Shown here: positions 1 through 64,000 of the stretch, piece by piece
Position numbering within the stretch: the first letter of the stretch is position 1
How the letters are laid out: each line of letters starts with the position of its first letter
Source of the DNA: Argopecten irradians
Taxonomy: Eukaryota; Mollusca; Bivalvia; Pectinida; Pectinidae
Length of the DNA: 64,000 nucleotides
Assembly (NCBI RefSeq): GCF_041381155.1
Contig: NC_091135.1
Coordinates: 60,300,567 to 60,364,566 of the forward strand
Reading direction: 5' to 3'
Made by a program: the position numbers and the translations under genes
Notes under the pieces: model-generated
What the model was told of the DNA's origin: nothing
Database searches by the model: none
What the model saw: only the letters and a program-made list of their open reading frames with translations

Positions 1-3000
1 TCAGACCACAAATATTGTACTCTCTGATATACGTCATGTAAAGATAGTATTTATCAGACCACATCTACTATACTCTCTGACATACGTCATATAAAGATAG
101 TATTTATCAGACCACATCTATTGTACTCTCTGATATACATCATATAAAGATAGTATTTATCAGACCACATCTACTATACTCTCTGACATACGTCATATAA
201 AGATAGTATTTATCAGACCACATCTACTATACTCTCTGACATACGTCATATAAAGATAGTATTTATCAGACCACATCTACTATACTCTCTGATATACGTC
301 ATATAAAGATAGTATTTATCAGACCACACCTACTATACTCTCTGATATACGTCATATAAAGATAGTATTTATCAGACCACATCTATTGTACTCTCTGATA
401 TACGTCATATAAAGATAGTATTTATCAGACCACATCTATTGTACTCTCTGATATACGTCATATTAAGATAGTATTTATCAGACCACATCTACTATACTCT
501 CTGATATACGTCATATAAAGATAGTATTTATCAGACAACATCTATTGTACTCTCTGATATACGTCATATTAAGATAGTATTTATCAGACCACATCTATTG
601 TACTCTCCGATATACGTCATATAAAGATAGTATTTATCAGACCACATCTACTATACTCTCTGATATACGTCATATAAAGATAGTATTTATCAGACCACAT
701 CTACTATACTCTCTGATATACGTCATATAAAGATAGTATTTATCAGACCACATCTACTATACTCTCTGATATACGTCATATAAAGATAGTATTTATCAGA
801 CCACATCTAATATACTCTCTGATATACATCATATAAAGATAGTATTTATCAGACCACATCTAATATACTCTCTGATATACGTCATATAAAGATAGTATTT
901 ATCAGACCACATCTACTATACTCTCTGATATACGTCATATAAAGATAGTATTTATCAGACCACATCTATTGTACTCTCTGATATACGTCATATAAAGATA
1001 GTATTTATCAGACCACATCTAATATACTCTCTGATATACATCATGTAAAGATAGTATTTATCAGACCACATCTATTGTACTCTCTGATATACGTCATATA
1101 AAGATAGTATTTATCAGACCACATCTACTATACTCTCTGATATACGTCATATAAAGATAGTATTTATCAGACCACACTTTCTATACTCTCTGATATACGT
1201 CATATAAAGATAGTATTTATCAGACCACATCTACTATACTCTCTGATATACGTCATATAAAGATAGTATTTATCAGACCACACCTACTATACTCTCTGAT
1301 ATACGTCATATAAAGATAGTACTTATCAGATCACATCTATTGTACTCTCTGACATACATCATATAAAGATAGTATTTATCAGACCACATCTACTATACTC
1401 TCTGATATACGTCATATAAAGATAGTATTTATCAGACCACATCTACTATACTCTCTGATATACGTCATATAAAGATAGTAGTTGTCAGACCAAATCTATT
1501 GTACTCTCTGATATACGTCATATAAAGATAGTATATATCAGACCACATCTATTGTGCATTCTGATATACGTCATATTAAGATAGTATTTATCAGACCACA
1601 TCTACTATACTCTCTGATATACGTCATATAAAGATAGTATTTATCAGACCACATCTACTATACTCTTTGATATACGTCATATAAAGATAGTATTTATCAG
1701 ACCACATCTACTATACTCTCTGATATACGTCATATAAAGATAGTATTTATCAGACCACACTTTCTATACTCTCTGATATACGTCATATAAAGATAGTATT
1801 TATCAGACCACATCTATTGTACTCTCTGATATATGTCATATAAAGATAGTATTTTTCAGACCACATCTACTATACTCTCTGATATACGTCATATAAAGAT
1901 AGTATTTATCAGACCACATCTACTATACTCTCTGATATACGTCATATAAAGATAGTATTTATCAGACCACATCTAATACACTCTCTGATATACGTCATAT
2001 AAAGATAGTATTTATCAGACCACATCTACTATACTCTCTGATATACATCATATAAAGATAGTATTTATCAGACCACAAATATTGTACTCTCTGATATACG
2101 TCATGTAAAGATAGTATTTATCAGACCACATCTACTATACTCTCTGACATACGTCATATAAAGATAGTATTTATCAGACCACATCTATTGTACTCTCTGA
2201 TATACATCATATAAAGATAGTATTTATCAGACCACATCTACTATACTCTCTGACATACCTCATATTAAGATAGTATTTATCAGACCACATCTATTGTACT
2301 CTCTGATATACATCATATAAAGATAGTATTTATCAGACCACATCTATTGTACTCTCTGATATACATCATGTAAAGATAGTATTTATCAGACCACATCTAT
2401 TGTACTCTCTGATATACGTCATATAAAGATAGTATTTATCAGACCACATCTATTGTACTCTCTGATATACGTCATATTAAGATAGTATTTATCAGACCAC
2501 ACCTACTATACTCTCTGATATACGTCATATAAAGATAGTATTTATCAGACCACACCTACTATACTCTCTGATATACATCATATAAAGATAGTATTTATCA
2601 GACCACATCTACTATACTCTCTGATATACGTCATATAAAGATAGTATTTATCAGACCACATCTATTGTACTCTCTGATATACATCATGTAAAGATAGTAT
2701 TTATCAGACCACATCTATTGTACTCTCTGATATACGTCATATAAAGATAGTATTTATCAGACCACATCTATTGTACTCTCTGATATACGTCATATTAAGA
2801 TAGTATTTATCAGACCACACCTACTATACTCTCTGATATACGTCATATAAAGATAGTATTTATCAGACCACACCTACTATACTCTCTGATATACGTCATA
2901 TAAAGATAGTATTTATCAGACCACATCTAATATACTCTCTGATATACATCATATAAAGATAGTATTTATCAGACCACATCTAATATACTCTCTGATATAC

Positions 3001-6000
3001 GTCATATAAAGATAGTATTTATCAGACCACATCTTCTATACTCTCTGATATACGTCATATAAAGATAGTATTTCTCAGACCACATCTATTGTACTCTCTG
3101 ATATATACGTCATGTAAAGATAATAGTATTTATCAGACCACATCTACTATACTCTCTGACATAAACGTCATATAAAGTCATATAGTATTTATCAGACCAC
3201 TACTATCTATGTACTCTCTGATATACATCATATAAAGATAGTATTTATCAGACCACATCTAATATACTCTCTGATATACGTCATATTAAGATAGTATTTA
3301 TCAGACCACACTTTCTATACTCTCTGATATACGTCATATAAAGATAGTATTTATCAGACCACATCTACTATACTCTCTGATATACGTCATATAAAGATAG
3401 TATTTATCAGACCACACCTACTATACACTCTGATATACGTCATATAAAGATAGTACTTATCAGACCACATCTATTGTACTCTCTGACATACATCATATAA
3501 AGATAGTATTTATCAGACCACATCTACTATACTCTCTGATATACGTCATATCAAGATAGTATTTATCAGACCACATCTACTATACTCTCTGATATACGTC
3601 ATATAAAGATAGTAGTTGTCAGACCAAATCTATTGTACTCTCTGATATACGTCATATAAAGATAGTATATATCAGACCACATCTATTGTGCATTCTGATA
3701 TACGTCATATTAAGATAGTATTTATCAGACCACATCTACTATACTCTCTGATATACGTCATATAAAGATAGTATTTATCAGACCACATCTACTATACTCT
3801 TTGATATACGTCATATAAAGATAGTATTTATCAGACCACATCTACTATACTCTCTGATATACGTCATATAAAGATAGTATTTATCAGACCACACTTTCTA
3901 TACTCTCTGATATACGTCATATAAAGATAGTATTTATCAGACCACATCTATTGTACTCTCTGATATATGTCATATAAAGATAGTATTTTTCAGACCACAT
4001 CTACTATACTCTCTGATATACGTCATATAAAGATAGTATTTATCAGACCACATCTACTATACTCTCTGATTATACGTCATATAAAGATAGTATTTATCAG
4101 ACCACATCTAATACACTCTCTGATATACGTCATATAAAGATAGTATTTTATCAGACCACATCTACTATACTCTCTGATATACGTCATATAAAGATAGTAT
4201 TTATCAGACCACATCTAATACACTCTCTGATATACGTCATATAAAGATAGTATTTATCAGACCACATCTACTATACTCTCTGATATACATCATATAAAGA
4301 TAGTATTTATCAGACCACAAATATTGTACTCTCTGATATACGTCATGTAAAGATAGTATTTATCAGACCACATCTACTATACTCTCTGACATACGTCATA
4401 TAAAGATAGTATTTATCAGACCACATCTATTGTACTCTCTGATATACATCATATAAAGATAGTATTTATCAGACCACATCTACTATACTCTCTGACATAC
4501 GTCATATAAAGATAGTATTTATCAGACCACATCTACTATACTCTCTGATATACGTCATATAAAGATAGTATTTATCAGACCACATCTACTATACTCTCTG
4601 ATATACGTCATATAAAGATAGTATTTATCAGACCACACCTACTATACTCTCTGATATACGTCATAAAAAGATAGTATTTATCAGACCACATCTATTGTAC
4701 TCTCTGATATACGTCATATAAAGATAGTATTTATCAGACCACATCTATTGTACTCTCTGATATACGTCATATTAAGATAGTATTTATCAGACCACATCTA
4801 CTATACTCTCTGATATACGTCATATAAAGATAGTATTTATCAGACCACATCTATTGTACTCTCTGATATATACGTCATATTAAGATAGTATTTATCAGAC
4901 CACATCTATTGTACTCTCCGATATACGTCATATAAAGATAGTATTTATCAGACCACACCTACTATACTCTCTGATATACGTCATATAAAGATAGTATTTA
5001 TCAGACCACATCTACTATACTCTCTGATATACGTCATATAAAGATAGTATTTATCAGACCACATCTACTATACTCTCTGATATACGTCATATAAAGATAG
5101 TATTTATCAGACCACATCTAATATACTCTCTGATATACATCATATAAAGATAGTATTTATCAGACCACATCTAATATACTCTCTGATATACGTCATATAA
5201 AGATAGTATTTATCAGACCACATCTACTATACTCTCTGATATATGTCATATAAAGATAGTATTTATCAGACCACATCTATTGTACTCTCTGATATAACGT
5301 CATATAAAGATAGTATTTATCAGACCACATCTAATATACTCTCTGATATACATCATGTAAAGATAGTATTTATCAGACCACATCTATTGTACTCTCTGAT
5401 ATACGTCATATAAAGATAGTATTTATCAGACCACATCTACTATACTCTCTGATATACGTCATATAAAGATAGTATTTATCAGACCACACTTTCTATACTC
5501 TCTGATATACGTCATATAAAGATAGTATTTATCAGACCACATCTACTATACTCTCTGATATACGTCATATAAAGATAGTATTTATCAGACCACACCTACT
5601 ATACTCTCTGATATACGTCATATAAAGATAGTACTTATCAGATCACATCTATTGTACTCTCTGACATACATCATATAAAGATAGTATTTATCAGACCACA
5701 TCTACTATACTCTCTGATATACTTCATATAAAGATAGTATTTATCAGACCACATCTACTATACTCTCTGATATACGTCATATAAAGATAGTAGTTGTCAG
5801 ACCAAATCTATTGTACTCTCTGATATACGTCATATAAAGATAGTATATATCAGACCACATCTATTGTGCATTCTGATATACGTCATATTAAGATAGTATT
5901 TATCAGACCACATCTACTATACTCTCTGATATACGTCATACAAAGATAGTATTTATCAGACCACATCTACTACACTCTTTGATATACGTCATATAAAGAT

Positions 6001-7310
6001 AGTATTTATCAGACCACATCTACTATACTCTCTGATATACGTCATATAAAGATAGTATTTATCAGACCACACTTTCTATACTCTCTGATATACGTCATAT
6101 AAAGATAGTATTTATCAGACCACATCTATTGTACTCTCTGATATATGTCATATAAAGATAGTATTTTTCAGACCACATCTACTATACTCTCTGATATACG
6201 TCATATAAAGATAGTATTTATCAGACCACATCTACTATACTCTCTGATATACGTCATATAAAGATAGTATTTATCAGACCACATCTAATACACTCTCTGA
6301 TATACGTCATATAAAGATAGTATTTATCAGACCACATCTACTATACTCTCTGATATACATCATATAAAGATAGTATTTATCAGACCACAAATATTGTACT
6401 CTCTGATATACGTCATGTAAAGATAGTATTTATCAGACCACATCTACTATACTCTCTGACATACGTCATATAAAGATAGTATTTATCAGACCACATCTAC
6501 TATACTCTCTGATATACATCATATTAAGATAGTATTTATCAGACCACACTTTCTATACTCTCTGATATACATCATATAAAGATAGTATTTATCAGATCAC
6601 ATCTACTATACTCTCTGACATAACTTATATTAAGATAGTATTTATCAGACCACATCTATTATACTCTCTGACATACGTCATATAAAGATAGTACTTATCA
6701 GACCACATCTCTTGTACTCTCTTGATATACATCATATAAAGATAGTATTTGTCAGACCACATCTACTATACTCTCTGACATACGTCATATAAAGATAGTA
6801 TTTATCAGACCACATCTATTGTACTCTCTGATATACATCATATAAAGATAGTATTTATCAGATCACATCTACTATACTCTCTGATATACGTCATATAAAG
6901 ATAGTATTTATCAGACCACATCTGCTATACTCTCTGATATACGTCATATAAAGATAGTATTTATCAGACCACATCTATTGTACTCTCTGATATACATCAT
7001 ATAAAGATAGTATTTATCAGACCACATCTACTATACTCTCTGATATACGTCATATAAAGATAGTACTTATCAGACCACATCTCTTGTACTCTCTTGATAT
7101 ACATCATGCAAAGATAGTATTTATCAGACCACACCTACTATACTCTCTGATATACGTCATGCAAAGATAGTATTTATCAGACCACATCTAATACACTCTC
7201 TTATATATGTCATATAAAGATAGTATTTATCAGACCACACCTACTATACTCTCTGATATACGTCATATAAAGATAGTATTTATCAGACCACATCTATTAT
7301 ATTCTCTGAT
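1..7310. repeat. 53-bp tandem satellite with higher-order structure (array 1)
   Basis: About 138 head-to-tail copies of a 53-bp AT-rich unit, recognisable by TCAGACCACATCTACTATAC followed by TCTCTGATATACGTCATATA and AAGATAGTATTTA. Units differ at a few recurring positions (CTACTATAC / CTATTGTAC / CTAATATAC; CGTCAT / CATCAT). Rare variants recur together: CCACAAATATTG at about 7, 2074, 4316 and 6386, and GTAGTTGTCAGACCAAATC at about 1486, 3613 and 5790. This shows a higher-order repeat of 39-42 units. The array runs off the left edge and stops abruptly at about 7310. No open frame or RNA gene is seen in it. Confidence 0.97.
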
Positions 7311-7529
7311 GTTCTGTGGGATTATTGAGCTTAATTATCCACAAAACATTCAATGAAGAGAACTATATTTTTTAAGCACATTTGATGCCTTTGTCAGCTA
7401 ATAAATATGATTTTTTTTATTTTTGTTGAAAGATTTTATTTTCGATTTGGATGGTGCTTTATTGGTAGTGCAGAAGGTGCAAATATTCTTCCCCTTATAC
7501 TGGAGTGACTTTTCAGTCTTGTTTATACC
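7311..7529. other. unique spacer between arrays 1 and 2
   Basis: 219 bp of AT-rich single-copy sequence between the 53-bp and 73-bp arrays. I see no exon, RNA gene or repeat in it. If it belongs to BOP1, it is intronic. Confidence 0.6.
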
Positions 7530-10500
7530 ATGTATACAGACAAGAAAAATTTTACCTCCTCCTTTGTAAACAGGTATTCTGGTTCAGTACTCCTGTTTTA
7601 CCATGTGATACAGACAAGTAAGAATATTTTACCTCCTCCTTTTTGTGTACAGGTATTCTGGTGGTACTCTCTGTTTTACCATGTATACAGACAAGTAAGA
7701 ATATTTTACCTCCTCCTTTGTGTACAGGTATTCTGGTGGTACTCTGTTTTACCTTGTGTACAGACAAGTAAGAATATTTTACCTCCTCCTTTGTGTACAG
7801 GTATTCTGGTGGTACTCTGTTTTACCATGTATACAGACAAGTAAGAATATTTTACCTCCTCCTTTGTGTACAGGTATTCTGGTGGTACTCTGTTTTACCA
7901 TGTGTACAGACAAGTAAGAATATTTTACCTCCTCCTTTGTAAACAGGTATTCTGGTGGTACTCTGTTTTACCATGTATACAGACAAGTAAGAATATTTTA
8001 CCTCCTCCTTTGTGTACAGGTATTCTGGTGGTACTCTGTTTTACCATGTATACAGACAAGTAAGAATATTTTACCTCCTCCTTTGTAAACAGGTATTCTG
8101 GTGGTACTCTGTTTTACCTTGTGTACAGACAAGTAAGAATATTTTACCTCCTCCTTTGTGTACAGGTATTCTGGTGGTACTCTGTTTTACCATGTATACA
8201 GACAAGTAAGAATATTTTACCTCCTCCTTTGTGTACAGGTATTCTGGTGGTACTCTGTTTTACCATGTATACAGACAAGTAAGAATATTTTACCTCCTCC
8301 TTTGTGTACAGGTATTCTGGTGGTACTCTGTTTTACCATGTGTACAGACAAGTAAGAATATTTTACCTCCTCCTTTGTGTACAGGTATTCTGGTGGTACT
8401 CTGTTTTACCTTGTGTACAGACAAGTAAGAATATTTTACCTCCTCCTTTGTGTACAGGTATTCTGGTGGTACTCTGTTTTACCATGTTATACAGACAAGT
8501 AAGAATATTTTACCTCCTCCTTTGTAAACAGGTATTCTGGTGGTACTCTGTTTTACCTTGTGTACAGACAAGTAAGAATATTTTACCTCCTCCTTTTGTA
8601 AACAGGTATTCTGGTGGTTTTCTGTTTTACCCTTGTGTACAGACAAGTAAGAATATTTTACCTCCTCCTTTGTGTACAGGTATTCTGGTGGTACTTCTGT
8701 TTTACCTTGTGTACAGACAAGTAAGAATATTTTACCTCCTCCTTTGTGTACAGGTATTCTGGTGGTACTCTGTTTTACCTTGTGTATACAGACAAGTAAG
8801 AATATTTTACCTCCTCCTTTGTGTACAGGTATTCTGGTGGTACTCTGTTTTACCTTGTGTACAGACATAGTAAGAATATTTTACCTCCTCCTTTGTGTAC
8901 AGGTATTCTGGTGGTACTCTGTTTTACCTTGTATACAGACAAGTAAGAATATTTTACCTCCTCCTTTGTGTACAGGTATTCTGGTGGTACTCTGTTTTAC
9001 CTTGTGTACAGACAAGTAACAATATTTTTACCTCCTCCTTTGTGTAAACAGGTATTCTGGTGGTACTCTGTTTTACCTTTGTGTACAGACAAGTAAGAAT
9101 ATTTTACCTCCTCCTTTTGTAAACAGGTATTCTGGTGGTACTCTGTTTTACCTTGTGTACAGACAAGTAAGAATATTTTACCTCCTCCTTTGTGTACAGG
9201 TATTCTGGTGGTGGTACTCTGTTTTACCATTTGGTTATACCAGACAAGTAAGAATATTTTACCTCCTCCTTTGTGTACAGGTATTCTGGTGGGTACTCTG
9301 TTTTTACCATAGTATACAGACAAGTAAGAATATTTTACCTCCTCCTTTGTAAACAGGTATTCTGGTGGTACTCTGTTTTACCATGTATACAGACAAGTAA
9401 GAATATTTTACCTCCTCCTTTGTGTACAGGTATTCTGGTGGTACTCTGTTTTACCATTGTATACAGACAAGTAAGAATATTTTACCTCCTCCTTTGTGTA
9501 CAGGTATTCTGGTGGTACTCTGTTTTACCTTGTGTACAGACAAGTAAGAATATTTTACCTCCTCCTTTGTGTACAGGTATTCTGGTGGTACTCTGTTTTT
9601 AACCAATGTATACAGACAAGTAAGAATATTTTACCTCCTCCTTTGTGTACAGGTATTCTGGTGGTACTTTCTGTTTTACCTTGTGTACAGACAATTTAAG
9701 AATATTTTACCTCCTCCTTTGTAGTAAACAGGTATTCTGGTGTGGTACTCTGTTTTACCATGTGTACAGACAAGTAACAATATTTTACCTCCTCCTTTGT
9801 GTACAGGTATTCTGGTGGTACTCTGTTTTACCTGTGTACAGACAAGTAAGAATATTTTACCTCCTCCTTTGTAAAACAGGTATTCTGGTGGTACTCTGTT
9901 TTACCATGTATACAGACAAGTAACAATATTTTACCTCCTCCTTTGTAAAAACAGGTATTCTGTTGGTACTCTGTTTTACCTTGTGTACAGACAAGTAAGA
10001 ATATTTTACCTCCTCCTTTGTGTACAGGTAGTTCCTGGTGGTACTGCTGTTTTTACCTTGTGTACAACAAGTACGTAATATTTTACCTCCTCCTTTGTAA
10101 ACAGGTATTCTGGTGGTTTTCTGTTTTACCATGTATACAGACAAGTAAGAATATTTTACCTCCTCCTTTGTGTACAGTATTCTGGTGGTACTCTGTTTTA
10201 CCTTGTGTACAGACAAGTAAGAATATTTTACCTCCTCCTTTGTGTACAGGTATTCTGGTGGTTTTCTGTTTTACCTGTGTTTACAGACAAAGTAAAGAAT
10301 ATTTTACCTCCTCCTTTGTGTACAGGTATTCTGGTGGTACTCTCTGTTTTACCTTGTTGTACAGACAAGTAAGAATATTTTTACGGCCTCCTCCTTGTGT
10401 TACAGGTATACTCTGTTTTAACCTTGTGTCAGACAAGTAAGAATATTTTACCTCCTCCTTTGTGTACAGGTATTCTGGTGGTACTCTGTTTTCTGTAAGA

Positions 10501-11300
10501 ATTTTTTACCTCCACTTTTGTTTACAGGTATTCTGGTGGTTAAACTTCACCTTGTGTACAGACAAGTAAGAATATTTTTACCTCCTCCTTTGTTGTACAG
10601 TTATTCTGGTGGAAACTACTCTGTTTTACCTTGTGTACAGACAAGTAAGAATATTTTACCTCCTCCTTTGTGTACAGGTATTCTGGTGGTACTCTGTTTT
10701 ACCATGTATACAGACAAAGTAAGAATATTTTATTTGTACAGACATTTTAAAAAAACCTTCCCCCTTTTACTTGTGTATAGAACAGGGTAGAATTCCTGGG
10801 GTTATGGTGGTTTATCTGTTTTTTTTTACAAGGTGTTCCCTGGTTAAACAGGGTATTTACCTTATTTACAGACAATTAAGAATAATTTATGCCTCATCCA
10901 TTGGGGGGTTAAACAGTGTTATATCTTTGTATGGTTACTTCTGTTTTACTTTTTGTATAGGGACAAAAATAAGAATATTTTAAACCTCCTCTATTGTAAA
11001 CAGTTATTTCTGTGGTACACTGTTTGACCATTTATACAGACGAAGATAAGAATAGGATTTTACCCTCCTCGTTTGTAAATCAGTATTCTGGTGGTTTTCC
11101 TGTTTTTACCTTGTGTACAGAAAAAGAATCAATATTTTTACCTCCACCTTTGGTGTACAGGTCATTCTGTTGGTTTCTGTTTATACCCTTATGTAGCAGG
11201 GGGACAATGTAAGAATATTTTACTCCTCCTATGTTGTACTAGGTATTTTCCTGGTGGTACTCTGTTTTTACCTTGTGTTACATACAAGTAAGAATATTTT
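7530..11300. repeat. 73-bp tandem array derived from a BOP1 exon end (array 2)
   Basis: About 50 copies of a 73-bp unit (plus strand: ACAGACAAGTAAGAATATTT, then TACCTCCTCCTTTGTGTACA, then GGTATTCTGGTGGTACTCTG, then a variable TTTTACC..TGT). Units are very uniform from 7.7 to 9.0 kb, then collect indels from 9.0 kb and decay strongly from 10.4 to 11.3 kb. Read on the minus strand each unit encodes (V)PPEYLYTKEE followed directly by GTAAAA. This matches the conserved BOP1 stretch NPPPEYL(x)xEEE and a plausible 5' splice site. The open frames inside it follow only from the unit length and are not genes. Confidence 0.95.
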
Positions 11301-11303
11301 TAC

Positions 11304-11366
11304 CTCCCTACTCCGTGTGGTGATTGTATGTGACCGGGGAGAGGCATCTTTGGGGCAGGATTCTGT
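11304..11366 (-). pseudogene. BOP1: BOP1 exon remnant (PAPKMPLPGH region), frameshifted
   Basis: On the minus strand, sequence between the two arrays reads roughly CACAGAATC, then one frame giving (I)PAPKMPLPGH after allowing one missing C, then TACAAT..CACGGAG (YN..E) in another frame, ending at GAG|GTAAAA at 11304/11303. This matches the BOP1 segment HKMH(I/V)PAPK..LPGHxESYNPPPEYL. At least two single-base disruptions break the frame. No 3' splice site is visible: 65-bp array sequence abuts the exon at about 11367-11375. It may be a truly decayed exon or consensus error at an array junction. It would be the exon whose duplicated end built array 2. Confidence 0.6.
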
Positions 11367-11369
11367 GAT

Positions 11370-14300
11370 CCTCTATACTAGTTTTTACATACCTCAAGTG
11401 ATATGTGGCCATTACTAGGTTTACAGTATACATACCTCATACTGATTTCCCACCCCTTGATGTGGCAGCCTCTATACTAGGTATTTACATTACATACCTC
11501 ATACTGAATTTCCACTCCCTTGATGTGCCAGGCGGCTCTATACTAGTATTACACGTATTACATACCTCATACTGATTTCCTACTCCCTTGATGTAGCCAG
11601 CCTCTATACTAGGTAAACAGTTTTACAGTACCTACATACTGAGTTTCCCACCCCTTGATGTGGCCAGCCTCTATACTAGAATAATACAGTATCACATTAC
11701 CTCATACTGATTTCCCACTCCCTTGATGTGGGCCAGCCTCTATACTAGGTATTACAGTATTACATACCTCATATGATTTCCCCTCCCCTTGATGTGGCCA
11801 GGCTCTATACTAGGTATTACTATACCTCATACCTGGATTTCCCATACCCTCATGAATGTGGGCAGAGGCTCTAAATACTAGGATAATACATATTACATAC
11901 CTCATACTGATTTCCCTACCTCCCTTGATGTTAGCCAGCCTCTATACTAGGTTAAATACAGATTTACATACCTCATACTGATTTCCCACCCCTTGATGTG
12001 GCCAGGCCTCTATACTAGATAATACAGTATTTCACATACCTCATACTGATTTTCCCACTCCCCTTGATGTGGCCAGCCTCTCTATAACTAGGTTATTGCA
12101 ACAGTATTACATACCTCATACTGATTTTCCCCTCCCCTTGATGTGGCCAGGCTCTATACTAGGTTAAAACAGTATTACATACCTCATACTGATTTCCCAT
12201 CCCTTGATGTGGCCAGCCTCTATACTAGGTAATTACAGTATTACATACCTCATACTGATTTCCTACTCCCCTTGATGTAGCCAGCCTCTATACTAGGTAT
12301 TACACAGTTATTACATACCTCATACTGATTTCCCACCCCTTGATGTGCCCAGGCCCTCTATACTAGTATAATACAGTTATTACATACCTCATACTGATTT
12401 CCCCACCCCTTGATGTGGCCAGCCTCTATACTGAGAGGTATACTAGGGTATTACCATACCTCATACTGATTTCCCTCCCCTTGATGTGGGCCATCTTGTT
12501 AATACACAGTATCCACTTCCTCTTATACGATTATCTCTACACTCCCTTTATGTGTCCCTGCCTCTATACTAGTATTACATACCTCATACTGATTTCCAAC
12601 CCTTGATGTGGCCAGGCTCTATACTAGGTAATTACAGTATTACATACCTCATACTGATTTCCCACTCCCTTGATGTAGCCCCAGCCTCTATACTTAGTAT
12701 TTAATACAGTTTCACAATACCTCATACTGATTTTCCCCCATCCCTTGATGTGGCCAGCCTCTATACTATGATAATTACAGTATCACATACCTCATACTGA
12801 TTTCCCACTCCCTTGATGTGGGCCAGCCTCTATATCTAGGTAATAATTACAGTAATTACATACCTCATACTGATTTCCCTAACCCCTTGATGTGGCCAGC
12901 CTCTATACTAGGTATTTACATACCTCATACTGATTTCCCACTCCCTTGATGTGGCCAGCCTCTTATACTAGGTATTACAGTATTACATACCTCATACTGA
13001 TTTCCCAACCCTTGATGTTGCCAGCCTCTATACTAGGTATTACAGTATTACATACCTCATACTGATTTTCCCACCCCTTGATGTGGCCAGCCTCTATACT
13101 AGGTTTATTGCATACCTCCATACTGAATTTCCCCCACCCCTTGATCATGTGTGGCCTGCATCTATACTAGGTATTCAGTATCTCATACCTCATACTGATT
13201 TCCCACCCCTTGATGTGGCCAGCCTCTATACTAGATAATACAGTATTACATACCTCATACTGATTTCCCACCCCTTGATGTGGCCAGCCTCTATACTAGG
13301 TATTACAGTATTACATACCTCATACTGATTTCCCACTCCCTTGATGTGGCCAGCCTCTATACTAGGTATTACAGTATTACATACCTCATACTGATTTCCC
13401 TCCCCTTGATGTGGCCAGGCTCTATACTAGGTATTACATACCTCATACTGATTTCCCACTCCCTTGATGTGGCCAGCCTCTATACTAGGTATTACAGTAT
13501 TACATACCTCATACTGATTTTCCCTCCCCTTGATGTGGGCCCAGGCTCTATACTAGGTATTACAGTATTTACATGTGGCCGAAGCCTCTATACTGATTTC
13601 CCACTCCCTTCCCAATGTGGCCAGGCCTCTATACTAGGTATTACGAGTATTACATACCTCATACTGGATTTCCCACCCCTTGATGTGGCCAGCCTCTATA
13701 CTAGGTAACATTACAGTATTACATACCTCATACTGTATCACATACTCCATACTGATTTCCAACCCTTGATGTGGCCAGCCTCTATACTAGGTAATTACAG
13801 TATTACATACCTCATTACTGATTTCCGTACGTCCCTTGATGTGGCCCAGCCTCTATACTAGGTAAAACAGTTTTTACATACCTCATACTGATTTCCCCAC
13901 TCCCTTGATGTGGCCAGCCTCTATACTAGATATTACAGTATTACATACCATACCTCATACTGATTTCCCATCCCCTTGATGTGGCCAGCCCCTCTATACT
14001 AGGTATTAGTACAGTATTACATACCTCATACTGATTTCCCACTCCCTTGATGTGGCCAGCCTCTATACTAGGTATTACAGTATTACATACTAATACTGAT
14101 TTCCCACTCCCTTGATGTGGCCAGGCTCTATACTAGTATACAGTATTACATACCTCATACTGATTTTCCCACCCTTGATGTTTTTGGCCAGCCTCTATAC
14201 TTAGGTATTACAGTATTACATACCTCATACTGATTTCCCACCCCCTTGATGTGGCCAGCCCTCTATACTAGGTAAATACAGTTATTACATACCTCATACT

Positions 14301-17300
14301 GATTTCCCACCCCTTGATGTGCCAGCCTCTATACTAGGTATTACAGTATTACATACCTCATACTGATTTCCCACCCCTTGATGTGGCCAGCCTCTATACT
14401 AGGTATATTACAGTATTACATACCTCATACTGATTTCCCATCCCTTGATGTGGCCAGCCTCTATACTAGGTATATGTATACAGTATTACAAACCTCATAC
14501 TGTTTTTCCCACCCCTTGATGTGGCCAGCCTCTATACTAGATAATACAGTATTACATACCTCATACTGATTTCCCACCCCTGATGTGGCCAGCCTCTTAT
14601 ACTAGGTATTACAGTATTACATACCTCATACTGATTTCCCTCCCCTTGATGTGGCCAGCCTCTTACTAGGTATTACAGTATTACATACCTCATACTGATT
14701 TCTCCACCCCTTGATGTGGCCAGCCTCTATACTAGGTATTACAGTATTACATACCTCATACTGATTTCCCACCCCTTGATGTGGCCAGCCTCTATACTAG
14801 AATTACAGTATTACATACCTCATACTGATTTCCCTCCCCTTGATGTGGCCAGCCTCTATACTAGGTATTACAGTATTACATACCTCATACTGATTTCCCA
14901 CCCCTTGATGTGGCCAGCCTCTATACTAGAGTATTACAGTCATATCTACAGCCTATATACTAGGTAAAACAGTATTACAAACCTCATACTGATTTCCCAC
15001 CCCTTGATGTGGCCAGGCTCTATACTAGGTATTACAGTATTAACATACCTCATACTGATATCCACCTTATGTGCCACATACCACATACTGATTTCCCACC
15101 CCTTGATGTGGCCAGCCTCTATACTAGGTATTACAGTATTACATACCTCATACTGATTTCCCACCCCTTGATGTGGCCAGCCTCTATACTAGGTATTACA
15201 GTATTACATACCTCATACTGATTTCCCACTCCCTTGATGTGGCCAGCCTCTATACTAGATAATACAGTATTACATACCTCATACTGATTTCCCACCCCTT
15301 GATGTGGCCAGCCTCTATACTAGGTATTACAGTATTACATACCTCATACTGATTTTCCCACTCCCTTGATGTAGCCAGCCTCTATACTAGGTAAAACAGT
15401 TTTACATACCTCATACTGATTTCCCACCCCTTGATGTGGCCAGCCTCTATACTAGGTATTACATACCTCATACTGATTTTACATAGCCTCAATATACTGA
15501 TTTCCCACCCCTTGATATGGCCAGCCTCTATACTAGGTATTGCATACCTCATACTGATTTCCCTCCCCTTGATGTGGCCAGCCTCTATACTAGATAATAC
15601 AGTATCACATACCTCATACTGATTTCCCACCCCTTGATGTGGCCAGCCTCTATACTAGGTATTACAGTATTACATACCTCATACTGATTTCCTACTCCCT
15701 TGATGTAGCCAGCCTCTATACTAGGTATTACAGTATTACATACCTCATACTGATTTCCCACCCCTTGATGTGGCCAGCCTCTATACTAGGTATTACAGTA
15801 TTACATACCTCATACTGATTTCCCACCCCTTGATGTGGCCAGCCTCTATACTAGGTAATACAGTATTACATACCTCATACTGATTTCCCACCCCTTGATG
15901 TGGCCAGCCTCTATACTAGGTATTACAGTATTACATACCTCATACTGATTTCCCACCCCTTGATGTGGCCAGCCTCTATACTAGGTAAAACAGTTTTACA
16001 TACCTCATACTGATTTCCCACCCCTTGATGTGGCCAGCCTCTATACTAGGTATTACATACCTCATACTGATTTCCCACTCCCTTGATGTGGCCAGCCTCT
16101 ATACTAGGTATTACAGTATTACATACCTCATACTGATTTCCCACCCCTTGATGTGCCAGCCTCTATACTAGGTATTACAGTATTACATACCTCATACTGA
16201 TTTCCCACCCCTTGATGTGGCCAGCCTCTATACTAGGTAATTACAGTATTACATACCTCATACTGATTTCCCACCCCTTGATGTGGCCAGCCTCTATACT
16301 AGGTATTACAGTATTACATACCTCATACTGATTTCCCACTCCCTTGATGTGGCCAGCCTCTATACTAGGTATTACAGTATTACATACCTCATACTGATTT
16401 CCCTCCCCTTGATGTGGCCAGCCTCTATACTAGGTATTACAGTATACATACCTCATACTGATTTCCCTCCCCTTGATGTGGCCAGGCCTCTATACTAGGT
16501 ATTACAGTATTACATACCTCATACTGATTTCCCACCCCTTGATGTGGCCAGCCTCTATACTAGGTAATACAGTATTACATACCTCATACTGATTTCCCAC
16601 CCCTTGATGTGGCCAGCCTCTATACTAGATAATACAGTATCACATACCTCATACTGATTTCCCACTCCCTTGATGTGGCCAGCCTCTATACTAGGTATTA
16701 CAGTATTACATACCTCATACTGATTTCCCACCCCTTGATGTGGCCAGCCTCTATACTAGGTATACAGTATTACATACCTCATACTGATTTTCCCACCCCT
16801 TGATGTGGCCAGCCTCTATACTAGGTAATACGTTACATACCTCATACTGATTCCCTCCATACTGATATTTCCACATACCTCATACTGATTTCCCTCCCCT
16901 TGATGTGGCCAGCCTCTATACTAGGTATTACAGTATTACATACCTCATACTGATTTCCCACCCCTTGATGTGGCCAGCCTCTATACTAGGTATTACAGTA
17001 TTACATACCTCATACTGATTTCCCACCCCTTGATGTGGCCAGCCTCTATACTAGGTATTACAGTATTACATACCTCATACTGATTTCCCACCCCTTGATG
17101 TGGCCAGCCTCTATACTAGGTATTACAGTATTACATGCCCTCATACTGATTTCCCATACCCCTTGATGTGGCCAGCCTCTATACTAGTAATACAGTATTA
17201 CATACCTCATACTGATTTCCCACTCCCTTGATGTGGCCAGCCTCTATACTAGGTATTACAGTATTACATACCTCATACTGATTTCCCACCCCTTGATGTG

Positions 17301-20300
17301 GCCAGCCTCTATACTAGGTAAAACAGTTTTACATACCTCATACTGATTTCCCACCCCTTGATATGGCCAGCCTCTATACTAGATAATACAGTATTACATA
17401 CCTCATACTGATTTCCCTCCCCTTGATGTGGCCAGCCTCTATACTAGATAATACAGTATTACATACCTCATACTGATTTCCCTCCCCTTGATGTGGCCAG
17501 CCTCTATACTAGGTATTACAGTATTACATACCTCATACTGATTTCCCACCCCTTGATGTGGCCAGCCTCTATACTAGGTATTACAGTATTACATACCTCA
17601 TACTGATTTCCCACCCCTTGATGTGGCCAGCCTCTATACTAGGTATTACAGTATTACATACCTCATACTGATTTCCCTACTCCCTTGATGTGGCCAGCCT
17701 CTATACTAGGATAATACAGTATTACATACCTCATACTGATTTCCCACCCCTTGATGTGGCCAGCCTCTATACTAGGTATACAGTATTACATACCTCATAC
17801 TGATTTCCCACCCCTTGATGTGGCCAGCCTCTATACTAGGTAATTACAGTATCACATACCTCATACTGATTTCCCACCCCTTGATGTGGCCAGCCTCTAT
17901 ACTAGGTATTACAGTATTACATACCTCATACTGATTTCCCACCCCTTGATGTGGCCAGCCTCTATACTAGGTAAAACAGTATTACATACCTCATACTGAT
18001 TTCCCACCCCTTGATGTGGCCAGCCTCTATACTAGGTAATACAGTATTACATACCTCATACTGATTTCCCACCCCTTGATGTGGCCAGCCTCTATACTAG
18101 ATAATACGTATTACATACCTCATACTGATTTCCCTCCCCTTGATGTGGCCAGCCTCTATACTAGGTATTACAGTACCTCACATACCTCATACTGATTTCC
18201 CACCCCTTGATGTGGCCAGCCTCTATACTAGATAATACAGTATCACATACCTCATACTGATTTCCCACCCCTTGATGTGGCCAGCCTCTATACTAGGTAT
18301 TACAGTATTACATACCTCATACTGATTTCCCACTCCCTTGATGTGGCCAGCCTCTATACTAGGTATTACAGTATTACATACCTCATACTGATTTCCCACC
18401 CCTTGATGTGGCCAGCCTCTATACTAGGTATTACAGTATTACATACCTCATACTGATTTCCCACCCTTGATGTGGCCAGCCTCTATACTAGGTATTACAG
18501 TATTACATACCTCATACTGATTTCCACCCCTTGATGTGGCCAGCCTCTATACTAGGTAAAACAGTATTACATACCTCATACTGATTTCCCACCCCTTGAT
18601 GTGGCCAGCCTCTATACTAGGTATGATATGCCAGCCTCTATACTAGGTACATACCTCATACTGATTTTCCTCCCCTTGATGTGGCCAGCCTCTATACTAG
18701 GTATTACAGTATCACATACCTCATACTGATTTCCCACCCTTGATGTGTCCAGCCTCTATACTAGGTATTACAGTATTACATACCTCATACTGATTTCCCA
18801 CCCCTTGATGTGGCCAGCCTCTATACTAGATAATACAGTATCACATACCTCATACTGATTTCCCACCCCTTGATGTGGCCAGCCTCTATACTAGGTATTA
18901 CAGTATTACATACCTCATACTGATTTCCTACTCCCTTGATGTAGCCAGCCTCTATACTAGGTAAAACAGTTTTACATACCTCATACTGATTTCCCACCCC
19001 TTGATGTGGCCAGCCTCTATACTAGGTAAAACAGTTTTACATACCTCATACTGATTTCCCACTCCTGGATGTGGCCAGGCTCTATACTAGGTATTACAGT
19101 ATTACATACCTCATACTGATTTCCCACCCCTTGATGTGGCCAGCCTCTATACTAGGTATTACAGTATTACATACCTCATACTGATTTTCCACTCCCTTGA
19201 TGTGCCAGGCTCTATACTAGGTATTACAGTATTACATACCTCATACTGATTTCCTACTCCCTTGATGTAGCCAGCCTCTATACTAGGTAAAACAGTATTA
19301 CATACCTCATACTGATTTCCCACCCCTTGATGTGGCCAGCCTCTATACTAGGTATTACAGTATTACATACCTCATACTGATTTCCCACTCCCTTGATGTG
19401 GCCAGCCTCTATACTAGGTATTACAGTATTACATACCTCATACTGATTTCCCACTCCCCTTGATGTGCCAGCCTCTATACTAGGTATTACAGTTTTACAT
19501 ACCTCATACTGATTTCCCACCCCTTGATGTGGCCAGCCTCTATACTAGGTAATACAGTTTACATACCTCATACTGATTTCCCACCCCTTGATGTGGCCAG
19601 CCTCTATACTAGGTATTACAGTATTACATACCTCATACTGATTTCCCACTCCCTTGATGTGGCCAGGCTCTATACTAGGTATTACATACCTCATACTGAT
19701 TTCCTACATACCTCATACTGATTTCCCACCCCTTGATGTGGCCAGCCTCTATACTAGGTATTACAGTATTACATACCTCATACTGATTTCCCACTCCCTT
19801 GATGTGGCCAGCCTCTATACTAGATAATACAGTATTACAGTATTACATACCTCATACTGATTTCCCTCCCCTTGATGTGGCCAGCCTCTATACTAGGTAA
19901 ATAAGGTATTACATACCTCATACTGATTTCCCTCCCCTTGATGTGGCCAGCCTCTATACTAGGTATTACAGTATTACATACCTCATACTGATTTCCCACC
20001 CCTTGATGTGGCCAGCCTCTATACTAGGTATTACAGTATTACATACCTCATACTGATTTCCCTCCCCTTGATGTGGCCAGCCTCTATACTAGGTATTACA
20101 GTATTACATACCTCATACTGATTTCCCACCCCTTGATGTGGCCAGCCTCTATACTAGATAATACAGTATTACATACCTCATACTGATTTCCCACTCCCTT
20201 GATGTGGCCAGCCTCTATACTAGGTATTACAGTATTACATACCTCATACTGATTTCCCTCCCCTTGATGTGGCCAGCCTCTATACTAGATAATACAGTAT

Positions 20301-23300
20301 CACATACCTCATACTGATTTCCCACCCCTTGATGTGGCCAGCCTCTATACTAGGTATTACAGTATTACATACCTCATACTGATTTCCTACTCCCTTGATG
20401 TAGCCAGCCTCTATACTAGGTAAAACAGTTTTACATACCTCATACTGATTTCCCACCCCTTGATATGGCCGAGCCTCTATACTAGTAATATTACAGTATT
20501 ACATACCTCATACTGATTTCCCACCCCTTGATGTGGCCAGCCTCTATACTAGATATTACAGTATTACATACCTCATACTGATTTCCCACCCCTTGATGTG
20601 GCCAGCCTCTATACTAGGTATTACAGTATTACATACCTCATACTGATTTCCCACCCCTTGATGTGGCCAGCCTCTATACTAGGTATTACAGTATTACATA
20701 CCTCATACTGATTTCCCACCCCTTGATGTGGCCAGCCTCTATACTAGGTATTACAGTATTACATACCTCATACTGATTTCCCACCCCTTGATGTGGCCAG
20801 CCTCTATACTAGGTATTACAGTATTACATACCTCATACTGATTTCCTACTCCCTTGATGTAGCCAGCCTCTATACTAGGTAAAACAGTTTTACATACCTC
20901 ATACTGATTTCCCACCCCTTGATGTGGCCAGCCTCTATACTAGGTATTACAGTATTACATACCTCATACTGATTTCCCACCCCTTGATGTGGCCAGCCTC
21001 TATACTAGGTATTACAGTATTACATACCTCATACTGATTTCCCACCCCTTGATGTGGCCAGCCTCTATACTAGGTATTACATACCTCATACTGATTTCCC
21101 TCCCCTTGATGTGGCCAGCCTCTATACTAGGTATTACAGTATTACATACCTCATACTGATTTCCCACTCCTGATCTCCCTTGATGTGGCCAGCCTCTATA
21201 CTAGGTATTACAGTATTACATACCTCATACTGATTTCCGACTCCCTTGATGTGGCCAGCCTCTATACTAGGTATTACAGTATTACATACCTCATACTGAT
21301 TTCCCTCCCCTTGATGTGGCCAGGCTCTATACTAGATAATACAGTATTACATACCTCATACTGATTTCCCACTCCCTTGATGTGGCCAGCCTCTATACTA
21401 GGTATTACAGTATTACATACCTCATACTGATTTCCCACCCCTTGATGTGGCCAGCCTCTATACTAGGTATTACAGTATTACATACCTCATACTGATTTCC
21501 CATGATTTCCCACTCCCTTGATGTGGCCAGCCTCTATACTAGGTATTACAGTATTACATACCTCATACTGATTTCCCACCCCTTGATGTGGCCAGCCTCT
21601 ATACTAGATAATACAGTATCACATACCTCATACTGATTTCCCACCCCTTGATGTGGCCAGCCTCTATACTAGGTATTACAGTATTACATACCTCATACTG
21701 ATTTCCTACTCCCTTGATGTAGCCAGCCTCTATACTAGGTAAAACAGTTTTACATACCTCATACTGATTTCCCACTCCCTTGATGTGGCCAGCCTCTATA
21801 CTAGGTATTACAGTATTACATACCTCATACTGATTTCCCACCCCTTGATGTGCCAGCCTCTATACTAGGTATTACAGTATTACATACCTCATACTGATTT
21901 CCCACCCCTTGATGTGGCCAGCCTCTATACTAGGTATTACAGTATTACATACCTCATACTGATTTCCCACCCCTTGATGTGGCCAGCCTCTATACTAGGT
22001 ATTACAGTATTACATACCTCATACTGATTTCCCACTCCCTTGATGTGGCCAGCCTCTATACTAGGTATTACAGTATTACATACCTCATACTGATTTCCCT
22101 CCCCTTGATGTGGCCAGCCTCTATACTAGGTATTACAGTATTACATACCTCATACTGATTTCCCACCCCTTGATGTGGCCAGCCTCTATACTAGGTATTA
22201 CAGTATTACATACCTCATACTGATTTTCCACCCCTTGATGTGGCCAGCCTCTATACTAGGTATTACAGTATTACATACCTCATACTGATTTCCCACCCCT
22301 TGATGTGGCCAGCCTCTATACTAGGTATTACAGTATTACATACCTCATACTGATTTCCCACCCCTTGATGTGGCCAGCCTCTATACTAGGTATTACAGTA
22401 TTACATACCTCATACTGATTTCCCACCCCTTGATGTGGCCAGCCTCTATACTAGGTATTACATACCTCATACTGATTTCCCACTCCCTTGATGTGGCCAG
22501 CCTCTATACTAGGTATTACAGTATTACATACCTCATACTGATTTCCCACCCCTTGATGTGGCCAGCCTCTATACTAGGTATTACAGTATTACATACCTCA
22601 TACTGATTTCCCACCCCTTGATGTGGCCAGCCTCTATACTAGGTATTACATACCTCATACTGATTTCCCACCCCTTGATGTGGCCAGCCTCTATACTAGG
22701 TATTACAGTATTACATACCTCATACTGATTTCCCACCCCTTGATGTGGCCAGCCTCTATACTAGGTATTACATACCTCATACTGATTTTCCACCCCTTGA
22801 TGTGGCCAGCCTCTATACTAGGTATTACAGTATTACATACCTCATACTGATTTCCCACCCCTTGATGTGGCCAGCCTCTATACTAGGTATTACAGTATTA
22901 CATACCTCATACTGATTTCCCACCCCTTGATGTGGCCAGCCTCTACTATATATACGTATTACATACCTCATACTGATTTCCCACCCCTTGATGTGGCCAG
23001 CCTCTATACTAGGTATTACAGTATTACATACCTCATACTGATTTCCCACCCCTTGATGTGGCCAGCCTCTATACTAGGTATTACAGTATTACATACCTCA
23101 TACTGATTTCCCACCCCTTGATGTGGCCAGCCTCTATACTAGGTATTACAGTATTACATACCTCATACTGATTTCCCACCCCTTGATGTGGCCAGCCTCT
23201 ATACTAGGTATTACAGTATTACATACCTCATACTGATTTCCCACTCCTGGATGTGGCCAGCCTCTATACTATATTAGGTATTACATACCTCATACTGATT

Positions 23301-24707
23301 TCCCACCCCTTGATGTGGCCAGCCTCTATACTAGGTATTACAGTATTACATACCTCATACTGATTTCCCACCCCTTGATGTGGCCAGCCTCTATACTAGG
23401 TATTACAGTATTACATACCTCATACTGATTTCCCACCCCTTGATGTGGCCAGCCTCTATACTAGGTATTACAGTATTACATACCTCATACTGATTTCCCA
23501 CCCCTTGATGTGGCCAGCCTCTATACTAGATATTACAGTATTACATACCTCATACTGATTTCCCACCCCTTGATGTGGCCAGCCTCTATACTAGGTATTA
23601 CATACCTCATACTGATTTTCCACCTTCCCCTTGATGTGTCCAGCCTCTATACTAGATATTACAGTATTACATACCTCATACTGATTTCCCACCCCTTGAT
23701 GTGGCCAGCCTCTATACTAGGTATTACAGTATTACATACCTCATACTGATTTCCCACCCCTTGATGTGGCCAGCCTCTATACTAGGTATTACAGTATTAC
23801 ATACCTCATACTGATTTTCCACCCCTTGATGTGGCCAGCCTCTATACTAGATAATACAGTATTACATACCTCATACTGATTTCCCACCCCTTGATGTGGC
23901 CAGCCTCTATACTAGGTATTACAGTATTACATACCTCATACTGATTTCCCACCCCTTGATGTGGCCAGCCTCTATACTAGGTATTACAGTATTACATACC
24001 TCATACTGATTTCCCACTCCCTTGATGTGGCCAGCCTCTATACTAGGTAAAACAGTATTACATACCTCATACTGATTTCCCACCCCTTGATGTGCCAGCC
24101 TCTATACTAGTATTACAGTATTACATACCTCATACTGATTTCCCACTCCCTTGATGTGGCCAGCCTCTATACTAGGTATTACAGTATTACATACCTCATA
24201 CTGATTTCCCACCCCTTGATGTGGCCAGCCTCTATACTAGGTATTACAGTATTACATACCTCATACTGATTTCCCACCCCTTGATGTGGCCAGCCTCTAT
24301 ACTAGGTAAAACAGTATTACATACCTCATACTGATTTCCCACCCCTTGATGTGGCCAGCCTCTATACTAGATAATACAGTATCACATACCTCATACTGAT
24401 TTCCCACCCCTTGATGTGGCCAGCCTCTATACTAGGTATTACAGTATTACATACCTCATACTGATTTCCCACCCCTTGATGTGGCCAGCCTCTATACTAG
24501 GTAATACAGTATTACATACCTCATACTGATTTCCCACCCCTTGATGTGGCCAGCCTCTATACTAGGTATTACAGTATTACATACCTCATACTGATTTTCC
24601 ACTCCCTTGATGTGCCAGGCTCTATACTAGGTATTACATACCTCATACTGATTTCCTACTCCCTTGATGTTGCCAGTCTCTATACTAGGTAAAACAGTAT
24701 TACATAC
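11370..24707. repeat. 65-bp tandem array derived from BOP1 exon 5 / 5' splice site (array 3)
   Basis: About 200 copies of a 65-bp unit (plus strand: TATACTAGGTATTACAGTAT, then TACATACCTCATACTGATTT, then CCCACCCCTTGATGTGGCCA, then GCCTC), with 66-bp variants (CCCACTCCCTTGATG). Copies from 11.4 to 14.6 kb are indel-rich; those from 15 to 24.6 kb are nearly uniform. On the minus strand each unit reads (G)HIKG(V/W)GNQYE followed by GTATGTAATAC. This is a near copy of the end of BOP1 exon 5 ([21 protein letters not shown]), which lies at the right edge of the array. Irregular spots (12.48-12.55, 13.56, 15.05, 16.85 and 18.62 kb) are damaged units, not exons. Confidence 0.97.
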
Positions 24708-24825
24708 CTCATACTGATTTTCCACCCCCTTGGGGTGTTTTCCTTTCTGTAGCCTCTTAATAGTCTGCAGGTCTTCCTCACTCAGCACAACATTCTGACC
24801 AGTCATCTTGTTTGTCACAGTTCTC
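24708..24825 (-). CDS. BOP1: BOP1 exon 5, ending at the edge of the 65-bp array
   Basis: 118 nt after TTTTGTTAG|G; the first base completes Trp of PDYW. It reads [20 protein letters not shown], then [19 protein letters not shown], and ends GAG|GTATGT (phase 0). It aligns with the family segment WRT(V)xxxMTG..LxxE.., LxRLQxG and ends just before the expected PxVDFF segment. The last ~30 nt and following intron bases are the template repeated in the adjoining array. Confidence 0.93.
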
Positions 24826-27800
24826 CTAACAAAACAGATGTTCATGTAGACTCTATGTGTTTCAATATGAATTGTATAATTATAAAGCATAGGTAGATAA
24901 ATTTCACAATAACATGCATTGATTTCACTCGTTCCATACTAGGATTCTAAATAATTTCCAGATGTCATTATTAGTCTCGTCCCATAATATGAACAATAAA
25001 GTATGTCTTCTCTATATATGTATTTCTGATAGGCCGAAATAATGTTAGAAAATGGGAAATTATGTTATAAATAATTACATTGTTATAAGATACATCATTC
25101 TGCATATTTGCATTTGATAAACAACTGATTAACAGCCAAGCAAAGTACGATCATTTGTCGAAACATGACCAGTATCACTGAGTATATTGATTGATTCTTT
25201 TGAATTCAGAAATGGCTGGATACATTCTTTCGAAATCTGTTCTTTTGGTATTAAATAGATAGGACTAAAATAAAGCTGATTGTGCCACAAGTAGGTTGGG
25301 GATTTTCCTTGTAGTTACCGTATTTCACCGCAAATAAGACCCCCCCCCCCCCCCCCAAAGAAGAAATAAAGGTCAAAAGTGGTGGGGGGTCTTATTTGCG
25401 GACAACCTGCTCTATGAGGTCGCCATCTTGGATTTTTTAATGTCCAGTGTCATTGTTGTAACAGTCGTATGACAGATGGGTAATAGCAAGATGTTCAAGT
25501 ATTAATAATAATAATGAAGACCTATGAGTAAAATTAAATCAAATGTTAATGTTATGACAAATTAAAATATAAACAATACTATGGCGGTTGTTACGTAAGT
25601 CTGAAAGGGAAACGCACATTTTTGCAAGAGTCACGCGGACATTCACCAATGAATCAAAACGAAGAAACAGCATCATAAGCAATGTTATTTTAATCCAGAA
25701 GTTTTAATGATCGTATAGTTATTTTAAAATATTCAAATTCGGTTATTGTTTACGATAACAACTACATCTCCGTCTTAGTAAACACGTGAATCAATCGCCG
25801 TGAATCAGTAGGACGATCGCCATTCAGACTCAGGCCTATTTAAAGTTCACTGCAAACGTTTACATATCAAATTTGTTCATAAACAGAAGAATTTACGTAC
25901 ATTTGTCTCAGCCAAATGAGCAAACGATCGTGATTTAACTTCAACGTGCCGACATGCACTGATGCAGTTGTTTGTAACATCGTACACACATGTGTAGGAA
26001 AATGGCGCCGGGTTGAAGCCATACTTTCACATTTTCACACCGGGTCATGTTTGGGAATTTGATCGGTATTGCTATTGATACGACGATAGTTTGATAATAT
26101 TTCAGATATTAATCCAAGTATTAACTGCATTAAAACATCGTAGCAAGTATTTTTGTATCCAGAGTAAAATACGAAACTTTGCGGCTAATCATATTATACT
26201 GGCTGCGTAAACAAAACATGGCGGCCGAAAAGTAAAGCATGGTTTCTCCAACTGATCGTAAACTACAGGTACGTTATGTTCACAAATAAACATATTTGAA
26301 ACTGTAAATGCCTTACGTAGGTGTTTTAGGTAATGATTGTATTGAGTTAGAATCCACGGCTGCAGAAACAATCTGCATCAATGACGAATTTCTTTGCCGA
26401 TTCATGTAAAAAATGACAAGCCATACGAACACTAAAACGTGTTGACCATGCCGATATGAAGTGTTCATGGAAACATATATCGGCGTATTTTGTTGAAAAT
26501 AACCTCCAATTAAATATGAACACTGTCCACAATTCGTAGTTATTGATAATTAAATTAAATCAACCGTGAATTAACTTGAATTAAATGACAAAAATAACAA
26601 GCACACAAATAAACTTTTTATGCCGATAAAGAAAAACAAAAAGAAGTTCTGATACAAAGTCATTTTGGTGATATTTTTTATTACTCCATTGCTCAAATCC
26701 ATCATCCAGTAAAACTGAAAAATAGGTGGGGGGTCTTATTTGCAGACATCCCCCCTAAGTCTGAAAATGTGTCAAAATAGGTGGGGGGTCTTATTTGCGG
26801 GAGGGGTCTTATTTGCGGTGAAATACGGTACATCTCACTGCCATCTTGTTTATATTAGTAATGACAGAGCAGAGCATTTCCTCAGATACTTAACCAAATT
26901 GGGTCACATGACATAAAATTTGTGCATTTCATAGAAATGCCTGCTATCACCTGAGAATGACATTTTTGTGTAAAACTCATCTGTTATCTGCTGAACCCAA
27001 CTTATACAGCATATTTTCTTACCAGTAATCAGGATTGTCCATTTTATTAAGGAACTCATCCAATTCATCAGCCTTTTTCGGTTTGGCAATTTTCCTTCCT
27101 TCTACATCGTAACCAAGATGGTCATAATCCCTATACCACTCCAGTGGCACATTCCCTACAGTGTTCCGGATATCCTTAAGTGAGAAAACAAAAGGTACAT
27201 ATCTATATATGACTTCTATCATCAGACTTAGATCAAATTATTTACATATATCAGAAAATATTTGCTAAATGGTATGAGCTGAGACATGACCAACAATAAT
27301 GTATACAACAGGGATGTGAACCTTACTCAATGGCATGGCAGGCATAAAATATTGCATGGTTGAGAAACAAATAGGTAAGTAAACTTCATTTTCCTTGTTG
27401 TTGTATATTACAAAGATTTACAACAATAACATACTTCCTCGTCAGAAGAGTCACTTTCATATTCATCTCTTTGGGGAGCGGACAGTCCTGTGTTGTCTGT
27501 TCCCTGTTCTGTCCTCCGTGACTTTCTAGATTTTGTAAGAGATTTTATGTTGATAGCTTTCTCCATAGAATCATCATCGCCTGTGTTATTATCACTTGAT
27601 CCTTCCTCTATTTCCTCTACTGGTAAATCACTCACTTCTTCATCATCATTTTCATCTGATGAATCAGAGCTGTTGTTGCTGTCTTCATCCTTGAAACAAT
27701 AAAGCAAAAGGGACATGAATTTTAAGGTATTGAAGGTTAATTGAATTGACTGAAAAACCGTAAGATTCCTCAAAGCAAGGCTGATCACTAGTATGGTACA

Positions 27801-30800
27801 ATAAATCAAATTCAGCCTTAAAGCTGACAATGCAAGTTAAAAAGTATACATTTGAGAATAAAAAAAAAATAATAAAGTTTTTTTCGATATTTTTATTCAA
27901 AATTTGTTTCTTAGACAACCCCTTGCGTTTCTAAGGACGGGCAGTCGCCATTTTGTTTTAACTCTGCTTGGATACAACACTGGGTACCGACCCCTATATA
28001 AAGCGTGTGAACCACACACATGTGCAATCAGTCGAATGCTTGCTGTTCAAGGTATAACACTTGACCGGCTCTAGATCTAGTGTACTATATACCCAAGAGG
28101 TAATGATAATAAAATGGTTATTACTTTCAATGTTTTCTCAAATAAAGTTTTAAGAACCATATAAAGTTCTATACAGTTAAATTAAAAGTAATGAATGAAT
28201 TCATACCTTCTTTCCACGTGCGAGATCCATTTTGATTATAACGTAAACAAACATGGAAATTCTAATAGGAGATAACATTATAAAAATAACAAGAGGCCCA
28301 TGGGCCTTAACGGTCACCTGAGTTAGAATATATAATGAAACAAATAATAAAACAAATTAAAGACATATAAACACTATATGCTGGGCCTTGAAGTTGGTCA
28401 GTGATTTATAAATTTGACCTTTTTAGACTATGAAGAGTATTTGCTTCCATCAAACCTGTGAACTTAGAGGTATTTTTTGAAATTTTAATCAATTTGACCC
28501 TGTTTGGTCCTGCCCCTCTGGTCCCCCAGGGGGTCATCGAGGACGGATATGGATGTTAAAATGCTATATCTTAGGCTAATAATTCTAATCAAGTTTGACT
28601 AATTTCCTACGAAAATTGGGCAAATAATGTTCACAAATATGTTTTTCCTTATAAACTAAAGTAAACTTGACCCCTCCCCAGGGGGTAACGTAAGACCCCA
28701 AGGTCATATAATTCACAGTTTTTATAAAACACCTGAAGACCTTTCCATCTATAATTATTTGATTCTACTATATCCAGAATTTTAGAAGATTTTTGAAGTT
28801 TTAGCCTATTTGACCCTTTTTTAGCCCCGCCCCTCTACCCCCAGGGGGTCGGCCAGGACCAATGTGGATATGATATTAAAATGCTATCTCAGGCTAATAA
28901 TTCTAACCAAGTTTGACTCATTTCCTATGAAAATTGAGCAAAAAATGCTCATTAATGTGTTTTTCCTATATAAACTATAGTAAACTTGACCCCCTCCCCA
29001 AGGGGAAACAGGAGATCCCAGGGTCATATAATTTACAATTTTTATAAACAAACTTTAAGACCTTTTTATCTATAAAGTGTATTTGATTATACCATTTCCA
29101 GAATTTTAAAAGAATATTTTTGAAGTTTTAGCCTATTTGACCTTTTTTGGCCCCGCCCCTCTGCCCCCAGGAGGTCGGCCAGGACCAATATGGATATGAT
29201 ATTAAAATGCTATCTCAGCCTAAATAAGTTTGACTCGTTTCAAATGAAAATTGAGCAAAAAATGCTCATAAATGTGTTTTCCCTATATAAACTATAGTAA
29301 ACTTGACCCCCTCCCCAGGGGGAAATGTGAGACCCCAGGGTCATATAATTCACAATTTTTGTAAAGGACCTTAAGACCTTTCTATTTATGAAAAGTATTT
29401 GTTTCTACCATTTCCAGAATTTCAGAAGAAGATTTTTGAAGTTTTAGCCTATTTGACCCTTTTTTAGCCCCGCCCCTCTGCCCCCAGGGGGTCGGCCAGA
29501 ACTAATGTGGATATGATATTAAAATGCTATCTCAGGCTAATAATCTTAACCAAGTTTGACTCGTTTCCAATGAAAATTGAGCAAAAAATGCTCATAAATG
29601 TGTTTTCCCTATATAAACTATAGTAAACTTGACCCCCTCCCCAGGGGGAAACGTGAGACCCCAGGGTCATATAATTCACAATTTTTGTAAAGGACCTTAA
29701 GACCTTTCTATTTATGAAAAGTATTTGATTCTACCATTTCCAGAATTTCAGAAGAAGATTTTTGAAGTTTTAGCCTATTTGACCCCTTTTGACCCCGCCC
29801 CTAAGGCCCCTGGGGGTCAGTCATAGAAAATTTGTTAATAGGATTAAATGGCCATCTCATACTGATAATTCTGACAATATTTGACTCATTTCCTATTACA
29901 AATGACCAAATAATGCGCAAAAAAGAGTTTGCTCAATATAAAATATAGTAAACTTAACCCCCCCCCAGGGGGAAAATAGAGACCCCAGGGTCATATAATT
30001 CACAATTTTTGTAAAGGACCTTAAGACCTTTCTATCTATGAAGAGTATTTGATTCTACCACATCTGTGAGTAGAGAAGAAGATTTTTGAAATTTTACTCA
30101 ATTTTACCCCTTTTGGCCCCTCCCACAGCCCCCTGGGGGGTGGGGACCATATAATTCACAATTTTGATTGGCCTTATGCCTTAGAAGGTTTGTGCAAAAT
30201 TTCATTGAAATTGCTTCAGCAGTTTTGGAGAAGAAGTCGAAAATGTAAATTGTTTACGGACATACGACGCACGACGCACGGACGACGCACGACGATGGAC
30301 AAAAGGCGATTAGAATAGGTCACTTGAGACTTCGTCTCAGGTGACCTAAAAATAAATACTGCACTCACCTGACAAGGTTCCATTGAAGTAATATTGTCAG
30401 CTAGATCCCAAAATATGTCAAATATGAGCTAATAAAACACTTCAATATACATTAGATATTACACGCACATGTACACGTGTGTGCCTTTGGTAGTTTATAT
30501 ATGGAAGAGTCTCTTGTTCGGGACAGGTGGTCACGTGCAAGTGCATGGCCAGTCGAGTACATTGGGTATGATAGTATACGTGGAAATATGTGGACGAATT
30601 ATTATCAGGATTTTTATTCATTTGTGTGGAAAGTTAAATTTGTGAAACATCTAAATGACAGCTTAGAAGAGTTGACATGTTTGCTTGCTAAACAAGCCCT
30701 ACACATATTTACAGGTAAGAGGTTTTGTTTATGTATTAGTAGGCGATACACAGTGGACAACTGCTAGGTGTATATGTACATGACTGAGCGCACACGCTTT

Positions 30801-33800
30801 ATATAGGGGTCGGCAGGCCTCTCGTATCCAAGCAGAGTTCAAACAAAATTTCAACAAATTTTATTTCTAGTAACAATGAGTATATACATATGATTTAACA
30901 AAATTCTAATTTTGAACATATTCATGAACATATACTGTAGCAATTGTATTGATGAATAATGTTGGGATAAGGACAGTATTTAAGATATCATCTCCAATAT
31001 ACTTATGTGCGAAATTTATTGTTTTTCAAAATATATATAATCATTATTTAAAGATTAGAATATAATATAAATGACTGGATCCATCCACACATAGGATACA
31101 GACCTAAATGACCTAAATGAGTTCAAACAAAATGGCGTCTGCCCGTCCTTAGAAACGAAATGGGCTGTCTCAGAAACAAATTTGGAAAAAAAACTTCATT
31201 ATTTTATTTTTTTTTAATCTCAAATGTACTTTTTTAACTTGCATTGTCAGCTTTAATAAGTCTGAATACCTAAATACTATACCTCATTGTCAGACTCTGT
31301 ATCAGGTTCTTCTTCAAGACCTGAGTATACACTCTCCTCCGAGTCTGAGTCATCTTCGTTGTCTGTAACCGGGACTTCTTTGAACAAGTCTATCTGCAAT
31401 TGAAATAAGAAATAATTCAGATCTCAGTAAAAATTACAATGATGTTAGCCATTAACTTAATTCCGAAAACATCAAATCAAATATGGGAAGGTACCATGCC
31501 AAATGCCATACCAACTATACTGTAATTAGTGGAAAGACTTCAGCTTCAAAACAAGAGATCCCAGAGGGATCTTGGCGCCCACCAAAGAATGATCTATATC
31601 TGACAAAGGAAAGATGGATCTTTTCTCTACTTTTTAAACTTTTTCAAACATACTACATATAAAATTTGAGACAGATCGCTTCAGTACCTTTTGAGAAATA
31701 GCGGTAACAAACTTCAACTATCAAAATCCAAGATGACTCCTTGGCGCCATCTTGTTGATCAATCGGTCCCAAATCACAATATGCACAACTAGGGCCCTAG
31801 GGGAACCTACATATGAATTTTGAGACAGATCCCTTCTGTACTTTCTGAGAAATAGCAATAACAAACTTTGAATAACAAAATCCAAGATGGCTGCCTGGCG
31901 GCCATCTTGTTAACCGATCGGTCCCAAAATGCAATATGCACAACAAGGTCCCTAGGGGAACCTACATATGAAATTTGAGACAGATCCCTTCAGTACTATC
32001 TGAGAAATAACCATAACAAACTTTAACTATCGAAATTCAAGATGGCGGCCTGGCAGCCATCTTGTTCACCGATCGGTCCCAAAATGCAATATGCACAACT
32101 AGGTCCCTAGGGGAACCTACATATGAAATTTGAGACAGATCCCTTCAGTACTATCTGAGAAATAGCCATAACAAACTTTAACTATCGAAATTCAAGATAG
32201 CGGCCTGGCAGCCATCTTGTTCACCGATTGGTCCCAAAATGCAATATGCACAACTAGGTCCCTAGGGGAACCTACATATGAAATTTGAGACAGATCCCTT
32301 CAGTGCTATCTGAGAAATAGCCGTAGCAAATTTTAACTATCGAAATCCAAGATGGCGGCCTGGCAGCCATCTTGTTCACCGATTGGTCCAAAAATGCAAT
32401 ATGCACAACAAGGGCCCTAGGGGAACTTACATATTAAATTTGAGAAAGATCCCTTCAGCACTTTTTGAGAAATGGGGATATCAAACCTTAACTATCAAAA
32501 TCCAAGATGGCCGCCTGGCGGCCATCTTGTTTTTCCTATCAGACTCAAAATCTGTATGGCACAAATAGGGACCAAGGGTAACCTCCATGTGAAGTTTGAA
32601 CAAAATCCCTTCAGTAGTTCTCAAGAAATATCGATAACAAACTTCAAGTTTGAACAAAATCCCTTCAGTAGTTCTCAAGAAATATCGATAACAAACTTCA
32701 ACTGCCAAAATCAAAGATGGCTGCCTGGTGGCCATCTTGTTTTTCTGATCAGCCTCAAAATCTGTATGGCACAACTAGGGACCAAGGGTAACCTCCATGT
32801 GAAGTTTGAACAAAATCCCTTCAGTAGTTCTCAAGAAATATCGATAACAAACTTCAACTGCCAAAATCAAAGATGGCTGCCTGGCGCCCATCTTGTTTTT
32901 CCGATCAGCCTCAAAATCTGTGTAACAGGAGAGGAGAAAATGTAGCAGCCAGACCGGGATTCAAACCCGGGACCCTCAGAATACTAGCCGAGTGCTCTAC
33001 CGACTGAGCTACCTGGTCCCCGATGATCGACCCAGTCCAATCCCGCTACACTCCTCCCTCCTTTCTCGAAGTCTTCGCCCTCGAAGACACACAAGACCCT
33101 TCCAAACACCACCACCGTGGGTTATTTAGTTGGGCGCCAATTTTGTAACAGGAGAGGAGAAAATGTAGCGGCCAGACCGGGATTCGAACCCGGGACCCTC
33201 AGAATACTAGCCGAGTGCTCTACCGACTGAGCTACCTGGTCCCCGATGATCGACCCAGTCCAATCCCGCTACATCTGTATGGCACAACTAGGGACCAAGG
33301 GTAACCTGCATGTGAAGTTTGAACAAAATCCCTTCAGTAGTTCTCAAGAAATATCGATAACAAACTTCAACTGCCAAAATCAAAGACGGCTGCCTGGCGG
33401 ACATCTTGTTTTTTGATCAGCCTCAAAATCTGTATGGCACAAATATGGACCAAGGGGACCCTCCATGTGAAGTTTGAACGAAAATCCCTGCAGCAGTTTT
33501 TAAGAAATAGTGATAACAAGCATTGTTTACGGACGGACGACGGACGGCGGACGACGGACCACGGACGCAGGGCGATTTGAATAGCCCACCATCTGATGAT
33601 GGTGGGCTAATAATGTATATAAAGTAATCATTCTATAATTTGAAGACAGGGCAATAAATTCAGCATCAAAATACAACAAAAACTTACACAATCAATAAGA
33701 ATGTTAAACATTAATGAATCATTTTTTTACAAAGATATATCCTTTAATTGAAGGACCACTATTCGTCAGGGTAATCAAATCCCGTCGAATATCAACATAA

Positions 33801-35255
33801 CAGCAACAAATAACATGTACCAATTATATAAACACAAATATCTAATATTTTGTATTATATCGAGTTACTTGTGAGCCTTTTTTAATACAAATTTTTAAAA
33901 CAACTTTATCCATTTTCATTTCATAGAATCCTGCATTTGCGTTACAAAATTATCCCTCATATGCAGGACTGTTACTCAAATGCAGGACTACTGTAAGCAT
34001 AGGTATTTAGCACGCTGATAAGTCAAAGACCCACTATAGACTAATATATAGAGAAAGGTAAGGAACTCCTCCGTGACGCAAAATTGGGTAATTAAGTTCA
34101 AAGTGTTGTAAAAAAATATCCAGACCAGATATTTCAACGGCTTTGGTCTTAATTGAAAGTTAAGATGTTACACTTCACGATGATAACAAGAAATCCTACT
34201 GAACTTGTCTACTTTTTTCACAAACAGCCTCGAAACTTGAAAAATTGACGAATTTCCATTAGTCGGACACGATCGAGAACATTTTTGCAAACGAAAAAAT
34301 TTGCTACACTGAAAACACGGCAGCCTACAGTAACAGGCTTTGACATAAACAAACAACAGGTGAAAACAAATGTATTTACTTGTTTGACGGTTCGTTCAAA
34401 TCCCCCTCTCGTGGTCCTTATGTCGTTTTTCTGCGTTAATAGTTATCCGGGTCAGGTTGACTGCCATTTTGCCACTATCTTAAAAGTTATGTAAAGCCTT
34501 ATCTCATTGGTCGGTTGGTTTTAGCTTAGCCAATGAGATTAGGCTATACATAACTTTCAAGATAGTGGCAAAATGGCAGTCAACCTGACCCGGATAACTA
34601 TTAACGCAGAAAAACGACATAAGGACCACGAGAGGGGGATTTGAACGAACCGTCAAACAAGTAAATACATTTGTTTTCACCTGTTGTTTGTTTATGTCAA
34701 AGCCTGTTACTGTAGGCTGCCGTGTTTTCAGTGTAGCGAATAGACATTTTCGTTTGCAAAAATGTTCTCGATCGTGTCCGACTAACGGAAATTCGTCAAT
34801 TTTTCAAGTTTCGAGGCTGTTTGTGAAAAAAGTAGACAAGTTCAGTAGGATTTCTTGTTATCATCGTGAAGTGTAACATCTTAACTTTCAATTAAGACCA
34901 AAGCCGTTAAAATATCTGGTCTGGATATTTTTTTACAACACTTTGAACTTAATTACCCAATTTTGCGTCAAGGAGGAGTTCCTTACCTTTCTCTATATAT
35001 AAGTCTATAGTAGGTCTTTGACTTATCAGCGTGCTAAATACCTATGCTGTAAGCTTATCCTGCATCAGAGTGGTGCTCTACAACCAGAACCTCAAACACA
35101 AATGTAGTTACACAAAGTCATAACATTGAATATGCTTATCAATATTTTGTTTGCAAAATATAGACTTTTCATGGGTTTAAATTAAAACAACTTACAGTAT
35201 CACCCTTTGGCTCGTCTAAGGCTCCTCGTGTACGTTTTCTACCAGTGGTGGCCAT
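24708..35255 (-). CDS. BOP1: BOP1, 5' part of gene (five coding exons)
   Basis: BOP1 is the WD-repeat subunit of the PeBoW complex (Pes1-Bop1-WDR12), acting in the nucleolus in 27S/32S pre-rRNA processing and 60S subunit assembly. Five exons (35255-35196, 31393-31283, 27689-27435, 27174-27023, 24825-24708) join in frame to 232 codons. They give a basic start ([11 protein letters not shown]), a long acidic Ser/Asp/Glu stretch over roughly residues 21-140, then the family-diagnostic block [45 protein letters not shown] and MTGQ. Family members are about 750 aa, so the rest of the N-terminal domain and the WD40 propeller are missing. They should lie left of the 65-bp array and mostly outside the window. 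The large first introns hold mobile elements. The gene is head-to-head with the IMPase gene at 36949. Confidence 0.92.
24826..25317 (-). other. BOP1: BOP1 intron 4, right part
   Basis: About 490 bp of AT-rich intron sequence between exon 5 and a TIR element. I see nothing else in it. Confidence 0.7.
25318..26828. mobile_element. 1.5-kb DNA transposon, CCGTATTT..CCGCAAATAAGAC termini
   Basis: Terminal inverted repeats CCGTATTTCACCGCAAATAA at the left and TTATTTGCGGTGAAATACGG at the right, flanked by TA on both sides (25316-25317 and 26829-26830), which fits a TA target duplication as in Tc1/mariner-pogo type elements. Sub-terminal repeats of the GGGGGGTCTTATTTGCGG motif lie at both ends, with a poly-C run at 25341-25357. 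Only short overlapping frames are present inside, so it is non-autonomous or decayed. It lies in BOP1 intron 4. A truncated relative is at 43114. Confidence 0.85.
27023..27174 (-). CDS. BOP1: BOP1 exon 4 (conserved [11 protein letters not shown] block)
   Basis: 152 nt between CACTTAAG|GATATC and ACTG|GTAAGA. It encodes [20 protein letters not shown], then [14 protein letters not shown], then [16 protein letters not shown] and two bases of Trp. This is the most conserved segment of the BOP1 N-terminal domain and is the basis of the gene call. Confidence 0.96.
27435..27689 (-). CDS. BOP1: BOP1 exon 3 (acidic)
   Basis: 255 nt between TTTCAAG|GATGAA and GAGGAA|GTATGT, phase 0 at both ends, encoding 85 residues. 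It starts [18 protein letters not shown], has a basic centre ([14 protein letters not shown]) and ends YESDSSDEE. The downstream exon follows directly with the conserved IRNTVGNVP block. Confidence 0.88.
27810..28030. repeat. inverted repeat, left arm, with TATA-like box
   Basis: Imperfect inverted copy of the segment at about 30790-31262. Shared landmarks are AGCTGACAATGCAAGTTAAA, TTCTAAGGACGGGCAG followed by CGCCATTTTGTTT, and CCCCTATATAAAGCGTGTG. The arms bracket 2.8 kb of BOP1 intron 2. Each arm carries a TATA-like CTATATAAAG pointing inwards. Confidence 0.8.
28207..28230 (-). CDS. candidate alternative BOP1 first exon (MDLARGKK)
   Basis: On the minus strand ATGGATCTCGCACGTGGAAA then GAAG is followed by GTATGA, a good 5' splice site. 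The 24-nt coding piece ends in phase 0, so it could splice directly to BOP1 exon 3 (DEDSNN). An inward-facing TATA-like box lies about 2.6 kb upstream in the right inverted-repeat arm. No homology is recognised in eight residues, so this could be chance or the start of another gene. Confidence 0.3.
28288..30349. mobile_element. modular tandem-repeat element, ~320-bp core (pearl/Helentron-like)
   Basis: Starts AACAAGAGGCCCATGGGCC and GGTCACCTGAG; ends CTCAGGTGACCTAA, giving short inverted ends. The core is about four to five copies of a ~320-bp unit (CCCCAGGGGGTCGGCCAGGA; GATATGATATTAAAATGCTA; AAACTATAGTAAACTTGACC). The tail is ACG/GACGACGCACG-rich. This architecture is that of bivalve pearl/HINE-type non-autonomous elements; assignment to that superfamily is inference. 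It lies in BOP1 intron 2. Confidence 0.8.
30477..30716 (+). CDS. hypothetical exon, unrecognised protein
   Basis: Open frame on the plus strand beginning [20 protein letters not shown], with a tryptophan/tyrosine-rich middle ([20 protein letters not shown]) and ending [12 protein letters not shown] just before a consensus 5' splice site ACAG|GTAAGA at about 30715. Composition looks more protein-like than neighbouring intron sequence, and it is not part of a recognised repeat. It lies antisense within BOP1 intron 2, between the inverted-repeat arms. I recognise no domain; it could be a gene fragment or chance. Confidence 0.25.
30790..31262. repeat. inverted repeat, right arm, with insertion
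   Basis: Mirror copy of 27810-28030. It is interrupted by about 260 bp of unrelated AT-rich sequence (about 30850-31110). The outer end stops about 20 bp from BOP1 exon 2. The minus strand carries CCCCTATATAAAGCG at about 30811-30797. Confidence 0.78.
31283..31393 (-). CDS. BOP1: BOP1 exon 2 (acidic)
   Basis: 111 nt between TTGCAG|ATAGAC and GAG|GTATAG, phase 0 at both ends. It encodes [20 protein letters not shown] and a further acidic run ending DTESDNE. The low-complexity acidic segment is typical of the BOP1 N-terminus. Confidence 0.85.
32921..33050 (-). repeat. TRIM LTR, copy 1 (3' LTR on minus strand)
   Basis: 130-bp terminal repeat. It differs from the other LTR by A versus G after TGTAGC and within ATTC(A/G)AACC. 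It contains the tRNA-like body described separately. Confidence 0.85.
32947..33018 (-). tRNA. tRNA-like sequence in TRIM LTR 1
   Basis: 72 nt on the minus strand: acceptor GACCAGG, D-arm GCTC/GAGC with A box TAGCTCAGTCGG, anticodon stem CTCGG/CTGAG, T-arm CCGGG/CCCGG with B box GGTTTGAATCC. The anticodon loop is 8 nt (CTAGTATT) and the acceptor has a mismatch at pair 2, so a working tRNA is doubtful. If AGT is the anticodon it would be threonine, but this is uncertain. It is more likely an internal Pol III promoter carried by the LTR. Confidence 0.5.
33144..33273 (-). repeat. TRIM LTR, copy 2 (5' LTR on minus strand)
   Basis: 130-bp terminal repeat next to the primer-binding site. It retains the canonical B-box core GGGTTCGAATCCC on the minus strand. 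Confidence 0.85.
33170..33241 (-). tRNA. tRNA-like sequence in TRIM LTR 2
   Basis: Same structure as the copy at 32947-33018. This copy has the intact TTCGAAT T-loop and G1-C pairing in the acceptor. The 8-nt anticodon loop is shared. Confidence 0.5.
33613..33996. other. BOP1 intron 1 with a dispersed repeat piece
   Basis: AT-rich intron. The stretch 33757-33850 (ATTCGTCAGGGTAATCAAAT and ATGTACCAATT) is repeated at about 54347-54432, so it belongs to a dispersed family. Nothing else is seen. Confidence 0.55.
33997..35048. repeat. 1.05-kb near-perfect palindrome (foldback element)
   Basis: Left arm 33997-34510 and right arm 34530-35048 are inverted copies (outer ends AGCATAGGTATTTAGCACGC and GCGTGCTAAATACCTATGCT; inner ends ATCTCATTGG and CCAATGAGAT) around a 19-nt loop. 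The arms differ by only a few substitutions. There is no coding capacity beyond mirrored short frames. It fits a foldback or long-TIR MITE in BOP1 intron 1, about 150 bp from exon 1. Confidence 0.92.
35196..35255 (-). CDS. BOP1: BOP1 exon 1
   Basis: The ATG at 35255 opens 20 codons ([20 protein letters not shown]) ending at ACT|GTAAGT, phase 0. It is a lysine/arginine-rich start, typical of nucleolar proteins. The start is chosen because the exon joins exon 2 in frame; the upstream sequence has no alternative in-frame conserved extension. Confidence 0.82.
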
Positions 35256-35700
35256 GCTTGTTTTGGTACAACACGAGTGAAATGAAATAAGTACAAAGCA
35301 TTCGATAAAGTACTTACAAATTGTTGTCAATATGTACAAAATGGCATTTATGTTGCTTTTATATATATTTGAGTTAGTTTAATTATTTATCTTTGTGTTT
35401 TTTAGACAGTATGAATTACTTTATAGCGATAACTTGTTGTACAAAATTTATCGACTATTTAATTTCCGATCGGAGATTTCCTGCAAGAGGCATAACTCTA
35501 ATACCACTGAACCAATCTAGTTCCGGTTTTGTTTTCACGTTGTTTAGTAAGTATACGTAATATCTCGAGTTTTCATTGTCAAAATACTGATGTTATCAGC
35601 TGTGATAAAACGATTTGTTGTCATGGCATAAATGTATGTGTTACGGCCGCGCAGTCGCTTTGAACACAGGCGTCTGCTTCTGGTTTGATAAAAAAAAATA
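35256..35700. promoter_or_regulatory. BOP1 upstream region
   Basis: Sequence between the BOP1 start codon and the LINE fragment. It should hold the BOP1 promoter. I see no TATA box or other clear element at a fixed distance, only AT-rich single-copy sequence. Confidence 0.35.
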
Positions 35701-36362
35701 ATAACCTACCCCTACTATAGTAGGGTTAGGACATTGTATTTTTCCAAAACCAAATGCAGACGCCTGTGCTTTGAAAGCCTGAAATTGCCCTGTTTATCAT
35801 ACCGGCGTATGCGTGGGGACATGATTGATGTGTTCAAAATGATTTCTGGGTTATATGATAAAGACTGCTGTAACTGTATAAGCTTATGGTCAGATGTGGC
35901 CCCCAAACATACTGTAGTGCTAGAGGAAATAAAAAAAAAACCTCTACCCCCCTACATTCAACATCAACATTGAGGAGAAACTATTTTACTACAAGAACTG
36001 TATTGGAACTCTCTTCCAGAATCTGTTATTTCATCACCTAATATAAACTGTTTTAAAAATAATTTAGACAAATTCTGGGAAAACCAAGACCTAGTCTATA
36101 ATTATAGAGCAGAGTTATTGTTATGAACTGTGTTAACAATAAAAATATGAACACCTAGAAATTATCAACATGGAAATCGAACACTTCTTAAAAACTTAAC
36201 TAACGAAAATTTATATATTATTACTGCAATGCTACATGTACATTATATATCATGTATGTATTTATTGTATGATTATGAGTCCAGTGTAGAGGACCTCAAT
36301 CCTGTACTGGAAAATAAACTTAACTTAAACTTAACTTAACTTAAAAACTTTAACTTAACTTA
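35700..36362 (+). mobile_element. LINE 3' fragment (non-LTR retrotransposon) with pentamer tail
   Basis: The plus strand encodes RT C-terminal text: SLKLPCLSYRRMRGDMIDVF then KMISGLYD, and after one or more frame breaks NYFTTRTV..NSLPESVIS and NCFKNNLDKFW, ending in a stop at about 36124. These are typical of the end of CR1/Jockey-like RT proteins. A ~200-bp 3' UTR follows, ending in an ACTTA/ACTTAA repeat (about 36316-36362), as in LINEs with microsatellite tails. It is 5'-truncated and frameshifted. Confidence 0.75.
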
Positions 36363-36384
36363 TATCTTGGCCGTAGGGTGAATT

Positions 36385-36465
36385 TCCTTTAGCTCATCAG
36401 TCGGTAGAGCGGATTTCTAACATCTGTGTTTGTCTGGGTTAGTATCTAACCCTGCTACATTTGTG
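36385..36465 (+). repeat. decayed tRNA-derived (SINE-like) fragment
   Basis: TTTAGCTCATCAGTCGGTAGAGCGG resembles a tRNA D-arm/A box, and GGGTTAGTATCTAACCC resembles a T-arm/B box, about 35 nt apart. The stems are imperfect, so this is a SINE relic rather than a tRNA gene. Confidence 0.35.
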
Positions 36466-36948
36466 CCCAGGTGTTTGATGGATATAAAAGAAAAAGCCCA
36501 AGATATAATGGGAGATAATAGTTATAACATAATGAACACCACTTTAGCCAGATTGATGCAATGTGATATGTTCTCATTGCAGCAATATTTTTCTGATGTT
36601 GCATTATTACAATTCTCATTGTAAAAATAAGTTTAAAAGGGACATCTGAAAGTGTTGAAATTCTGAACAAAAATGAATAATAAAAAGTTAATTACACATG
36701 TTGTAATGCCTATCAGTAATATCGATCATTGTAAATACTGCTTGAAATAGATGTTGAACAACTAATATACTTTCCAATATTCTGGAAAAACATTTAATTA
36801 GTTTCGTTTTGGCATTCTGAAGCCATTTTAAACTATGGAATGCCCCTTGAAAGGAAAACAAAGTACATGTAACATTAATTTTATTTAAACTTAAACTTCT
36901 TTACCAAATTGGTTTCAGATATTCCTTTAAAGTAATATTAAATCAAAG

Positions 36949-37011
36949 ATGGACCACAATTACCAGGATTACCTGAAAACTGCTGTAGAAGTAGCAAGAA
37001 AGGCTGGGGAG
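36949..37011 (+). CDS. IMPA1: IMPase exon 1 (coding)
   Basis: [21 protein letters not shown] ending GAG|GTATGT, phase 0. This matches the helical start of the family (YxxYLxxAVExARxAGE). A 3' splice site TTGGTTTCAG at about 36909-36918 sits 30 nt upstream, so a non-coding 5' exon may lie further left. Confidence 0.9.
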
Positions 37012-40000
37012 GTATGTTAATCATAGAGTGAGATAATTTATCACTACCAGTAATTTCTGTCTTCATTACCCGGTATTTGATTTTATATTCATAAAACATC
37101 AGAAAGCAACCTTATACATATACAGAGATAGAGACTATGAAAATGAAATAGATTCTTGCAAGAGTAAAATATCTTATTAAGGAGTGAATATGTACCCTAT
37201 TTATCTCATAAAATCTTTTAAATGATTTTGATGGTAAGAAAATGTAAAAATAAAATAGACCAAAGACTACCATGTGTTACAATTATTAATAAAAGAAATT
37301 TTGTACAATATTGAAAATAATTAGTTTCTACTCAAGGATCATTTTATGCTATACAATACAGTGATTTTTTAATGTGAGAACACATGTTATACATATTTGT
37401 ACTTTGTAAGTTATAATTAAGGAATGACAATGGTTGTCACTGTGATGTAATAAAGTAAAATGATCTATACTTAGTTCTCTCTGTAGTCTTCTCTAATATA
37501 CTTTATTACAGTACATCACAGACAATTATCTCTATCTTTATTTTCATGAAGCCAACATATTATTTATTAGCTTGGTTTTAGTCATGTCATCAGTACCATT
37601 GTACTAAGATTGAATTTGGCATGGAAGACTACTTTAGGTGTAAGTTTTACAGAATAAATATTGTATTAATAACAAGACTTATATATTTGTACATATAATA
37701 TTATATTTGAGTCGTACAGATGGTGAAGGAGTCCTACTATGTGGATAAGTCTGTATGTACAAAGGAAAGCTTTGCAGATTTAGTGACAGTGACAGACCAG
37801 GCTGTAGAGAAGATGATCATAGACTCGCTGACACAGAAATACCCTACACACAAGTTTGTATTGGATCTTATTTGTAATGATAATGTGTCCTATTTAATGC
37901 TTTTATTTCATGGAGAAGATGTCAGGTCATACTTGCATTCATCATTCTTTCTACTGCCAACTGAACATATATTAATAACAGTATACAGAATTTTGTGAGG
38001 AGATGACCTCATCCATTTTTAGTATTTTATATAGAGTGTGACCATATGGTTACACACAATACTGGTATGAGAGATATGTTATAGGTTTATTGTATTTTAT
38101 GTAGAATGTGACCGTATGGTTACACACAATACACATATGAGAGATATGTTATAGATTTATTGTATTTTATGTAGAGGGTGACCGTATGGTTACACACAAT
38201 ACTGGTATGAGATATATGTTATAGGTTTGTTGTATTTTATGTAGAGTGTGACCGTATGGTTACACACAATACTGGTATACAGAATTTTGTGAGGAGATGA
38301 CCTACATCCATTTTTAGTATTTTATGTAGAGGGTGACTGCATTGTTACACACAATACTGGTATGATAGATATGTTATAGGTTTATTGTATTTTATGTAGA
38401 GGGTGACCGTATGGTTACACACAATACTGGTATACAGAATTTTGTGAGGAGATGACCTACATCCATTTTTAGTATTTTATGTAGAATGTGACCGTATGGT
38501 TACACACAATACTGGTATGATAGATATGTTATAGGTTTATTGGAGAAGAATCTGTGTCTGAGGGAAAGAAGTGTGATTGGACAGATGATCCTACCTGGAT
38601 TATAGATCCTATTGATGGAACAGCCAACTTTGTACACAGGTACTGTGTAGGATATTATAAATCCGCTATTGATGGAACCAAAAATAAGCATGTCCATTTT
38701 ACAATAAAATGACATAATGATACTTACAAGAGAAGATAATCTGCACATTAAAAAGCACCTTGTGTAAAATTAATATAAAGTTACAAATTACCTGTACTAA
38801 TCAATATAACTGATTCATTTGTTGTCTTTTTGTGTTGCAGCATTTCTAACAACTGTGTATGTATAGGACTGTCAGTTAATAGAAAGGTAAGTTAAAATCA
38901 CATTCTGAAAAGGAAAGATATTCCCATACACAGAAAAAGCCAAAATTTTGTAAGAATAGATTGTTTAGCATATACATATTGAAGTTGATAATCCCTTGGA
39001 GCAGTTTTGGCAAGTTACAAACTTGTCAAATATAAGTATACCTACGTACTATATCAATACATTTTATAGTGTTCATCAACTTATCACATTGGTAAACACT
39101 AACAATTCTACATGATATTATATCATAATCAGGGGCGTATCCAGATGTTAATTCACCAAAAGGCAGTGTCGATGCTATATTAACCTGTCATAATCCATGC
39201 CTGGTAACATTTTAATGATCCGTGAACTAGGAGACAATGACTGGTTACCTTTAAACATTTCTCATGTCCTTTCCCAGATTGTTGTAGGTGTTGTTTATCT
39301 TCCTATAACTGACCAAATGTACACAGCTGTCAAAGGTCAAGGAGCATTTTGTAATGACAAAAGGATTTCAGTGTCAAAAGTTTCAGGTGAGAATAATGTT
39401 TATCTAAAACCTCGTTTTGATCAGGAACATTATATGTGTATCCTGTCCTAACATTCAATCTTACACAGATCAATGTTGTCTTTAATTCCTGAAAAAATGG
39501 AAATAATTTCCTTTCTTTAGTTCTGACAACTGTTTGTTATCCAATGCTTTATTCTGAAAGTATCGTACAGATCTGAAGAATTCTGTGTAGTACATCCCAG
39601 TTCTGCCCGCCTTATGTATCTCTGTTTTATCAAACAGATCTAAAGAATGCTATGGTTTACACAGAGGCAGGCAATAGTCGACAACCTGAAGCCGTACTCA
39701 CCAAGATTGAAAACATGAAAAATATTGTCTTTGCTTCTCATGGGTGAGTGTTGACAATGTTCTGTTGAATGCTTTATCTGCAAATATCCAATGAAGCATC
39801 TTAAAAATAAGTTGGTATAAAGAACTCAATGAGTAGGTCACAGTTTGGTCTTCAAGGATAAATGATATTTATAATAGGATGACATTCTGCAAATATATGT
39901 TTCTGTAACTTGAATCTGCAACAGGTCTTCCCCAGACCAGTCACTACAGCAGTATAGACACATTATTCTTCACTGTATCTGTCTTTTACTCCAGGATTCG

Positions 40001-42545
40001 GTGTTTGGGGTCCGCAGCAGTCAACATGTGTATGATAGCCCAGGGCAGTGGCGATGCATACATTGAGTACGGAATCCACATCTGGGATATTGCTGCCTCT
40101 GGTATCATCGTTGAAGAAGCAGGCGGAGTTCTTATGGATCCATCAGGTAATTATTTTTATGCATATGAGGATTTAATAGAAACTTGTTCCTTAGAAACAG
40201 GAGCAGAATTATCAGATAGTATCTTAACATATCCTCTAAAAATGAAGTGTGTCCTTTGATGATATATTGTTAACATTAAATTTCAGACTATTTTACCTAC
40301 ATGTATATATTACCTCAAGGTCAGATTTGTTGAAGTATTAGGATGTCCCATTTAACTCCTCTCGGTTGTAAGGTTCAGTTGTCAGTAGGTACAAATTGTA
40401 GGTTAGTGATTTTTATCCTAGTACTCCAAGCTTTTCTCCACCTGCAAATCTTGATGTGCCTTAAATGACCTGGCTGTTGATAGAATATAAAACCATATAA
40501 ATACAACTAATTATTACCCAGTCTGATTCCTTTTCCCTTTATGTATCTATTTTAGATGATTATCAATAAAGGGCAGCAACTGCCAGCAATAGCACAACTG
40601 GATTAGGTTGCATAATCAGTGAAAATATGTTCATGAGAGTGAGCTTGGCTTATATGATGCCACTTTAGTGGTTCAGAGATGTGAATGAAGTGAGAAAAGG
40701 GAAAGTAACTCCTCAAGGAAAATACAGTTGAAGTTGTTAGACAAGTTAGACTGCTCTGATAGATTTGATTGATTATAGAATTAGACATTGCCTATTGATC
40801 TTAAATTTGTCATTTTAAAACTTGTTGCACCTGTAGTCAAATCAATATTCATTTTGTATTTAGAATATACCTGTTATCCAGAAATTTCGGTGGTTAAACT
40901 AGTTAGGAGGTCCAACAGTCTCTGAATAGCAGAGTCAAGTTTCACATGAAGCGGTTTGCATGTGCTTGATATAAATCTCCTGGAAATTTATAATGGATTT
41001 ACTCCATCAGCAAAACCTGACACTTCCTAAAATGACCATTACTTTATTAGCTCACCTGGCCCGAAGGGCGGGTGAGCTTACATATATGTCATGGCGCGAC
41101 CTCTGTCCGTCAACATTTCCTTTAAATCGCTACTAGCCATAAAGTTCTACATGGATTGTAACCGGCCACAAACATCCTTGGGGGAAGGGGAACAGAGTTT
41201 GTATAAATTTTGGCTCTGACTCCTCAGGGGCAGGAGGGGTGGGGCTGGGGCCCAATAGGAAAATAGAGGTAAATTCTTGAAATCGCTACTTATCATTGAG
41301 TTCTGCATGGATTGTAACCAAATTTTGCCAGAAACATACTCTGGGGAAGGGGAACAGGGTTTGTATAAATTTTGGCTCTGACCCCCCTGGAGCAGAATGA
41401 GTGGGGCCAAATAGGGAGATTAGAGGTAAATATCTAAATTACTTCAGAAAAAAACCAATGAACCTGTATTCAGAACATGACTTGGTATTGCAAACCAGGT
41501 GAGCGATACAGGCCCACTGGGCCTTTTGTTAGCTCGCCTATTCGAAGAATAGGGGGAGCTAATGTTGTCACCCCGGCGTCGGCGTCAGTGTTGGCGTCCC
41601 ATTTCACGTTAAAGTTTTTGAGCAAGTTTCTGTTTCGTCAATAGTTTAAGCTTAAGTCATCATAAATGTTTATGATTTTATTTTCCTTATGTGTATGGAT
41701 GCTGAACGTGATAATACAACCAATTTGGGGTCCTTTAGGGGTTTTTTGAGTCTGTTAATTTGTCATATTTCCATGTTAAAATTTTTGAGCAAGTTTCTAC
41801 TTTGTCTATTGTTTAAGCATAAGTCATCATAAATGTTTATGATTTATTTTCCTAATGTGTATCAATGCTGAACGTGATAATATAACCAATTTGGGGCCCT
41901 TTAGGTGGTTTTTGAGTCTGTTAATTTGTCATATTTCCATGTTTAAATAGTAAATACTTGAATATCAACTTCTTCTGAAGGCGAGCTTTGCTGTTCTCCA
42001 ACAGCTCTTGTTTTAACACAGGACATGAAACACAATAAAAACAAATTTTAAAGATGCTCCACCGCTGACAAATGGTATTTTTTTACTTTTAAAAACAGGA
42101 GCAGACGATTTAGTATTTTTCTTCAGTTGCAAAATTTACTTAATTTACACCATTACTGACATTGAAAAGTTTGAGCTTCTAATTTTACTTCAAGTTGAAA
42201 ATATAAAAAATAATTAATTGCATCCCAAAAAAAATCTGTGGCACTATATCCTATATGGAATGAAGTACTGATTGTTCATGCACCAAAGGCAAAATAAATT
42301 ATTTTGTATTATTTTTTGTGTTAATTAGACCTTTATATACACGATTAAACACCAATTATTGTTCAAATAATGAATATCATTTATGCTCTGTCGGCGGTGG
42401 AGCATCTTCAAGTCTTTTCCATTTCTGTTTTTTTTCAGGGTCAGAGGTTGACTTTCTAAGCCGGGGAGTTCTCTGTGCTAGTACACCTGGTGTGGCAGCT
42501 GGTATCAGCAAAATCATCAAACCAGTGGAATTTGAAAGAGACTGA
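36949..42545 (+). CDS. IMPA1: inositol monophosphatase, complete eight-exon gene
   Basis: Mg2+-dependent, lithium-sensitive phosphatase that hydrolyses inositol 1-phosphate to myo-inositol in the cytosol, closing the phosphatidylinositol cycle. Exons 36949-37011, 37720-37853, 38535-38639, 38841-38886, 39278-39386, 39638-39743, 39995-40146 and 42439-42545 join in frame to 822 nt (273 aa; human IMPA1 is 277). Visible signatures: [15 protein letters not shown] (metal-binding Glu); [14 protein letters not shown] (two metal-binding Asp); [33 protein letters not shown] (third Asp). The motif has GTAN where most have GTTN. IMPA1 and IMPA2 cannot be told apart here; invertebrates usually have one. 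The last intron (2.3 kb) carries three mobile elements. Confidence 0.95.
37720..37853 (+). CDS. IMPA1: IMPase exon 2
   Basis: After GTCGTACAG|ATGGTG. It encodes [20 protein letters not shown], then [20 protein letters not shown], then YPTH and two bases of Lys. It ends ACACAA|GTTTGT (non-consensus but GT). Choosing this donor restores K-F-IGEES across the junction. Confidence 0.9.
37979..38534 (+). repeat. ~70-bp array copying the IMPase exon 3 acceptor
   Basis: About seven units of GTGACCGTATGGTTACACAC, AATACTGGTATGAGAGATAT and GTTATAGGTTTATTG, ending in GTATTTTATGTAGAG, plus three copies of a longer spacer (ACAGAATTTTGTGAGGAGAT, GACC..ATCCATTTTTAGTATT). Each complete unit carries GATATGTTATAG|GTTTATTG, identical to the real acceptor plus the first 8 nt of exon 3. 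Decoy AGs lie at 38094, 38154 (mutated next base), 38224 and 38379; the real one is at 38534. Confidence 0.88.
38535..38639 (+). CDS. IMPA1: IMPase exon 3 (metal-binding motif)
   Basis: Starts GTTATAG|GTTTATT and encodes [34 protein letters not shown], ending CACAG|GTACTG. It contains the catalytic Glu and the DPIDGT motif. Confidence 0.95.
38841..38886 (+). CDS. IMPA1: IMPase exon 4
   Basis: 46 nt, GTTGCAG|CATTTC to AAAG|GTAAGT, encoding (S)[15 protein letters not shown], equivalent to FPFVAVSIGFAVNKK in vertebrate enzymes. Confidence 0.92.
39278..39386 (+). CDS. IMPA1: IMPase exon 5
   Basis: TTCCCAG|ATTGTT to TTCAG|GTGAGA. Encodes [20 protein letters not shown], then [16 protein letters not shown]. 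GxGAFCN is a family hallmark. Confidence 0.94.
39638..39743 (+). CDS. IMPA1: IMPase exon 6
   Basis: AAACAG|ATCTAA to CATGG|GTGAGT. Encodes [20 protein letters not shown], then [16 protein letters not shown], equivalent to the VTELGSSRTPE region. Confidence 0.9.
39995..40146 (+). CDS. IMPA1: IMPase exon 7 (second motif)
   Basis: CTCCAG|GATTCG to TCAG|GTAATT. Encodes [20 protein letters not shown], then [20 protein letters not shown], then [15 protein letters not shown] holds the third metal-binding Asp. Confidence 0.96.
41050..41529. mobile_element. short modular element, ~157-bp core, inverted
   Basis: Begins AGCTCACCTGGCCCGAAGGGC and ends CAGGCCCACTGGGCCTTTTGTT. This is the reverse orientation of the element at 55499-57594. 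It has two core copies (TTTGTATAAATTTTGGCTCT; CATGGATTGTAACC). It lies in the last IMPase intron. Confidence 0.8.
41530..42015. mobile_element. modular element with ~155-bp core, GCTCGCC ends
   Basis: Begins AGCTCGCCTATTCGAAGAATAG and GGGGAGCTAA, and ends CTCCAACAGCTCTTGTTTT. It has two core copies sharing TTTTTGAGCAAGTTTCTRYTT, CATCATAAATGTTTATGATT and CAATTTGGGG. It lies in IMPase intron 7, directly beside the previous element. Confidence 0.7.
42051..42408. mobile_element. ~360-bp MITE, copy 1 (AAGATGCTCCACCGCTGACA ends)
   Basis: Inverted ends AAGATGCTCCACCGCTGACA and TGTCGGCGGTGGAGCATCTT. AT-rich interior with GTGGCACTATATCCTATATG. Homologues lie at 50706 and 53967. TTAA-like flanks (TTAA left, TCAA right) suggest a piggyBac-type target site, clearest in copy 3. 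Confidence 0.85.
42439..42545 (+). CDS. IMPA1: IMPase exon 8 (C-terminus)
   Basis: TTTTTCAG|GGTCAG to the TGA at 42543-42545. Encodes [20 protein letters not shown], then [15 protein letters not shown]. Its acceptor is only 30 bp from the end of a MITE that fills the intron end. Confidence 0.92.
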
Positions 42546-43113
42546 AAATGATGATGCAGTAAAAATTCATTAAAAACAACTTCTTATCAATATGTAATAT
42601 ATGATATTTACTATGATATTGTTATGTAATTTGCACCATATTGATGTTTAAACAGTCAAGAACATTTAACTTAACTAGTCCAAGTGGCTATCATGATATC
42701 TATGGTCCAATTTGTCAAAATATGTTGAACTCGTTTTGTCATAAATTCTATTCAATTTAGTTACATAAAGAATGGTATTCAGCTTTGATAAAACAGGGAA
42801 TGTCACCATTCAAATACTTCTGAATTACATCTGCCTGAAACAATAGATCTCCACAAAGAGTGAAGTATCTTTGATCATTTACATGTACATGTTCTATGAG
42901 TGTAATGTGTGTTAATTGAGTCCTTTGTAATCATCACATTTCCATTTCAAATTTGTTTTAAGAAGACTGTCTAGTCATTTTTATTACACATCTGTATGCT
43001 TTAATTTTTGTTAGAAATATTGATATGTTTAGGTCTAAAATGCTTCACCTCAGGTTCCAGGTTTGTATGGGTATACCATCCATAAAGTTTGTTTAATAAG
43101 TGTATATTACTTA
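42546..43113. other. IMPase 3' flank
   Basis: AT-rich sequence expected to hold the 3' UTR of the IMPase gene. I see no further coding signal. Confidence 0.5.
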
Positions 43114-43715
43114 CTGTATTTGACCGCAAATAAGACCCCCCACCTATTTTGACACATTTCCAGACTTAGGGGGGATGTCTGCAAATAAGACCCCCACCTA
43201 TTTTGACACATTTCCAGACTTAGGGGGGATGTCTGCAAATAAGACTCCCACCTATTTTTCAGTTTACTGGATGATGGATTTGAGCAATGGAGTAATTGAA
43301 AATGTCACCAAAATGACTTTGTATTGGGACTTATTTTTGTTTGTTTTATCGTCATAGAAAAATCATGTAGTAAACACCTGTTTGTGTGCTTGTTATTTTT
43401 GTCATTTAATTCAAGTTAATTCAAGGGTGATTTATTTTAATTATCAATAACTACGAATTTTGGACGATGCTCATATTTGAAATGAGTTTATTTTCAAAAA
43501 AATACGCCGATACATGTTTCCATGAACACTTCATATTAGCATGGTCAACACATTTTAGTGTTCGTATGGCTTGTCATTTTTTTACATGAGTCGGCAAAGA
43601 TATTCGTCATTGATGCACGTCGTTTCTGCAGTCGTGGATTCTAACTCAATACAATCATTACCTAAAACATCTACTTAAGGCATTTACAGTTTCAAATACA
43701 TAAAGTAAACTGCGT
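43114..43715. mobile_element. truncated copy of the CCGTATTT..GCAAATAAGAC transposon
   Basis: Starts CTGTATTTGACCGCAAATAA after TA (43112-43113). It has two tandem GACCCCC..ACCTATTTTGACACATTTCC stretches and then interior sequence matching 26830->26280 in inverse order (ACTACGAATT..TGGAC, AAAATACGCCGATA). It lacks the far end, so it is immobile. Confidence 0.78.
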
Positions 43716-43779
43716 GAATCCATCCACAGGTAATTTCTTTTTTAAATGTCATTGATGTAATAATGTTTTCCTTGGTGAT

Positions 43780-44147
43780 TCTCTTCAGCTGTTGCTAACT
43801 TCATTGGTGATTCTTATCATTTATACAAATTTTTGGTGGTGGTTCTAACCAGCTTTATTTAGTAGTACAGTACGTACTTTAATTGGTTCTAAACAGCTTT
43901 ATATACTAGCACAGTACATACTTTAATTGGTGGTGGTTCTAACCAGCTTTATATACTAGTACAGTACATACTTAAATTGGTTCTAAACAGCTTTATATAC
44001 TAGTACAGTACGTACTTTAATTGGTGGTGGTTCTAACCAGCTTTATACACTAGTACAGTACATACTTAAATTGTTCTAACCAGCTTTATATACTAGTACA
44101 GTACGTACTTTAATTGGTGGTGGTTCTAACCAGCTTTAATATGATTA
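43780..44147. repeat. ~50-60-bp minisatellite
   Basis: Five to six imperfect units of GGTTCTAACCAGCTTTATAT, ACTAGTACAGTACATACTT and AAATTGGT(GGT). It ends where the pogo-like MITE begins. Confidence 0.8.
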
Positions 44148-44670
44148 CAGTGGACCCTCGATAATCCGGACACCTTCGTTCCCAGCCTAAACCGTCCGGA
44201 TTACGAGTTTTCCGGACTGCCGAATTCCGTGTTCTTAGTCAATTAAATTGTCTTGTACGAGTTACTCCCCTTGACCTTGTAATTGATGATAGGCTTTTAT
44301 GTAATATACGTGTATCATAATTAATACTTCGTTTGTTATGATTTATAGGTATTTTTATATCATTACGTTAAAAATATTGAATAAACGTATTTCTTCTTCA
44401 AAATATGAAACCTAAAGCCATTAATTGTTAATTGTGTACTACGTATGCATATAGCTACGTATCCCACTCTTGATCTATCGTACGGCAAATTGCCTAACAA
44501 AGGATCAATATCATCTACGTTCTTGGCATCAAAAAAACTATGATAACAAATAATATACGAATTTCCGGACTAGTGAGTATAAATAACGTTACGGAAATTC
44601 GTTCCCTGACATTTCCGTTAGGATTGTGAGTTTTCCGGACTACCGGTGTCCGGATTATCGCGGGTCACTG
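44148..44670. mobile_element. pogo/Tigger-like MITE, 523 bp
   Basis: Terminal inverted repeats CAGTGGACCCTCGATAATCC at the left and GATTATCGCGGGTCACTG at the right, flanked by TA on both sides (44146-44147, 44671-44672). CAGT..CGATAATCCGGA ends and TA target duplication are typical of pogo/Tigger elements. Internal GTCCGGATTA / TTTCCGGACT motifs recur. No transposase frame. Confidence 0.88.
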
Positions 44671-44904
44671 TATATGTGGTTGGTGGTTTATATCTAAGGC
44701 ATAGTTTTTATTCAGTTTTCTTCCTTTGTATTGGTTATTACCCTGGTGGTGGTTGTTTCCTTTCCCTAAAGGTGTTCTTCTGCATTATTTCCTCTTGTTG
44801 TAGATACAATGTATATATCTTGGTGGTGGTACTTCTAGATTTTTAATGTTTTTCACCAGTGATATTTGATTTAAAGGATTTCATCAATGGTTCAATCATC
44901 CGTT

Positions 44905-45062
44905 TATACCTGGTTCATTGGTTTTAATGAGTTTACCTGGTTCATGGGTTTTAACGAGTTTACCTGGTTCATTGGTTTAAACGAGTTTACCTGGTTCATT
45001 GGTTTTAACGAGTTTCCCTGGTTCGGTGGTTGACACGAGTTTACCTGGTTCGTTGGTTTCAA
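44905..45062. repeat. 27-bp minisatellite (~6 copies)
   Basis: Unit TTTACCTGGTTCATTGGTTTTAACGAG. The 27-nt length keeps a frame open on the minus strand (repeating NSLKPMNQV), which is a by-product of period rather than evidence of a protein. Confidence 0.85.
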
Positions 45063-45540
45063 CAAGGTGGATGCATGGTATTTTTGTTTAGTGTCACAGG
45101 TGAAACTTACCTTGAATTTCATTTTGTTGGTACCTGTGGTTCTAGGTGGTGGTACTGTAAGTTTTGTGATCATTAATTCTCCCCCCAAACTGAAGTTAGA
45201 GATGCTGGTCAGCCAATTAGCTCCATCTTACTTCTTATCATTATTCTTGATATTATATTTGTGAGACCTTACTTTTATTAAGGGGACATGATGACCAAGT
45301 GGTTGTACCAACATATTACCATTGTTTGAATCCCACATGGAATATTTGTTTGGTATTAACTGTAGGTCGCTGGTTTTTCTCTGGTTACTACCATCTCCTA
45401 AACCTGCCACTTCCTTAAATGATCTTGATAATTCAAAGGATGTAAAACAAAAACAAACACATGTGAATAAAATTAATTAAGCATATGCATCCAAGGAAGT
45501 GTATCATTACAATATGTCAAAAACCCCAGGTACATATATA
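45063..45540. other. no feature seen
   Basis: Intergenic sequence between the minisatellite and the next MITE. No exon, repeat or RNA gene recognised. Confidence 0.5.
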
Positions 45541-45927
45541 CTTAGCTCGCTGACAAAAAATATATATATATAAATATTAGTATGCATGGGTCAATGAAGT
45601 AATATCAACAGTTATTTTCCATATAACACTGGATCGTTATAGACATATGTCTGTAGGATACAAATTACTTAAAGTAGTAAATATAGGGCAAAGTAATTCT
45701 AATAGTGTGGACAAAAGATTGTCAAATTTTCTGAGTACATATATAGGGGTCAAAGAAGTAATATCAACAGGATATTCCAGATGACACGGGATCCAATCAA
45801 ACATATGTCTTGATAAAGTGGCAGATCGCTTCGAAAATTTTGTCAATTTTTTTTGTCCACACGGTTGGAATTACTTCCTTGTCCCATGAGTACATATATA
45901 TATATATTTTTTTGTCAGCGAGCTAAG
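45541..45927. mobile_element. MITE with CTTAGCTCGCTGACAAAAA ends
   Basis: Inverted ends CTTAGCTCGCTGACAAAAA and TTTTTGTCAGCGAGCTAAG about 387 bp apart, each followed inwards by a TA-dinucleotide run. The inside holds two imperfect sub-copies around AAGTAATATCAACAG and CATATGTCT. Flanking CCAGGTAC / GTACCTGTGG extend the symmetry. Confidence 0.82.
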
Positions 45928-46854
45928 TACCTGTGGTTTAACTCTACAAGCACTGAATTATTTATACATTGTACTAATATACATTATTGATCTCAAAACC
46001 GACTTTATGTCTGTACTCTCAAGAAGACATAAGATTGTTTAAAGCAAGAAAAGTGCTAATTGTTAGAAGTGTATATACATGTATTTATAAAGAAATCCAC
46101 TTAATTGATGGGATTTTGATACCTGTTCAATGTTTTTCTGATAAGATTTTGTATCCATTGATACTTTCTTTTATAGTTTTTATATGAGTAGCTATCATCT
46201 AGTCCAGGGATGTACATTGTATCCCTGTCTGTCCGTATATATGTATCATATTATTCCAATCCGTCTAATGATATGGTCTGTTTTACAATCATCAGAATTC
46301 TAAGTCACACCAACATATATATAGACAAAATGTAATTTTGTTACCTTGGGGTTAAAGGTGCTGAAAAATGAATACCCAGTACATACAGCAGTTTCATTTA
46401 ATACTTTTAAAAGGAAAGTTTGAAAGCAGATACTGAAGGGCTTTACAAGGAAAGTACCTGTAATGAAATAGTATAACCCAACTGATTTAAGCATTCTTTA
46501 TATGTTCTTTTACTTTTGTAGTTAACCTGACTGTTGTGTATTAATTTAACTGTTTTGTATCCTATTTGTTGTATGTTTAATGGATACACAGAATAATCAA
46601 TTCAAACGTTTCTGTTTATCCAACATTTTTAGTACATGTATATTTATATGACAGTCATTTACATTCAGCCAAATGGATGTTATATAGTTGTGGTGTCATT
46701 ATGATTTCACAAATGTATCGAGAGATTTCACTTTTCCATTAAATACTGGTGGCTTTAATATTTTATCTTATATTTAGAAAATTTGAATTCCAGACAAAAA
46801 ATTACTAGGTACATACCTGTAAAAACTTATTTATCAAATTATATGTTTTTTTGT
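45928..46854. other. no feature seen
   Basis: AT-rich intergenic sequence. Short frames only; nothing conserved recognised. Confidence 0.5.
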
Positions 46855-47160
46855 GTGTTTGACCCCCCGGGGGCCTGAGGGGCGGGGTCAAAAGGGGTCA
46901 ATTTGGCTATTTCCATATAAACGACTTCTTCTCTGAAACCAAGCATGGGATAGCACCCATAATGCAATAGTAGCATCCTTATAGGGTGGGGATTCAAAAT
47001 TGTACAAATGATGGGGCTGACCCCCCGAGGGCCTGAGGGGCGGGGTCAAATGGGGTCAATTTGGCTATTTCCATATAAACGACTTCTTCTCTGAAACCAA
47101 GCATGGGATAGCACCCATAATGCAATGGTAGTATCCTTATAGGGTGGGGACTTATTATCA
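46855..47160. repeat. two core units of a modular element (GGGGCCTGAGGGGCGGGGTC)
   Basis: Two tandem ~165-bp copies containing GGTCAATTTGGCTATTTCC, GACTTCTTCTCTGAAACCAA and ATAGGGTGGGGA. The same family is seen in inverse orientation at 49572. Element ends are not visible. Confidence 0.8.
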
Positions 47161-48520
47161 AATTATATGTTTTTTGGTGTTTTTTTTTAATTTTGCATTC
47201 GTGTAAAAAGACCATTAATTACGTTGGTTCGCTCAATGTGTGCGAAATTATGACAGTCAATCCATAAAGTCATATGTGCTGTGATTTTCATACCAACAGA
47301 TGAAAGTGTGTATTTAACCAGAACAGTAGTACATGTATGATGTCAGAAGGTGGGTGTCTATAGCTTCCTGGGAAAAAAATGGGTCAAACTTTTCGAGTAA
47401 TTGTGGTAATTTCATGTATACATACTGAATTGCAGTAAAAATATTTCTGTATGAAATCAACAGCAGCAGAGCTATCTAGGTATTACTTTAGTGTTAAAGT
47501 CAAATATGTCAATATAAGTGAGTGATGGAAGGTAAGAGTGATTTTACATATTTATAATATTTGATATTTTCACTAGATCAATATACATATTCTAATAAAA
47601 GTATCTTAAATATTATTTTGTCTTTGTAATACTTACAATTTCCTGCAGCTTGTATCTATAGTAATGAAGGCACCAGAATAATGTGTATATTGCGGCTCTG
47701 TATTACATTCAGTACATATATTTACATTCATTTGCCACTTCAACTACATAAACTAACCAAGACAAAGAGAAGTCTATGGGGTGTAACTGACACCCAAAAC
47801 GTGAACATTATGATGTCACTAATGTTGACATGGCATGTTTACGTCAACTGATCACCGTCAAAATGGCTGTTCCATCTCGTGGATTAAATTTTCGTTGATA
47901 AACAGTTTTCCTTGTCAATGTTAATGCAGAGACCCCAAAATGAGTTAATATGTAAATACAAGTATTAAACTATCTTCCTATAGCATCTATGGTCTATATT
48001 GATGCCGGAGCTTTGCAGACAATCTTCTCATGATATGCTCCAGCTTTAACCGAGGTTCCAGGTGACACATTCAATTCTGAAGTTTGTTACCTCAAACATT
48101 CTGATAATACTTTGATTCATGAGAACAAACAAAGTACAATAGATAGCACAGCTAAACGTAATGGTCCAATTCGAAGTCCTTATCACACTGTTGGGGTTAC
48201 TAATTTCACAGGTAGTTTATATTTGCTTTCTACCACATTAGTCAGTGTTATTCAACTCTCAGGGTATCAAATAAACGATGCAGCTGTTGATTAACAATTT
48301 GTTTATACCTCACGTATAAACTCTGTACGCATTCTGATTGGCTGACATGGTGAACTTTGACCGAACTACGTCTTTCTGAGTGTCGTGTCATCATTTGTCA
48401 ACGTCATCAATAATCGAGTGACGTCATGCTATGCTGTGATCGTCGCTTGACGCCAAAACTGCTGTTGGATAGTCGTATTTCTATCGGCTAAAAGCGGATA
48501 TAATTGTGGTAGAAACAGGT
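47161..48520. other. no feature seen
   Basis: About 1.4 kb intergenic, AT-rich. I find no exon with flanking splice sites and no clear repeat. Confidence 0.45.
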
Positions 48521-48522
48521 CA

Positions 48523-48678
48523 CACGACTCGTGGTTGTTGGATATGGAATTTATTCCACACTCATAAGTTATTTTTTTAAAGTTACAAAAGACACTCACT
48601 AAAGCTCGTGTCTTTTGTAACTTTTAAAAAAAAACTCAGTCGTGTGGAATAAATTCCATATCCAACAGCCACTCGTGT
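48523..48678. repeat. ~155-bp hairpin (inverted repeat)
   Basis: Arms pairing GTTGGATATGGAATTTATTC with GAATAAATTCCATATCCAAC and AAAGTTACAAAAGACAC with GTGTCTTTTGTAACTTT around a 12-nt loop. It may be the end of a larger element or a small foldback MITE. Confidence 0.8.
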
Positions 48679-48753
48679 AACCTCTATATAATCACAATTT
48701 CATTGCAATCTGCAAATTCTAAAGGTTAAAATATTATGAAAATTATTGACATA

Positions 48754-48960
48754 CCGTATTCGACCTAATAAGCGCGCACATCCCTATAAGCGCCCCTCCC
48801 CTTTTTTAGGCTTCAATTTCACTTACTTTGAATTAACTGCAGACTGAAAATATGAAAACTTTTCTTACCAATTTCTTTTGCAAATTGATTTATGGCTTAC
48901 TTTGTAGAATAATTTTATGAAATTTTTAAGCGCCCTGGGCGCTTATTGGGTCAAATACGG
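48754..48960. mobile_element. 207-bp MITE (CCGTATTCGACCTAATAAGCGC ends)
   Basis: Ends CCGTATTCGACCTAATAAGC and GCTTATTGGGTCAAATACGG, flanked by TA (48752-48753 and 48961-48962). The outermost CCGTATT matches the larger TA-flanked elements at 25318 and 43114, suggesting related transposases. Confidence 0.85.
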
Positions 48961-48962
48961 TA

Positions 48963-49571
48963 CCTCAGAACAATAGTATCATATAGATTCCTAATTGTAA
49001 GGATCAAAGAGCCATAAAATTTTACCTCTGTGAATTGCAAATTTAAAGCACTAAACAGTTAGCAGAATAAACGTCAAGCGTGCACATACAGTATAACTTG
49101 ACTGAAGTAGACGGTCAATATTCCTGGTCCGAAGTTTTCCCATCTGCTTCATCACCATAATTTTAGTTCCTGGTTAAAGTGACTCTGGAGAAAATTCATA
49201 TGATGCAAAAGGAGTTTTGTCACATAAGAATCTGGCAATGGGATCTTTAAATAATCTCAAGTTCGGCTTTGCCGACCAACAGTGGCATAAATTTTTATTA
49301 TAAATCAATAAGTCAGAAAAATTACCGTTTTTGACTAGACTTTTTCATGATTTTGGAGACTGATGAAAAATCAAAGCCATATATCTGGGTCTGAAAGACT
49401 CATTAAAAGCAAAAGTTTTCAATGTATTGTATGTATACCTGTACGAGCGAAGAAGTGAATAATTCTGGAGTTTGATCAGTTTAAAATGTTCAACTGCATG
49501 TACAGTATTTCAATACTTGGACCAAATGGATTTACATAGCCATGATATAAATGTACAAGATTGATCCTCAA
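48963..49571. other. no feature seen
   Basis: Intergenic sequence; no recognised gene or repeat. Confidence 0.45.
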
Positions 49572-49930
49572 ATTGACCCCTTTTGGCCCCGCCCCTCAGG
49601 CCCCTGTGGGTTAGCCCCATCATTTGTACAATTTTGAATCCCCACCCTATAAGGAAGCTACCATTGCATTATGAGTTCTATCCCATGCTTAGTTTCAGAG
49701 AAGAAGTCGTTTATATGGAAATAGCCAAATTGACCCCTTTTGGCTCAGGCCCCTGGGGGGTCAGCCCCATCATTTGTACAATTTTTAGTCAGTAACCCAT
49801 AAGGATAATACCAATTGAATTCCAAGCAGCGGTTATGGAGAAGAAGTGGATTGTTGACGGACGGACGCCGGACACCGGACGCCACAGTATGGCATAAGCT
49901 CGACTTGATCCTTCGGAAAAAATAATAATT
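49572..49930. mobile_element. 3' part of a modular element with ACGG tail
   Basis: Two ~165-bp core units (TTGACCCCTTTTGGC; GCCCCATCATTTGTACAATT) followed by GTTGACGGACGGACGCCGGA and a short hairpin (AAGCTCGACTTGATCCTTCGG). Inverse orientation to the copy at 46855. Confidence 0.78.
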
Positions 49931-50705
49931 CAGGACTGAATAGAATACCACAAAACACTTTATTTTTCAACAGATCAGTAATACACAGGGGTAAAATGGC
50001 ACACTTAATTAAAGCCAAGGTGATGATGTACATGTTTACAACTGTTGTAGTTACTGGCACACACTTTACCCTGGGACAGTAGGAAAACAATGTAAGTTAC
50101 CATGGTCATTACCCAAGGGAAACAGAATAACAAAGATCACAATGTATATAAGATAGTAATAACACAGGAAACAAAAATCCCCTTCACTTATATTTCTCCT
50201 CCAACTTTCTAATAATGACAAGATCTATGTCAATTCACAGCAGTAGCTATTTATCTCGGAAAGCATTAAAATATGATTACTATGTACGTTTATAGTAATC
50301 AATGACAATTAAATATCTTGTCTGGTAAATATCATTCCTTGCTAGCAGATCATTCTTTAATGCCCCATTATCTTACTTGCCTGCATATTTGATGAGGCAG
50401 GTCATGGTATTGATTTATTTTCTTTTAAAAACAAACATTTTATCAGTATCTGATTATCATTCATAAGCTTTATCCTCACCCAAATTACCAACCAACACCA
50501 ATGAATCAAGATTACATTGAATAAAATTTAGTTGCATTTTTTTTTCTGGAGTATAGATGTCTAGGTCAAAGTGTTGTAAGGTTATGACTAGGAACGTATA
50601 TCTCCCACTCACATTACATATACATAGTTTTTTCTCCAGCACTGATGTTTTGATATCCTTACAGACTCTGTTTTAGGCTGTGCTATTATAATAAAGGGAA
50701 AATCA
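49931..50705. other. no feature seen
   Basis: Intergenic AT-rich sequence between repeat elements; may include the distal 3' UTR of the GMP reductase transcript. No coding signal. Confidence 0.4.
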
Positions 50706-51056
50706 AAGATGCTCAACTGCTGATAAATAGTATTTTTTCATTATCAAAAACAGTAACAGACGATTTGGTATTTTTCTTCAGTTACAAATGTAACTATTTG
50801 TTACTTAATTTACACCATTACTACCATTGAAAAGTTTGAGCTTCTAATTCTATTTGAAGTTAAAAATATAAAAAAATATTAATTGCATCCTGAAAATTTC
50901 TGTGGCACTATACCCGATATGGAATGAAGTTCTGATTGCGCATGCACCAAAGGCAAAATAAATTATTTTATATTATTTTTTGTGTTAATTAGACATATAT
51001 ATACTATTGTTCAAGTGATGAATATCATTTATGCTGTATCAGCGGTGGAGCATCTG
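50706..51056. mobile_element. ~350-bp MITE, copy 2
   Basis: Ends AAGATGCTCAACTGCTGATA and ATCAGCGGTGGAGCATCTG, with an interior homologous to 42051-42408 (TTTGGTATTTTTCTTCAGTT; GCACCAAAGGCAAAATAAAT). Same orientation as copy 1. Confidence 0.85.
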
Positions 51057-52035
51057 TAAGTGTAACCTATCACCACATACCTGAGTAATGTCATACAACC
51101 CAGAACCACACTAGACACACAACGACCGGCAAACAAACATAAATTAATTGGGGTATATACATCACTTCACCATTTAGTAAGTAGTAAGATATTTTTACAA
51201 CATATGAAGTTTGCATATTCAAAATAAAGCTTTCTTAAAATGCGCAAGGAATACTTGAATCAACCTGAAACCTGTGAACAATTATATAATACTAATACTG
51301 TATAATTTCAACCAAATCTTTTTTTGCACCATAATACTTTGCACTAGGTCATTTGAATTGTTGAAGAGTCATTAGAAAGTCATGCTTGTTGTTTACATGC
51401 AGAGTTGGCAATATACACTAAACTGATTACTTTTTAAAGAGCTAGAACTGTTGCCTGGGTGGGCGACTAATACTGCCCCCGCTGCACAAATTTAGTAATA
51501 ACTCCTTTAATAGTGGACATTATGTATGCAGAAATCACAAGTACCTCAGTACTAACTTGGACTTAACTTTATGGGAATTCACTGTATGTACATTGTATTT
51601 ATAAATTACTTTAGTTTCAAAAGCATGCAGCATATTTTTAAGAAACACTTGACAATCTACTCCCTGGAGTTGCGTAAACAAAAGTTATTACTATACAATA
51701 ACGGTAACAACCAAAATTGGACAGTGACTTTACAACAGTAAGAAGATTGATTCCAGCTTCATGTAAAACATTTCAAAAGACAGTACAAAACATTCTAAAC
51801 CTTGCAGCAGATAAACATCTTAATACTGAAAATATAATTGTAAAAAAAGTTTCAAAAACCTCCATAAAATACATATGGATTTCAAAATTACTTTGATTTC
51901 TTACATTAACAGTGTATATCTTTGCTAACTCAAAAAAGAGATTCATTAAATTTAAAAGCTTTACAAATTCCACATTCAACTGTGAGACCAACAATCAACT
52001 GAGACCAAGATTTATCACAGATTATCACTGATCCA
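51057..52035. other. GMP reductase 3' flank
   Basis: Sequence downstream of the GMP reductase stop codon on the minus strand, expected to contain its 3' UTR. No other gene seen. Confidence 0.5.
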
Positions 52036-52234
52036 TCAATGCTCCTTAGTGAATGCACTGAACACTTCGTTAAGCTGCTGGGTTACTCGTATAAATGTTG
52101 TCCTCCGACTCAACTCCTTCAGCTTGCCAGCGCCGACATACGTACACGTTGACCTCACACCTCCAAGGATATCCAAGATGGTGACCTCTACATCTCCTCT
52201 ATACTCTATTTGTACCGTCTTTCCCTCTGAAGCC
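52036..52234 (-). CDS. GMPR: GMP reductase last exon
   Basis: TTTCTAG|GGCTTC to the TGA at 52038-52036. Encodes [40 protein letters not shown] and [20 protein letters not shown], ending FTKEH. Confidence 0.94.
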
Positions 52235-53372
52235 CTAGAAATAGAGTAATTAACCGAAGCTGTAAAATCTACCTTTAATTTATCAGAGATGACCTGAAGT
52301 GATATTTAAAAAGTTAATTATATCACTAAACTTTTGTTTTTGTAATAATTTTGATTATAAAACCAATTTATAACTTACCAGTAATGATAATATTATACAA
52401 TGAAAAGCTTAATTGTAACTAAGGCTTGTCATATAAAGGGAGATTCCCTCTAAAATATCAAGAGGGTTTGGGTTTAGTTAGATTAACATCCTATCACCGG
52501 TAATAGCCAGGGTCATGTAAGGACAGAGGAAAACCACCGACCTGCTGTCAGTACCTGGCAACTGCCCCCACTTGGGATCAAAACTCGCACCCCAGAGGTG
52601 AAGGACTTGTGGCCATCAGTTGAGACAAATAAACCACTCAACCACCATGGCCCCAAGCTCAAATACCACATGTTGTATGATCAGTTTGTATTACCTTTGA
52701 CCTAAGATGTGTTTGTCACTAAATTGGTAGAGGTTGGTAGCAATACTAAAATATAGTTATTTCAAGTTTTATAAGGAGTTCAGTTAGTACATACGTCCAA
52801 TTCAGGGCCATATGAGAGATATTCTCTACTTGGAGATACTTTGCTCTTTAGTACATTTTTCGTACAAATGCTAGTTCTGCTGAAGTAGTACATTTTCATT
52901 TTGAGGAGTGGAACCAGTGTCATGAGGAAGAATATTGTAAAACACCTGAAGAAATCACATATTTGCAGTGATATGACTTCGTGATTTAAAGTTATAAGGT
53001 TGTGATGTACCTATGCCTGGCACTTTTTTGTGCAGTTTATTTTCACAATTTTCTGCTTTCAACGGATGACGGACGACGCACCATGATGTAAGTTCACCTC
53101 CTAAGTGAGCCAATAACTGTACTCGGCTAACCCCACAACCCCCCTTCCCCAAAGGCCAATCAACAATACCTGTACTCTGCTACCCCTCCAGAATGTTTCT
53201 TCATGGCAGTAGCTGAGCTCATTCCATAAAACAGTTTGAACTTCTTTCCATTCTTTTCCACAATCTCCCCACCAGATTCAGTGTGCCCAGCAAACATACC
53301 ACCCAGCATAACAAAATCTGCTCCAGCTCCAAACGCCTTGGACACATCTCCCGGACATGTACATCCACCGTC
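52036..53372 (-). CDS. GMPR: GMP reductase, last two exons
   Basis: GMP reductase deaminates GMP to IMP with NADPH, returning guanine nucleotides to the adenylate branch; it is a cytosolic homotetramer of the IMPDH/GMPR TIM-barrel family. Exons 53372-53170 and 52234-52036 join in frame to the C-terminal 133 residues. They show [58 protein letters not shown], then [50 protein letters not shown] and a stop. The full enzyme is about 345 aa. The N-terminal two-thirds, including the catalytic Cys loop, is not found in the window and should lie to the right. GMPR is preferred over IMPDH because of the exact [16 protein letters not shown] and C-terminal pattern. Confidence 0.94.
52466..52654 (-). 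mobile_element. V-domain SINE in GMPR intron
   Basis: On the minus strand a tRNA-like head GGGGCCATGGTGGTTGAGTG (A box TGGTTGAGTGG) with a B box near GAGTTTTGATCCC is followed by GGTCGGTGGTTTTCCTCTGT, the conserved V-domain of mollusc/vertebrate V-SINEs (RUDI-like). The 3' end fades into intron sequence near 52466. Confidence 0.72.
53170..53372 (-). CDS. GMPR: GMP reductase penultimate exon
   Basis: TTAATAG|GACGGT to TACAG|GTATTG, 203 nt. Encodes [10 protein letters not shown] through GGVAEY plus two bases of Arg. It contains the glycine-rich phosphate-binding segment DGG and FVMLGG, and the YGMSS loop. Confidence 0.95.
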
Positions 53373-53966
53373 CTATTAACAGTACACACAATAAATACAA
53401 CAAGGTGGGTATGCATGACACTAAATATGTGTAGCTATTAAATAAGGGAGATAACTCCTGTAGATATTCAATCAATATCTCCTATGGTCATATGATTAAT
53501 AAAAGATATAAAACTTTCTAGAATATTATTATTTTTAAACATACATGTTTGTAAACATGTTGATTATAAGTAGGGATCTAGAATGGTTGATTTCCACAAA
53601 GTTCTGGTTGTTTATTTGTTTACTGTTTTTATTTAGATATTTCTAGAAGTAGAAGGTTCACCAATATTCTTAAATTAGGGTTTAGCTATCTAAGCTGTGA
53701 AGAACTAGTTTACACATTATCAAGAATTGTAAAGCCATATTATATTTTATTGGGAGATCTATTGTGACTTTATATGTATATTGTTACAACGCATTGTGTG
53801 AATTTATTCATATTGCCTGTAACTTTACAAATTATCTGTGACATTCATTTCCTCGTGGAGTTGTGAACATTATCAATTCAGAACCTGAATGGATTAAGGA
53901 CATTCGCATACAGATAAGTAACACTTTAAATTCCTGTATTACTCTTGTACCACCACCAATTACTTA
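53373..53966. other. GMPR: GMPR intron, no feature seen
   Basis: AT-rich intron sequence upstream of the penultimate exon. No further GMPR exon recognised here or further right on the minus strand. Confidence 0.55.
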
Positions 53967-54329
53967 AAGATGCTCCACCACCAACAGAGCATAAATGATA
54001 CTCATCATTTGAACAATACTTGGTGTTTAACCATGTATATATATCTAATTAACACAAAAAATAATATAAGATCATTTATTTTTGCTTTGGGCCCAAGCAC
54101 AATCAGTACTTCATTCCATATAAGACATAGTGCCAGGAAATTTTTTGGGGATGCAATTTTTAGTTTTAATATTTTTAGTATATTTATCTAAGTAAAATTA
54201 GAATCTCCAACTTTTCAATGGTGGTAATGGTGTAAACTGAGTAACTTTTATAACTGAAGAAAAATTCATATTTCTCTGCTCATGTTTTTGATAGAGAAAA
54301 AATATCATTTATCAACGGGAAAACATCTT
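53967..54329. mobile_element. ~360-bp MITE, copy 3 (inverted)
   Basis: Reverse orientation of copies 1 and 2: AAGATGCTCCACCACCAACA, GTACTTCATTCCATATAAGA and AACATCTT. Flanks read TTAA on both sides (53964-53967, 54329-54332), the best evidence for a TTAA target site. Confidence 0.83.
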
Positions 54330-54344
54330 TAAGATAATGTAAAC

Positions 54345-54520
54345 CATTCGTCAGGGTTATCAAATCTTCCGTATATCAACAAACCAGAAAGAAATAAAAT
54401 GTACCAATTTTATCAATACAAATATATAATACTTTGTCTACTTGTACAACAAAGTGTCTATCAATTCGTTATTTATCTATCGCGATACGGAAGATTTCTA
54501 CCTGCTGGTTGCTGGGTGAT
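54345..54520. repeat. dispersed repeat / short TIR element
   Basis: Left ATTCGTCAGGGTTATCAAAT with CTTCCGTAT and right ATACGGAAGATTTCTACC are partly inverted. The left half is shared with 33757-33850. Family unknown. Confidence 0.5.
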
Positions 54521-54964
54521 GGCCGACACAATAGGGACCTATTTTTGTCAGAGGGGCTGTTTGGCTTATTACGAAAATTAAGGTAATTCCAAATAAATGT
54601 TGAGCAGCAGCCGCTTGTGAGATCGTGTTTAAGCTGAAAACTTCTTGCTGTTACATCGGTTTTAAGTCTTTAAGCTCTTGGTCATGGAAAGTTGCGAACA
54701 CCTGGTTACATAGAATAACGTTATGTTTTCAACAGTACCGCACAAAAAATTTCGGGTAAGTTGAATCGCTAAAATAATTTGTAACAAGGGCCCAATGGGC
54801 CCGAATCGATATATATCGCTCACTTGCAACCTGGTCATACTTAAAGTAAATAAGAATTTATATCATCCCTAAGCACATTAGAGGTCTCTTTGCCTCTTGG
54901 TTATTAAAAAGAAGTCATTTAAAGATTTAAGCCTATTTGACCCCTGTGACCTTGAATGAAGGTC

Positions 54965-55498
54965 TCCACAGCATTTGATTGAAATTGTACAACCATTTTT
55001 ATATCAGCCTGAAAATGAGAGATATCCACTAAGGATGACAAGATATTTTAATATTCCTATGTGCAGAACTGCAAGTTACTATACTAGTTTTTTTCCAAGT
55101 ACCTTTAGAGAATTTAATTCTTTCGCTTTAAACTTTGACTTATCGAATGTTAATACTGTTGCACAATTTAAAACACTCCTTTTTAACATTAATAAAATGG
55201 AACCTGATATAACAAATACCTTTATAAACAAAGGTTCTCGAATCATAAATATTACTCTGTGCCAGCTCAGAAATTCCTCTAGCAATCTAAATTCTGACCT
55301 ATTTCGCGATCATTTGAGAGATTCTCCAATTTGTTCTTGTGGCCTTGGTAATGAAACAGCCGAACACTATCTTTTCATATGTCCTTTATTTAATGAACAA
55401 AGATCATCACTCAGAACCAAAATACATAACTCTAATATCCCCCACTCGCATTTTAACGCAAAAACTCTACTGCACGGCTGTGACAATTGTGATGAAGA
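54965..55498 (+). mobile_element. LINE RT C-terminal fragment with Cys-His motif
   Basis: Open frame on the plus strand, 54975 onwards, reading FLYQPENERYPLRMTRYFNI, a middle with FREFNSFALNFDLSNVNTVA, and SPICSCGLGNETAEHYLFIC followed by PLFNEQRSSLR. The C-x-C-x(8)-H-x(4)-C pattern and flanking text are the usual zinc-knuckle-like end of non-LTR RT proteins. The frame is cut at about 55499 by the next element and seems to resume at about 57595 (KYIYCNAYEIMK). Confidence 0.75.
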
Positions 55499-57594
55499 AA
55501 ACAAGAGGCCCAGAGGGCCTGTATCGCTCACCTGGTTTGTAATGCCAAGTAATGTTCTGAATACAGGTTCATTGTTTCTTTTCTGAAGGAATTTTAATAT
55601 TAACCTCTAAATCCCCTATTAGACCCCACCCCTCCTGCCCCCAGGGGGTCAGAGCCAAAATTTATACAAGTTCTGTTCCCCTTCCTCCAAGGATGTTTGT
55701 GGCCAAATTTGGTTACAATCCATACAGAACTCTATGACTAGTAGCGATTTAAAGAATTTACCTCTATTTCCCCTATTGGGCCCCGCCCCTCCTGCCCCCC
55801 GGGACCAGAGCCAAAATTTATACAAACTCAGTTCTTATTCTCCCAAGGATATTTCTGGCCAAATTTGGTTACATTCCATGCGGAACTCTGTGACTAGTAG
55901 CGATTTAAAGGATTTACCTCTATTTCCCCTATTAGGCTCCGCCCCTCCAGCCCCTGGGGGGCCAGAGCCAAAATTTTATACAAGTTCTGTTCCCCTTCCC
56001 CCAAGGATGTTTGTGGCCAAATTTTGGTACATTCCATTCACAACTCTATGACTAGTAGCGATTTAAAGGATTTACCTCTATTTCCCCTATTGGGCCCCGC
56101 CCCTCCTGCCCCTGGGTGATCAGAGCCAAAATTTATACAAGTACTGTTCCCCTTCCCCAAAGGTGTTTGTGTCTGATTTTGGTTACATTCCATGCCAAAC
56201 TCTAGGACAAGTAGCGATTTAAAGGATTTACCTCTATTTCCCCTATTGGGCCCTGCCCCTCCTGCCCCCGGGGATCAGAGCCAAAATTTATACAAGTTCT
56301 GTTCCCCTTCCCCCAAGGATGTTTGTGGCCAAATTTGGTTACATTTCATTCAGAACTCTATGACAAGTAGCGATTTAAAGGATTTACCTCTATTTCCCCT
56401 ATTGGGCCCCGCCCCTCCTGCCCCCGGGGGGCCAGAGCCAAAATTTATACAAGTTCTGTTCCCCTTCCCCCAAGGATGTTTGTGGCCAAATTTGGTTCTA
56501 ATCCATGCAGGACTCTATGACTAGTAGCGATTTAAAGGATTTACCTCTACTTCCCCTATTGGGCCCCGCCCCTCCTGCCCCTGGGGATCAGAGCCAAAAT
56601 TTATACAAGTTCTGTTCCCCTTCCCCCAAGGATGTTTGTGGCCAAATTTGGTTACATTTCATTCAGAACTCTATGACAAGTAGCGATTTAAAGGATTTAC
56701 CTCTATTTCCCCTATTGGGCCCCGCCCCTCCTGCCCCGGGGGGCCAGAGCCAAAATTTATACAAGTTCTGTTCCCCTTCCCCCAAGGATGTTTGTGGCCA
56801 AATTTGGTTCCAATCCATGCAGAACTCTATGACTAGTAGCGATTTAAAGGATTTACCTCTATTTCCCCTATTGGGCCCTGCCCCTCCTGCCCCTGGGGGA
56901 TCAGAGCCAAAATTTATACAAGTTCTGTTCCCCTTCCCCCCAAGGATGTTTGTGGCTGATTTTGGTTACAATCCATGCCAAAACTCTAGGACAAGTAGCG
57001 ATTTAAAGGATTTACCTCTATTCCCCTATTGGGCCCCGCCCCTCCTGCCCCTGGGGGGTCAGAGCCAAAATTTATACAAGTTCTGTTCCCCCTCCCCAAA
57101 GGATGTTTGTGGCCAAATTTGGTTCCAATCCATGCAGAACTCTATGACTAGTAGCGATTTAAAGGATTTACCTCTATTTCCCCTATTGGGCCCCGCCCCT
57201 CCTGCCCCTGGGGGATCAGAGCCAAAATTTATACAAGTTCTGTTCCCCTTCCCCCAAGGATGTATGTGGCTGATTTTGGTTACAATCCATGCCAAACTCT
57301 AGGACAAGTAGCGATTTAAAGGATTTACCTTTATTTCCCCTATTGGGGCCCGTCCCTCCTGCCCCTGGGGGGTCAGAGCCAAAATTTATACAAGTTCTGT
57401 TCCCCCTCCCCCAAGGATGTTTGTGGCCAAATTTGGTTACAATCCATGCAGAACTCTAGGACAAGTAGCGATTTATAGGAAATTGTTGACGGACGGACGG
57501 ACGACGGACGACGGACGACGGACGCGACGGTCGAACGACGGTCGCCGCGCGCCATGACATAAGCTCAACCGGCCCCTTCGGGCCAGGTGAGCTA
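55499..57594. mobile_element. modular element, ~157-bp core, complete
   Basis: Starts AACAAGAGGCCCAGAGGGCC and GTATCGCTCACCTGG. About twelve core units (TAGCGATTTAAAGGATTTAC; CCTATTGGGCCCCGCCCCTC; GAGCCAAAATTTATACAAGT). The tail is GACGGACGGACGGACGACGG (57487 on) and the end hairpin CCGGCCCCTTCGGGCCAGG then TGAGCTAA. Long frames inside it (up to 265 codons at 56505) come from the regular period and are not genes. Confidence 0.85.
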
Positions 57595-59595
57595 AAAATA
57601 CATATTTATTGCAATGCATATGAAATAATGAAAATAAAAGATTTTTTTTAGATGTTTTCTACTATGATAGGTTGGGGGTCAAGGTACTATACCATTTTCT
57701 TTTGCCTGTTGCCAAAATCCAACATATGTATTTGCAATACAAATTTGTTGAAATGAAATGTAGCCTTTGATCCCAGCATACCACAGGCCCAATATCAGGT
57801 CCCTATGCCTTTTGGTTTTTAAGAAGAAGTCTTTTGAAGTTTTTAGTCTATTTGACCCCTGTGACCTTGAATGAAAGTCAAGGTCATTCATTTGAACAAA
57901 CTTTGTAGTGCTTCATCCCAACATGTCACATGCCCAATATCAGGTCTCTAGCCCTCTTGGTTATTAAGAAGTTGTTTTAAGATTTTAGCCTTTCTGACCC
58001 CTTTGACCTTGAATGATGTCAAGGTCATTCATTCGAACAAACTTGGTAGCCCTTGATCCCAGCGTGCCATAGGCCCAATATCAGGTCCCTAGACTGTTTG
58101 GGTATTAAGAAGAAGTCTTTTAAAGATTTTAGCCTATTTGACCCCTGTGACCTTGAATGAACGTCATTCATTTGAACAAACTTTTGGCTTCATCCCAACA
58201 TGTCCCATGTGTAATATCAGGTCTCTAGCCCTCTTGGTTATTAAAAAGAAGTTGTTTAAAGATTTTAGCCTATTTGACCCCTGTAACCTTGAATGAAGGT
58301 CAATGTCATTCATTTGAACAAACTTTGTAGCCCTTGATCCCAGTATTCACAGGCCAAATATCAGGTCCCTAGACTGTTTGGGTATTAAGAAGAAGTCTTT
58401 TAAAGATTTTAGCCTATTTGACCCCTGTGACCTTGAATGAAAGTCAAGGTCATTCATTTGAAAAAACCTGGTAGCCCTTGAGCCCAGCATGCCACAGGCC
58501 CAGGTCTCTAGGCTTTTTAGTTATTAAGAAGTCGTTTAAAGATTTTAGCCTTTATGCACCTGTGACCTTGAATGAAGGTCAAGGTCATTCATTTGAACAA
58601 ACTTGGTAAAGGTCCCTAGGCTGTTTGGTTATTAAGAAGACGTCATTTAAAGATTTTAGCCTTTTTAACCCGTGACCTTGAATGAAGGTCAATGTCATTC
58701 ATTTGAACAAACTTGGTAGCCCTTCATTCCAGCATGCCACAGGCCCACTATCAGGTCCCTAGGCTCTTTTGTTATGAAGAAGAAGTTGTTTTAAGATTTT
58801 AGCCTTTTTGACCCCTGTGACCTTGAATGAAGGTCAAGGTCATTCATTTGAACAAACTTGGTAGCCCTCTATCCCAGTATGTCACAGGCCTAATATCAGG
58901 TTCCTAGCCCTCTTGGTTATTAAAAAGAAGTTGTTTAAAGATTTTAACCTATTTGACCCCTGTGACCTTGAATGAAGGTCAAGGTCATTCATTTGGACAA
59001 TCTTGGTAGTCCTTCATCCAAGCATATTACATGCCAAGTATCGGGTCTCTAGGCCTCTTGGTTATGAAACAGAAGTTGTTTAAAGATTTCAGCCTATTTG
59101 ACCCCTGTGACCTTGAATGAAGGTCAAGGTCATTCAATTGAACAAACTTGGTAGCCCTTCATCCCAGCATGTCACAGGTCCAATTTCAGGTCTTTAGGCC
59201 TCTTGGTTATTTAGAAGAAATTTGTTAAAGATTTTCACCTTTTTGACCCCTGTGACCTTGAATGAAGGTCAAGGTCATTCATTTGAACAAACTTGGTAGC
59301 TCTTCATCCCAGCATGCTATAAGTCAAATTTCAGGACTCTAGGTCTCCAAGTTTTGGAGAAGAAGTTGTTTAAATGGAAAAGTTGACGCCGACGGACGGA
59401 CGGACGGACGACGGACGGACGACGGACGCTGCACCATAGCATAAGCTCACTTGCCCTTCGGGCAGGTGAGCTAATAACCCAAAATCTGGGCTATAAATCA
59501 CATGATCAGCCACATGACTTCCGGTACTTTGTTGATATACTGCTGATCAGTGCACATGGACAGTCAAACGCTGACGGTAGGGTTTTAAAGTGTTA

Positions 59596-62590
59596 CGGTA
59601 AACCTCCGGTTAATTCGAACTGCAGGATAGTTCGAACACACATTTTTTTCCAGAAAATCGGTAATTTTTTAGCTAGTGATAGTTCGAACACTGACTTTTT
59701 ATAATCAATCCTATTTCGGATAGTTCGAACACGTCAAATTATGAACGTAAAAGTGAGATTTTTGTCGGCAAATCGGCGCAATGGGGTCCCTAAATATGGC
59801 GATATATTTTGCATATTGCAAACAGTTTTGATGTTTGGAATAAAGATTGTATAAATGATCATTATTATAATGACCATACGACAGATAAGTAATGAACATT
59901 TTAAGTCATAAATACAAATTATTTATGCCGATATATTGTACACAAAGCAGCAAAGCCAAATGTTTAATCTTAGGCCCCGACAATGTATGTTTAAATTCGC
60001 TGTACCTGATGGAAACACGTGGAAGAAATCGCCAATGTTTGTTAAGTCCAATCTAGATACGGATATCAGTTTAAGTCGATATGAAAATATGCATTCAATC
60101 TATCTTTAATCAGCAAATCAAGGTGTTAAATTACCTGTAAACACGTGCCTCACGCTGGCTTGGACAGGCCAGTTACGAGGTGTCACAGCGAGCATCAAAA
60201 GCCAGCCGCTGGGTCACAGCAAGTGAGTGTGATTACATATTCAGCTCCAGCCAAAACAATCCACTTGTTGGGTAATTGAACAATAGATACGCAGCTTTTC
60301 ATTAGGTTAAAACTATTTACGTAATTTTAGAAGCAGACAATATGCAACCGGGTTTTGGACAATCTGACAGTCACAGTGCCGATTGTGACCTAATTTTTTT
60401 ACGAAATGAATATTTTCAACAGCAGTTTCGTAAATGCAACCGGATTTTCTTTACAAGGTAATTCATTTGAACAAACTTGGTAGTCCTTCATCCCAGCATA
60501 CTACATGCCCAATATCAGTATCCTGGGCCTTCTGGTTCTTAAGAAGAATTCATTTAAAAAGGTCATTCATTTGGACAAACTTGGTAGCCCTTCATCCCAG
60601 CATGCCACAGGCCTAATATCAGGTCTCTAGGCCTCATAGTTATTCACAAGAATTTGTTTAAATGATTTTAGCCTATTTGACCCCTGTGACCTTGAATGAA
60701 GGTCAAGGTCATTTATTTGAACTAACTTGGTAGCCCTTCATCCCAGCATCCTACAGGCCAAATATCAGTACCCTGGGCCTTCTGGTTCTTGAGAAGAAGT
60801 CGTTTAAAGATTTTAGCCTTTTTGACCCCCGTGACCTTGAATGAAGGTTAAGGTCATTCATTTGAACAAATTTGGTAGCCCTTCATCCAAGCATGTCACA
60901 GTCCCAATATCAGTACCCTGGGCCTTCTGGTTCTTGAGAAGAAGTCGTTTAAAGATTTTTAGTCATTTGACCCTCGTGACCTTGAATGAAGGTCAAGGTC
61001 ATTTATTTGAACAAACTTGGTAGCCCTTCATCCCAGCATCCTACAGGGAAAATATCAGTACCCTGGGCCTTCTGGTTCTTGAGAAGAAGTTGTTTAAAAG
61101 ATTTTAGCCTTTTTGACCCTCGTGACCTTGAATGAAGGTAAAGGTCATTTATTTGAACAAACTTGGTAGCCCTTCATCCCAGCATGCCACAGGCCTAATA
61201 TCAGGTCTCTAGGCCTCTTAGTTATTCACAAGCAGTTGTTTAAAGGATTTTAGCCTATTCGACCCCTGTGACCTTGAATGAAGGTCAAGGTCATTTATTC
61301 GAACAAACTTGGTAGCCCTTCATCCAAGCATGTCACAGTTCCAATATCAGTACCCTGGGCCTTCTGGTTCTTGAGAAGAAGTCGTTTAAAGATTTTAGCC
61401 TATTTGACCCTCGTGACCTTGAATGAAGGTCAAGGTCATTTATTTGAACAAACTTAGTAGCCCTTCATCCCAGCATGCCACAGGCCTAATAATCAGGTCT
61501 CTAGGCCTTTTAGTTATTCACAAGAAGTTATTTAAAGGATTTTAGCCTATTTGACCCCTGTGACCTTGAATGAAGGTCAAGGTCATTTATTTGAACAAAC
61601 TTGGTAGCCCTTCATCCCAGCATCCTACAGGGCAAATATCAGTACCCTGGGCCTTCTGGTTCTTGAGAAGAAGTTGTTTAAAGATTTTAGCCTATTTGAC
61701 CCTCGTGACCTTGAATGAAGGTCAAGGTCATTTATTTGAACAAACTTGGTAGCCCTTCATCCCAGCATGCCACAGGCCTAATATCAGGTCTCTAGGCCTC
61801 TTAGTTATTCACAAGAAGTTGTTTAAAGGATTTTAGCCTATTTGACCCTCGTGACCTTGAATGAAGGTCAAGGTCATTTATTCGAACAAACTTGGTAGCC
61901 CTTTCCAAGCATGTACAACAGTTCCAATATCAGTACCCTCTGCACAATAGATACGTAGCTTTTCATCAGGTTAAAACTAGTTACGTAATTTTAGAAGCAG
62001 ACGATGTGCAATCGGGTTTTGGACAATCTGACAGTCACAGTTCTAGTGCGATTGTGACCTAATTTTACGAAATGAATGTACATGTAAACAAATATTTTCA
62101 ACATCAGTTTCGCAAATGCAACCGGATTTTCTTTAACTAAAAAAGTTAATAAATAAATTTACGTTTGTTATGAAATATAACAAAGATCTAACTAGATTTT
62201 CTGTGGTTTAAATAAAGTTTCATATCTCAATTAACGGACGTCGATGTAAATTATAGGCCGCGATCGTGAACGGTGCTGTTTGGGGCCTTGTCCATGTGCA
62301 CATATGCATGCGGCTTCTGCAACGCAATTAATCATAAATTCACCAATCAAATGCTCATGTTTACGAAAAAATGATTGAATATAATATCATCAGAAAACTA
62401 AATACTTTCCCTATAGATTTTCTGCCTTACATTGCTTATGCCAGGTACATCGGTACTCAAAACTGGTTTTTACCGATTTCAACTCGGATAGTTCGAACTC
62501 ACGACTTTTTCCTGAAGCTTAATTTCGGATAATTCGAACTGGTCCATCAATATTTATTTAATTTTGTTCAAACTAACCGAAGGTTTACCA
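59596..62590. mobile_element. ~3-kb TIR element carrying a captured tandem array
   Basis: Ends CGGTAAACCTCCGGTTAATT and inverse AACTAACCGAAGGTTTACC, with repeated sub-terminal GGATAGTTCGAAC motifs at both sides (59628, 59705, 62487). Inside, 60290-60445 and about 61945-62137 are direct repeats (CAATAGATACG(C/T)AGCTTTTC; GGTTTTGGACAATCTGACAG; GCAACCGGATTTTCTTTA) bracketing about ten CCTTGAATGAAGG units. A TA precedes the left end; a matching target duplication on the right is not clear. Confidence 0.75.
60460..61935. repeat. ~155-bp tandem array inside the TIR element
   Basis: Ten or so units of the same family as the array at 57680-59385, alternating two sub-types: one with CCAATATCAGTACCCTGGGC and CTTCTGGTTCTTGAGAAGAA, the other with ATATCAGGTCTCTAGGCCTC and TTAGTTATTCACAAGAA. 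The alternation gives a ~310-bp dimer repeat, unlike the neighbouring array. Confidence 0.82.
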
Positions 62591-64000
62591 TTTTTAAAAT
62601 GGACTTGAGAAAATACCTTCATTTTTGTGTATATTGCTACATCGTTTTTATAAAATCACTTAGTTATAGCACACAATCATTTTTAAGCAAGACAAATCTT
62701 CCTTGGTTAAATCTGCTTTGGCAGACGACACCCTTTATGAAATCACGCAATAGTTCATGAGATATAAGCAAAATTGTAAACATGACGAAAACAGGTCCCT
62801 GACGAATTTAGGGCACTTGACCATAATGAAATGTGTTTCGAATTTAGCTACTGGTTTCTCATTTCTGTTATTCTTGGTCGTAACACAATGCTTTGAATAA
62901 AAGACAGGTATTCTACCATCAGAACGAGGAAAGCATCATGCCTGGTCAAATTAATTGAATAACAGACAGGCATATTATGATCAGAAAGGGAAAAGCATCC
63001 CTTTCTTTTTGAGGCTCTTTCCGGAAATTTGCATTTTTTCGCCCCAAACAGATTGGTTGAACTATTTTTTTCGTGAAGAGTCTTCTTGTCATGTTCAGAG
63101 TACCTTAAGCATGAACGTTTGTGGTCCCCCGAGAACACCCCCCCCCCCTCCTCCAACGACGCATAAATCAATGTCAGTTGTAAATTGTACCTTCTCTTGA
63201 AATTATGAAATTCTCATTCTTAATACCAAAAATAACACTTATAATCCTATATCAAGACAGAAATCAATTTTGTTATGGATAACAGCATTCCACAGCTTAA
63301 ACTGGTACTTTCAGTCCATTGGGCCTCTTGAAATTCTCAAATCCTGTGTTTTCTCCCAATGATTTCATACTCATCACAAAAAAACAACAATTATAATCCT
63401 ATATTAATGTAAAAATCAATATTGGTTCACATCATTTCACAACTTGCATTAAAACCTTAAGGTTCATGTATTGGCTTTAACAAGTGATATTTTGCAAGCC
63501 TACAACTCATTACTGTGCTGCAATTGAACAAAACTAACTACATTAATTGTTGGTATGTACCCTGGCTAACTGTCAGTCTTACTGTGGATATGTAATTTGT
63601 GAAGCTGCTTGTAAATTTCAGTAAAATAAGAAAAAATGTATATTCTGGAGAAGAAATAGAACTTGTGTAAATTGCATTGATGGCACCAAATAAACATGCT
63701 ATCGCGTTCAGTAGTGACTTTGCCAGGTACTCCAACAGTTTGTTTGGCAAAATCGGACCAGCGAATAGCGCAGGAGCCTATTGTTGTAAATGCAAATGGC
63801 TGCTTTAAATGGCGGATCACAAATATAGCATATAAGAAGACATTTTAATTGATACAAATGCTCCTATAAGGTACTCTGAACATGACAAGAAGACTATTTA
63901 CGAAAAAAATAGTTAAAATGTGGACTTTGAGGCTCTTTCCGGAAATTTGCATTTTTCGCCCCAAACAGATCGGTTGAACTATTTTTTTCGTGAAGAGTCT
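62591..64000. other. right edge, dispersed repeats, no gene recognised
   Basis: A ~75-bp segment (TTTGAGGCTCTTTCCGGAAA; CGCCCCAAACAGAT; GAACTATTTTTTTCGTGAAG) occurs at 63008-63085 and again at 63925-64000. The stretch 63872-63915 is an inverted copy of 63064-63107. Two imperfect ~60-bp copies around GACAGGTATTCTACCATCAGAA lie at 62895-62990. A poly-C run is at 63137-63147. Minus-strand frames at 63566-63820 show no recognisable domain. Confidence 0.5.

Follow-up and report, generated by a model that had tools for sequence, protein, structure and literature searches.

Tandem arrays carrying exon ends and splice donors in BOP1 and nearby genes of Argopecten irradians

The minisatellite of the human interferon-induced gene 6-16 (IFI6/G1P3) was reportedly recognised in 1995 as providing multiple splice donor sites. 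As reported, it resembles the arrays described here in that a tandem repeat covers an exon-intron boundary and each unit holds a donor; it differs in that the scallop arrays are far longer and occur in several genes, and that the extra donors here are known from sequence alone. Internal tandem repeats at exon-intron boundaries have also been described in human genes within segmental duplications (PMC2812944). These too cross exon-intron boundaries and are able to alter splicing, but they concern recent human paralogs and novel introns with RNA support, not intronic arrays of 50-200 donors. Accounts of intron gain by tandem duplication over an intron-exon boundary likewise have splice signals copied; there, a single event creates a new intron, whereas in the scallop existing introns grow. 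In the stwintrons of Lipomyces a donor element is duplicated as well, and break repair has been proposed as the source (PMC7138796). The duplications there are 4-7 nt long and lead to nested introns, not to a satellite. A literature search, mostly of texts short of the full paper, showed nothing recognised as a donor-derived satellite, whether in BOP1 or as a recurring process. Human genes already provide examples of repeats over exon-intron boundaries; what is new here is their recurrence, length and copy number.

The window, a stretch of 64,000 nucleotides from Argopecten irradians (C2:60300567-60364566), was taken from an assembly of 845,758,899 bases in 1508 contigs and analysed with its surroundings (120 kb on the lower side, 80 kb on the upper), a region of 264 kb. 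Its minus strand holds the first part of a BOP1/Erb1 gene, in which BOP1NT and C-terminal beta-propeller exons are ordered on one strand with gaps at human residues ~222-297 and ~476-511. The gene continues below the window, where human matches follow in order up to the C-terminus at -21312 (window coordinates). The features needed here are the following; the slash marks the exon-intron junction.

1 to 7310, extending below the window to -8510, minus strand: 53-bp array in the same intron as the 73-bp array, 298 copies, no exon sequence
7515 to 11330, minus strand: 73-bp array of BOP1 exon C end, donor and intron (TRF and wraparound alignment)
11310 to 11360, minus strand: BOP1 exon C, a garbled remnant with PAPKMPLPGH readable (alignment to human BOP1)
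11395 to 24740, minus strand: 65-bp array of BOP1 exon B end (...ENQYE), donor GAG/GTATGT and intron, 205 unit rows
24696 to 24824, minus strand: BOP1 exon B, parent of the 65-bp unit (alignment to human BOP1 and to the unit); PF08145 at 3.6e-6, under the curated cutoff
27022 to 27174, minus strand: BOP1 exon A (human residues 131-182), PF08145 at 1e-12

TRF assigned a period of 73 bp to positions 7520-10492 (40.1 copies, 91% matches) and 10495-10731 (3.2 copies). Wraparound alignment gave 51 unit rows over 7515-11330, of which those at ~10.7-11.33 kb are very noisy. In gene orientation (minus strand) the unit reads ccaccagaatacctgtacacaaaggaggag/GTAAAATATTCTTACTTGTCTGTACACAAGGTAAAACAGAGTA and consists of the final 30 nt of BOP1 exon C (PPEYLYTKEE), the donor GAG/GTAAAA and 43 nt of intron. 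A second donor-like site, AAG/GTAAAA, is present per unit. The sequence-only reading that drew attention to this stretch had described an array of BOP1 exon ends, and this observation is confirmed. It had also assigned the same sequence to every unit. Among 40 units retained from 7588-10700 (rows with >20% gaps and the two end rows were dropped), GT is indeed found in 40/40 and GAGGTAAAA in 39/40, but the peptide PPEYLYTKEE is encoded in 28/40 only; PPEYLFTKEE accounts for 8/40. The assignment of the peptide to BOP1 holds, as human BOP1 (PDB) has PPEYLLSEEE and Chaetomium Erb1 PPEYLPTKEE at the same place. All 26 assembly-wide occurrences of the 18-mer CCACCAGAATACCTGTAC lie inside the 73-bp array. 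The two halves of the unit are weakly similar (75/2000 shuffles), and RNA folding of the units revealed nothing notable (z -0.27, -1.74 and -0.77).

The peptide PAPKMPLPGH, which had been placed just before the array, was located at 11359-11330. The stretch between it and the array is garbled, and the real end of exon C is therefore unreadable. A phmmer search with the garbled exon C translation yielded no match. The position and orientation of the array fit exon C as parent, and the missing end can be deduced from the unit. When the exon piece of the unit is joined to exon D (PPEYLYTKEEEEKWQNQDPDERR), the resulting PPEYLYTKEE/EEKWQNQDP (slash at the C/D exon junction) has a spacing equal to human PPEYLLSEEERLAWEQQEP (human counterpart at equal spacing: PPEYLLSEEERLAWEQQEPGERK). 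The end of exon C is therefore the one shown by the unit, in phase 0, and a single copy is all that the protein requires.

The 65-bp array (TRF: 201.7 copies, 86% matches) has a better preserved parent. Exon B ends in ...GVENQYE/GTATGT, and the alignment of its sequence CCAAGGGGGTGGAAAATCAGTATGAG/GTATGTAATACTG with the unit spans positions -25 to +25 relative to the donor, which 0/300 shuffles equalled; the earlier description of this array as a BOP1 exon-end repeat is thus borne out. The array starts inside exon B in the same orientation, giving a clean junction with its parent. The exon-like piece is 29 nt long in 122/166 matched units, versus 30 nt in exon B. Both BOP1 arrays are minisatellites or satellites in the usual sense (a unit of tens of bp repeated head to tail in many highly identical copies), and their units join the end of an identified BOP1 coding exon to its own 5' splice site, which makes them donor-derived repeats. 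For the main consensus, the idea that the 65-bp and 73-bp units share an origin is not supported: 184/500 and 148/500 shuffles reached the score in the two orientations. A minor TT variant of the 65-bp unit, picked post hoc, has an inverted 20-bp match to the 73-bp unit around GGTAAAACAG (0/500 shuffles; two of 12 comparisons).

The sequence between the two arrays is of poor quality. A 73-bp unit has 0.54 insertions on average at 7.6-8.6 kb but 10.86 at 10.7-11.33 kb, and the 65-bp array has more indels below ~15.6 kb. The region around 11 kb is likely unpolished long-read sequence with a mis-join; copy numbers there are therefore uncertain. Human residues ~222-297 (about 76) had no tblastn match in the window or the 264 kb, and there is no room for them between the arrays (11310-11412). 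An assembly search with human BOP1 211-411 gave two matches among the best candidates scored, both to downstream exons. Residues ~476-511 had no match in the 264 kb either.

The survey of the 264 kb used 16 tandem arrays, whose periods range from 21 to 73 bp. Five of the 16 carry an exon edge, namely those of BOP1 exon B, BOP1 exon C, a DAO-type gene, NFS1 and an IMPA-like gene. Two of these came from the sequence-only reading, so that three are new:

C2:60239581-60245407 (window -60986 to -55160): 56-bp array in a DAO-type oxidoreductase gene, 104 copies
38022 to 38542, plus strand: 70/155-bp array in an IMPA-like gene, acceptor-side, copies read by eye
C2:60393035-60396061 (window 92469-95495): 29-bp array, degenerate, similar to the NFS1 exon 3 end with its GTAAGT donor (alignment)

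The DAO-type gene (sarcosine/dimethylglycine dehydrogenase-like) is identified by its first exon (Pfam DAO, 2.5e-10); the exon behind the repeat unit reaches only 0.0061 with Pfam DAO and 0.36 with dimethylglycine dehydrogenase in the PDB. The 56-bp unit comprises the last 43 nt of this exon and GTAAGTCACATAC, with a GTAAGT donor. The array is clean at both edges and starts at its parent exon in the same orientation. Only in this gene are the original breakpoints readable: the exon directly before the unit reads GTTAGTGGCAT, and the far edge shows the apparent old intron GTAAGTCTCATCAAACC. The CAT common to both, within a longer imperfect match, would be the expected trace of a microhomology-guided duplication. 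The edge comparison at exon B shows a shared AACA, which is weaker evidence because the far edge there is a mis-join. NFS1 exon 3 matches cysteine desulfurase in the PDB at 7.8e-20. The 29-bp unit aligns with the NFS1 donor from -22 to +20 (22 nt of exon, 20 nt of intron) with a score of 32, reached by 0/300 shuffles; the exon tail alone is identical at 16/22 positions in the same register (P ~2e-5), while its free local score is not significant (139/300). In an intron of the IMPA-like gene, the acceptor TTATAG and ~8 nt of the next exon are repeated in four copies, as judged by eye.

By alignment, no exon sequence was found in three arrays: one lies beside a DUF4535 (STMP1-like) exon, another next to an ankyrin exon and the third by the first DAO exon. 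The edges of four more do not touch a located exon; two of these arrays are in GMPR, and the others are the 32-bp one in NFS1 and the 53-bp one in BOP1. The remaining four of the 16, with no identified exon, fell outside the exon comparison. Among the 25 introns with both exons located, six hold an array (tblastn coordinates, approximate). Two tRNA matches, at 32946-33018 and 33169-33241, lie in repeat-rich sequence and may be genes or SINE heads. The suggestion that two exon-end satellites in one gene are unlikely to be chance is strengthened by three further arrays within ~160 kb, two on the donor side and one on the acceptor side. Satellite DNA thus seems to arise repeatedly at exon edges.

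The arrays probably started as short tandem duplications spanning exon-intron junctions and grew neutrally, with the exon-proximal donor being the one used in splicing. In BOP1, a short tandem duplication would have copied the last 30 nt of exon C, the donor and 43 nt of intron. As the extra copy would lie downstream of an intact exon end, the proximal donor could still be used and yield normal mRNA, and the duplication would be tolerated. Once there were two copies, slippage or unequal exchange may have expanded them, and the exon-like copies would have drifted as intron. The process would have been repeated separately at exon B, in the DAO-type gene and in NFS1, and in an acceptor version in the IMPA-like gene. 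We infer splicing from the first donor; the C/D junction supports this because it fits one copy.

Active 5' splice sites might also be prone to duplication in their own right, through R-loops or breaks linked to splicing or transcription, and donor satellites would then form a genome-wide class. To look at the whole assembly, we tallied triples, three occurrences of an 8-base word separated by 22-52 bases, over both strands, with the reversed word as control. Triples of the donor word AGGTAAGT numbered 9086 vs 898 for the reversed word (10-fold), those of AGGTATGT 9957 vs 4366 (2.3-fold) and those of AGGTGAGT 5132 vs 1244 (4.1-fold). Of the other words, TAGGATGA gave 1753 vs 2010 (0.9-fold), the acceptor-like TTTTACAG 4980 vs 3256 (1.5-fold) and the non-donor word AGGTAACT 4319 vs 2223 (1.9-fold), which is also high. 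The excess of AGGTAAGT triples is seen although single occurrences are only 52563 vs 45462, a single-word baseline that applies to AGGTAAGT only. As triples are counted per unit, a few long arrays can dominate the totals. Applied to 16 local TRF rows, which are partly dependent, a donor-matrix test gave p<0.05 in 5/16 rows and a combined p of 0.007; neither BOP1 array was significant (p 0.367 and 0.174). The genome-wide excess of donor-word triples is therefore suggestive, not decisive, given the per-unit counts, the one high non-donor word and the null result for the BOP1 arrays in the matrix test. The excess hints at more than passive tolerance. The acceptor-side array in the IMPA-like gene counts against a birth at active donors, and since only ~226 nt of intron C-D lie outside arrays (the 53-bp array occupies most of it and ends 36 bp short of exon D), an array at the exon edge there calls for no special mechanism. 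We consider a splicing-linked birth of these arrays unlikely. The wider proposal, that in this genome satellites arise systematically at exon edges, chiefly at 5' splice sites, through repeated splicing- or transcription-linked tandem duplication, with up to hundreds of decoy donors in introns and intron growth as a result, is slightly more probable and still doubtful.

Elsewhere in the assembly, C1:2890660-2896974 holds a 41-bp array with AGGTAAGT in each unit. It adjoins an open frame after AG, a possible exon end, for which we found no Pfam or PDB match. At C1:1195495-1195664, 54-bp units contain TTTTACAG with a short piece and GT after it; this might be an acceptor-side case.

It is also conceivable that the copies are functional, either as mini-exons or as competing donors that produce alternative BOP1 transcripts or tune splicing, as reported for the human 6-16/IFI6 minisatellite. 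The conservation of GT and GAGGTAAAA in the 73-bp units and the second donor-like site per unit would fit. GT is kept in 40/40 units of the 73-bp array and in 153/160 and 88/100 units of the other two arrays; neutral copies have no need to retain it, though young arrays would keep GT. Reading each copy as a miniature exon that carries both splice signals is not supported. From the donor to the AACAG of the next copy there are 39 nt, as read from the unit. This is below the usual minimum for animal introns. The putative mini-exon of 34 nt would shift the frame, most 65-bp copies are frame-shifted, and the exact C/D junction is obtained from one copy. Heterozygosity in exon-like/intron-like parts is 0.0395/0.0385 (73-bp array), 0.0200/0.0334 (65-bp) and 0.0534/0.0608 (56-bp), and 36/73, 16/65 and 15/56 circular shifts, respectively, are at least as low. 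The exon-like parts thus show no extra constraint compared with the intron-like parts. A usable acceptor and donor, a frame-fitting length and coding constraint, as expected of tandem mini-exons, are not found together here, and a function of the copies seems quite improbable.

That the array was inflated or invented from noisy long reads is very hard to credit: the errors accumulating toward 11 kb and the ~76 BOP1 residues that are absent between the arrays and not found elsewhere would agree with it, but 7.6-8.6 kb is clean with variants common to many units, the edges of the DAO-type array are clean, and an artefact could account for how many copies there are and for the lost piece of the exon, but not for the unit itself.

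Satellite births and intron growth are usually inferred long afterwards, whereas here each unit can be traced to its parent with single-base precision. That several exon edges are affected points to a concrete source of intron expansion that can be tested, and the arrays constitute a natural experiment in which the splicing machinery chooses one donor among up to ~200 near-identical ones.
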